From a virus: a stretch of DNA of 39,002 bases. How positions within the stretch are numbered: position 1 is the first letter of the stretch; every line of letters starts with the position of its first letter. The notes below the pieces were generated by a model. It saw only the letters and a list, made by a program, of their open reading frames with translations, was not told the DNA's origin and ran no database searches. Of this stretch, positions 1-39,002 are shown piece after piece. The DNA lies in the IMG/VR virus record IMGVR_UViG_3300010883_000113, positions 1 to 39,002 of that record. One strand, 5' to 3'. Position numbers and translations under genes: made by a program.

Positions 1-114
1 CAAAAGACTAAGAAGACGCCTGGTGTTGTTACTAAGGTTAAAGTTAAAAATGCACTTGTAAAGATGAACAACAAACTTTATAATGTACCACTTGCAATGT
101 TGGAGGCTGCTTAA
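1..114 (+). CDS. C-terminal end of an upstream gene (partial)
   Basis: Frame 1 is open from the first base to a TAA at 112-114 and encodes the last 37 residues of a protein whose start lies outside the window. The visible tail is Lys/Val-rich, then reads MNNKLYNVPLAMLEAA. The stop overlaps the next start (TAATG), as is typical of the tight phage packing throughout this window. Too little is present to name a family. Confidence 0.6.
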   Translation, partial: QKTKKTPGVVTKVKVKNALVKMNNKLYNVPLAMLEAA

Positions 115-311
115 TGGAAAAATCTTTTCAAACAACTATATTTGTTAAAACTACAAATAACGATAAAGCTCCTATGGGTACTCAATGGGGATTAACAGAA
201 AAAGAGTCTGTTAACAAAGCCATGTTTGAGTTTGATATGTATGCTAAACATTCAGATTTTGGTGTCGAAGATGTCGTGGCTATAGAAACCACCGAGATAG
301 GAGTGTCATGA
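114..311 (+). CDS. small protein of unknown function (65 aa)
   Basis: A 65-residue acidic protein with no motif I recognise. Its ATG overlaps the stop of the upstream gene by one base, and its end overlaps the next gene by 4 bp (ATGA), so it lies within a translationally coupled string of small phage genes. It contains ETTEIGVS at the C-terminus and no Cys, no membrane segment and no signal peptide. The composition (MGTQWGLTEKESVNKAMFEF) suggests a small folded alpha/beta protein. The gene call rests on the tight fit between neighbours and not on homology. Confidence 0.6.
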   Translation: MEKSFQTTIFVKTTNNDKAPMGTQWGLTEKESVNKAMFEFDMYAKHSDFGVEDVVAIETTEIGVS

Positions 312-625
312 CAAAAATAGATGCGTTATTAGATACCTTGTACAAAGAAAAGGTTGTTGTTATTCATAATGATTTTTCTTACATGACTATGGAGAAAGAT
401 GCTGTTGCTGTTGCAGAAGTTAAGGTCGATGCTACATTAACCACTAGCGAAAAGTTAGAGCAAGCATTTATGTTGACTAATAGTATAGATGATGCTTGGT
501 GGAACAACAAGGAAATTACCAAGTTGTTTGAAGGATCATATGCAAGGTCTACTATGAATGGAGATATGGTTATAGTAGGTGATGAAAAATTTAAAGTAGA
601 ACCTATGGGTTGGAAAAAAATGTAA
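308..625 (+). CDS. small protein of unknown function (105 aa)
   Basis: A 105-residue soluble acidic protein of unrecognised family. The start overlaps the preceding stop (ATGA) and the stop lies directly against the ATG at 626, indicating an operon. The predicted order is an N-terminal helix, a beta-rich middle, then a Trp-containing segment (DDAWWNNKEITKLFEGSYA). Codons 21-28 (NDFSYMT and following) hold a 23-bp stretch that recurs exactly at 4163-4185, outside any gene, which is unusual and listed as a finding. No function is assigned. Confidence 0.6.
   Translation: MTKIDALLDTLYKEKVVVIHNDFSYMTMEKDAVAVAEVKVDATLTTSEKLEQAFMLTNSIDDAWWNNKEITKLFEGSYARSTMNGDMVIVGDEKFKVEPMGWKKM
368..390 (+). repeat. 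23-bp exact repeat, copy 1 (intragenic)
   Basis: These 23 bases are identical to 4163-4185. Here they lie inside the 105-aa gene and encode NDFSYMT. The match stops sharply at both ends (T versus A on the left, G versus T on the right). Confidence 0.85.
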
Positions 626-1201
626 ATGCCATTTGTCCAACCTCAAGCTCCAAATTATGACAAGTATACCTATAGTGGGTGGAAATTATTAGAAGAGTTT
701 GATAATGATGCTCATATATTAGATATAGGCTGTGGGTGGAATTTATTTAAACCATACTGTAAAAATTTATATGGCATAGACCCATATAATAAAGAAGCAG
801 ATGAGATGGTAAGATTTGAAGATTACATACCACACAAAAGTTTTGATGTCTTTTTAGCATTAGGGAGTTTAAATTTTTATGATGAAACTTATGTAGAATC
901 ACAAATAAAACATTTAAGTGAAATAACTAAAAGTGGTGATACTATTTTTTGGCGTCAGTCAAAGGGTGATGATCCTAACTTTAAAAATGTTTTTGCAGAA
1001 AGAAATGCTAGTCATAATCTACCAGAGGCAGAGAAGGATTTAACTTCTTTTCCTTGGGATTTAAAGTACAATAAATATTTCGTTGATAAGTATGGATTTG
1101 AATTGATGAATTTTAAGGAAGAGGCTGGTGGTAATTATCCGCTGCTTTCCAATAAAGGAACAGCTGTCACCAGATATTATGTTAAATGGAAAAAAATATA
1201 A
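626..1201 (+). CDS. class I SAM-dependent methyltransferase-like protein
   Basis: A 191-aa protein with a Rossmann-type SAM-binding pattern: motif I ILDIGCG at residues 31-37, an acidic residue after the second strand (LYGIDPYN, about 48-55), and a post-motif strand FDVFLALGSLNFY at about 73-85, as in MetW/UbiE-like class I methyltransferases. The C-terminal part (WRQSKGDDPNFKNV onward) would contribute substrate binding. The substrate is unknown; phages use such enzymes on DNA, small molecules or glycans. The ATG lies one base after the upstream TAA, and no strong Shine-Dalgarno is visible, so it probably depends on translational coupling. A catalytically inactive Rossmann protein is possible, but motif I looks intact. 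Confidence 0.75.
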   Translation: MPFVQPQAPNYDKYTYSGWKLLEEFDNDAHILDIGCGWNLFKPYCKNLYGIDPYNKEADEMVRFEDYIPHKSFDVFLALGSLNFYDETYVESQIKHLSEITKSGDTIFWRQSKGDDPNFKNVFAERNASHNLPEAEKDLTSFPWDLKYNKYFVDKYGFELMNFKEEAGGNYPLLSNKGTAVTRYYVKWKKI

Positions 1202-1211
1202 AGGAGATATT

Positions 1212-1439
1212 ATGTCATTTGAAGTAAGAAAGCAACATAAGTTGCAAGACCAAATAGAAAGTCTATGTTATGATTGGGCTTATACAGATGTATGCGAACA
1301 GTTTGCTGTTGAAGATATCGATGATCTCACACAAGAACAGATTGATGAAATGTATACATATTCTGAAAGTGATGAGTGTTATGAGGGTATGGTTGGTGTC
1401 GTATTAAGGTCAATGTGTGAACAATGGGAGAATAAGTAA
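1212..1439 (+). CDS. small acidic protein of unknown function (75 aa)
   Basis: The same frame is open from 1128, but the start chosen is the ATG at 1212 because AAGGAG lies at 1201-1206, an ideal spacing, and the longer version would overlap the methyltransferase by 74 bp. The 75-residue product is strongly acidic with three Cys (SLCYDWAYTDVCEQF and later SDECYEG, RSMCEQWENK) and probably helical. The stop TAA shares a base with the next ATG (TAATG). No family is recognised. It might be a small binding or inhibitor protein, but that is a guess from size and charge only. Confidence 0.7.
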   Translation: MSFEVRKQHKLQDQIESLCYDWAYTDVCEQFAVEDIDDLTQEQIDEMYTYSESDECYEGMVGVVLRSMCEQWENK

Positions 1440-2347
1440 TGGTATTTAAAATTACAAATGCAAAAATGAATTTTGATTATGAAAGCTTAGAAGGAATTTT
1501 GTATGAGAATAAATCGTTTGATAGGTATTCTTTTGTAGGTGCAAACTTACAAAATGCTACATTTATAGACTGTTACCTACGAGGTAGTAATTTTACAGAT
1601 GCAGACCTAAGAGGTGCTACATTCCAGAATGTAAATACAAGAGAGTCTAGTTTTGTTGGAGCTAGGATGCAAGATGGAAATTTCTCAAACAACAATATGC
1701 ATCGATGTAATTTCACAGATACCAATTGTAGAAAGACTGATTTCACTAATACAGATTTAAGAGGTTCAAATTTTAGAAATGCAAGGTGCCAACAAGCAAA
1801 CTTTACAAATGCATGGATAAAGGGTATAGGTGGTAGAGGTATGGATTTAAGTAATGCGACCATACCAGCCTGGTTTCGTGATCCTACAGTTCAATTCCAA
1901 TTAATGGAGCCAGACACTATATGTTATTCATGGAAGCTCACGAACAATACTTCAACAGGAATATATCACTCAAAGCTTACCTATGTTGTGGGGGAAATTG
2001 CTGATGCAGAGAAGCAAGATGCTGGATTTAAAGCACTTACAGAGCGTCATCATGCGGATATTGCGCCGGGGGCCCATCGGCCAGATGTCCAACCCCTCAC
2101 CCAACTCCACATGTCGGCAAGAGGTAAGGGTAAAGATGTTAATCCTGGCATAGCTGTTGCGCCTATAGATTGGGTATTAAGAGAATGGAATATGATGGGA
2201 GCAAATCCTCATTGGAAACTATACATGGTTTCATTTAAGGCAGGAGATGTCCTTGCGTCAGTTGGTGTTGCCAAGTTCAATGTAAGAAAACTTAAAGTGG
2301 AAAAAGAAATAGACATAATGCAGTTCTATGATCAATTGAGGGATTAA
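1439..2347 (+). CDS. pentapeptide-repeat protein with C-terminal globular domain
   Basis: Residues about 20-140 are built of tandem pentapeptide repeats, A(D/N)LXX-like: GANLQNATF, GSNFTDADLRGATF, RCNFTDTNCRKTDF, GSNFRNARCQQANF. These fold into a right-handed quadrilateral beta-helix. In phages such proteins have been proposed as DNA mimics or structural adaptors; no role is proven here. The C-terminal 150 residues form a different beta-rich domain, seen in other phage pentapeptide proteins. A conspicuously GC-rich patch (about 2056-2118) encodes APGAHRPDVQPLTQLHMSARG and differs in composition from everything around it. The reading frame stays open through it. The next gene begins immediately at the stop. 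Confidence 0.85.
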   Translation: MVFKITNAKMNFDYESLEGILYENKSFDRYSFVGANLQNATFIDCYLRGSNFTDADLRGATFQNVNTRESSFVGARMQDGNFSNNNMHRCNFTDTNCRKTDFTNTDLRGSNFRNARCQQANFTNAWIKGIGGRGMDLSNATIPAWFRDPTVQFQLMEPDTICYSWKLTNNTSTGIYHSKLTYVVGEIADAEKQDAGFKALTERHHADIAPGAHRPDVQPLTQLHMSARGKGKDVNPGIAVAPIDWVLREWNMMGANPHWKLYMVSFKAGDVLASVGVAKFNVRKLKVEKEIDIMQFYDQLRD

Positions 2348-3391
2348 TTGACAGCACTAGCAATACAGAGTAATAGATTACAAAACTTGTTCTGGGTTCA
2401 TTGGAACATGGGCAAGAGATGTAACTATGATTGTGTCTATTGCCCAGACAATTTACATGACATGACTAGTAAACATCGTAGTCTTGATAACCTAAAAGAG
2501 ATATTCCATAGACTGAATAACAATGTAGCAGAATGGAAGAAGATACGCATATGGTTTACAGGCGGTGAACCAACAGTAAATCCTAAATTCCTAGACTTTT
2601 GTAAATGGTTAAAAGAGGAGTATCCAGATAGAGTTGCGACTCTGGGGTTGAACACGAATGGCAGTAGAACGAAGTCTTATTACCTAGAGCTATTACAATA
2701 TGTGAACAAAGTGCAATATAGCAGCCATTTTCAGTATTTACAGGACGAAAAGTTTATGGCCATACTGGCTGCTAGCCCACGAAAGAAGATTTCTCTCAAT
2801 CTTATGATGGAGCCAGAATATTGGGATAGGGCAGTAAAATTGGTAGAGTTTTGTGAAGAGAACAATGTCAATTTCCATCTCAAACGCATAAGACCCAAAT
2901 CAACATGGGATTCAGACAATCGTAAATATTCTCCATACTATACAAAAGAGCAAATTAGATGGCTTGAGACAAAAGAGCATACGGTATTAGTTGATGAGGA
3001 AACTGGAGTTGCACATCATAAGCCAGACATATTTGTGTATGAGGACTATGACTCTGGGCCTCAACAAATGTGGTCAAATGATATAATTAAACGCGAGGAG
3101 GACAATTACAAAGGTTGGTCATGTGGTGTGGGGTTAGAAGGTTTACAAATATGGGTAGATGGAAATATTACAAGAGGTGTATGTAAGGTTGGCGGTGTCA
3201 TAGGTCATATCGATGATGAAGTATGGGATTTACCAAATGAATTTGTTATATGCAGTAAGAATAGATGCTCATGTGCAGCCGATATGAAGAACACACGGTA
3301 TAAGGATGAAACAGTTAGAAATCTTCTGAAAGAGGAAGTTAGATTTAAGGTACAAGAGCTAAGAGGTGATCCAACCGCTAATAATATCTAA
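2348..3391 (+). CDS. radical SAM protein with C-terminal Cys-rich (SPASM/twitch-like) region
   Basis: A 347-aa radical SAM enzyme. The 4Fe-4S/SAM motif CxxxCxxC is C25-NYD-C29-VY-C32, followed by a canonical GGEP (FTGGEPTVNPKF) and NTNGS, as in the partial TIM barrel of the family. The C-terminus has more cysteines (WSCGVGLEG, GVCKVGG, ICSKNRCSCAAD), consistent with an auxiliary Fe-S cluster domain, so core and auxiliary domain are in one chain, unlike the split versions at 30738 and 34704. The start is TTG at 2348, directly after the upstream stop, with GAGGGA about 5 bases upstream; ATG at codon 21 would cut close to the cluster motif. The substrate is unknown. It is the last plus-strand gene before a convergent pair. 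Confidence 0.88.
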   Translation: MTALAIQSNRLQNLFWVHWNMGKRCNYDCVYCPDNLHDMTSKHRSLDNLKEIFHRLNNNVAEWKKIRIWFTGGEPTVNPKFLDFCKWLKEEYPDRVATLGLNTNGSRTKSYYLELLQYVNKVQYSSHFQYLQDEKFMAILAASPRKKISLNLMMEPEYWDRAVKLVEFCEENNVNFHLKRIRPKSTWDSDNRKYSPYYTKEQIRWLETKEHTVLVDEETGVAHHKPDIFVYEDYDSGPQQMWSNDIIKREEDNYKGWSCGVGLEGLQIWVDGNITRGVCKVGGVIGHIDDEVWDLPNEFVICSKNRCSCAADMKNTRYKDETVRNLLKEEVRFKVQELRGDPTANNI

Positions 3392-3397
3392 CGGTTG
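3372..3397 (+). terminator. possible weak terminator hairpin
   Basis: CAACCG (3372-3377) and CGGTTG (3392-3397) form a 6-bp perfect inverted repeat around a 14-nt loop spanning the radical SAM stop codon. A T-rich tract (3414-3426) follows about 17 nt later. The position between convergent genes suits a terminator, but the loop is large and the T tract is not adjacent. Confidence 0.25.
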
Positions 3398-3430
3398 ACC
3401 ACTTTGTGTCTATCTTTTGTTTTTTGGTAG

Positions 3431-3847
3431 TTAAAGATGACTCCGAGCTGAAATCTCTGCCTGGGTTAGTCCACAGGTATCTTTCAATTCTTTCCAGTAA
3501 GCATTGCTAGTTAAAACCCACTTACCACCTTCCCAACTTTCTGTATCAGAGTATGTTGGAACGGCAACTGCAATTGCATTTGCTTCGGAATGGTGAACAG
3601 ACCAATCAAAATCATACCAACTATCTTTTGCAGCCTTCTTATCATCATTATTTGCAAACTGCATTAGATACCATGCAAATTTCTTATCGGCTGATAGGAC
3701 ATAGGATGTAGCGGTAACATCTGAAAGAGTGTCGGTACATGCCGCAATTTCAGTTATCTTGCTGGAATAGGCTTCTTTAAATGCAGCGATGTTATCATAG
3801 GTTGTTGATTTATCGCCAGGTACGATTCTAGGCCAGTATATACTCAT
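3431..3847 (-). CDS. protein of unknown function on the reverse strand (138 aa)
   Basis: A reverse-strand 138-aa protein starting MSIYWPRIVPGD, with GGAGA 8-12 bases upstream of its ATG at 3847 and a perfect TATAAATA late-promoter box at 3891-3884. It is soluble and Trp/Tyr-rich (KKFAWYLMQF, DSWYDFDWSVHH, ESWEGGKWVLTSNAYW). The C-terminus LKDTCGLTQAEISARSHL may be a helical tail. No family is recognised. The late promoter suggests expression with virion or lysis genes, but no lysis hallmark (signal, membrane span, catalytic motif) is present. Convergent with the radical SAM gene; 39 bp separate them. Confidence 0.75.
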   Translation of the reverse strand: MSIYWPRIVPGDKSTTYDNIAAFKEAYSSKITEIAACTDTLSDVTATSYVLSADKKFAWYLMQFANNDDKKAAKDSWYDFDWSVHHSEANAIAVAVPTYSDTESWEGGKWVLTSNAYWKELKDTCGLTQAEISARSHL

Positions 3848-3883
3848 AAGATTATCTCCAAATAATTAGTAAATGCTTATGAG

Positions 3884-3891
3884 TATTTATA
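3884..3891 (-). promoter_or_regulatory. T4-type late promoter (TATAAATA) for the 138-aa reverse gene
   Basis: The reverse strand reads TATAAATA exactly, the T4 late-promoter -10 consensus recognised by the gp55 sigma factor. It lies 37 bp upstream of the ATG at 3847, just beyond the end of the upstream reverse gene. No -35 element is expected for this class. Confidence 0.75.
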
Positions 3892-3897
3892 AGGGTT

Positions 3898-4137
3898 CTA
3901 TTTTATAAGTTTAGCGTCATACATTTTATTTGTTGAATCATTCATTTTATCAAGATGAAATGGTAAATCCAAGTCTCTAGATAAATGTCTAATGTGTGGT
4001 AGTTGTACCATTATTTCACGGTTCGCAGATAGTTGTCTGCCTCTTTGAAAATCAACTAGGGTGTTGTGTAAAACTTTGTGTATTTTATCGCATACTTTAC
4101 ATGTATTTTGCCATACGGCCGTGCTTATAGCACTCAT
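3898..4137 (-). CDS. small basic protein of unknown function, reverse strand (79 aa)
   Basis: A 79-aa basic protein (MSAISTAVWQNTCKVCDK...) preceded by an AAGGAG Shine-Dalgarno 6-8 bases upstream of the ATG at 4137, which supports the start. It has a single CxxC pair near residues 13-16 and several Lys/Arg/His residues (DFQRGRQL, LPHIRHLSRDLD). One CxxC is not enough to claim a zinc finger. No family is recognised. It is divergent from the plus-strand early operon at 4260 and upstream of the 138-aa gene on the same strand. Confidence 0.65.
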   Translation of the reverse strand: MSAISTAVWQNTCKVCDKIHKVLHNTLVDFQRGRQLSANREIMVQLPHIRHLSRDLDLPFHLDKMNDSTNKMYDAKLIK

Positions 4138-4162
4138 CTTATTTCTCCTTGAAATGTAATTA

Positions 4163-4185
4163 AATGATTTTTCTTACATGACTAT
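4163..4185 (+). repeat. 23-bp exact repeat, copy 2 (intergenic)
   Basis: Identical to 368-390 (plus orientation), but here it lies in the non-coding gap between divergent genes, in the 5' leader side of the reverse gene that starts at 4137. It overlaps the weak late-promoter-like box at 4183-4190. Confidence 0.85.
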
Positions 4186-4190
4186 TTAGA
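4183..4190 (-). promoter_or_regulatory. possible degenerate late promoter (TCTAAATA)
   Basis: The reverse strand reads TCTAAATA, one mismatch from the T4 late box, 46 bp upstream of the ATG at 4137. Spacing matches other late promoters in the window, but the region is AT-rich and the match imperfect. Confidence 0.35.
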
Positions 4191-4259
4191 CAAAAAAGGT
4201 GTAAATTCTTAGTGCGGACTTGGCAAACAACTCTTTCCGAAAAAGAATGAATAAATGCG

Positions 4260-4288
4260 TTGACATATGCATTAATGCCTGTTACAAT
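4260..4288 (+). promoter_or_regulatory. sigma-70 (early-type) promoter TTGACA-17-TACAAT
   Basis: A perfect -35 TTGACA (4260-4265), a 17-bp spacer and TACAAT (4283-4288), followed by AGAGGA and the ATG at 4323. It shares the upstream extension GCG with the promoters at 5236 and 5611. It would let host RNA polymerase transcribe the small-gene operon 4323-5006 early in infection. Confidence 0.85.
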
Positions 4289-4322
4289 AAGACATAATCA
4301 AAAATTTAAGAGGAAATATAAT

Positions 4323-4505
4323 ATGAACTATGAATTTGACCTATCTTGGGATTGCCCAACAGGAGACTTTCTCAAAATGCTAAAGGATTTCGATTTAAAA
4401 TTAGTCGACTTCATACCAGAAGGCCCTGGCGGGGGTAACCCATGTATAAAGGTATTTGGAAAAAAACCAGATATCAACTTGCTAAAATTCTGGTTGGAGG
4501 GGTAA
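4323..4505 (+). CDS. small protein of unknown function (60 aa)
   Basis: The frame is open from 4260, but that start lies inside the promoter -35 box. The ATG at 4323 has AGAGGA about 8-13 bases upstream and lies 35 bp after the -10, so MNYEFDLSWDCPTG is the likely N-terminus. The 60-aa product contains KMLKDFDLKLVDFIPEG, a Gly-rich turn (GPGGGNP) and FGKKPDINLLKFWLEG, resembling a compact alpha/beta fold. No family is recognised. As first gene behind a consensus early promoter it is a candidate host-takeover protein, inferred from context only. Confidence 0.7.
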   Translation: MNYEFDLSWDCPTGDFLKMLKDFDLKLVDFIPEGPGGGNPCIKVFGKKPDINLLKFWLEG

Positions 4506-4506
4506 T

Positions 4507-4593
4507 ATGAACTCAAATCCACATTACATTAATATGATAATTAATTTTAGTATACTTGGCACATTAATATATGTTGCAATACAAGTAAGCTAA
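4507..4593 (+). CDS. 28-aa single-span membrane peptide
   Basis: An ATG at 4507 follows a strong GGAGGGG (about 4497-4502) and begins two bases after the upstream stop. The 28-residue product has a short polar N-terminus (MNSNPHYIN) and a hydrophobic segment MIINFSILGTLIYVAIQV that fits one transmembrane helix. Such micropeptides are common in early phage operons and often escape annotation because of their size. Function unknown. Confidence 0.5.
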   Translation: MNSNPHYINMIINFSILGTLIYVAIQVS

Positions 4594-4623
4594 TCACAAA
4601 CGAAACGATAGGAGACTAGTAAA

Positions 4624-4734
4624 TTGAATAGGATGTCTAAAATAATTTTAGATGAGTGTACTAACACCACCGAGTGCAGACGCGATAGTTCCATAAGTGA
4701 TTCAAACATACTAGTTCCATCTTTTCCGATATGA
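4624..4734 (+). CDS. 36-aa micropeptide of unknown function
   Basis: A TTG at 4624 lies 9 bases after GGAG (4611-4614); the ATG three codons later (4633) is badly spaced for that site. The product is 36 aa, acidic, with two Cys (DECTNTTECRRD) and no membrane span. Its TGA overlaps the next ATG (ATGA at 4731-4734), which implies translational coupling. No family is recognised; a pure leader-peptide role for the following gene is equally possible. Confidence 0.45.
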   Translation: MNRMSKIILDECTNTTECRRDSSISDSNILVPSFPI

Positions 4735-5006
4735 AACAAACAATCCAAGAACGTATAAGACAAAGACGATCACAAATGCTAGTTCATTCATATATTTACT
4801 ATGAGCTAGATGATAATATAGTGAGTGATCATAAATGGCAACAATGGGCAGATGAGCTAGTCGTGCTACAGATAGAACACCCAGCTGACATAGGGTTCTA
4901 CGATAAAGAGTTTAAAGGATGGACAGGAGCTGGAGGATCACATTTACCATTAAGAGAACAATGGGTAATGAATAAGGTGAACACACTTCTACATACAAAG
5001 AATTAA
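4731..5006 (+). CDS. LigA N-terminal (Ia) domain-related small protein
   Basis: A 91-aa protein whose residues 13-52 resemble the Ia/NMN-binding domain at the N-terminus of NAD+-dependent DNA ligases. The family signature is YY-x(2)-D-x(2)-ISD-x(2)-YD-x-L-x(2)-EL-x(2)-LE-x(2)-HP; here it reads YYELDDNIVSDHKW, then DELVVLQIEHPAD. The adenylation, OB, HhH and BRCT domains are absent, so it cannot be a ligase. Stand-alone proteins of this type occur in other phages and are usually called LigA-related. They may bind NMN/NAD or regulate ligase, but the role is unproven. It is translationally coupled (ATGA) to the 36-aa gene. Confidence 0.65.
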   Translation: MKQTIQERIRQRRSQMLVHSYIYYELDDNIVSDHKWQQWADELVVLQIEHPADIGFYDKEFKGWTGAGGSHLPLREQWVMNKVNTLLHTKN

Positions 5007-5035
5007 TCCGAAGACGATGATGGGGATGCCGAATT

Positions 5036-5080
5036 AGAGGTGCTAAGACCGTATTCAGAGGGGGTATAAGAGGTGCTAAG
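5036..5080 (+). repeat. two direct copies of a 12-bp repeat in an intergenic stretch
   Basis: AGAGGTGCTAAG occurs at 5036-5047 and again at 5069-5080 (33 bp apart, a multiple of three). It is the only structure I see in the 297-bp gap 5007-5303 apart from the promoter at 5236. One frame would read RGAK twice and stay open to 5119, but it has no start codon, so I do not call a gene. It may be a decayed coding remnant. Confidence 0.6.
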
Positions 5081-5235
5081 CAGGCTGTATGCTCAGAAGG
5101 CACATATATCGGAGAGAAGCTATAAAGGCTAATAAAAACGTAGAGTAGTTGTGCTTAAAGTTTGACAGGCATCGGCATTTCTCCTAGTCATATCAACTAA
5201 TTATAAAGAAAATACCAGAATAGCTCAGATAAGCG

Positions 5236-5264
5236 TTGACAAGCCCAGCTAAGCCTGGTATAAT
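5236..5264 (+). promoter_or_regulatory. consensus sigma-70 promoter TTGACA-17-TGGTATAAT
   Basis: A perfect TTGACA (5236-5241), a 17-bp spacer and a perfect TATAAT (5259-5264), with an extended -10 TG at 5256-5257. Transcription should begin near 5271, giving a short leader and the AGGAG-preceded ATG at 5304. It is the strongest host-type promoter in the window. Confidence 0.92.
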
Positions 5265-5303
5265 AGCTATTGTAACACAGAGAATAAGAGCATAGGAGTA
5301 AGT

Positions 5304-5603
5304 ATGAGTAGTAACGTAGAGGTATTAGACCAGATGGAGGAGTCTTTCTATAAGTGCCAAGACATACTGGGAGATTTACCAGACAATGAGTATGGGCGGG
5401 CACTACGCGTAGTATATACAGAGAGGTTCAATCGATGTGATGAAGCTATAACTGAGACAATCAAACAGTTCGTTGGGTATAAGGATACATGGGAAGAGTT
5501 TAGGCCTAACATTGTGAGAGATAGCTATGGAGCTATACTGGAGAGATCAGGCTTAGGCAAAGATCAGCTGGATTTCTTTGAAGATAATGAAGATGGATGC
5601 TAA
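5304..5603 (+). CDS. small acidic early protein of unknown function (99 aa)
   Basis: A 99-aa, strongly acidic, mostly helical protein (MSSNVEVLDQMEESFYKCQDIL...; C-terminus LDFFEDNEDGC). ATAGGAG lies about 7 bases upstream of the ATG, which fixes the start. It is transcribed alone between two consensus sigma-70 promoters. No family is recognised. The high negative charge and early-type promoter fit a host-directed or DNA-mimic-like protein, but this is inference; nothing catalytic is visible. Confidence 0.75.
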   Translation: MSSNVEVLDQMEESFYKCQDILGDLPDNEYGRALRVVYTERFNRCDEAITETIKQFVGYKDTWEEFRPNIVRDSYGAILERSGLGKDQLDFFEDNEDGC

Positions 5604-5610
5604 ATAGGCG

Positions 5611-5639
5611 TTGACAAGCTGCTCATGGTATGGTATACT
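5611..5639 (+). promoter_or_regulatory. sigma-70 promoter TTGACA-17-TGGTATACT
   Basis: TTGACA (5611-5616), a 17-bp spacer and TATACT (5634-5639) with extended -10 TG at 5631-5632. The predicted start of about 5646 lies just before the first stem of the structured RNA (5651), so the RNA would begin almost at its closing helix. Confidence 0.87.
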
Positions 5640-5650
5640 TACTTATAATC

Positions 5651-5739
5651 AGAGAGAGCCCTAGTTCTTTAAGGATGGATGGTCGGCAGTAAAAGTTCCT
5701 CAATCGAGGTGCCGTGTGATGTAGGGTAAGGTTCTCTCT
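5651..5739 (+). ncRNA. structured RNA element A (untranslated, possible sRNA or 5'-leader element)
   Basis: AGAGAGAGCC (5651-5660) pairs with GGTTCTCTCT (5730-5739) as a 10-bp closing helix with one G-U. Inside, CGGCA (5684-5688) pairs with TGCCG (5710-5714), stacked on a CCTC-AATC-GAGG hairpin (5698-5709), leaving a 9-nt one-sided bulge GTAAAAGTT. CCCTA (5659-5663) and TAGGG (5722-5726) can also pair, competing with or bridging the closing helix. No open frame of note crosses it. It starts about 5 nt after the predicted transcription start of the 5611 promoter. I could not match it to a known riboswitch or ribozyme. Confidence 0.55.
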
Positions 5740-5759
5740 GAATATGCCTTTTAGAAATA

Positions 5760-5838
5760 TAGGGGCCTTTAGACTGGCGGGGCTTATGCAATCTATAAAT
5801 GCAATATGAACCTAGAAAGAAATAATGGCCGGCCCCTA
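5760..5838 (+). ncRNA. structured RNA element B with alternative pairings
   Basis: TAGGGGCC (5760-5767) pairs perfectly with GGCCCCTA (5831-5838), enclosing about 63 nt. A second GGGGC (5779-5783) is also complementary to GCCCC (5832-5836), so two exclusive structures are possible. Two ATGCAAT copies lie in the loop. It ends 41 nt upstream of the DUF1289 start codon. The 7-bp stem and roughly 77-nt span recall a tRNA, but there is no T-loop or anticodon arm. No T tract follows. Confidence 0.45.
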
Positions 5839-5879
5839 AAACTGAGAAGTATTTGATTTAACTTCCCTAGAAATATATT

Positions 5880-6335
5880 ATGAAGGATAAATATGAGAGT
5901 GATAAGCTAATGGGTGGTATGCATTTACTTCCTGCGTATTGGAACAACAACAATACACGAAAGAGAAAGAAAAGAAAGAAGACCGCTAAGATGATTGAGG
6001 CAGAACATCAACATGCAAAGTTTCTAAAGAGTGTAGGGTATGTCGCACAAGATAAGCCCCCACCCCCTAAACCTGAGCGACCTTATAAACAAGTATCCCC
6101 ATGTATCGGTGTATGTGAAATCAAGCATGGTATATGTATTGGATGTGGTCGTACTCTGAGACAGATCGAAGATGCAGGCAAGAACATCAAAGCTTATGGT
6201 TGGGATGCATGTCTGAAGAAGACCCCCAATGTAGCCTCTGGGAATTATGTTCTTGGTCAAGCGTATAATAAGGGTGGGTTAGTTGTCTTATCATCCAGAG
6301 AAGCTTCAGACCCTTCCACAGGCAAACGCCGATGA
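5880..6335 (+). CDS. DUF1289-like zinc-finger protein
   Basis: A 151-aa protein with a basic N-terminus (TRKRKKRKKTAK, about 26-37), a Pro-rich linker (DKPPPPKPERP) and a DUF1289-type module at about 73-105: SPCIGVC, then GICIGCGRT. The cysteines C75, C79, C86 and C89 fit C-x3-C-x6-C-x2-C for a metal ion. Bacterial DUF1289 proteins are short (about 60-80 aa) and of unknown function; this one has extra basic N-terminal and C-terminal parts that may contact nucleic acid. No good Shine-Dalgarno precedes the ATG; codon 11 (5910) is an alternative. The long structured leader (5646-5879) may control it. Its stop overlaps the next ATG (ATGA). Confidence 0.75.
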   Translation: MKDKYESDKLMGGMHLLPAYWNNNNTRKRKKRKKTAKMIEAEHQHAKFLKSVGYVAQDKPPPPKPERPYKQVSPCIGVCEIKHGICIGCGRTLRQIEDAGKNIKAYGWDACLKKTPNVASGNYVLGQAYNKGGLVVLSSREASDPSTGKRR

Positions 6336-6412
6336 ATCATTATTTGTGGTATGTTGTTCTTTGTTACTCTTTCGCTATCGTGGGAATAGTGTTAATGATC
6401 ATGGAGATATAA
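6332..6412 (+). CDS. 26-aa single-span membrane peptide
   Basis: An ATG at 6332 overlaps the DUF1289 stop (ATGA) and the frame ends with TAA at 6410-6412, one base before the next gene's TTG. The product is nearly all hydrophobic (WYVVLCYSFAIVGIVLMIM), i.e. one transmembrane helix with short polar ends MNHYL and EI. It fills the gap between two real genes exactly, which supports expression by translational coupling. Function unknown. Confidence 0.5.
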   Translation: MNHYLWYVVLCYSFAIVGIVLMIMEI

Positions 6413-6413
6413 A

Positions 6414-7052
6414 TTGGAATTTGATGTTGTACAAGGGGAGAAGATTACACGGCCTCATGAAGAATGGTATCGTAAAGGATATGGCACAGAGAATGTTGGG
6501 CCGTTCCTTCAATCCCTTATGGCACTCTCTCGTCCTACAAGGATACTAGAAGTTGGTATAGGGTATACGACACCGTTTCTTGTAGAGGGATTAGCTAAGA
6601 ATGATGCGATTCATTTTGATGGAAATTGTGATCCAAGCTATTTCGAGAAAACATATGATCCTAGAATGGTGATCATAGACGATTATTCCCTCGACATGTC
6701 AGAGAGCGTCGCAGCCGTTTCGCAGCTCGAAAAAACCTCAAAGAGAGTCGAAGTGGTAAGAGGGAAGTTTCAAGGACGGGCAGAAGGACTGAAAAGAAAG
6801 TATGGTAAGTTTGACTTTGTATGGTTTGATTGTGGTGGCCCGCCTGAATACGAAGAGTTTATGAAAGAGTATTGGGATATCTGTTCTGAGTATGTAATCT
6901 TTCACTTTACTTATTTTAAAGGACAACCAAACGACAACATGAGTGCAATACTAAATAACGCTACAGGTTCAGCGTTTCGTATGGATATAGTCGAACCTCA
7001 TAAGTCGCGTCAAGGCAGCTTAACAATGTTTAGAAAGGTGAATACATTATGA
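6414..7052 (+). CDS. class I SAM-dependent methyltransferase-like protein
   Basis: A 212-aa protein. Motif I is ILEVGIG (44-50), and a later strand-acid motif FDFVWFDCGGP (133-143) corresponds to the D-x-x-x-x-D pattern of O-methyltransferase-like (Methyltransf_24 type) enzymes. Helical N-terminal residues (RPHEEWYRKGYGTENVGPFL) precede the Rossmann fold. The start is TTG at 6414 with GGAG at 6403-6406; no in-frame ATG occurs before codon 36. The stop overlaps the oxygenase start (ATGA). The pairing with a 2OG oxygenase suggests successive modification of one small molecule or macromolecule, but the substrate is not visible. Confidence 0.75.
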   Translation: MEFDVVQGEKITRPHEEWYRKGYGTENVGPFLQSLMALSRPTRILEVGIGYTTPFLVEGLAKNDAIHFDGNCDPSYFEKTYDPRMVIIDDYSLDMSESVAAVSQLEKTSKRVEVVRGKFQGRAEGLKRKYGKFDFVWFDCGGPPEYEEFMKEYWDICSEYVIFHFTYFKGQPNDNMSAILNNATGSAFRMDIVEPHKSRQGSLTMFRKVNTL

Positions 7053-7759
7053 GTACACTTAAAGATATAGGAAGATCATCAAAATTTAATATGGAGAAGC
7101 TCGACATAGCTACTTCTCAACCTATCGTTACCTGTAAGATTCCAAACTTTACAGGACGGCCAAAGAATATGGGTGGATTGAATCATAGAGTCGAGCCAGA
7201 GCCAGATCGTCCTAGTCAAGATATATATGATACATACCCTAATCAAGATGTTCTTTGTGAAGTAATTGAAACTCATATAAAAGACTTTGCAAAAACCGAA
7301 CTAAGGAAACTAGCTAGTAACGTGACTGGCGGAATGTCTTCATGGTATCTTCATAAGGAAAGTGAACAAGTAAAATTTATAGCTGACTATGCAATCGATA
7401 TTGCAAGTTCGATGTCTGCAAAGGCTAATAGTAATATGACATTACACACCGATGAATGTTGGGGAGTAATATATAAAGAAGGTGACTCAACCAAAGAACA
7501 TAATCATTGGCCATACTTATGGGCATGGGTGTACTATGCAAAATGTTCTGATGAAAGTGCGTGTCTTATTTTTCCAGAAGCGAAGATGAGTTATGAACCA
7601 GAAGTTGGAGAGATGATTGTATTTCCTGGCTGGTTACGTCACTACGTTCCAGTTTCAAATGAAAAAGAAAAACGCATTATCTTGGCTGGTAACATATCGT
7701 TTAGACCTAATGTAACTACAACTTCAAAACTAAATAATAAAGAAATCGGTCAATGGTAA
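7049..7759 (+). CDS. 2OG-Fe(II) oxygenase superfamily protein
   Basis: A 236-aa protein whose C-terminal half matches the small 2OG-Fe(II) oxygenases common in marine myoviruses (PF13759-like). It has EHNHWP (H151, H153), a Tyr/Trp-rich strand LWAWVYYAKC, the turn PEVGEMIVFPGWLRHYVPV with distal His198, and Arg209 in KRIILAGNISF, likely the 2-oxoglutarate carboxylate ligand. These enzymes hydroxylate or otherwise oxidise proteins, nucleotides or metabolites. The substrate is unknown. It overlaps the methyltransferase by 4 bp and ends 5 bp before the tRNA. Confidence 0.82.
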   Translation: MSTLKDIGRSSKFNMEKLDIATSQPIVTCKIPNFTGRPKNMGGLNHRVEPEPDRPSQDIYDTYPNQDVLCEVIETHIKDFAKTELRKLASNVTGGMSSWYLHKESEQVKFIADYAIDIASSMSAKANSNMTLHTDECWGVIYKEGDSTKEHNHWPYLWAWVYYAKCSDESACLIFPEAKMSYEPEVGEMIVFPGWLRHYVPVSNEKEKRIILAGNISFRPNVTTTSKLNNKEIGQW

Positions 7760-7764
7760 TATAA

Positions 7765-7838
7765 AGGGGATAGGTGTTATGGTAGCACAACTGGCTCCAA
7801 CCCAGTAAGCGAGGGTTCGACTCCTTCATCCTCTGCCA
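7765..7838 (+). tRNA. tRNA-Trp (anticodon CCA), with encoded CCA end
   Basis: A complete 74-nt cloverleaf. Acceptor AGGGGAT pairs with ATCCTCT (one G-U), discriminator G73, then encoded CCA. The D stem is GTGT/GCAC with loop TATGGTA. The anticodon stem ACTGG/CCAGT is perfect, with loop CTCCAAC giving anticodon CCA at 34-36. The variable loop is AAGC, and the T arm GAGGG/CCTTC carries loop TTCGACT. By this alignment positions 8 and 14 are A and U, not the usual U and A. It lies between the oxygenase and the late promoter for the baseplate hub gene. Confidence 0.93.
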
Positions 7839-7843
7839 ATCCT

Positions 7844-7851
7844 TATAAATA
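7844..7851 (+). promoter_or_regulatory. T4-type late promoter (TATAAATA) for the baseplate hub operon
   Basis: An exact TATAAATA 20 bp before the ATG of the gp5-like gene, with AAGGAG between (about 7857-7862). It starts 6 bp after the tRNA 3' end, and marks the switch from accessory genes to the late virion module. Confidence 0.85.
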
Positions 7852-7870
7852 ACTGTAAGGAGATTAATAT

Positions 7871-9046
7871 ATGGCTGTACTCGATTATATGGGGCTGGAC
7901 GGTTTCGTCTGGTTTACTGGTGTTGTAGAAGACCGTAATGATCCACAACAACTTGGCCGTGTTAAAGTTCGTTGTCTAGGATTTCATACGGACGCTCTTG
8001 ACAAAATTCCCACAGAAAACTTACCCTGGGCTCATGTTATGCATCCAGTTACCGATCCAGCTATGCATGGTATGGGAACTACTCCATCTTTTTTAGTTGA
8101 AGGTAGTTGGGTTGTAGGTTTCTTTAGAGATGCAGAAACAAATCAACTTCCTATTATTATGGGTACATTACCTGGCATCCCTCGTAGTCCTGCTAATTTT
8201 CAAAAAGGATTTAATGATCCTCGTCATAAACTCTCAACTCAAGTTGACCCTGCTGGTAAGAAACGATATGCAGCTGAAGATGCTGACGGAAAAACTAGTA
8301 ATCCAGGCTATGGGCCATATCCTCTAGGGGGATTTGTAAATGGTGTGGATGATAAGGATGGAGTATTTTCCAGATCATCTGGACATACAGTTGGGGAATC
8401 AGATACAAACCGTTTAGCTCGTAATGCATCTCATAGTATGATTAAAAGTAAAGATGATGCAGCGATAAAAGAAGTTCCTTTAGCTAACTCAACTGATACT
8501 TGGAATGAACCTAAAACAACTGATCTTACAAAAAATAATAATAAACGATACAACGCATCTTATCCACACAACCATGTATACGAAACAGAGTCAGGCCACA
8601 TAAGAGAATACGATGATACAGTAGGATCAGAAAGAATATCTGAATACCATAAAACAGGAACATTCTATGAAATAGATGCAGATGGAAATAAACATACAAG
8701 AATTATCGGAAACAATTATGAGGTTATAGCTGGTACTAATTTTATTAACATTAAAGGAGATGTTAATCTTACAATTGATGCTAATTGTAAAACATATATT
8801 AAGGGTGATTGGAATATACAAGTGGATGGTGATTTAACGGAAGTTGTTAAAGGCAAAATGACACAAACCGTTACAGGTTCGGTTACAGAGACATATGAAG
8901 ATGTAAAGACTGAAACTGTTACTGGAGAAGTATCGGAAACATACAAAGCAAATCAAACAACAAACATTACAGGTACACAAAAACAATATGCAACAGCGGA
9001 GATTGACGAACAGGCTCCAATCATTAATTTAAATAAACATTTGTAG
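7871..9046 (+). CDS. 5: baseplate central hub/spike protein, gp5-like, no lysozyme domain
   Basis: A 391-aa protein. Residues about 10-120 form the gp5 N-terminal OB-fold (WFTGVVEDRNDPQQLGRVKVRCLGF, GSWVVGFFRDAETNQLPIIMGTLPG; quoted as the family hallmarks RVKVR and PIIMG). A linker of about 120 residues follows, then a C-terminal beta-helix with short VTG/T-rich repeats (MTQTVTGSVTETYED, VTGEVSETYKA), forming the trimeric spike. In T4 a lysozyme domain sits between these parts; it is absent here (391 versus 575 aa), as in many marine T4-like phages. The spike should carry the PAAR tip encoded at 9687. It is the first gene after a late promoter. Confidence 0.88.
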   Translation: MAVLDYMGLDGFVWFTGVVEDRNDPQQLGRVKVRCLGFHTDALDKIPTENLPWAHVMHPVTDPAMHGMGTTPSFLVEGSWVVGFFRDAETNQLPIIMGTLPGIPRSPANFQKGFNDPRHKLSTQVDPAGKKRYAAEDADGKTSNPGYGPYPLGGFVNGVDDKDGVFSRSSGHTVGESDTNRLARNASHSMIKSKDDAAIKEVPLANSTDTWNEPKTTDLTKNNNKRYNASYPHNHVYETESGHIREYDDTVGSERISEYHKTGTFYEIDADGNKHTRIIGNNYEVIAGTNFINIKGDVNLTIDANCKTYIKGDWNIQVDGDLTEVVKGKMTQTVTGSVTETYEDVKTETVTGEVSETYKANQTTNITGTQKQYATAEIDEQAPIINLNKHL

Positions 9047-9055
9047 AGTCTAGCT

Positions 9056-9703
9056 ATGGCACATGAATTTATTATCATGGACAACGATTTAAAATTGACA
9101 ACGTATACTGAGTACGAGGATATAAATCTTGGCACATTAAAACATGTAATTAAATTTTTGCCTGACTTAGGTACACTCATTGCTTCAAATGAAATAGTTC
9201 TAGAGACACAACCAACTACTACAACTACAGGTGCAACGACACTTACTATTTTATCATCTTCTGTTAATGTTTTACAATCTTTATTTGGTGCAACTGCTGC
9301 AACTGTTGATCTAGAAAACTTAAAACTTATAAACTCAGCAGGAACTACAATAAGAACAGTTTTTACTGTTGCTAGTGGAACAGATTTTACAGTAGTTGAT
9401 GATACATTTACTTTTAGTAATTCAGAGTTTACGGATACTACAATTACTATTACCGTAGATGAAGGATCAGTAACAGGATTCACTAAATTAGTACCAGAAA
9501 ATTTTGGAGATGGATTAGAAAATCATCTAGTATTAGAGACAGCCTCGGATACTCAAGTAGATAATCACTACCACAATCCTACAGCTGCGCATCATGTAGA
9601 AGGTGATGGACACACAGAAGAAGAACACAGGGAGATTTCCTTGTGGCCGTTCAAGTTAGCAAAATTAATAGAAGTGGAGAAAGCAAATGCCAGCAGTTTG
9701 TAG
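9056..9703 (+). CDS. probable baseplate-associated virion protein (215 aa)
   Basis: A 215-aa protein between the hub and PAAR genes. It has an N-terminal part (DNDLKLTTYTEYEDINLGTL), a Thr/Val-rich beta middle (TQPTTTTTGATTLTIL) and a His-rich C-terminal stretch (NHYHNPTAAHHVEGDGHTEEEH, shown up to 18 residues at a time as NHYHNPTAAHHVEGDG), then a helical tail. No T4 homologue is evident by eye. Position and composition suggest a virion component, perhaps metal-binding at the His cluster. Its last 17 bp overlap the PAAR gene. Confidence 0.65.
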   Translation: MAHEFIIMDNDLKLTTYTEYEDINLGTLKHVIKFLPDLGTLIASNEIVLETQPTTTTTGATTLTILSSSVNVLQSLFGATAATVDLENLKLINSAGTTIRTVFTVASGTDFTVVDDTFTFSNSEFTDTTITITVDEGSVTGFTKLVPENFGDGLENHLVLETASDTQVDNHYHNPTAAHHVEGDGHTEEEHREISLWPFKLAKLIEVEKANASSL

Positions 9704-9983
9704 AGGAGATGGTACGGATGTAGATGTAGTACATTGTAGCACTCCGAGTAGAGATGGAAGAAGTGATAATGTTAAAGTTAACACAATTGGTGTATCTAGA
9801 CAAGGTGATCTTAATACATCTCATCTTCTACCTGCTGCTGTATGTGTGGCTCATACCGCTCCTATTACAACAGGGTCTACAAAAGTTTTTATTAATAGAA
9901 AGGGATGTGGAAGAATAGGAGATGCAGTATCTTCTTGTACTGTAGTAGGTTCTGGCAGTCCTAACGTATTTGCTGGTGGTTAG
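9687..9983 (+). CDS. 5.4: PAAR-repeat spike tip protein (gp5.4-like)
   Basis: A 98-aa protein with the PAAR layout: N-terminal MPAVCRGDG, a central His/Cys region (H16-C17; SHLLP with H46; C53; H56) and the C-terminal repeat SSCTVVGSGSPNVFAGG. PAAR proteins fold into a sharp cone that binds a metal ion through His and Cys and caps the gp5/VgrG spike, aiding membrane piercing. Length matches the family (about 95-100 aa). GGAG lies about 7 bases upstream of the ATG although it is inside the previous gene. It is followed by a late promoter. Confidence 0.9.
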   Translation: MPAVCRGDGTDVDVVHCSTPSRDGRSDNVKVNTIGVSRQGDLNTSHLLPAAVCVAHTAPITTGSTKVFINRKGCGRIGDAVSSCTVVGSGSPNVFAGG

Positions 9984-9996
9984 TTGGCCAACGCTG

Positions 9997-10004
9997 TATA
10001 AATA
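9997..10004 (+). promoter_or_regulatory. T4-type late promoter (TATAAATA) for gp25-gp6-gp7 operon
   Basis: An exact TATAAATA 19 bp before the ATG at 10023, with AGGAG between. The 39-bp gap holding it is one of the few real intergenic gaps in the structural module. Confidence 0.85.
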
Positions 10005-10022
10005 AGAGTGTAGGAGTATAAC

Positions 10023-10475
10023 ATGGCAACAGCTAGAAATGCTGGGTATGATGGTTCATTAAATAATAATAGTTCGCGTGACCCAGCAGGCCCAGGAACA
10101 TATTCAGATTTAGACCTCTTTTTTCAAAAGAGAAGTTCTGATTCTGATATAAATAAGATTAGTAACATACAAGCGGTTAAGCGTTCTATTCGTAATTTGT
10201 GTTTGTTAGATTATTATGAAAAACCTTTTCACCCAGAGATTGCATCTGGAATTAGGGGAATGTTATTTGAAAATATGACACCTCTCACAGCTCAAATTTT
10301 AGCTCGTCAAGTAGAGGATGTTATTAATAACTTTGAACCTAGGGCAAGGTTGGTTGGTGTAAAAGCTATTCCAGACTTAGATCGTAATGCATATGATATT
10401 ACCATAGAATTTTATGTGGTTAATGCCCCGACAGAGCTGGTAGAACTCAGCATACTATTAGAGAGATTACGCTAA
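10023..10475 (+). CDS. 25: baseplate wedge protein gp25
   Basis: A 150-aa protein of the GPW/gp25 family. It shows the typical order: a Phe-rich DLDLFFQKR N-terminus, INKISNIQAVKRSIRNLCLL, FHPEIASGIRGMLFE, the conserved E-P-R motif (FEPRARL, 105-107), and a C-terminal strand ITIEFYVVN. gp25 is a sheath-initiator/wedge component found in all contractile tails; T4 gp25 is 132 aa. It overlaps the gp6 start by one base (TAATG). Confidence 0.93.
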   Translation: MATARNAGYDGSLNNNSSRDPAGPGTYSDLDLFFQKRSSDSDINKISNIQAVKRSIRNLCLLDYYEKPFHPEIASGIRGMLFENMTPLTAQILARQVEDVINNFEPRARLVGVKAIPDLDRNAYDITIEFYVVNAPTELVELSILLERLR

Positions 10476-12400
10476 TGATAAATCAAAAAGTAGATGTAAC
10501 AGAATTAGACTTTGATGAAATAAAAGATAATCTAAAAGTTTTCTTAAAAAATCAAAACCAATTTAAAGATTATGACTTTGAAGGTTCTGGTATGAGTGTT
10601 CTTCTTGATACACTTGCATACAATACACACTACTTAGGTTTTAATGCAAACATGCTTGCAAATGAAATGTTTCTAGATAGCGCAGCTTTAAGATCAAGTA
10701 TTGTATCTCATGCAAAAACTTTAGGTTATGAAGTATCTTCTTGTGGAGCCCCGATGGCAAAGATTAGTACCTCACTATCTACAACGGATGCGACTAAGGT
10801 AATGCCAGCAGGCACTAAGTTTACTACTACAGTAGACGGAACAAATTACCAGTTTGTAACAGCAAGTTCATATTCAGCAGCTAATGCTGGTAACTCTATT
10901 ACATTTGATGAAGTTGAAATTTATGAAGGATCGTATGTTACTACTAGATATACTGTAGACAATTCTAATCCAGATCAAAGATTTCTATTAACAGATAACC
11001 GAGCAGATACAAGTACGATAACTGTTCAAGTACAAAATTCCGCATCAGATACTATTCTTGTTACCTATACTAAAGCTACAGACATATCACAGTTAACTAA
11101 AAACGCAACAGTATATTTTTTACAAGAAATTGAACAAGGTAAGTTTGAAATTTATTTTGGTGATGGTGTTGTAAGTAAAAAAGTTCAAGACGGTAATATT
11201 ATTATATTAAAATATGTTGTTACAAATAAAACTGCAGCCAATGGCGCAAACCTATTTACTGCTCCAGCTTCAATAGATGGTGTTACAGGAATAACTCTTA
11301 CATTAGTAGCAGCTGCATCTGGTGGTTCAGAACCAGAAACATTAGATTCAATTAAGTTATCTGCTCCTCTTGACTATGCAGCTCAAGGTCGTTGTGTAAC
11401 ACGGTCTGATTATCAAGTGTTTGCTAAAAAATTATTTGCAAATACTCAATCCGTATCCGTGTGGGGTGGAGAAGATGGAAGTTATGATACAAGCTTAGGT
11501 GTCGTGTCTACTCCCCAGTTTGGTAAAGTTTTTATATCGATAAAAACAAATACTGGACAGAATTTAACAGCAGCGCAAAAGTCATCTCTTGTTACTTCAT
11601 TTAGTCCATTTACTGTTGCATCAATTACACCTGTTATTGTTGATCCAGAAACATTAAGCTTAATTTTAAATTGTACATTTATGTATGACTCAACGACTTT
11701 GGCTGGTACTAAACCAGATTTGGAAGCTGCCGTTCTGTCAAGATTAACTACATTCAATGATGATGAATTAAAATCTTTTAATAAACCATATAGATCATCT
11801 TATGTACAAGGGTTACTTGATGATGTTAATCCATCTATTTTAAATAATACAACAAGTGTTGTTTTGTCAAAGAAGCTTAAACCACAACTAGGTACAATTA
11901 TATCTTATACAATTTCATACAGTAATCCATTAAGTAATCCTCATGATGGTCACCTTGGAGCGACTGGTGGTATCGTTGCATCAACAGGATTTAAGATTAA
12001 TGGTAATTCTACGCAAGTAGTTTATTTTGATGATGACGGTAAAGGAAATTTACGAACATATTATCTTACAGGTGCTATAAGAACATACATCAATTCCACA
12101 GCAGGAGTAATAACTTATAGTGAAGGAAAGATTTCTATAAACTCAATAAACATAACCGCGGTTGAGAATGTTGATAATGTAGTTTCAGATAGTATTAGGA
12201 TAACAGTAAAACCAGCTTCACAGGATATTGTTCCTGTTAGAAATCAAGTGTTGGAAATAGATTTAGTTAATACAGTTATATTGGGATCAGTTGATTCCGC
12301 TGCCATTACAGGGTTAGGTTATACAACCAACACCACAGGCACAAGTGCTACTACAACTATAAACACTACATCATCAACTACTACAACTTCGGCGTATTAA
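10475..12400 (+). CDS. 6: baseplate wedge protein gp6 (baseplate J-like)
   Basis: A 641-aa protein, close to T4 gp6 (660 aa). The N-terminus has the family pattern: DFDEIKDNLKVFLKNQNQF, then GMSVLLDTLAYNTHY, NANMLANEMFLDSA and LRSSIVSHAKTLGY. Middle and C-terminal parts are beta-rich, with FEIYFGDGVV (the baseplate_J hallmark FGDG) and RSDYQVFAKKLF. gp6 forms the dimeric iris of the inner baseplate with gp25 and gp53. The Thr-rich tail (TTINTTSSTTTTSAY) is low complexity. Three bases separate it from the next ATG. Confidence 0.92.
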   Translation: MINQKVDVTELDFDEIKDNLKVFLKNQNQFKDYDFEGSGMSVLLDTLAYNTHYLGFNANMLANEMFLDSAALRSSIVSHAKTLGYEVSSCGAPMAKISTSLSTTDATKVMPAGTKFTTTVDGTNYQFVTASSYSAANAGNSITFDEVEIYEGSYVTTRYTVDNSNPDQRFLLTDNRADTSTITVQVQNSASDTILVTYTKATDISQLTKNATVYFLQEIEQGKFEIYFGDGVVSKKVQDGNIIILKYVVTNKTAANGANLFTAPASIDGVTGITLTLVAAASGGSEPETLDSIKLSAPLDYAAQGRCVTRSDYQVFAKKLFANTQSVSVWGGEDGSYDTSLGVVSTPQFGKVFISIKTNTGQNLTAAQKSSLVTSFSPFTVASITPVIVDPETLSLILNCTFMYDSTTLAGTKPDLEAAVLSRLTTFNDDELKSFNKPYRSSYVQGLLDDVNPSILNNTTSVVLSKKLKPQLGTIISYTISYSNPLSNPHDGHLGATGGIVASTGFKINGNSTQVVYFDDDGKGNLRTYYLTGAIRTYINSTAGVITYSEGKISINSINITAVENVDNVVSDSIRITVKPASQDIVPVRNQVLEIDLVNTVILGSVDSAAITGLGYTTNTTGTSATTTINTTSSTTTTSAY

Positions 12401-12403
12401 AGA

Positions 12404-15400
12404 ATGAGTGAACTAAGTTCAAAATTTATAACTAAAATTTCTCCTTTAATTGAAGGTCAAGTACCAGACTTTGTACAAGCAGATCATCCTATCTTTGTGG
12501 ATTTTGTTAGAGATTATTTTAAGTTTTTAGAAGCATCGAAGATGCAACTTACCGCTGAAGCTGATTATATAAAATATGAAACAGAAACTATATCTTATAT
12601 TTTATCTGAAGATGATGGCGATAGAATACTTGCAGAAAAAGGTTCTGGAACTCTAGGCCAATATGAAGCTGGAGAAACTATTAAAGGTAGTTTATCTAAC
12701 GCAACAGCTGAAGTTTTAGTTGAAGATGTTCGTAACGGTATACTTTATACTTCATCCAACCAAGATTTTATTACTGGTGAATCAATTATTGGATTAACAT
12801 CTACAGCCACAGGTGTTCTTACAAAGGTTAGGTCTAACCCTGTTCAGACTATTCAACAGTTATTAGATTATGCTAATGTTGACAACACTATCTTTGATTT
12901 CTTAGATAAATTTCGTGATTCATTTATGGAAGCAATTCCTCAAACATTAGCTACAGGTGTATCTAAACAAAATTTAATAAAAAATATTAAAGACTTATAT
13001 ACTTCAAAGGGAACATCAGAAGGTCATAAACTTTTTATGAGATTGTTACTTGATGAAGAAGCTGAAATTTTTTACCCAACCAAAAATATGCTTCGTGTAT
13101 CAGATGGTGAGTGGAGACAAAAAACTATTATGAGAGTTGAATCTGCTGGGGTTGCAGCTGATGAAGTTAGAAATCAATTGATTACAGGTTCGACATCACT
13201 AGCAACAGCTGTTGTTGTTGATACTATTGCTTTCCAACAAGAGTCAACTTCTGTTATTGAATTAGAAATTGATAATATAGTCGGAACATTTTTAAATGGA
13301 GAAGATATTACTGCCATCTCTACAAAAAGTGATGTACAAGCAAAGTTTGTTGTTAAAGCTATTGTATCTACAGGAGACATTTCAAAAGCTGGTGCATTAA
13401 ACACGAACAACGAGGTTGTTGATTTAGAATCTTTGGGTAACAACTTTGGTGATGTAAGAGTTGATGGGGTTTCCACAGGAGGTGTTGATGCAGTTGAGGT
13501 AGATACCGTTGGTGTTAACTACCAACTTTTTGATCCATTAGTATTTACTAGTACAGATGCTAATGTAAAATCTGCCTCTGGTTTTGTAAGCATGGTTGGT
13601 GGTGGTGTTCAATTAGAAAATAGCACTACAGAAGGTATCCAATTAGAAGAAGCTTCTAGAATTACAGCTGAGTTATTTAATGTTCAACTTGAAGAACAAA
13701 TAGTAGAAAAATTTATTGGTAATGGTGTACTTAAAGTATTTACTTTAACTTCAATAGCAGATGCCGACAGTATCACAGTTTTTGTTGACGATGTTCAACA
13801 GAACATTGTAAATGGTTCTTTTAAATTTACACGGAGTGGTTCTACTGTCACACTTGCAGCTGCTCCAGCCACTGGGAAATCTATTGTTATATTTGGTAGT
13901 GAAAAAGATTCTATACTTTTAAATGGAACAGATTCCAGTAGTACCAATGCTGGTTTTAAAATAGTATCGAACAATGAAATAGAAGTCATAGATAGGTATG
14001 GAACTGCTACAGATCAAATAGTATTAGAAGAAGCATCTCTTCCTGCTGGTGAAGTTGGTTCAATTAGAAAAATATTTGTTGAGAGCCCTGGTAATGGTTA
14101 TACAACATTACCTACTATAGCAATCACAACCAAATTTGGTACTAGTGGTATACTTACTTCTTTAACTGATTCTATAGGTAAAGCGTTATCTTTAAAAGTT
14201 AATGATGGTGGATTTAGTTATGATGTAAATAACTCCCCAACTGCTACAATGCGAGCCCACTTTATTCTTAAAAATGTATCTGGAGCATTTGGAGTTTCAA
14301 ACACTTTAACTACTCATACTGGAACAGTTAAAGCCTGGGATGCTGATACAAAACTTTTAACTACAGCTTTTGAAAACGTAATAAGATTAGACCACGAACA
14401 AGATGGAACATTTAATGAGGGTATTCAGTTAGAAGAACCAGCTGGTGATGCTCTTACTTCCAATATTATACTACAAGATACTCAGTTTTTTGTTGGTGGT
14501 GATAATATAGTTCTTGATGGAACAGAAATAGTATCAGAGCCAGTAAGAACTTTTACATTTAAAGTAAAAGCATATACTCCAGATGCTAATGCTGATATTC
14601 CTATATACCAATTTACTATTAATGAAGAAATTGCTCCTGTTATAAGTTTGAAAGAAACCAATACATTTATTTTTGATACATCTGATCCTTCTCTTTACAA
14701 TGTAGACCCAGCTAAATCTTTTAATTTTGGTTTATCTACTTTACCAGATGGTGGTTCATTATTTACAACTGGTGTAACTCAATCAATTGCAGCTGTTACT
14801 CCAGTAGGAACAAAAGGTTCATTTTTTCAAATTGTAGTTCCAGCAGGAGCTCCAACACTAAATTACTTATCTCCACAAAATGCTGGGATGGGGAATAAAG
14901 CAATTACTCCTTCTCCTCAAACCTCTGTTCTTAATAGTGGTGCAAACATATTAACTGATGGATTTAGTAGTAATGATTTTCAGCTACTATTAGAAACAGG
15001 AACAATTGTTGGCGGAAATGAAACAGGCGTTTTAGTTACAGAAGAAACTGAAATTTTTGAGATAGATAAAATTGTTCTTGATACTGCAGCAGATGAAGGT
15101 GATTTAATTATTCTCGAATCAGCTGGAAGTGTTCTTGGTGGTGTTCTAGAACAAGAAGATTCAATTGGTAAAAGAGGACTTGGTGATCAAGGTAGAGGAA
15201 CACCATTCGCACTTGAAGAAAGTATAGTAAATTTTGTTCAAGGTGTGGAAGATAAACTTTTACTTGATAACTATTTAGAAATTCATGAAGGCTCATTTAG
15301 AATTGTTCAAGAAGATGGAAGTCTACTACACGGTGAAGAGTTTGGTCATACATTAATATTAGAAGACAGGGATGGATTTTTACTAGATGATGAAACTAAT

Positions 15401-17533
15401 AGTAATACCGAAATTGTTTTAAACGGAACAGACAACCAAAGTCTTAACGCTGGTGAAAATATTATCAATGAAGATGGTATAGATTTTAGTGGTAATAATG
15501 TAACTATAACTGATTCTGGCGGAGCAACTGGAACAATTGTCAAAGAAAATATTGGTGTTGCCTCAACCACAGTTGCAACTACAGCCACAGACGTTGGTTC
15601 TTATCGTTCTGTTAAAAGTTTAATAAACGAAGATTTAATTCGTATTCAAGATTCATTTTTCTATCAAGATTTTTCTTATGAAGTATCTGTTGGTCAATCA
15701 ACCGCTACCTATATTAATGAATTGAAGAAAGCTGTTCACCCAGCTGGATTTATGCCTTTCGGTAAAGTTTCTTTAGCCAGTTTTGTATCGGCAGCTATAA
15801 CATCAACAGGAGCGGGTGTTTCTGGATTTGCTGGTACGAGTACATTTACTCCAGAACTTGCTTCTGTTCTAGAAACAATTTTTGCTGAGGAAGTTTCAAG
15901 AAGATTGAAGACATCTACAACAACTCTTGGAAATAGGGATAATCAAATTATTTTTGAAAATGGTTATACCCCAGAGAGTCAAATCATTCTGGATGGTTCT
16001 TCTGCAACTGTGGAAAGTGGAACTCCAACTGGAACTCAAATACTATTAGAAGATAATTTACAACCACCTAATTATGATTATGCCGTATCTCATTTAGTAC
16101 AAGAGGATGGTTACAATATTGAAATGGAAGTTGGTTGTATTACAGATGAATATGATAATCTTATTGCTGAAGATGGAGCCACTTTCATAATAGAAAGAGG
16201 TCTTCTTATTACTGGAGGAAATATTCTTTGGGAAGATGGCCAGGCATTTAATGATCTTGCCGTTGGTGGTAAACTTATGTCTGAAGATTCACATGCCAGT
16301 GGTAAGGATCATGAAGTAAGTTTACAAAGAGAGATTGTTAGTAAGGTATCTTTAAGAGCTAGACCTAGAGTACAACCAAGCTTATTTAATTATTTATTTC
16401 ATACTCCTTTTGGAACAGAAAATCCATACGCAGGAATACAACTTGAAAATACTGTAACAATTATATGTGAAGATTTTACAGTAAGAGATGGGTCTGAAAG
16501 AAACTCTTTACTTATGGAAACTGGCGGAATTATTATTGGTGAAAATGAAACTCAGAGAGTTGAGTTTGGAAATATTATAATGAATGGAGAACCACCTTTA
16601 CCTGCTGCTGGGTTTATCGATCTTGAAGATGGAAGTAGTGTTATTTTAGAAGCAGAAATTGATGTTCCAGATTCCTTCATTATTACAGAAGAAAGTATTT
16701 TTCAATTTATACCAGCTCAAGTAATAAATATAGGTGAAAGATTAATATTAGATATTGATGATAATGATGATACGTTCACTTTACTAAATTTTGCTAATAT
16801 ATCATTTAACGATATTTCCCCTAAAGCAAAAATACTGCAAGAAGGTCTTGGTAACATAGGTCAAGGAATATCAGAAGATGATAATCAAGGGGTGTTATTG
16901 GAAAGCGATGGTTCTATTCTTTTAGATGCTTCCAGTAAAACTATTACAGCTGGCGTTACAACTGTGCTCGATGCAGGCAGCTTTCTTGCACAAGAAACTA
17001 TTGCAAATAATCATTTCACTTTAGAAGAAGATGGGGTTCTTGTTGTTGAAGATCATTCTACAAATTCTAGAATTGATCTTACACAATTAGAACAAGGTTT
17101 AGAGAGCAATCTTCTTTTAGAAGAAGATTTAAGTTCTCTACAAACTGATGTTATAATAATAGAAGATGGTACAGATACTACAAGCGGTGATATAGTCTTA
17201 GATCAAACTGATGCAGCTGGAAGTGATGACGGTGATAGAGTAGTACAAGAACAAGATACTGCCGATGAAGGATCAGATCGACTAAATCATGTACTTATGG
17301 AGACTTCATCTATCTTTGCCGATGAAGGAACACAACCTCAGTTGCATTTCGACCTAAATAGAGATAATACTGCGAACATCCCTGTTGTAAGACCTGCTAT
17401 TATACATATAACGGATGCTGGAGATATAGCTTTGGAAGATGATAGCGGTGGATTCTTAGCTAATGAAACAAACGGTTCTATGATTGACTTAGAAAATGGA
17501 ACATTAAATGATATACTTTTAAATGCAGCATAA
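12404..17533 (+). CDS. giant gp7-like baseplate wedge/virion protein (1709 aa)
   Basis: The gene lies in the T4 position of gp7, between gp6 and gp8. Residues 1-225 are the conserved part (FVQADHPIFVDFVRDYFKFLE, quoted in part as HPIFVDFVRDYFKFLE; FDFLDKFRDSFMEAIP; KGTSEGHKLFMRLLLDEEAEI). At 1709 aa it far exceeds T4 gp7 (1032 aa). The rest is a chain of beta modules: GE-x-I-x-G repeats near 95-145; two LNGTD-x(2)-S-x-NAG repeats at N507 and N1007; a cupredoxin-like domain at about 715-835 ending YLSPQNAGM; and many degenerate ILLEDG/LEE strands from about 850 to the end. The exposed repeats probably form peripheral baseplate or fibre-attachment surfaces. Confidence 0.8.
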   Translation: MSELSSKFITKISPLIEGQVPDFVQADHPIFVDFVRDYFKFLEASKMQLTAEADYIKYETETISYILSEDDGDRILAEKGSGTLGQYEAGETIKGSLSNATAEVLVEDVRNGILYTSSNQDFITGESIIGLTSTATGVLTKVRSNPVQTIQQLLDYANVDNTIFDFLDKFRDSFMEAIPQTLATGVSKQNLIKNIKDLYTSKGTSEGHKLFMRLLLDEEAEIFYPTKNMLRVSDGEWRQKTIMRVESAGVAADEVRNQLITGSTSLATAVVVDTIAFQQESTSVIELEIDNIVGTFLNGEDITAISTKSDVQAKFVVKAIVSTGDISKAGALNTNNEVVDLESLGNNFGDVRVDGVSTGGVDAVEVDTVGVNYQLFDPLVFTSTDANVKSASGFVSMVGGGVQLENSTTEGIQLEEASRITAELFNVQLEEQIVEKFIGNGVLKVFTLTSIADADSITVFVDDVQQNIVNGSFKFTRSGSTVTLAAAPATGKSIVIFGSEKDSILLNGTDSSSTNAGFKIVSNNEIEVIDRYGTATDQIVLEEASLPAGEVGSIRKIFVESPGNGYTTLPTIAITTKFGTSGILTSLTDSIGKALSLKVNDGGFSYDVNNSPTATMRAHFILKNVSGAFGVSNTLTTHTGTVKAWDADTKLLTTAFENVIRLDHEQDGTFNEGIQLEEPAGDALTSNIILQDTQFFVGGDNIVLDGTEIVSEPVRTFTFKVKAYTPDANADIPIYQFTINEEIAPVISLKETNTFIFDTSDPSLYNVDPAKSFNFGLSTLPDGGSLFTTGVTQSIAAVTPVGTKGSFFQIVVPAGAPTLNYLSPQNAGMGNKAITPSPQTSVLNSGANILTDGFSSNDFQLLLETGTIVGGNETGVLVTEETEIFEIDKIVLDTAADEGDLIILESAGSVLGGVLEQEDSIGKRGLGDQGRGTPFALEESIVNFVQGVEDKLLLDNYLEIHEGSFRIVQEDGSLLHGEEFGHTLILEDRDGFLLDDETNSNTEIVLNGTDNQSLNAGENIINEDGIDFSGNNVTITDSGGATGTIVKENIGVASTTVATTATDVGSYRSVKSLINEDLIRIQDSFFYQDFSYEVSVGQSTATYINELKKAVHPAGFMPFGKVSLASFVSAAITSTGAGVSGFAGTSTFTPELASVLETIFAEEVSRRLKTSTTTLGNRDNQIIFENGYTPESQIILDGSSATVESGTPTGTQILLEDNLQPPNYDYAVSHLVQEDGYNIEMEVGCITDEYDNLIAEDGATFIIERGLLITGGNILWEDGQAFNDLAVGGKLMSEDSHASGKDHEVSLQREIVSKVSLRARPRVQPSLFNYLFHTPFGTENPYAGIQLENTVTIICEDFTVRDGSERNSLLMETGGIIIGENETQRVEFGNIIMNGEPPLPAAGFIDLEDGSSVILEAEIDVPDSFIITEESIFQFIPAQVINIGERLILDIDDNDDTFTLLNFANISFNDISPKAKILQEGLGNIGQGISEDDNQGVLLESDGSILLDASSKTITAGVTTVLDAGSFLAQETIANNHFTLEEDGVLVVEDHSTNSRIDLTQLEQGLESNLLLEEDLSSLQTDVIIIEDGTDTTSGDIVLDQTDAAGSDDGDRVVQEQDTADEGSDRLNHVLMETSSIFADEGTQPQLHFDLNRDNTANIPVVRPAIIHITDAGDIALEDDSGGFLANETNGSMIDLENGTLNDILLNAA

Positions 17534-17540
17534 ATAAGAG

Positions 17541-17548
17541 TATAAATA
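17541..17548 (+). promoter_or_regulatory. T4-type late promoter (TATAAATA) for gp8 operon
   Basis: An exact TATAAATA 18 bp upstream of the gp8 ATG at 17567. A second near match CATAAATA lies 12 bp further upstream (17529-17536), overlapping the stop of the previous gene. AAGG precedes the start. Confidence 0.8.
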
Positions 17549-17566
17549 CTATAAAGGTGCAAAACA

Positions 17567-19063
17567 ATGTCAGCAATTATTACAGAAAAATTCAGACAGC
17601 ATAATGCGACTCAATTCTTTGAGTCATTCTCTGAAGCAGCAGCTTCGGTGTATTATCTGTTCATAGGAAAGGCAACAGCCTTCACCACAGGTACTACTGG
17701 GGGTAGTGATACTACACCACCAATTCCCGCAGATGATATTAGTGGAGAGTTTTATCGTTGGGATTCAATGCTGGCAGCTAAAAAGATTGGTACAGGAGAT
17801 GTAATATTTGCATTGCCTCGTAGAAATTGGGCCAACTCGACTGTATTCGATATGTATAAAGATGATATTAGTTCAGGCAGTCCAGCAACAAGTGGAGCGA
17901 CTAATTTATTTGATAGCACCTTTTATTTTCTTACCACTAGTTTTCGTGTATATAAAGTTATAGATAATAATAGTGGAGTTGCATATTCTGGATCAGAACC
18001 AACTTCTGAATCTACATCACCTTTTGAACTTGGAGGTTATGTACTCAAATATATGTATAAAATCACAGCTTCTCAAGCTACTAAATTTTTAACTACAGAT
18101 TATATACCTGTAGTTACAGATACTACGGTATCTGGTTCAGCAACTGATGGCGAAATTGCTAGTCTATCAATTACTGCTGGTTCTGGTTATACCGATGGGA
18201 TTTACTATGCTGCTGTCTATGGAGATGGAACGTCTGCTGGTACAGCATCTGGAGCAATTATAAGTATTAAAGTTACAGGTGGAGCGATTCAATCTTTTGG
18301 TCTTACTTCTAGTACGGATACTTCTATAAATACTGCTGGCATAAATTACACTTTTGGAAAAGTAAATATAGGAGCTGGATTTACATTTTCTGATGCTGCT
18401 CTTACCTCAACATCTTCAATTGGCTCTGGTTCTGGTGGTGTAGTAAGTGTTATTATCTCACCTAAAAATGGTCACGGATTTGATGCAGTTACAGAACTTG
18501 GTGGTCATTATGTAATGACAAATACTACTCTTACTCAAGCAGAGAATGACGATGTTACAACTAGTAACGATTTTAGAGAAGTTGGTATTGTAGTAGACCC
18601 AACAAATTATGGAACTACAACAGTAGCATCATCAGACACAGCTAGAATGACTTACATTGTAAAACTTTCAAGCTCGTCTGGAACTTTTGATGTTGATGAA
18701 ACTATTACTCAAGCAACAACTGGTGCTGTTGGTAAAGTAGTTGAATTTGATTCTGTAAGAAGTCTTATTTATTATCAACAAGAAAAATTTGGAAGTTATG
18801 GAACAAATGCTACAACTGGTGCCTTCGCTGCATTTTCAACAACAGCAACAATTACTGGTGGCACATCTGGTGCAACTGGTACACCATCTAATACAACTGA
18901 AACAATAACGCTTCAAAATAGTAATACTGTATCATTGACAACAGGATATGCAAATGCTGAACTTCAACCAGATAGTGGTAATATAGTTTACATAGAAAAT
19001 CGTAAACCAATTCAACGAGCTTCTGATCAGACAGAAGATATAAAAATTATAATTGAATTTTAA
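17567..19063 (+). CDS. 8: baseplate wedge protein gp8
   Basis: A 498-aa protein with the gp8 N-terminus (ITEKFRQHNATQFFESF, YYLFIGKATAF), then DDISGEFYRWDSMLAAKKI, PRRNWANSTVFDMYKDD and FRVYKVIDNN, matching the family pattern of cyanophage and T4 gp8 (T4: 334 aa). Residues from about 190 carry inserted beta repeats typical of marine myoviruses (ITAGSGYTDGIYYAAVYGDG and SGTFDVDETITQATTGAVGKV). The C-terminus returns to a conserved strand, IVYIENRKPIQRASDQTEDI. gp8 joins gp6, gp7 and gp53 in the wedge. It ends 8 bp before the next gene. Confidence 0.88.
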   Translation: MSAIITEKFRQHNATQFFESFSEAAASVYYLFIGKATAFTTGTTGGSDTTPPIPADDISGEFYRWDSMLAAKKIGTGDVIFALPRRNWANSTVFDMYKDDISSGSPATSGATNLFDSTFYFLTTSFRVYKVIDNNSGVAYSGSEPTSESTSPFELGGYVLKYMYKITASQATKFLTTDYIPVVTDTTVSGSATDGEIASLSITAGSGYTDGIYYAAVYGDGTSAGTASGAIISIKVTGGAIQSFGLTSSTDTSINTAGINYTFGKVNIGAGFTFSDAALTSTSSIGSGSGGVVSVIISPKNGHGFDAVTELGGHYVMTNTTLTQAENDDVTTSNDFREVGIVVDPTNYGTTTVASSDTARMTYIVKLSSSSGTFDVDETITQATTGAVGKVVEFDSVRSLIYYQQEKFGSYGTNATTGAFAAFSTTATITGGTSGATGTPSNTTETITLQNSNTVSLTTGYANAELQPDSGNIVYIENRKPIQRASDQTEDIKIIIEF

Positions 19064-19071
19064 GGAATAAC

Positions 19072-22000
19072 ATGGCACAAATTACAGACTTAAATGTAGC
19101 ACCTTACTTTGACGATTTTGATAATAACGCTAATTATAATAGAGTTTTATTTCGTCCTGGCTTTGCAGTTCAAGCCAGAGAGTTAACTACACTACAATCT
19201 ATACTTCAAGATCAAATTGAACAACATGGTAATCATATGTTCAAAGAAGGTGCTATGGTTATCCCTGGCCAATTTTCCCTTATATCTGGGATAGAATTTG
19301 TACGATTAGAAAATACTTTTTCAAGTGAAACTATTAATATAGACCAATATTTAAATGTATCTACACCTACTCTAATTACAGGTTCGACCTCTGGTGTTTC
19401 TGCTAAAGTTATTGGTGTTACTCCAGCGTCTACAACAGAAAATCCTATTCTTCATGTTCAATATCAAGATTCTGGTACTAACGGTTCAGATGTTCGATTT
19501 TTAGCAGGCGAAAATATTACATCTAATACTAGTATTACACACACAACTTCATACGCAGCTTCAGTTGCATCTGGACAAGTCCAAACTGGAACAGGCCATG
19601 TTTCAACTGGATTCGCTGCAAATGTGGAAGAAGGCGTATACTATGTTCGTGGTAATTTTGTACGTTGTGCAAAACAAAGAATTATTATTGACTTTAATAA
19701 CACTCGTGCTAATGCTCGTATTGGTTTTAATATTTCAGAAACAGTAGAAACTCCAGAAACAGAAACAACCCTATTAGATAATGCTACAGGATCAAGTAAC
19801 TTCGCAGCCAAAGGTGCTCACAGACTTAAAATCACTTTAAGTCTTGTACAGTTACCTTTAGGTTCTACAAATGACTCTTCATTTATTCAATTATCCGAAG
19901 TAGTTAACGGTGTCCAAGTAATGGAAGCTAGATTTACCGATTATTCAATTGTAGGTGAATCAATGGCTCGAAGAACCTTTGATGAGTCTGGTAACTATAC
20001 AGTTAGACCATTTCAATTTACTCTATCAGAATGTTTGGATACAGTTATAAAAGGAAAAGATTTCGCAGGTGCATTTCAAGGTAAAAAGCTAACAAATGAT
20101 GGAGTTGTTCCAAGTAGTGATTTACTAACTCTTAATATTAGCTCAGGTAAAGCATACATTAAGGGATTTGAACTTGAAAAGATTTCAGCTACCTTTAGAG
20201 ATATAAAAAAATCAAGAGACTTTCAAACTGTTAATGCTGGTATAACTAATTTTCAAATTGGTAACTTTGCAAAAGTTACTAACATGTTTGGTACTCCAGA
20301 TATCACGTTTGTATCTGGTGAATCAACTGCATACAAAACTATAACTCTATTCGATGAAAGTATTTCTACTCGCGGAACAGCTAATGGTAATCCTGTTGGT
20401 GCTGCAAGACCAAGATCAATACAATATCGCTCAGGTACAGCAGGAAATACAGACGCAGTATATGATGTGTTTCTTTGGGATGTTAGACCCTTTACAAAAG
20501 TTACATTGAGTGGTACACCATCTCCATTGTTAACTGGTAATCATAGTAATGGCGGTGTTAAAGTTACAGGTGTAACATCTGGTGCAACTGGATTTGTATT
20601 TTCAGCCCATACTACTGCTGACCTATTATATTTAACAAATGTTATTGGTGCATTTACTCTTGGTGAAAAAATTACAGCTTCAGATTCGCAAGAGACAGGA
20701 CAAATAGTTGAAAATGTAGGTAATGCTGACCTTACAATAACTGATTTTACTACTCATAAGTTTGCTGATGCTAGATCACTAGTTATGGAAGATGCTGATG
20801 CTGGTCAAAATTTTACAGCAGATTTAGTTCTTGAAGTCGTAAAAGGAGATGTAAGTCAGCTTACTATGAACGGAACAGATGCTAATTCTACAGATGAAAA
20901 TGATAACATTGTTCTTGAAGCAGATAACTCAACTACTCTTGCATTAGAAGGTAGAAAAGAATCAAAATTATTTGACTCAGATAAGAATGTATCAATATTT
21001 AAATTACCTAAGAAGGGTATTAAAACTCTATTAACTGCTTCTAATGCTGGTGCAACAGATTCACAATTAACTATTCGTAGACAATTTATTGGTGTGACAA
21101 ACTCTTCTGGAGCAATATCTTTTGCTGCTGGATCAAACGAAACTTTTTTAGGATTTGCTGAAAAAGATTACACTCTTTCAGTTTTAACTGCTGGTAGTGG
21201 TGGATCAGCTAACCAAGGTGATATCGTTAGTATCTCTGGTAAGATTTCTGGAACTGGTACTCCTTCTATTACTATCACAGATAATAGTTTGTTGGCCTCA
21301 GCTGCCAAGGTAAAATTAACGGCAACAATTTTAAAGACTAGTGTTAACCAAAGAATTAAAACTACTAACTTGATGAAAAGTGTCCTAGTATCCACAGGTG
21401 TGACAGACGCATACGGAACACGCCCAGGTGATGCAGAGATTTCTTTAGGCCGTGCCGATGTATTTAAAGTGGTTGCAGTATATGATTCAGAGTCAACATC
21501 TGTAAATGCAATAACCCCAGAAATAAGTTTGACCTTAATTGATGGATCATTTACAAGAGGTGAAAAAATTACTGGATCATCAAGTATTGCACGAGCTCGT
21601 ATTATAGATACATCATCACCAATGTCATATGTATTAACAGATGGATTTGGTGCCAAAGATTTTATAGTCGGTGATATTATCACAGGACAATCTTCTGGAG
21701 CAACAGCAACAGTTGCATCAGTTACCGCTGGTTCAAAAGTTATAACTTCAAACTATGTGTTGGATACTGGACAGCGTGATAACTATTACGACATTGCAAG
21801 AATTATTAGAAAGCCTGGAGTAGCTAAACCATTAGGAAAACTAAGAATTGTTTTTGATTTCTTTGCTCATAGTGCAGGGCAATTTTTCTCAGTAGATTCT
21901 TATACTGATGTAGCTGGACAAATGGGATATGCAAATATTCCATCTTATACAGCAACAAGAGTTGACCCAGATGAACCAGAACCAAGTGGAGTTTTTCCTC

Positions 22001-25000
22001 TTCAAGATGTTTTTGATTTCAGACCTACAGTTGAAAATATAGCTGGTACTTCTACAACTCTGGCTACCGATGATGAAATTACTGCAAAATCATTTGACTT
22101 CTTTCATAGACAGTTTGATGGAACAGGCTCTTCACCAATAGATTCTCCTAAACCAGATAGTTTACTTCAAGCAGACTTTGAATTTTTTCTTGGTAAAAGA
22201 GCTTCGTTATACATGAATGAACTTGGAAATTTTAACTTGGTTGAAGGTGTATCTAGTGAAGAACCTAAGTTACCAAAAGAACATACTAATGCTATGAAAT
22301 TGGCAGATTTTATTATTCCACCATTTACATTTTCTCCACAAGATGTAGGTATTAATAGGTATAACACTCAACGATTTACAATGGAAGATATTGGTAGATT
22401 ACAAAAGCGAGTAGAAAATGTTGAATACTATACTGCATTAAGCCTCTTAGAAAGAGATGCTGAAAGTTTTGAAATTACAGATTCAAATGGACTTAATAGA
22501 TTTAAGTCTGGTTTTATTGTAGATAACTTTGGTGGACATAAAGTTGGTGATGTTCAACATAAAGATTATAATATTGCAATGGATATGCAACTAAATGAAG
22601 CACGTCCAAAAGCTATCATGAGAAATGCTGGATTGATGGAAAGTGTATCGTCAGATACAGCTAGGAGTGCAGTAGGTTATCAAAAAACTGGTGACCTTAT
22701 TACTTTACCATATACTGAAGTAGAATTTGCAAAACAACAATATGCAACTAGAACTGAAAATCTGTGGCCTCATTATCAAGCTTCTTACGTTGGTAATGTT
22801 ACACTAACTCCTTCTAGTGATGAGTGGTTTGAGACTGAAGTTGCTCCACCACTTATTATTAATGTTGATGGAAACTTTGATACTGTATTAGCAGAAAATA
22901 AAAATTCTATTGGAACTGTTTGGAACGCATGGGAAACTCAATGGAGTGGTGTGATAGGTACAACTATAACAAATACCAATACTGGAAATGGTACGGTTGT
23001 TAGAAGTGTTCAAACTACTAGAACTGATTTAACAAGAACAGGTCTAAGGACAGATGTGGTTGAAAAGATTGATGAAGAATCTCAAGGAAGTCGAATTATA
23101 TCTAGAGCACTTATTCCTTTTGTAAGGTCTAGAAAAATTAGTTTTGTTGCAGAGTGTATGAAACCTAAGACACGCGTATATCCATTCTTTGATAATGTTG
23201 CTGTTACTAATTTTACTACACCATTAGAAGCAGGATTTACGGATACTGATGTTGTCGCAGCTGGTGGTGCTTTATTGACTGATGGAGCAGGTACGGTCAA
23301 AGGAACATTCGAGATTCCAGATTATAAATTTGTAGGTCAAGAAGGTGTTCCAAAATTTAGAACTGGCGAACTTGAATTTAGACTTACCTCATCAGATGAT
23401 AACACTAAGACAGGTGTTAGCACGTTTGCTGTGGCCATGTATTATGCAATGGGTATTTTAAATACTGAGCAAGAAAGTATTATTGCAACAAGAAATGCTG
23501 AAGTTGTTAGGACTAATGCTAAACAAGATACAACAACTATTTCTAGTACAACATCACAAGCAATTATAAGAACTCAATCTGATGACAATGATGATAATGA
23601 TTCAGGCGATGGAACTTCTAGTGATGGTGCCGGTGATGATACGGATGATGATGGTGATGATGATGATCCGTTGGCGCAAACTTTTGTAGTTGCCCAAGGT
23701 GGACTTGGTAAAAATGGTGGATTTTGTACATCTGTAGAATTGTTCTTTTCTTCAAAAGATGCAAATTTACCAGCATGGGTTGAATTAAGAAATGTTGTGA
23801 ATGGTTTTCCTGGCCCTAAGATTCTTCCTTTTGGTAGAAAAGTTTTACCTTCAAACGAAATTAATGTAGATAATGTTACTGGAGCTGCTGCTACTAAGTT
23901 TACATTCCCATCACCTGTATATTTACAGCCTGGTGTAGAATATTGTTTTGTTGCAAGAACAGCTAGTTTGGAATATAACGCTTGGATTTCTAGATTGGGT
24001 GAAATAGACGTATCTGGTTCTAATCGATTAGTATCTAAACAACCAAGTTTAGGTGTATTATTTAAATCTCAAAACAACAGAGCTTGGAGCCCTAGTGTAA
24101 CTGAAGATTTAAAATTTACAGCATATCGAGCTAAGTTTGATATTAATTCACAGGGTGTAGTTACTTTACAAAACAAAGCTCTTGATGAATTAAGGTTAGG
24201 AAGAAATCCTATTACTTTAACAAACAGTTCAGCTGTTGTTCAAATAGCTCATGCAGATCATGGTATGTATTCTACTAGTAATAATGTAACTCTTTCTAAT
24301 ATTAGTTCTGGTATATCAACTACACTAGTAACTACAATTTCAGCTACAGATAATACTTTAGCCCTAACCTCTAATACTGGGTTTCCAACAAGTGGAACAG
24401 TTCATCTAAAAATTGCTAATGAGATTTTATCTGGAACTATTTCTGGTACAAGTGTTACTAGTATTACAAGAGCTCAGGATGGTACAACAGCTTCTGCTCA
24501 CACAGCAAGTACAATTATAGAACTTTATATGATCCAAAGTGTTCCTCTAACAGAATTAAATAAGACACATACTGCTATTGCGAATATTGAAATGAACTCA
24601 TATACAATAACTTCTACAACATCCGCTTCAATTTCTGGAGATAGTGATACTGCTGAAGTTGGTGGTACAGCAGTAAAAGCTTCAGAGAACTATAGATATG
24701 AATTAGTTAAACCTATGGTTAGTTATATGGAGATGGAAAAAACTAATCTAACAACAAAGATTAGATCAACTACTGGAACAAGTCCATCTGGTAATGAAAC
24801 ACCATTTGTTACACAAACAAGTTCTACTGCTGAATCTTTAGAACTTAATGAAAACTTTGATTTTGATTCTTGTAAAATTGTAGCTTCTCAAGTTAATGAA
24901 ACAAATGAAATGTCTTCTAATAAGTCTGTATTTTTAGATGTCACTATAAGTAGTTTGACGGATGTATTGTCTCCTGTGATTGATACGGAGAGAATGTCAT

Positions 25001-25479
25001 TATTTACTGTTGCAAATCAGATTAATAATATAGACTCATCTTCAGATGTTTTTCCAACAAGTAAGTATATACCTATGACTGCTCCAGATGGAGATCACAA
25101 TGCATGTATATATGTAACTAAAAAAGTTGTATTAGAAAATCCAGCAACTGCTATTAAAGTTATATTTTCTGGTCACAAACACTCATCAGCTGAGATTAAG
25201 GTGTTGTTTAAGACTTTGAGAACAGATGATGCTTCTGATTTTGATGATTTAAGTTATACATTTATGAATACGGATGGAAGTCCAGATACCTCAGTCGATA
25301 GCTCAGCTGATAAATCAGATTTTCAAGAATACAAATATACTGCTGGTGTAACAGATGATGGTATTGGAACTCCATTAGACTCCTTTATACAATTTGCAAT
25401 TAAAATTGTAATTCAAGGTACAAACGCTGCAGAACCCCCTAGACTAAAAGACTTTAGGGCGATTGCGTTGTCGACATGA
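19072..25479 (+). CDS. giant DUF4815-type virion protein (2135 aa)
   Basis: The N-terminus (YFDDFDNNANYNRVLFRPGFAV fold region, here in part YFDDFDNNANYNRVLFRPG; QARELTTLQSILQDQIEQHG) is the DUF4815 domain of large T4-like marine-phage tail proteins that occupy the gp9/gp10 position. Repeats of the form GEKIT-x(3)-S-x-A-x-A follow (about 520-580 and 820-880), with one LNGTD-like repeat at N600. An Asp-rich linker lies at about 1504-1532, and then DPLAQTFVV begins a beta domain with PAWVELRNVVNGFPGPK and PVYLQPGVEYCFVARTAS, usual in this family. The likely role is connecting baseplate to fibres. Its stop overlaps the next ATG. Confidence 0.82.
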   Translation: MAQITDLNVAPYFDDFDNNANYNRVLFRPGFAVQARELTTLQSILQDQIEQHGNHMFKEGAMVIPGQFSLISGIEFVRLENTFSSETINIDQYLNVSTPTLITGSTSGVSAKVIGVTPASTTENPILHVQYQDSGTNGSDVRFLAGENITSNTSITHTTSYAASVASGQVQTGTGHVSTGFAANVEEGVYYVRGNFVRCAKQRIIIDFNNTRANARIGFNISETVETPETETTLLDNATGSSNFAAKGAHRLKITLSLVQLPLGSTNDSSFIQLSEVVNGVQVMEARFTDYSIVGESMARRTFDESGNYTVRPFQFTLSECLDTVIKGKDFAGAFQGKKLTNDGVVPSSDLLTLNISSGKAYIKGFELEKISATFRDIKKSRDFQTVNAGITNFQIGNFAKVTNMFGTPDITFVSGESTAYKTITLFDESISTRGTANGNPVGAARPRSIQYRSGTAGNTDAVYDVFLWDVRPFTKVTLSGTPSPLLTGNHSNGGVKVTGVTSGATGFVFSAHTTADLLYLTNVIGAFTLGEKITASDSQETGQIVENVGNADLTITDFTTHKFADARSLVMEDADAGQNFTADLVLEVVKGDVSQLTMNGTDANSTDENDNIVLEADNSTTLALEGRKESKLFDSDKNVSIFKLPKKGIKTLLTASNAGATDSQLTIRRQFIGVTNSSGAISFAAGSNETFLGFAEKDYTLSVLTAGSGGSANQGDIVSISGKISGTGTPSITITDNSLLASAAKVKLTATILKTSVNQRIKTTNLMKSVLVSTGVTDAYGTRPGDAEISLGRADVFKVVAVYDSESTSVNAITPEISLTLIDGSFTRGEKITGSSSIARARIIDTSSPMSYVLTDGFGAKDFIVGDIITGQSSGATATVASVTAGSKVITSNYVLDTGQRDNYYDIARIIRKPGVAKPLGKLRIVFDFFAHSAGQFFSVDSYTDVAGQMGYANIPSYTATRVDPDEPEPSGVFPLQDVFDFRPTVENIAGTSTTLATDDEITAKSFDFFHRQFDGTGSSPIDSPKPDSLLQADFEFFLGKRASLYMNELGNFNLVEGVSSEEPKLPKEHTNAMKLADFIIPPFTFSPQDVGINRYNTQRFTMEDIGRLQKRVENVEYYTALSLLERDAESFEITDSNGLNRFKSGFIVDNFGGHKVGDVQHKDYNIAMDMQLNEARPKAIMRNAGLMESVSSDTARSAVGYQKTGDLITLPYTEVEFAKQQYATRTENLWPHYQASYVGNVTLTPSSDEWFETEVAPPLIINVDGNFDTVLAENKNSIGTVWNAWETQWSGVIGTTITNTNTGNGTVVRSVQTTRTDLTRTGLRTDVVEKIDEESQGSRIISRALIPFVRSRKISFVAECMKPKTRVYPFFDNVAVTNFTTPLEAGFTDTDVVAAGGALLTDGAGTVKGTFEIPDYKFVGQEGVPKFRTGELEFRLTSSDDNTKTGVSTFAVAMYYAMGILNTEQESIIATRNAEVVRTNAKQDTTTISSTTSQAIIRTQSDDNDDNDSGDGTSSDGAGDDTDDDGDDDDPLAQTFVVAQGGLGKNGGFCTSVELFFSSKDANLPAWVELRNVVNGFPGPKILPFGRKVLPSNEINVDNVTGAAATKFTFPSPVYLQPGVEYCFVARTASLEYNAWISRLGEIDVSGSNRLVSKQPSLGVLFKSQNNRAWSPSVTEDLKFTAYRAKFDINSQGVVTLQNKALDELRLGRNPITLTNSSAVVQIAHADHGMYSTSNNVTLSNISSGISTTLVTTISATDNTLALTSNTGFPTSGTVHLKIANEILSGTISGTSVTSITRAQDGTTASAHTASTIIELYMIQSVPLTELNKTHTAIANIEMNSYTITSTTSASISGDSDTAEVGGTAVKASENYRYELVKPMVSYMEMEKTNLTTKIRSTTGTSPSGNETPFVTQTSSTAESLELNENFDFDSCKIVASQVNETNEMSSNKSVFLDVTISSLTDVLSPVIDTERMSLFTVANQINNIDSSSDVFPTSKYIPMTAPDGDHNACIYVTKKVVLENPATAIKVIFSGHKHSSAEIKVLFKTLRTDDASDFDDLSYTFMNTDGSPDTSVDSSADKSDFQEYKYTAGVTDDGIGTPLDSFIQFAIKIVIQGTNAAEPPRLKDFRAIALST

Positions 25480-25715
25480 TTATGTCTAAGAAAGGACAAA
25501 TCCCAGTAGAAGGCAACTCAAGTCTTGTAAGGGATGCTCGTTCTCATGGCATTATCAATACTAACAAAACTGCATATGAAAGAGCTGTTAAAAGAGCAAC
25601 AGATGCACAAGAACAAAGAGATGAAATAAGGGCTGCTTCAAGAGAGATAAATAGTTTAAAGTCGGAGATGCACGAAATCAAAGCTTTGTTAGAAATATTA
25701 GTGAGTAAAGAATAA
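25476..25715 (+). CDS. small coiled-coil virion-associated protein (79 aa)
   Basis: A 79-aa charged protein. Residues 1-30 are flexible (MSKKGQIPVEGNSSLVRDAR), and residues 32-79 form a long helix with heptad-like hydrophobics (AYERAVKRATDAQEQRDEI; EINSLKSEMHEIKALLEILV), hence a coiled coil. It sits between two fibre-like virion genes with an ATGA overlap upstream and a TAATG overlap downstream, so it may be an oligomerisation or assembly partner for one of them. An ATG two codons in (25482) is an alternative start. Exact function unknown. Confidence 0.7.
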   Translation: MIMSKKGQIPVEGNSSLVRDARSHGIINTNKTAYERAVKRATDAQEQRDEIRAASREINSLKSEMHEIKALLEILVSKE

Positions 25716-26950
25716 TGGCAATATCAGCAAATCAAATCGGTACTAATAATACACTTGAACAATTTAGGGTTCAGTTTAATAATCTTCAATCTGATGTTCA
25801 AGGCCTTGAATCTGGTACACTAAACTATACTGCTATATCAGCAACAAGTGGTTCATTTGGATCGTTAACCGTTACAGGTACATTTGCTGTTGCTACATTT
25901 GCTATTAACGGTAACACCTTAACTTTTGAAGGTGCAACTGCTGATGCATTTGAAACCTCAGTTGTTGCAACTGATCCTACTGCTGATAGAACTATTACCA
26001 TTCCAGATTTATCTGGTACTATAGCATTACAAGGACAAAATGTTCTTGTAGCTGATGATGGATTGATTGGTTCTTCTTCAAAAAATAATGCTATTGCAAT
26101 TTCATCTGTTGGTGTTATTACAGTATCTTCAACGACAGACTCAACATCATCAACAACTGGAGCGTTAAAAGTTCATTCTATTGGTGTGGCAGATGATATG
26201 TTTATTGGTGACAACCTTACTGTTCTTGGTGACTTAGATGTTGGTGGTGCAATTACTGGTGCATTGAATGATGCTGTCCTTTTAAATGGAACAGACGGAA
26301 ACTCAGCAAATGCTGGTGATGGGATAGTACAAAATACAGCTGCGAATGAAAATGATTCAATCGTATACGAAGATTCTACTGGAGATGTTTTTCAATATAA
26401 TTATCTTCCAGAATTAGATATTGAATTGCAGTCACGCTCTAGAGTTGATTTATCAAATGGTGAAGAAAGTTCATTCTTACTTAATGAACTTTATGGTGGA
26501 GCAATTCTTTTTGAAGAAGCTACAGAAGATACATTGTTAACAGGAGCTGTTAATGATTTTGTTATTCAAGGAACTGCAGCTTTAGATTCTACTTTATCAG
26601 TTAAAGGAGCAACAACATTCACTTCTACTGAAAAATTCCCTGTAAGAAAAGAAGATGGAATAAGTTCTATCATAGTAGATGGACATAATGATTCAAAATT
26701 AACTTTAAATACTGCCGCAGATAGTGACGATGAAATTATAATAGAAGATGGTAATGGCCCAAGTGGAGTTCTTTTACTTGAAGATAATGCAGTTGAAAGT
26801 GGTGATCAATTATCAACAAACTCAGACGTTATTCTTCTAGAAGATGCTGTATTTCTTCATAGTGGTGTTATCCAACAAACTCTAAATATCTTTTCATCTA
26901 GGGGGGTTTTACTAAAAGGCCTTGTTGGATTTGATAGCCAAGGGATTTAA
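25715..26950 (+). CDS. tail-fibre-like virion protein (411 aa)
   Basis: The N-terminus MAISANQIGTNNTLEQFRVQFNN (begins MAISANQIGTNNTLEQF) is a helical neck. It is followed by fibre-style beta repeats (TSGSFGSLTVTGTFAVATF; TIPDLSGTIALQGQN; FIGDNLTVLGDLDVGGAITG), common in phage tail fibres. From residue 186 it carries the repeat VLLNGTDGNSANAGDGI (N191) and the LEDG-type strands (EIIIEDGNGPSGVLLLEDN; DVILLEDAVF) that also occur in the 1709-aa protein. No chaperone or receptor-binding domain is evident at the C-terminus, which ends GLVGFDSQGI. Confidence 0.7.
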   Translation: MAISANQIGTNNTLEQFRVQFNNLQSDVQGLESGTLNYTAISATSGSFGSLTVTGTFAVATFAINGNTLTFEGATADAFETSVVATDPTADRTITIPDLSGTIALQGQNVLVADDGLIGSSSKNNAIAISSVGVITVSSTTDSTSSTTGALKVHSIGVADDMFIGDNLTVLGDLDVGGAITGALNDAVLLNGTDGNSANAGDGIVQNTAANENDSIVYEDSTGDVFQYNYLPELDIELQSRSRVDLSNGEESSFLLNELYGGAILFEEATEDTLLTGAVNDFVIQGTAALDSTLSVKGATTFTSTEKFPVRKEDGISSIIVDGHNDSKLTLNTAADSDDEIIIEDGNGPSGVLLLEDNAVESGDQLSTNSDVILLEDAVFLHSGVIQQTLNIFSSRGVLLKGLVGFDSQGI

Positions 26951-26953
26951 TTT

Positions 26954-27943
26954 ATGACATCAAGAGTACCTTTATATTACGATTCTGGATCGATCAGAGA
27001 ATTTACTGCTGATGAAATTACTGAGTATGTAACTCAAACCATTTTTCAATATGGTTCTGCTCCTACATCTGTGTTAACGGTTGTTTCTAGTAATGGAGCA
27101 GGGATTGCAGCATTATCTGATACTCGTACACAAGCAGGTGCAGCTTCAAATAGTGATGGTAACGAAAGTGGAACTGTGGCAGCTGCCGACTTTGTGATAG
27201 AGAGTTCTACTGCTGAACCAGCAACCGTAACTGTTGCATATGATAAAATTAATTTAGCACATACAAGTATAACGGTACAGGCAGATACAAACAGTATTAA
27301 ATTTCCAGTATACTATGATGGAAGTGGTGGAATTAGGTCTATGTCACAAACTGATTTCTTAGATACATTTGGAAAGCCTGCAATCGATTTATTAGTTGCT
27401 GGAACAGAGAGTGCAAGTACAGCGGGAACATATTCAATTAGTACATCAGCAACTGCTACTAATTATACTGAAGTATCTGATGGTTCTGGTGGCACAGCTA
27501 TATTCTTAGATACAAGAGCAAATGTTGGTGCATATGCAGCTAGTGGTATCCCAGAGACACTTGATCAACCAACTACAATTACATCATATTATTTACATCG
27601 TAGAAATCCAGTTGATAATAGTCCTTCTAAAGATATGTTGTATATCGATGGCGATAGTAATTTAAAAGAGTTTACGGAGGGTGAAATAGAAGCATTATTA
27701 GCCAATGGTGTTCGACATTTAGCTTCAGATGCCTCTGCTGGTTATAAGATTGGATATAGTATGGCAACAAGTGGAACTGGAAGCACTCGTGGTTCTGCTG
27801 TAGTTAATACAAAACTAGATGGTTCTGGTAACTATCAAACACGAAATGTTGGTTCTGGAAGTAACCAATATAGATCGCAAGAATTTCCTAATGGTACAGC
27901 ACAAACTATTACGACATCAAACTTACGAATTACAAAATCATAA
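26954..27943 (+). CDS. virion structural protein with three internal repeats (329 aa)
   Basis: The sequence contains three copies of a motif spaced about 110 residues apart: PLYYDSGSIREFTADEI (from residue 6), PVYYDGSGGIRSMSQTDF (from 118) and MLYIDGDSNLKEFTEGEI (from 228). These point to three related beta/alpha domains arisen by duplication. The intervening parts are Ser/Thr/Ala-rich. No T4 equivalent is evident; similar short-repeat proteins occur near tail fibres in marine myoviruses. Role in the fibre or baseplate periphery is inferred from location. It starts 3 bp after the previous stop. Confidence 0.7.
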   Translation: MTSRVPLYYDSGSIREFTADEITEYVTQTIFQYGSAPTSVLTVVSSNGAGIAALSDTRTQAGAASNSDGNESGTVAAADFVIESSTAEPATVTVAYDKINLAHTSITVQADTNSIKFPVYYDGSGGIRSMSQTDFLDTFGKPAIDLLVAGTESASTAGTYSISTSATATNYTEVSDGSGGTAIFLDTRANVGAYAASGIPETLDQPTTITSYYLHRRNPVDNSPSKDMLYIDGDSNLKEFTEGEIEALLANGVRHLASDASAGYKIGYSMATSGTGSTRGSAVVNTKLDGSGNYQTRNVGSGSNQYRSQEFPNGTAQTITTSNLRITKS

Positions 27944-27946
27944 ATA
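27939..27946 (+). promoter_or_regulatory. near-consensus late promoter (CATAAATA)
   Basis: One mismatch from TATAAATA, overlapping the stop codon of the 329-aa gene, 17 bp before the ATG at 27964 with AGGAG between. The spacing equals the other late promoters. It could drive the 184-aa gene and the modification cluster behind it. Confidence 0.55.
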
Positions 27947-27963
27947 GAAGGACAGGAGTAAAC

Positions 27964-28518
27964 ATGGCTGCAATATTTACAAATAGGATCGTAGATGCTT
28001 TCTACACAAATCCAGAGTTAGATACAATAGAAGTTGTTTATGCTCAGGTTGTTCCAGGCGAAGATATGACAGGCATAGATGTCGAACGCTTAGGTGCATT
28101 TGACGTAAAAACTCGTCCAGTTTCACATTGGGTAACGGTTGATCCAGATGATTGGCAATATCAAGAATTAACTAAAGAAATTTCTATAGAAAGAATTGAT
28201 AACCGAACTATAGAAATTAACGAAGGTAATCGAACACGATTTGTAGAATCATTTCAAAGATATGCAGCTGAACAAGGTTGGAGTCAAAATCCAACGATGC
28301 CAGCTGAAATCGTTACAAGTAGTTTGGATGATTTAATTTTTAATTTTGATGAGAGTCATCAAGAATCTAAAGAAGAATTGTTTAAAATAAAATTAGCACT
28401 TTTTGAAAAGGATGCTGTAAAAAATTCAGATGATAAGAAAGTTAAAGCTGATATCCGTAAAGCAACTACTCCATTAGAAGTGTTATCAATTTACTATTCA
28501 TTGCTACCAAAGAACTAA
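27964..28518 (+). CDS. protein of unknown function, late (184 aa)
   Basis: A 184-aa soluble acidic protein with clear AGGAG before the ATG. The N-terminal half is beta-rich (IEVVYAQVVPGEDMTGIDVE; VSHWVTVDPDDWQYQEL) and the C-terminal half helical and charged (SHQESKEELFKIKLALFEKDAV; LEVLSIYYSLLPKN). No family is recognised. It is the last gene of the virion-type block and the first after the near-consensus late promoter, so either a virion protein or an assembly factor is possible. Confidence 0.7.
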   Translation: MAAIFTNRIVDAFYTNPELDTIEVVYAQVVPGEDMTGIDVERLGAFDVKTRPVSHWVTVDPDDWQYQELTKEISIERIDNRTIEINEGNRTRFVESFQRYAAEQGWSQNPTMPAEIVTSSLDDLIFNFDESHQESKEELFKIKLALFEKDAVKNSDDKKVKADIRKATTPLEVLSIYYSLLPKN

Positions 28519-28529
28519 GAATTTATAAA

Positions 28530-28634
28530 ATGAGTATGAAAATATTTATGTACAGACTACGCTTTTTCTTTTCTCGATTTAAAAAACATCGGCAATATGA
28601 AGAAAAAGGTTATATTTATGAGGATAAAGATTAA
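28530..28634 (+). CDS. 34-aa basic micropeptide
   Basis: ATG at 28530, stop TAA at 28632-28634, 3 bp before the glycosyltransferase ATG. The product begins MSMKIFMYRLRFFFSRFKKH, an amphipathic basic segment, and ends in an acidic tail (EEKGYIYEDKD). No strong Shine-Dalgarno is present. It could be a membrane-associated peptide, a coupling leader for the downstream genes or, speculatively, a substrate for the radical SAM enzymes. The call rests on the tight fit in the gap. Confidence 0.4.
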   Translation: MSMKIFMYRLRFFFSRFKKHRQYEEKGYIYEDKD

Positions 28635-28637
28635 AAT

Positions 28638-29372
28638 ATGCTAAATATATTATGTGTGAGGTGGGGCGATAAGTATGATCACACCTATGTTGACAAATTA
28701 TTAAAACAAGTGAAGAACAACTGTTCTGTTCCTTTTAAATTCTATTGTTTAACAGACAACCCCCAAACAGACTATGATATACCCCTACCTAATATTTGGG
28801 ATAAACATTATATTCCAGAGAGAAATGCTTTCTGGGCTTACCGTAAATGCTATATGTTTAATGAAATGCATTTTCCACAAATAGGTGGTGATAATTTTTT
28901 ATATCTTGATCTGGATATTCTTATACATCAAGACTTAAAATATTTTAATGATCTTCCATATGGTAAACCTTACATAGTTCGCGGGTGGTGGAATGATATA
29001 GAAAATTGTAGAAAAAACTTTGGGAAGATTAAATCTACTCCATTAAATTCTTCTGTAATAAAATGGAACAGGGGTGAATTACTTAGAGTATATAATGATA
29101 TTGAAAAAAATGCTGAAGTAATATTTTTTACATATCCTACTATAGATAATTATTTTAATCATGCATGGTATAATCCTTGGAAAGAAGATGAGGGATATCT
29201 CAGAGGTTATCCAAAGGGAGATATTTATTCTTGGTATAAAGGTAATGTTTTTCCAGATGATATGGACGCTTGGAAATTAAGAAAAGATCACAAAATATGT
29301 CTATTTAATAATAGTGCTAATGGCGGAGATGAACATATGTATGATATTGCTGAACTGGATCACCTATGGTAG
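28638..29372 (+). CDS. GT-A fold glycosyltransferase (paralogue 1)
   Basis: A 244-aa protein opening with a nucleotide-binding strand (MLNILCVRWGDKYDHTYVDKL, quoted in part as NILCVRWGDKY), and containing the D-x-D metal/sugar-nucleotide motif YLDLDILI (D91, D93). It resembles small GT8/GT32-like glycosyltransferases encoded by marine phages. A later NHAWYNPWKED and YSWYKGNVFP contribute the acceptor side. It should transfer a sugar from a nucleotide donor, on a phage protein or host glycan. The homologue at 34016 has the same opening (VAVRIGDKYGPEY) and DxD. It overlaps the next gene by 7 bp. Confidence 0.78.
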   Translation: MLNILCVRWGDKYDHTYVDKLLKQVKNNCSVPFKFYCLTDNPQTDYDIPLPNIWDKHYIPERNAFWAYRKCYMFNEMHFPQIGGDNFLYLDLDILIHQDLKYFNDLPYGKPYIVRGWWNDIENCRKNFGKIKSTPLNSSVIKWNRGELLRVYNDIEKNAEVIFFTYPTIDNYFNHAWYNPWKEDEGYLRGYPKGDIYSWYKGNVFPDDMDAWKLRKDHKICLFNNSANGGDEHMYDIAELDHLW

Positions 29373-30028
29373 ATCATCTAAAATTTACACCAAGTACATT
29401 AAAAGATTGGATGCGTTCTTGGAGAGAAATAATGAAAGAACGTCCTTGGGCTGCTGATCGTGTGGGAAATTCATTTACAGAATCTCAATTAATTGGTAAG
29501 ATGTGGATAGCTGAAGAACTTAAAAAAATAGGTGGAACTAAACATGTTGCTTTGCTTGGGGGGTGGTTTGCTCATTTTACATGCTCACTTTTATTTGAAG
29601 AGGTTGGAGTGTCTACTGTCACAAATTTTGAAATTGATCATGATGCACACTTTATTAGTTTTAAATTTAATCGAAGATATAAAGAAGAAAAAAAGTATAG
29701 GTCTATTAGAAGAAATGTTATGACAATTGGTTTGAGTGGAGTTGAAACTTTTGAGAAAGTAAAAACTACTGAACCTCAATGGGATGTTGTTATAAATACT
29801 TCATGTGAACATATGTTTCCAATGAGAAAATTTAGAGAATTAAATCCACAGCTGAAAGATTGTTTATATGTGTTACACTCAACAGATGACGATCAGTATG
29901 ACGATCATATTAATTGTGTTGGTTCTCCACAGGAATTGGCAGATCAAGCTAACATAACCGACATAAAATTTATGGGAGAAAAAGTTCTTCCTAATGGTAT
30001 GAGAAGATTTATGGTTATAGGGAGATAA
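29366..30028 (+). CDS. Rossmann-fold (methyltransferase-like) protein
   Basis: A 220-aa protein. Residues 60-66 (HVALLGG) and the acidic residue after strand 2 (VTNFEIDHDAHF, about 85-96) resemble class I SAM-binding motifs I and II. DVVINTSCEHM fits the strand-4 motif and a conserved signature (TSCEHM) of a methyltransferase-like family frequent in marine phages. The glycine pattern of motif I is shorter than usual (LLGGW), so SAM binding is likely but not certain. Overlaps the glycosyltransferase by 7 bp and precedes the oxygenase by 3 bp. Confidence 0.65.
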   Translation: MVDHLKFTPSTLKDWMRSWREIMKERPWAADRVGNSFTESQLIGKMWIAEELKKIGGTKHVALLGGWFAHFTCSLLFEEVGVSTVTNFEIDHDAHFISFKFNRRYKEEKKYRSIRRNVMTIGLSGVETFEKVKTTEPQWDVVINTSCEHMFPMRKFRELNPQLKDCLYVLHSTDDDQYDDHINCVGSPQELADQANITDIKFMGEKVLPNGMRRFMVIGR

Positions 30029-30031
30029 TTA

Positions 30032-30757
30032 ATGCCTAATAATAAGAAACAAGCAATTATAGATTGGTGTAGGGATCAAGATATTTGGTATCTCAAGATG
30101 GATTTAGAAATACCAGAAGTTTGTATTGCTGAAGCACAAAAAGTTTATGACGAAGGTTTCTTTGTAGAACATCGTTATGGAAATGGTGGTGCCGGTGAAT
30201 GGTGTTCAGCTGCTCTTCATAGTTTTGTTAAAAAAGGTGAAGATAATGAAATGGGTTGGTATCACACAAAGAACCCTAGTGGTCATGGTCTTACTGAAGA
30301 GAGTGTTACATGGGGTTGGACTGAGATAGCTGAAATTGCTCCAGAGACTAAGAGATGGCTAGAAGATTTTCCACATAAACAGTATAGGCGATGTAGATTT
30401 ATGTTGTTGAAACCAGACGGTAGAATAGACAGGCATAATGACTCTAATGCAAAGCGAGTAGCTGAGGGTAGAAAGCGTAATCTAGCAGCTGCAATTAACC
30501 TTGCGTTCTATCAACCAAAAAATTGTTATCTACGAAGAGCAGATACAAAAGAAGAACTTCCTTTTGAAAACTGTACAGGGTTTTGGTTTGATAATGGAGT
30601 AGACCATGAAGCTCACAATCAATCAGATGAAAATCGTTTTCATTTTATTATTCATGGTGGAGATAATAAAGCTCGAAATGAGTTGATGGAACGATCTATT
30701 GTAAAACAATTTGGTAAGGATGTTCTAAGGGAAATAGATGTACATTCCAACTCTTGA
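30032..30757 (+). CDS. aspartyl/asparaginyl beta-hydroxylase-like 2OG-Fe(II) oxygenase
   Basis: A 241-aa protein with the Asp/Asn hydroxylase pattern: RRCRFMLLKPDGRIDRHNDSN region containing H135-x-D137 (RHNDSN), a strand AAAINLAFYQPKNCYL, then FDNGVDHEAHNQSDENRFHF with distal His192 or His195 and Arg202 for 2-oxoglutarate. These enzymes hydroxylate Asp/Asn side chains in proteins or free amino acids; here the substrate may be a phage protein or sugar/amino acid made by the cluster. The last 20 bp overlap the radical SAM gene. Confidence 0.8.
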   Translation: MPNNKKQAIIDWCRDQDIWYLKMDLEIPEVCIAEAQKVYDEGFFVEHRYGNGGAGEWCSAALHSFVKKGEDNEMGWYHTKNPSGHGLTEESVTWGWTEIAEIAPETKRWLEDFPHKQYRRCRFMLLKPDGRIDRHNDSNAKRVAEGRKRNLAAAINLAFYQPKNCYLRRADTKEELPFENCTGFWFDNGVDHEAHNQSDENRFHFIIHGGDNKARNELMERSIVKQFGKDVLREIDVHSNS

Positions 30758-31349
30758 TATTGAAGGTGGATTTTACGATAAACCTATTAATTTAGATATT
30801 ACACACCGTTGTCCTTTGCAATGTCCAAGTTGCATTAGGCAAAAAAATAAATATATTAAAAACAATCCTAAAAACACAGATATATCTATAGCAAATTATC
30901 TAAAGATATTAAAAACTTTTTCTTATATAGAATTGAGTGGCCAGCAATCAGACCCATTATGCCATCCAGAAATAATAGAATTAATTTTTTTATCTCGTTA
31001 TAGAAAATTAGATATCCACACAGCTACATCTCACAAAAAAAAAGATTTTTATATAGAGGCTTTTGATACTAATCCAAATGCAACATGGATATTTGGATTG
31101 GATGGGTTACCAGCAGATAGCCACAAACATCGTGTAAATCAAAACGGCACACATCTATTTGAAATGATGCAGCTAGGTGTTGAGATGGGAATAAATGTTG
31201 TGTGGCAATATTTGGTATTTAATTACAATCAAAATAATATAGAAGAAGCAAGAGCTCTTGCGAAAGGAATGGAATTTAGATTATCTCTTTCTTCTCGTTG
31301 GGATGATCATTCCAAACACCTTAAACCAGATGAGGAATATTGTGCTTAG
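30738..31349 (+). CDS. radical SAM core protein (paralogue 1), without SPASM domain
   Basis: A 203-aa protein with the cluster motif C25-PLQ-C29-PS-C32 (ITHRCPLQCPSCIRQ), a modified GGEP-position motif (LSGQQSDPLCHPE) and a substrate-barrel motif IFGLDGLPADSHKHR. At 203 residues it covers only the partial barrel; the C-terminal Cys-rich domain found in SPASM enzymes is encoded by the next, overlapping gene. The start overlaps the oxygenase by 20 bp. It ends at TAG 31347-31349 directly after HLKPDEEYCA, equivalent to the KHLKPPE end of paralogue 2. Products likely act as a two-subunit enzyme. Substrate unknown. Confidence 0.83.
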   Translation: MYIPTLDIEGGFYDKPINLDITHRCPLQCPSCIRQKNKYIKNNPKNTDISIANYLKILKTFSYIELSGQQSDPLCHPEIIELIFLSRYRKLDIHTATSHKKKDFYIEAFDTNPNATWIFGLDGLPADSHKHRVNQNGTHLFEMMQLGVEMGINVVWQYLVFNYNQNNIEEARALAKGMEFRLSLSSRWDDHSKHLKPDEEYCA

Positions 31350-31632
31350 ACCTAGATGTATACATGATGGCCAATGCCTAGGACATTCAGCACAAGGATA
31401 TATTACACCATGTTGTCATATGGATTCTCATGATAGGTCGAGAGGCTATGCTTATGATATTTTTTACCAAGAAAAATTCAACATAAATAACAATAAAGAT
31501 ATAAAATCTATTACGCAATCTAAAGAGTGGATTGATTTTTATACAATGTTACAGGAAAGACCAGAAGACGCTCCTCCTATTTGTAAGAAAATCTGTGGAA
31601 ATAATAAAGAGGCAAGAGATATTTATGGATAG
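31330..31632 (+). CDS. stand-alone SPASM-like Fe-S protein (partner of radical SAM 1)
   Basis: A 100-aa protein from the ATG at 31330 (GTG at 31342 is possible; the frame is open upstream to 31258, which would overlap too far). It begins MRNIVLRPRC, and has a SPASM-type cysteine layout: RPRCIHDGQCLG, GYITPCCHMD, and PPICKKICG at the end. SPASM domains bind auxiliary 4Fe-4S clusters in radical SAM enzymes acting on peptides or sugars. Here the domain is a separate gene in a different frame overlapping the core gene by 20 bp. A sequencing error splitting one gene is possible, but the same split recurs at 35371. Confidence 0.75.
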   Translation: MRNIVLRPRCIHDGQCLGHSAQGYITPCCHMDSHDRSRGYAYDIFYQEKFNINNNKDIKSITQSKEWIDFYTMLQERPEDAPPICKKICGNNKEARDIYG

Positions 31633-32923
31633 TTTTGAAGAATTTGTTAAAGTCATAAGTTCCTATAATTCAAAGGTTAAAAGTCATAGATCATTATACA
31701 TTATAGTAAAACCTAGAGGCTGGGATTTCGGTATAGAAAAATCCTGTCAAACTACTTGGTATAATGTATCTGGTGGGCCTACAGGAAGTGGTACTGGTAA
31801 TCAAGTTATATTTTGTGAACCAAAAGAAGTATTCCAGACTTTAGTTAATAGTATGGCCAAACGTGCTATGATTGTTAGAGCTGGAATGGTCTTTGATATG
31901 ACACATAGTAATGAAGATGGTACTCCTAAAACTCCTATAACAAAATTCAAAAAATCTACTGCTTGGTGTAAAGGACATATTATTGCTCGTCCATTTGAAC
32001 AAGCATTTTTACACAAGCAACATATAGAGATAGATATTGTTCAATGGAAAAAAATTGGTTGTCCAAATATATTTCAAGAACAAAGATTTGCTGTTGGAGA
32101 TAAAAGCAATATAAATTATCATGATGATTATACACCTTATTGGATTGAATTTGTGGGCCTACCACGGATAGAAAACTTTGATAAGGATGACAGAAGGATG
32201 AAGGCTTACACTTATGATAGAGATTTTAATTCTGAGTGGAATAATATAGCTGAAAGTGAATATGGAGAATTTCCACAGGTACAAAGTGATAACAAATCAT
32301 ATGGATATTTTCAACGTCTAAACAGTAGAAACAGTAAAATGTTTTATGTTAATAATACTGAAACTTTAAAACGATTACCCCCTAAAGAGGAAAGCTTCGA
32401 TATAATATTCTCACCAACAGCTGGTTACATAACAGAAAAAATATGTCAGATGTATCAGCATAAGGGGGAAGTAATATTTTATGATTATTGTTTAGATAAT
32501 ATACAAATTAAAAAAGCAATTGTTGATATGAACATGACAGAAGAAGAAATAAACCAGTATATGAAATATCAAAACAAAGTACAAGCAATCACAAGCGTCT
32601 CCACTATGAGCTCTGAAACATTAGAAGAAGAATATGGTGATGGTAGACTTGCTCAACAATATATGATTAATAATTGTAAAATATCATATGAAGTGATAAA
32701 TATTATTAGTCCTAACTATAACACAATCCTAGAAAAAGTCAAAGGAAAAAAAGTATTATTTAATCATAGTAATATATTTGGGTTTAGTATGGCACACGCA
32801 CAATATACTTTGACACAACTAAATGCTTCTCATCAAGCTTTATATGATCTTCTGAGTAAATCAAAAAGTTTTTATATGAGGGGTACACGAGCAGATAAAA
32901 AGTGGGAGCTATTAAATGGATAA
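31625..32923 (+). CDS. protein of unknown function, tandem paralogue A (432 aa)
   Basis: The ATG at 31625 overlaps the SPASM gene by 8 bp and is preferred over the upstream start at 31532, which lies deep in that gene. The protein has an N-terminal Trp/Lys-rich part, then a Rossmann-like core with FDIIFSPTAGYITEK followed by EVIFYDYCLDNIQIKKAI, and a C-terminal block KVLFNHSNIFGFSMAHAQY. The next gene shares these three blocks, so the two arose by duplication. The pattern is reminiscent of NAD- or SAM-binding proteins, but the usual glycine-rich loop is not evident. No function is assigned. Confidence 0.72.
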   Translation: MDSFEEFVKVISSYNSKVKSHRSLYIIVKPRGWDFGIEKSCQTTWYNVSGGPTGSGTGNQVIFCEPKEVFQTLVNSMAKRAMIVRAGMVFDMTHSNEDGTPKTPITKFKKSTAWCKGHIIARPFEQAFLHKQHIEIDIVQWKKIGCPNIFQEQRFAVGDKSNINYHDDYTPYWIEFVGLPRIENFDKDDRRMKAYTYDRDFNSEWNNIAESEYGEFPQVQSDNKSYGYFQRLNSRNSKMFYVNNTETLKRLPPKEESFDIIFSPTAGYITEKICQMYQHKGEVIFYDYCLDNIQIKKAIVDMNMTEEEINQYMKYQNKVQAITSVSTMSSETLEEEYGDGRLAQQYMINNCKISYEVINIISPNYNTILEKVKGKKVLFNHSNIFGFSMAHAQYTLTQLNASHQALYDLLSKSKSFYMRGTRADKKWELLNG

Positions 32924-34019
32924 TTTTATAGAATATGGTGAGTATATTAAAAATAATTATAGGCCAAGAAAGCAATCCTTTTGTATATTAATATATTGTT
33001 ACAAAGATTTACCTTGGACAGAGGAAAATGAAAAAGCTATTCAAATGACTTGGTTTCGTTCTGTTTGTGCTCGAGGTAGCAGAGGAGGATATCCAGTTGA
33101 TTTTTGTTACAAAGAAGATGTATCCTTATGGTTATCAAAAACTAATTACAAAAATGTTATACTTTTAGAACTTGGAAGTATTTTTGATAACCAAGAGCTG
33201 AGCTCATCTTTTATGGTAGTATTTGAAAGATTTCTTAAATCAGAATATTGGTGTTTAGAAAATAACAGAATGACATTTGTTAAGGTAGATGAATTTCATA
33301 AATCTAACAAAACAGATATTTGGAAATGTCAAAAGAAAGATGATGATTATAAAATAAGTGGAGTATATCATATATGTAAAAGAGATGGTGATAATATTAA
33401 AAGCCAAAAGAGTTTGGCAGATATGTATCCAGAGGGAAAATTAAGAATATATTTTACATTAAATAATGAATATGGATATAACCAAAATATAAAACCTAAG
33501 AAGAAATTTTCAGATGTTGATACAATTATCGCACCAACTGCTGGATTTAATACTGAGGGATGGGCCAAACAATTTAAAGCAAAAAAGATAATATTCTATG
33601 ACGATGTACAGGAATTTATAGATATTAAAAAACATATTTTATTGTGGGGCCCTAGAACAGAAGATGATCTAATATATTTACAAAATAAGCTTAAACCACT
33701 ATTTCCTACGATTTTATTTAAAAATGCTTTATCTTTACCTATTGGTAAACAAACATCAATTGAAGAACAATTGGAAAATGCAAGATGGGCAGTAGAAAAT
33801 TGTGAAATTGAATATATAAAATTTGATATGATGAAAGATGATAAAAATAAATTACCACATGGAAAAAATATATTATTACATTTATCTAATATATTTTCTT
33901 TTTCTACTACTCATTTTAAGTGGGATTTACATTATATAAATAACAGGTGGGATATTATGGTCGATACTGATAGTCATATACAAGGAACGGATGTTTGGAA
34001 AAGAACAATTTTTAAATGA
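32916..34019 (+). CDS. protein of unknown function, tandem paralogue B (367 aa)
   Basis: It overlaps paralogue A by 8 bp. Shared blocks are VDTIIAPTAGFNTEG, KIIFYDDVQEFIDIKKHI and NILLHLSNIFSFSTTHF, in the same order as in A, plus an N-terminal strand ILIYCYKDLPWTEENEK. It is shorter than A (367 versus 432 aa), mainly in the N-terminal half. Cys-rich positions in A are not kept. Pairing of two diverged copies next to each other suggests a heterodimer or separate substrates. Its last 4 bp overlap the second glycosyltransferase. Confidence 0.72.
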   Translation: MDNFIEYGEYIKNNYRPRKQSFCILIYCYKDLPWTEENEKAIQMTWFRSVCARGSRGGYPVDFCYKEDVSLWLSKTNYKNVILLELGSIFDNQELSSSFMVVFERFLKSEYWCLENNRMTFVKVDEFHKSNKTDIWKCQKKDDDYKISGVYHICKRDGDNIKSQKSLADMYPEGKLRIYFTLNNEYGYNQNIKPKKKFSDVDTIIAPTAGFNTEGWAKQFKAKKIIFYDDVQEFIDIKKHILLWGPRTEDDLIYLQNKLKPLFPTILFKNALSLPIGKQTSIEEQLENARWAVENCEIEYIKFDMMKDDKNKLPHGKNILLHLSNIFSFSTTHFKWDLHYINNRWDIMVDTDSHIQGTDVWKRTIFK

Positions 34020-34720
34020 AAATAGTTGCAGTTAGAATAGGTGATAAGTATGGGCCAGAATATGAAACATACTTAGAATCAAAATTACCAGAACATGAAT
34101 TTATCTGGGTAAGGGAGGCATATCATCCAGAGGTAGTTCTACAATGGAATAAGATGTGGGGTATGCAGCTTGATATTGACGAACCTATATGTGTAATGGA
34201 TATTGATCTTCTTTTAGTAAATGATTATCAAAAGATATTTGATTATCCTGTAAAGCGTGGTCAATTTGTAGCCATGCCCGGCTGGTGGAGAGATACGGAT
34301 AAGGAAGGATATTCTATTAATGGGGGGTTCTTTAAATACTATCCAAAAGACACCAAATACATATACAATAAATTTATGTCAAATATTTATAAATGGCAAA
34401 GACATTATATAGAAAACAAAACAACTAAGGGCCCTGTCAATGGTGAACAGTATTTTGTAGAGGATTCTGTAAATGAAAGATTGGAGTTGGTTGTTCTTCC
34501 AGCTGCGTGGTTTACTCGTTGGGTTGTTAATGAAGATATTAATTATGGAAAGAGAATGAAAATGTGGGAAGTTCAAATGACCCAAAAGTATATGAGTGTA
34601 ACTGGCAATGATTATATATATCTGGGTGGTGAGTTTCATCCAGATATTAAATTAGTACATTTTACACACGGTCAAAATCTTCCACATGAATGGGCGAACT
34701 ATAATGACTATACTAGATAA
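34016..34720 (+). CDS. GT-A fold glycosyltransferase (paralogue 2)
   Basis: A 234-aa homologue of the enzyme at 28638: opening strand KIVAVRIGDKYGPEYETYL, and D-x-D in CVMDIDLLLV (D62, D64). GYSINGGFFKYYPKDTKYIY and WWRDTDKEGYSINGG carry conserved acceptor-side residues. It is probably a retaining or inverting sugar transferase of the small phage GT class; donor and acceptor are unknown. The 4-bp overlap with paralogue B and 17-bp overlap with radical SAM 2 keep it in the same translation train. Confidence 0.78.
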   Translation: MKIVAVRIGDKYGPEYETYLESKLPEHEFIWVREAYHPEVVLQWNKMWGMQLDIDEPICVMDIDLLLVNDYQKIFDYPVKRGQFVAMPGWWRDTDKEGYSINGGFFKYYPKDTKYIYNKFMSNIYKWQRHYIENKTTKGPVNGEQYFVEDSVNERLELVVLPAAWFTRWVVNEDINYGKRMKMWEVQMTQKYMSVTGNDYIYLGGEFHPDIKLVHFTHGQNLPHEWANYNDYTR

Positions 34721-35381
34721 TAAAGTATTTACGGAACGAAATAATATTAATATTGATATTACTTATAGATGTCCTTTAGCATGTTTATCGTGCATGAGAA
34801 AACGATATGTTGATAGAGGAAAGCCAATTGATGGTATAGATATGAGTATAGAATCATTTGAAAAGATAACAGATTTTTTTACAAGAATTAATTTTTGTGG
34901 TCAAGTATCTGATCCTACTGCCCATCCAAAATTTATTCAGTTTCTTGAAATTTGCAAAAGGAAGGGAAACGAAGTTGAAATACATAACGCTGCTTCTCAC
35001 CGATCTTTTGATTGGTATAAAAAAGCATTTCAAGCTTATCCAGAAGCTATTTGGGAATTTGGATTAGATGGATTACCAGAAGATAGTCACAATTATAGAA
35101 AGAACCAGAATGGGCCTAAACTCTGGGAAGTAATGAAGTGGGCTAGTGGTGAGGGATATTTAGTAGATTGGCAATGGATATACTTTATATATAATTATAG
35201 AGATGTTCCAAAAGGATATGAGATGGCTAAAGAACACAAAATTAATTTCATTACCGTTCATTCAGATCGTTGGGGGAAGACAATAAAACACTTAAAACCT
35301 CCAGAAGCAATCATGAAATGTAATGACGTATATGAAGTTATGAATTTATTAGAAAGTGGGTATATTGACAATGGCAGATGA
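34704..35381 (+). CDS. radical SAM core protein (paralogue 2), without SPASM domain
   Basis: A protein of 225 aa from the ATG at 34704 (the frame allows 34686, six codons longer; neither start has a clear Shine-Dalgarno). The motif is C23-PLA-C27-LS-C30 (ITYRCPLACLSCMRK) with a modified GGEP position (FCGQVSDPTAHPK) and FGLDGLPEDSHNYRKNQ. It aligns along its full length with the protein at 30738, including the end KTIKHLKPPE, after which a short extra segment leads to the stop. The SPASM-like partner begins 11 bp before this stop. Confidence 0.83.
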   Translation: MTILDNKVFTERNNINIDITYRCPLACLSCMRKRYVDRGKPIDGIDMSIESFEKITDFFTRINFCGQVSDPTAHPKFIQFLEICKRKGNEVEIHNAASHRSFDWYKKAFQAYPEAIWEFGLDGLPEDSHNYRKNQNGPKLWEVMKWASGEGYLVDWQWIYFIYNYRDVPKGYEMAKEHKINFITVHSDRWGKTIKHLKPPEAIMKCNDVYEVMNLLESGYIDNGR

Positions 35382-35679
35382 AAAAATACAACCAAAATGC
35401 ATGAATGGTGGGGGTGCTAAAGCTGCAGCATATAGCTCTTTAGGGTGGATGATGCCCTGTTGTTGGATAGACCCTAGAAGCAAAATTAATAAAGGTAGGA
35501 ATAATACTGGTTGGGAATCTGAAGTATTTCAAGCTATGTTTACTGAAGAATTAAAAGTAGAAAATGTAGATTGTGTGGAAGATATTGTATATTCAAAAGC
35601 TTGGCAAGACTTTGCTACTGCTCTTATTGAAGACCCTCATAGTTGTCCTACGAAATGTTGGCAAAAATGCAGTTCGTAA
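35371..35679 (+). CDS. stand-alone SPASM-like Fe-S protein (partner of radical SAM 2)
   Basis: A 102-aa protein from the ATG at 35371 (a GTG at 35356 is the alternative; either overlaps the core gene). The cysteine layout is IQPKCMNGGG, WMMPCCWIDPRSK, NVDCVED and SCPTKCWQKCSS, parallel to the partner at 31330: a P-(K/R)-C near the start, PCC in the middle, and paired Cys at the end, with the same DIVYSKAWQDF middle pattern (SITQSKEWIDF in the other). Auxiliary Fe-S binding in a two-subunit radical SAM enzyme is inferred. Confidence 0.75.
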   Translation: MADEKIQPKCMNGGGAKAAAYSSLGWMMPCCWIDPRSKINKGRNNTGWESEVFQAMFTEELKVENVDCVEDIVYSKAWQDFATALIEDPHSCPTKCWQKCSS

Positions 35680-36992
35680 ACAATAACCATAACAGACAAT
35701 TTAAAAAAATTATTAATCCTAACTGGAGTTTTTATATTTACGGTTACACAAACTTGTCCAATAAAGAAATCATCCACAGCTTATTGCATGAGAATAAATT
35801 TCCTTCAAGTATTAGAGGACAATTTGCGTTAGTATTTATTCGAGGAAAACAATGGTGGGCATGTGTAGATCATCTAGGAACAACAAATCTATTTTATACG
35901 GATGAGGTAATTTGTCCAGACTATTACGGTATACCCCAAAAAGGTATTAATACCAATACAATGATTGAACAGCAGCTTAAAATTTTGAAGAGACATACAG
36001 TTGGGCCTGGAACACTACATAATGATATATCTAGAGTTGAACCAGAAACCTATGTTAAAAATGGAGTTGTCACAAAATATATGAATTTGATTAATAATCC
36101 TACGGAAGAATTTAATTATGAAGTAGCATATGATTTATTTGTAAAGGCTGCATCTAGAGTTGATCTTTCTAATTGTAAGATATGTTTTAGTGGTGGTAAA
36201 GATAGTGCTTGGATAGCTATGTTTTTAAAACATCTTGGTCATGATCCAAAACTAATTCATATAACAAGTCCAAATGTAGAACTCACTTGGGATGATGAAG
36301 CTTGTGATTTATATAGAAAAGAATGTGGTTGGGAAATAGAAGATTATGTAGTAGAATATACTGGAGAAGTGACAGATGATGATTTTATATTTACTACATT
36401 TTGGAAAGAAAAGATTTTTCCTGTAAAGAGCCATGCAATGCATCCACACGGAGGATTTGCACTTTCTGGTGAAGTTAGTGAGGTGCAAGCTAAAGCTCAT
36501 ATTATTAGTCACTATGTAGAAAACATGAGAGGTAAAATTAATAATGAACATCTTATTAGTTATTACATGTATTTGGCATACACATTTAATAAAAATACGG
36601 TGCCAGAGTATGTACATTCTGTAACTTCTGAAATGTGGCAAAAAAATGAAGGTTATCAATATATTTTAAATTATTTCGACAATATTATAGCAACTAGTGA
36701 TAAACCAAATAAATATTATAAATTTTGGCATAAGGAGTTCTGTTCTGCTAGAATGTATGCTGAATCTCAAGATATGCGAAATGAATGGTTTAACCTATTT
36801 ACTGATTACGATGTATATAACTATCTTATGAATACAACCAAGCCACCTTATATGGGCCCACAAGTTGGTGGACAGGGGAAACCCAGGCTGTTTCTAATAG
36901 GAAGCAAGATGTTTTCTACATGGAGCGATATCTCTTGGAGATTTAAATCAACTGGCATGAATATACCAGCGAGGAATTTGATCAATGAATAA
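35667..36992 (+). CDS. asparagine-synthetase-like PP-loop enzyme with inactive glutaminase-like N-domain
   Basis: A 441-aa protein from the ATG at 35667 (ATG 35655 and TTG 35643 are alternatives). Residues about 15-110 resemble the N-terminal class II glutaminase domain of AsnB (RGQFALVFI; VDHLGTTNLFY), but no Cys follows the initiator Met, so glutamine hydrolysis should be lost. Residues about 150 onward carry the PP-loop ATP pyrophosphatase motif SGGKDS (175-180) and a synthetase-like helical domain. Homologues lacking Cys include beta-lactam synthetase and lasso-peptide cyclases, which form amide bonds from adenylated acids; AsnB-like enzymes also occur in polysaccharide clusters. Substrate not determinable. 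Overlaps the GNAT gene by 8 bp. Confidence 0.78.
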   Translation: MQFVNNNHNRQFKKIINPNWSFYIYGYTNLSNKEIIHSLLHENKFPSSIRGQFALVFIRGKQWWACVDHLGTTNLFYTDEVICPDYYGIPQKGINTNTMIEQQLKILKRHTVGPGTLHNDISRVEPETYVKNGVVTKYMNLINNPTEEFNYEVAYDLFVKAASRVDLSNCKICFSGGKDSAWIAMFLKHLGHDPKLIHITSPNVELTWDDEACDLYRKECGWEIEDYVVEYTGEVTDDDFIFTTFWKEKIFPVKSHAMHPHGGFALSGEVSEVQAKAHIISHYVENMRGKINNEHLISYYMYLAYTFNKNTVPEYVHSVTSEMWQKNEGYQYILNYFDNIIATSDKPNKYYKFWHKEFCSARMYAESQDMRNEWFNLFTDYDVYNYLMNTTKPPYMGPQVGGQGKPRLFLIGSKMFSTWSDISWRFKSTGMNIPARNLINE

Positions 36993-38040
36993 ATACTTAT
37001 TCCATGTAGTCTTACCCAATGAAGAACTAGCTGATTGGTTTTTGGAAAATTTTTATCCATATAGTATGAAGTTATTAGTAGTAACATGTGATGGGTCTTA
37101 TCCAAAAGACCCAGAACTAAGAAAAAATGTCTGGGAGAGTTTTGAAAATGATCCCAATATTCAGATTATGGTCTTTGGTTATTTACCCCCAGATATAAAC
37201 CCAAAAACTACAGCTGTGATTTATTTAAATGATTTATTACGATATGAATTGAGAAGTAAATTTAATTATGAGAATCAAGATTATGGAAAAAAACGACAAT
37301 TAAATTTAACTCCAATTAATTTTATGCATCTAGTGAGCATGATAGCAATAAACTTTCAAGCACGACCAGGGCCTGATTATGTTAATAAACCAGAGTATCG
37401 CAAGCAAACAACTTATGAAGTTCCTAGAAAAGATGTACTTAAAATGAATGTGTATAATCCTTACTTTTATAATGAAGAAAAAATGATAGTAGAGTATGAT
37501 TGGAAAGCAAAATTAATAGGTAAAGATTTAAATTTTAAATATGAATGTAAAGAAATAACTTTTGAAGAATGTTGTAAAGCATGGAAAATAATGTGGCCTG
37601 CTCGTAATCCTTTACCCACACACAGCACATGGAACTGGTCGATGGATGAATGTATTGTAGAACAACATCAATTAGCACCTTATATGATAGGAATTGATAA
37701 AGACATATATAATTATAATGCAACTTATTTTGGTGTTTATATTGATAACAAATTAGTGGGTGTTAATAGTGGTCATCAAACTAGTGAACAAACATATAGG
37801 TCTAGAGGCTTATGGGTTCACCCTAAATATAGAGGTAGAAAGATTGCAATTCTATTGTTGAAACATACCATAAAGGCTTCTAACGGTTTATATGCATGGA
37901 CATGTCCTCGCAAGGAGAGTGAGTATGCATACAGGGCGGTTGGATTTAAGAAAAGAAGTGATTATTATGATAAACCACATTTTAAGGAGGGCACATGCTG
38001 TTTTTCTGTGAGAGAACCAGATGATATATCCGAAGTGTAA
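36985..38040 (+). CDS. two-domain protein with C-terminal GNAT acetyltransferase
   Basis: A 351-aa protein. Residues 1-180 form an unrecognised alpha/beta domain (KLLVVTCDGSYPKDPELRK; AVIYLNDLLRYELRSK). Residues about 190-345 are a GNAT fold: the acetyl-CoA motif A is GLWVHPKYRGRKIAILLL (R283-G-R-K-I-A288), followed by GLYAWTCPRKESEYAYRAVGFKKR with the usual Y-x(3)-GF end. GNATs acetylate amines of sugars, proteins or small molecules; acetylation of an amino sugar would suit the glycosyltransferases nearby. The last 20 bp overlap the third SPASM-like gene. Confidence 0.78.
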   Translation: MNKYLFHVVLPNEELADWFLENFYPYSMKLLVVTCDGSYPKDPELRKNVWESFENDPNIQIMVFGYLPPDINPKTTAVIYLNDLLRYELRSKFNYENQDYGKKRQLNLTPINFMHLVSMIAINFQARPGPDYVNKPEYRKQTTYEVPRKDVLKMNVYNPYFYNEEKMIVEYDWKAKLIGKDLNFKYECKEITFEECCKAWKIMWPARNPLPTHSTWNWSMDECIVEQHQLAPYMIGIDKDIYNYNATYFGVYIDNKLVGVNSGHQTSEQTYRSRGLWVHPKYRGRKIAILLLKHTIKASNGLYAWTCPRKESEYAYRAVGFKKRSDYYDKPHFKEGTCCFSVREPDDISEV

Positions 38041-38341
38041 AGGGTTTGGAAAATTATACGTTACTGCAACTAATAAAGTAAGACCTTGTTGTTGGCTTAA
38101 TGAACACTCAGATTCAAAAGTATTTGACGAAGATGACGATTATGATTTATCAGTAACTTCTCTACCAGAAGTAATGAATAATATAGGTGAGTGGATTGAT
38201 CATCTCTCTCAACATCAAGACCCCATACTGCCATCTTGTGTAATGAGTTGCAGTAATCCACTTGTGAATAGGTTTCACCATAAAACTGGCAAACCTGTTG
38301 GTGAAACTGGAAACTCCAACCAAAATAACGAAGTTTTTTAA
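38021..38341 (+). CDS. stand-alone SPASM-like Fe-S protein (third copy, orphan)
   Basis: A 106-aa protein whose start is the ATG at 38021. The layout is YPKCKGFGKL, KVRPCCWLNEHSD, a middle helix SLPEVMNNIGEWIDHLS, and SCVMSCSN, matching the two SPASM-like proteins at 31330 and 35371. Unlike them it is not preceded by a radical SAM core; it follows the GNAT gene, and a core gene begins 11 bp downstream. It may serve that core, or one upstream, or remain after loss of its own core. The C-terminal tail (GKPVGETGNSNQNNEVF) is polar and probably disordered. Confidence 0.72.
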   Translation: MIYPKCKGFGKLYVTATNKVRPCCWLNEHSDSKVFDEDDDYDLSVTSLPEVMNNIGEWIDHLSQHQDPILPSCVMSCSNPLVNRFHHKTGKPVGETGNSNQNNEVF

Positions 38342-38352
38342 GAAAGAAATAA

Positions 38353-39002
38353 ATGAAATTTTGGCCTTCGCATAATAACATGGGTGATATTGAACCACAA
38401 AAATCAATCCATCTGGAGTTGAGTAGAAGATGTATATTAGAATGTCCTAAATGTGCAAGGACAAGAAATAAAGGTAATTACCTAATTGGAGATTTAGATT
38501 ATGATATTTTTGTTAATATAGTAAAAACTTTAGACGCTAAAAATATTAATATGTGTGGTAATATGGGTGACCCAATATATCATCATAGATTTATAGATAT
38601 TGTTAAATTTCTTGATAAAGAAAAAATATTTTGGACATGTCGTACAAATGGAAGCGGTAAAAAAATGGAATGGTGGAATAAAGTATATAATGCTTATGAT
38701 GATATTGGAATGAAATATCCTAGCTCATGGATATTTGGAGTTGATGGATTGGAAAATACTAGCAACCTATATAGAGTTAACCAAAAGTGGCAAGAGTCTT
38801 TTGATGCTATGAAGCTTGGGGTTAAGTTAGGTAAAAAAATTGTTTGGCAATGGATACCCTTTTCATTTAATGAACATCAAATAGAAGAAGCTAAACAAAT
38901 GGCTAAAGATAATGGAATAATTTTTTTGATAGTTTTAAGTTCAAGGTTTAACAAAAATGACCCACTAAAACCCTCAGAAAGATGGCGACCCAAAAAGAAA
39001 GA
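38353..39002 (+). CDS. radical SAM core protein (paralogue 3), cut by the window edge
   Basis: An ATG at 38353 opens a frame that stays open to the end of the window (216 complete codons, no stop). The motif is C27-ILE-C31-PK-C34 (LSRRCILECPKCARTR), then MCGNMGDPIYHHRF at the GGEP position and WIFGVDGLENTSNLYRVNQ, all paralogous to the proteins at 30738 and 34704, including VWQWIPFSFNEHQIEEAKQMA and the end ...PLKPSERW. The stop and any following SPASM-like gene lie beyond 39002. AGAAAGAAATAA upstream gives no strong Shine-Dalgarno. Confidence 0.8.
   Translation, partial: MKFWPSHNNMGDIEPQKSIHLELSRRCILECPKCARTRNKGNYLIGDLDYDIFVNIVKTLDAKNINMCGNMGDPIYHHRFIDIVKFLDKEKIFWTCRTNGSGKKMEWWNKVYNAYDDIGMKYPSSWIFGVDGLENTSNLYRVNQKWQESFDAMKLGVKLGKKIVWQWIPFSFNEHQIEEAKQMAKDNGIIFLIVLSSRFNKNDPLKPSERWRPKKK

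Follow-up and report, generated by a model that had tools for sequence, protein, structure and literature searches.

The DNA analyzed here, referred to as the window, is the whole 39,002-nt stretch of IMG/VR virus record IMGVR_UViG_3300010883_000113 (positions 1 to 39,002). Its right-hand part (28638-39002, + strand) is occupied by a train of 14 genes that includes three radical SAM cores and three separate SPASM-like proteins, and all 14 genes were found again in the order given by an initial annotation of this DNA. The train appears to fill the interval that separates the VrlC tail gene from the neck genes in a T4-like marine myovirus: VrlC is present upstream, the record stops before any neck gene, and a neck gene follows the island in relatives such as contigs L020, L112 and L118. 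The presence of tail genes plus glycosyltransferases (GTs) in this island is a feature of the host recognition cluster (HRC). The genes of this region are the following:

19072..25479, +, giant tail protein resembling VrlC, marking the left edge of the HRC (homologue of HTVC008M VrlC and Melnitz gene 166)
26954..27943, +, tail protein c6, a possible substrate or partner of the enzymes (43% to Mosig, where the homologue is QOI69061.1)
27964..28518, +, putative tail-associated protein c7, 184 aa (next after c6 in 38 of the 40 dereplicated c6 loci that extend 6 kb or more downstream)
28530..28634, +, unconserved 34-aa ORF in the sole real gap (relatives searched)
28638..29372, +, gt1, GT-A/GT8-like glycosyltransferase 1 (c2; PHROG glycosyltransferase, 1.3e-6)
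29366..30028, +, methyltransferase/aminopropyltransferase-fold enzyme (MT, c3; NTSCEHM motif)
30032..30757, +, AspH, Asp/Asn beta-hydroxylase-like 2OG oxygenase (c29; PF05118, 9.7e-10, above the curated cut-off)
30738..31349, +, radical SAM core 1 (CxxxCxxC; PF04055, 9.5e-6, 26.3 bits, below the cut-off)
31330..31632, +, SPASM-like protein 1 (family Cys pattern; PF13186, 0.0048, below the cut-off)
31625..32923, +, paralogue A (ParA, c34; family present in 33 of 80 c6 loci)
32916..34019, +, paralogue B, a ParA paralogue (~28% identity) found in the window only
34016..34720, +, gt2, glycosyltransferase 2 (c2; family HMM, 4.9e-72)
34686..35381, +, radical SAM core 2, with 34704 as another possible start (PF04055, 6.9e-6, 26.8 bits, below the cut-off)
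35371..35679, +, SPASM-like protein 2 (assigned by the family HMM and the Cys pattern; no match in Pfam)
35667..36992, +, AsnB-like PP-loop enzyme with SGGKDS motif and degenerate N-terminal domain (TIGR01536, 7.7e-5)
36985..38040, +, GNAT acetyltransferase extended at its N-terminus by 180 aa (PF13508, 1.7e-8, above the curated cut-off)
38021..38341, +, SPASM-like protein 3, encoded ahead of its core (family HMM)
38353..39002, +, radical SAM core 3, truncated where the record stops (PF04055, 2.8e-4, 21.5 bits, below the cut-off)

The train had been described as an unbroken overlapping run directly behind the tail genes. Overlaps of 4-35 nt are indeed found at 11 of the 13 junctions, with gaps of 3 and 11 nt at the other two, and ~120 nt separate the end of the last tail gene (28518) from gt1 (28638). 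Corrected starts place SPASM-like proteins 1 and 2 at 31330 and 35371, ParA at 31625 and the AsnB-like gene at 35667; both SPASM-like genes have their own ATG, overlapping cores 1 and 2 by 20 and 11 nt, respectively. Core 3 has no stop codon before the record ends at 39002, and a fourth radical SAM gene lies outside the train (2348-3391). The proposal that the train is expressed late gained no support, as the T4 late-promoter-like motif TATAAATA is not enriched (9 observed versus 7.0 expected); a scan for sigma-70 promoters and terminators also revealed no excess.

All three cores score below the curated PF04055 cut-off of 29.5 bits, and their annotated CxxxCxxC motifs are present, with Cys25, Cys29 and Cys32 invariant across 19 aligned cores. 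The SPASM-like assignments are upheld by a family HMM and by the Cys pattern, while matches to Pfam SPASM (PF13186) range from 0.0048 for SPASM-like protein 1 to none for SPASM-like proteins 2 and 3. The first half of the SPASM motif, CX9-15GX4C, is present (C10-X14-G25-X4-C30 in SPASM-like protein 2), with its Cys residues invariant and its Gly nearly so within the family; of the second half, CX2CX5CX3C plus a final Cys, only C96-X3-C100 is conserved. Judged by these residues, the SPASM-like proteins would hold one auxiliary cluster at most. Across 55 distinct SPASM-like proteins, five Cys and one Trp are invariant, and 29 of 47 SPASM-like relatives match Pfam SPASM at E<=0.01, with L033 scoring above the cut-off; a SPASM profile found no match among PDB sequences.

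A phylogenetic analysis placed related cores in a single 86-row clade (SH-aLRT 99) that is almost confined to phages, keeps core and SPASM-like part adjacent, and has ~12 members in which the two are naturally fused into one chain; the arrangement changed between split and fused at least 5 times. Among 98 distinct cores, a separate SPASM-like gene lies directly downstream in 61 and upstream in 6, the SPASM-like part is fused to a GT in 5 further cases, and core and SPASM-like part form a single chain in 13; the upstream order of SPASM-like protein 3 and core 3 also occurs in other loci. Since single-chain fusions exist, physical contact between core and SPASM-like protein is probable, and we infer that the two constitute one enzyme split over two genes. 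The AlphaFold model of a fused relative, L017 (pLDDT 89.6, pTM 0.89), has a radical SAM fold (BlsE, 2.1e-10; MoaA, 6.1e-7), and its nearest folds are BlsE, SuiB, EpeE, SkfB, PqqE and anSME. BlsE is a sugar-nucleoside radical SAM enzyme.

The overlaps of 4-98 nt between core and SPASM-like ORFs could allow a programmed frameshift to join them into a single fused protein, or the split could be a sequencing artefact. This explanation is extremely improbable and was rejected for several reasons: either relative phase is seen among the overlaps (4 and 31 nt versus 8, 11, 14 and 20 nt), the SPASM-like gene precedes the core in six pairs, another gene sits between core and SPASM-like gene in L086, the SPASM-like genes have their own start codons, and the isolate genome of Pelagibacter phage Mosig carries the split.

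Core-SPASM pairs are also found distant from c6 and GTs, near terminase genes or beside baseplate genes, and they stand alone on two Hyphomicrobiales chromosomes, which counts against the tail-decoration reading favoured below. Core 2 matches L007 at 64%; a single-sequence scan of viral contigs with core 2 returned nothing, and the relatives came from profile scans. Islands of this kind also contain N_Twi_rSAM (NF033640) proteins (cluster c11, 6.6e-91), a model that matched none of the window's proteins. A search of the open-access literature, with incomplete coverage, yielded no relevant report of split or stand-alone SPASM proteins.

The other enzymes of the train differ in how closely they resemble known families. 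In gt1, D91 and D93 are invariant in the family and similarity to GT8 is weak, while the profile of the c3 family matches spermidine synthase structures (2.4e-5). A model of ParA (pLDDT 69) gave no fold match below E 0.001, with weak methyltransferase and GlyE-like hints. The SGGKDS motif of the PP-loop protein is present as annotated, but the proposed AsnB-type amide formation is not supported because the similarity to AsnB is weak (21.9 bits against TIGR01536, far below its cut-off of 267). This protein starts MSYEMLAKMQFVNN and so does not have the catalytic N-terminal Cys of AsnB; a single-sequence scan with it found nothing, and no relative was found among cultured phages. Further links come from gene fusions: SPASM-like parts are fused to GTs in L033, L034, L038, L066, L059, L085 and L090, with at least 2 origins, and the AsnB-like homologue is fused to GNAT in L108 and L110. 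Such fusions link neighbouring genes of the train.

In independent phage contigs, genes related to the cores, GTs, MT, AspH and ParA follow one another as they do here, so the train is more than a chance assembly. The recurrent order is tail protein, GT, MT, AspH, inserts of radical SAM or carbamoyltransferase genes, ParA, GT, GNAT and neck. The initial annotation's idea of a dedicated phage island therefore stands: related phages keep its gene order, and no LPS operon matching the train was found in bacteria. A host LPS operon was rejected as the source of these genes, since the train contains no membrane protein and bacterial matches are almost all phage contigs. Auxiliary metabolic genes that aid the host during infection are another conceivable reading, and similar radical SAM and GT modules in Campylobacter phages CP220/CPt10, whose cores are 23-26% identical, were interpreted as a metabolic aid (PMC2853527). 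Such generic metabolic boosting is highly improbable here, as it is a tail gene, not metabolic genes, with which the families are associated, and they have no equivalents in the host genomes examined: within one bacterial order, 2 of 397 genomes gave matches, and 13 loci, mostly phage contigs, were found across 84,980 species.

The tail gene in question encodes c6, which contains 25.5% Ser+Thr and no Cys. Its single match among 50,697 phage records is Mosig, and the c3 MT family likewise matches no other cultured phage. In the 40 dereplicated c6 loci with 6 kb or more downstream, GT2 was found in 36, MT in 37, AspH in 24, ParA in 20, NodU in 19 and a radical SAM core in 7. Among 34 VrlC records, GT genes are present in 7 of 9 with c6 and 0 of 25 without it (p=6.7e-6), and whole-record searches found GT2 plus MT in 5 of 9 versus 0 of 25 (p=4.5e-4), an association that co-inheritance of physically linked genes could yield without enzyme-substrate action. 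One c6 contig, L211, reaches the neck gene yet lacks GT and MT. The linkage to one tail protein supports virion-protein decoration, one of the three options in the initial annotation.

In the main rival reading, the enzymes could remodel the host surface, changing LPS or another surface glycan so that further adsorption is blocked (superinfection exclusion). GT8-like enzymes are usual for LPS core synthesis, which takes place on the cytoplasmic side, and related islands contain sugar enzymes (DegT aminotransferase, NodU carbamoyltransferase and epimerase). The published account gives this reading for the same cluster, proposing host LPS modification; it describes GT8-like enzymes as the most frequent GTs of pelagimyophages and prefers a change of the O-chain (Zaragoza-Solas et al., 2020; PMC7029224). 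This reading nevertheless appears rather unlikely, as the train includes no flippase, lipid-linked GT, polymerase or other membrane protein (17 of 653 neighbouring proteins are hydrophobic enough), and the island lies with structural genes, not early ones. It also goes together with a single tail protein, and sister phages that lack c6 do not have it.

A RiPP-like peptide or small-molecule pathway with a diffusible product, such as an inhibitor of rivals, would fit the peptide-modifying SuiB, SkfB and EpeE among the nearest solved folds, the AsnB-like ligase and GNAT in the train, and the 34-aa ORF before gt1. This ORF has no relative, and, in agreement with the earlier remark that no precursor peptide is obvious, none was found. 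In addition, no conserved small ORF lies near the cores, no PqqD recognition domain occurs in 34 related records, and the train was found to encode no exporter or protease, so a peptide natural product is not supported and this pathway is quite improbable.

From the genes, the split pairing, the fusions, the order and the co-occurrence with c6, we infer an acceptor, a chemistry and a benefit for the island, which we tentatively favour, with a little less than even confidence, as a cytoplasmic module that decorates a phage tail protein by glycosylation, hydroxylation and radical tailoring. The soluble GT-A glycosyltransferases gt1 and gt2 would put sugar on the tail protein, most likely the neighbouring Ser/Thr-rich c6, and the MT-fold enzyme, the AspH-like oxygenase, ParA and GNAT would elaborate the sugar or the side chain. 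Nested inside the island would be exchangeable tailoring units, here the split radical SAM enzymes, in which a TIM-barrel core is joined by a separate SPASM-like protein that may supply an auxiliary 4Fe-4S cluster and close the active site. The AsnB-like/GNAT pair could activate and cap an acyl or amide group, and in relatives their positions are occupied by NodU-type carbamoyltransferases, SGNH-like proteins or N-terminal-twitch radical SAM enzymes. The tail would then probably bear a rapidly changing chemical coat, one that shifts host recognition or escapes being recognized by receptors or defences. A more specific version, in which split radical SAM enzymes tailor a phage-built tail glycan and the SPASM-like partner, sometimes fused to a GT, recruits the substrate, is an unlikely proposal.

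To our knowledge, there is no earlier case of a virion decorated by radical chemistry, so a tail glycan with radical SAM tailoring would, if real, be the first. With the split pair, nature offers a family, hardly found outside phages, whose SPASM-like auxiliary-cluster protein is apparently made apart from its core, so the role of the auxiliary cluster could be tested by mixing partners. By connecting a tail protein with swappable sugar and tailoring enzymes, the vague notion of a host recognition cluster becomes a testable claim, namely modification of their own virions by abundant marine phages, which would affect host range and the phage-host arms races of SAR11 and OM43 bacteria. The cultured phage Mosig already has the module.

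Among the closest known systems is the pelagimyophage HRC, which occupies apparently the same VrlC-neck slot in T4-like marine phages, contains tail genes plus glycosyltransferases, and for which radical SAM gene cassettes are mentioned (PMC7029224). The island as such, with its GTs and radical SAM cassettes, was therefore already published in 2020, while the core-SPASM split, the gene-joining fusions, the recurrent order and the c6 linkage are new here; the portions of that account considered here do not mention the split, the GT-MT-AspH-ParA-GT-GNAT skeleton or the c6 link. The modules of Campylobacter Firehammervirus CP220/CPt10 resemble the island in that these phages are T4-related and their exchangeable module, located close to structural genes, combines several radical SAM genes with nucleotide-sugar transferases (PMC2853527), but their radical SAM enzymes are unsplit, share 23-26% identity and have an amidinotransferase partner. 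Radical SAM-SPASM enzymes such as PqqE, anSME, SuiB, SkfB, EpeE and BlsE match the predicted fold of the fused relative, and share CxxxCxxC and an auxiliary cluster domain that starts CX9-15GX4C. In contrast to these enzymes, the island divides core and SPASM-like part between two polypeptides, and its second SPASM half is reduced to CX3C. Finally, the twitch-domain radical SAM proteins N_Twi_rSAM (NF033640) carry a SPASM-like part before the core, as in the SPASM-like protein 3-core 3 pair, but unlike the window's proteins they do so in a single chain of ~400 aa.

The train of 14 genes at 28638-39002 was confirmed as real in the window sequence; it includes three radical SAM cores (catalytic genes with a CxxxCxxC motif), separate SPASM-like genes for predicted Fe-S partners, glycosyltransferases (GTs) and other predicted enzymes. 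Its description in the initial annotation as an unbroken run of overlapping genes holds for 11 of the 13 junctions, the other two being gaps of 3 and 11 nt, and the late expression proposed there is unsupported by promoter-motif scans. Among the products, AspH and GNAT matched Pfam above cut-off, the three cores matched Radical_SAM below it (E 7e-6 to 3e-4), and SPASM1 matched SPASM weakly; core 3 is open at its 3' side, where it reaches the record end.

Other features of the window include a 34-aa ORF (MSMKIFMYRLRFFFSRFKKHRQYEEKGYIYEDKD; 28530-28634) that stops just 5' of gt1 and has no relative among related loci or phages, and a tRNA-Trp (cca) gene at 7765-7838. At 2348-3391 lies a further radical SAM gene, the fourth, which is of MoaA/viperin-like type and carries a Cys cluster of its own at the C-terminus; its best matches (viperin-like, MoaA and W_rSAM models) are all sub-threshold, and it groups loosely with one gene of the Campylobacter phage CP220 and one of related locus L007.

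A core profile search of viral contigs gave 309 loci, of which 80 were retained. Among 98 distinct cores, 61 are directly followed by a separate SPASM-like gene, five by a SPASM fused to a GT, and six have the SPASM-like gene upstream; 13 are fused to a SPASM-like part, four lie at contig ends, and nine have no adjoining SPASM, most of these nine being long single-chain or Campylobacter-phage-like proteins that fall outside the main clade. Nearly all split and fused cores fall in one 86-row clade (SH-aLRT 99), within which a quick tree with some long branches implies at least five changes of state. Because natural fusions join the two parts, there is strong evidence that core and SPASM-like protein would constitute one enzyme encoded by two genes. 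Joining of the two by frameshifting is unlikely, since overlaps occur in both phases, SPASM genes have their own start codons, and some lie upstream. Five Cys and one Trp are invariant across 55 distinct SPASM-like proteins, and the pattern CX14GX4CC...CX3C would, judged by its motif, suffice for one extra 4Fe-4S cluster; 29 of 47 such proteins match Pfam SPASM at E<=0.01, and that of L033 exceeds the Pfam cut-off. The structure model of a fused relative, L017 (pLDDT 89.6, pTM 0.89), is similar to BlsE, SuiB, EpeE, MoaA, SkfB, PqqE and anSME.

Other fusions tie further train genes together. SPASM-GT fusions of at least two origins occur in L033/L034/L038/L066, L059, L085 and L090 (HMM E of 1e-33 to 1e-67 for the GT part and about 1e-20 to 1e-23 for the SPASM part). 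In the closest backbone relatives, L108 and L110, the AsnB-like protein and GNAT form one protein of 795-804 aa, with 32-35% identity to the window proteins across both parts. Some core-SPASM pairs also have PP-loop proteins from other families (c17, c23) nearby.

AsnB-like-GNAT fusion proteins
L108:13531-15945, AsnB-like-GNAT fusion
L110:17541-19928, AsnB-like-GNAT fusion

The giant tail protein gene VrlC lies at 19072-25479, which probably places the train between VrlC and the neck genes, a region that Zaragoza-Solas et al. (PMC7029224) called the host recognition cluster. Independent sampling with the tail protein gene c6 (26954-27943) gave, from the best 80 of 479 loci, 40 dereplicated loci with a downstream stretch of 6 kb or more, which contain the glycosyltransferase GT2 (36/40), a methyltransferase-fold (MT) gene (37/40), AspH (24/40), ParA (20/40), a NodU-like carbamoyltransferase (19/40), an N-twitch radical SAM gene (11/40) or a core (7/40). 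Among 52 groups, many of them truncated, the order c7 (tail-associated protein)-GT-MT occurs in 28, with AspH in 24, ParA in 21 and a second GT in 19, and the order AspH-ParA-GT-GNAT-neck in nine. By these counts and gene orders, the constant part consists of GT and MT, and radical SAM pairs form one of several insert types that can replace each other. In a close relative, the first GT (G438:C1:30241-30945, the L110/L188 record) has two in-frame stops and is apparently broken.

Sampling with VrlC gave, from the best 80 hits, 34 dereplicated records extending 5 kb or more past this gene; these are fragmentary and related records are partly non-independent. GT genes lay within 10.5 kb of VrlC in 7 of 9 such records with c6 versus 0 of 25 without (p=6.7e-6), and a whole-record search found GT2 plus MT in 5 of 9 versus 0 of 25 (p=4.5e-4). 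Physical linkage alone can produce this association. Both c6 and a neck gene are present at locus L211, but GT and MT are missing.

No membrane-like segment occurs in any train protein (the highest Kyte-Doolittle mean is 1.24), so the acceptor of these enzymes is probably cytoplasmic; among neighbours of at least 90 aa, only 17 of 653 exceed a mean of 1.9. Taken with the c6 linkage and the position among structural genes, the train is best read as a set of soluble GTs and tailoring enzymes that would decorate a tail protein of the virion. The train may instead modify the LPS core at the membrane's inner face; there is no sign of a peptide product. 

Only 13 core-SPASM loci were found across 84,980 species of bacteria and archaea, most of them phage contigs as judged by neighbours, and the family is thus almost confined to phages. 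Two Hyphomicrobiales MAGs carry a lone pair beside chromosomal housekeeping genes; that of L095 adjoins guaB/guaA-like genes, and the two loci have no common neighbours. Of 397 genomes searched in this order, 2 matched.

Lone core-SPASM pairs on Hyphomicrobiales chromosome contigs
L094:7971-8923, lone core-SPASM pair
L095:7947-8914, lone core-SPASM pair

MAG contigs L099, L100 and L101 hold more divergent fused radical SAM-SPASM genes, in trains that also encode N_Twi_rSAM proteins. In L010, L017, L037 and L040, pairs lie beside terminase small-subunit genes, a long way from the tail island and often with PP-loop protein c23. Near baseplate genes in L008, L025 and L071, the pair is preceded by a 102-107 aa protein that, by eye, resembles an IscA/HesB A-type Fe-S carrier.

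Earlier papers report radical SAM clusters in phages (PMC2853527) and a T4-like genome carrying 12 radical SAM genes (PMC5332604), and PMC7029224 already describes this kind of island in pelagimyophages and notes GT and radical SAM cassettes in the host recognition cluster. The split radical SAM/SPASM pair, the SPASM-GT and AsnB-GNAT fusions, and the conserved skeleton with its tail-protein link are apparently unreported, no earlier report having been found in the open-access literature, an incomplete library in which absence is no proof.

The 39-kb record comes from a T4-like marine myovirus whose gp6 shares 50% identity with that of OM43 phage Melnitz, 46% with that of Pelagibacter phage Mosig and 44% with that of HTVC008M. 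The equivalent slot holds tail genes in both Melnitz and HTVC008M, with 2OG oxygenases also present in HTVC008M, and a radical SAM train is absent from the annotation. Mosig, the only cultured phage matched by c6 and the train's MT family, has a core/SPASM pair that adjoins homologues of the window's tail genes.
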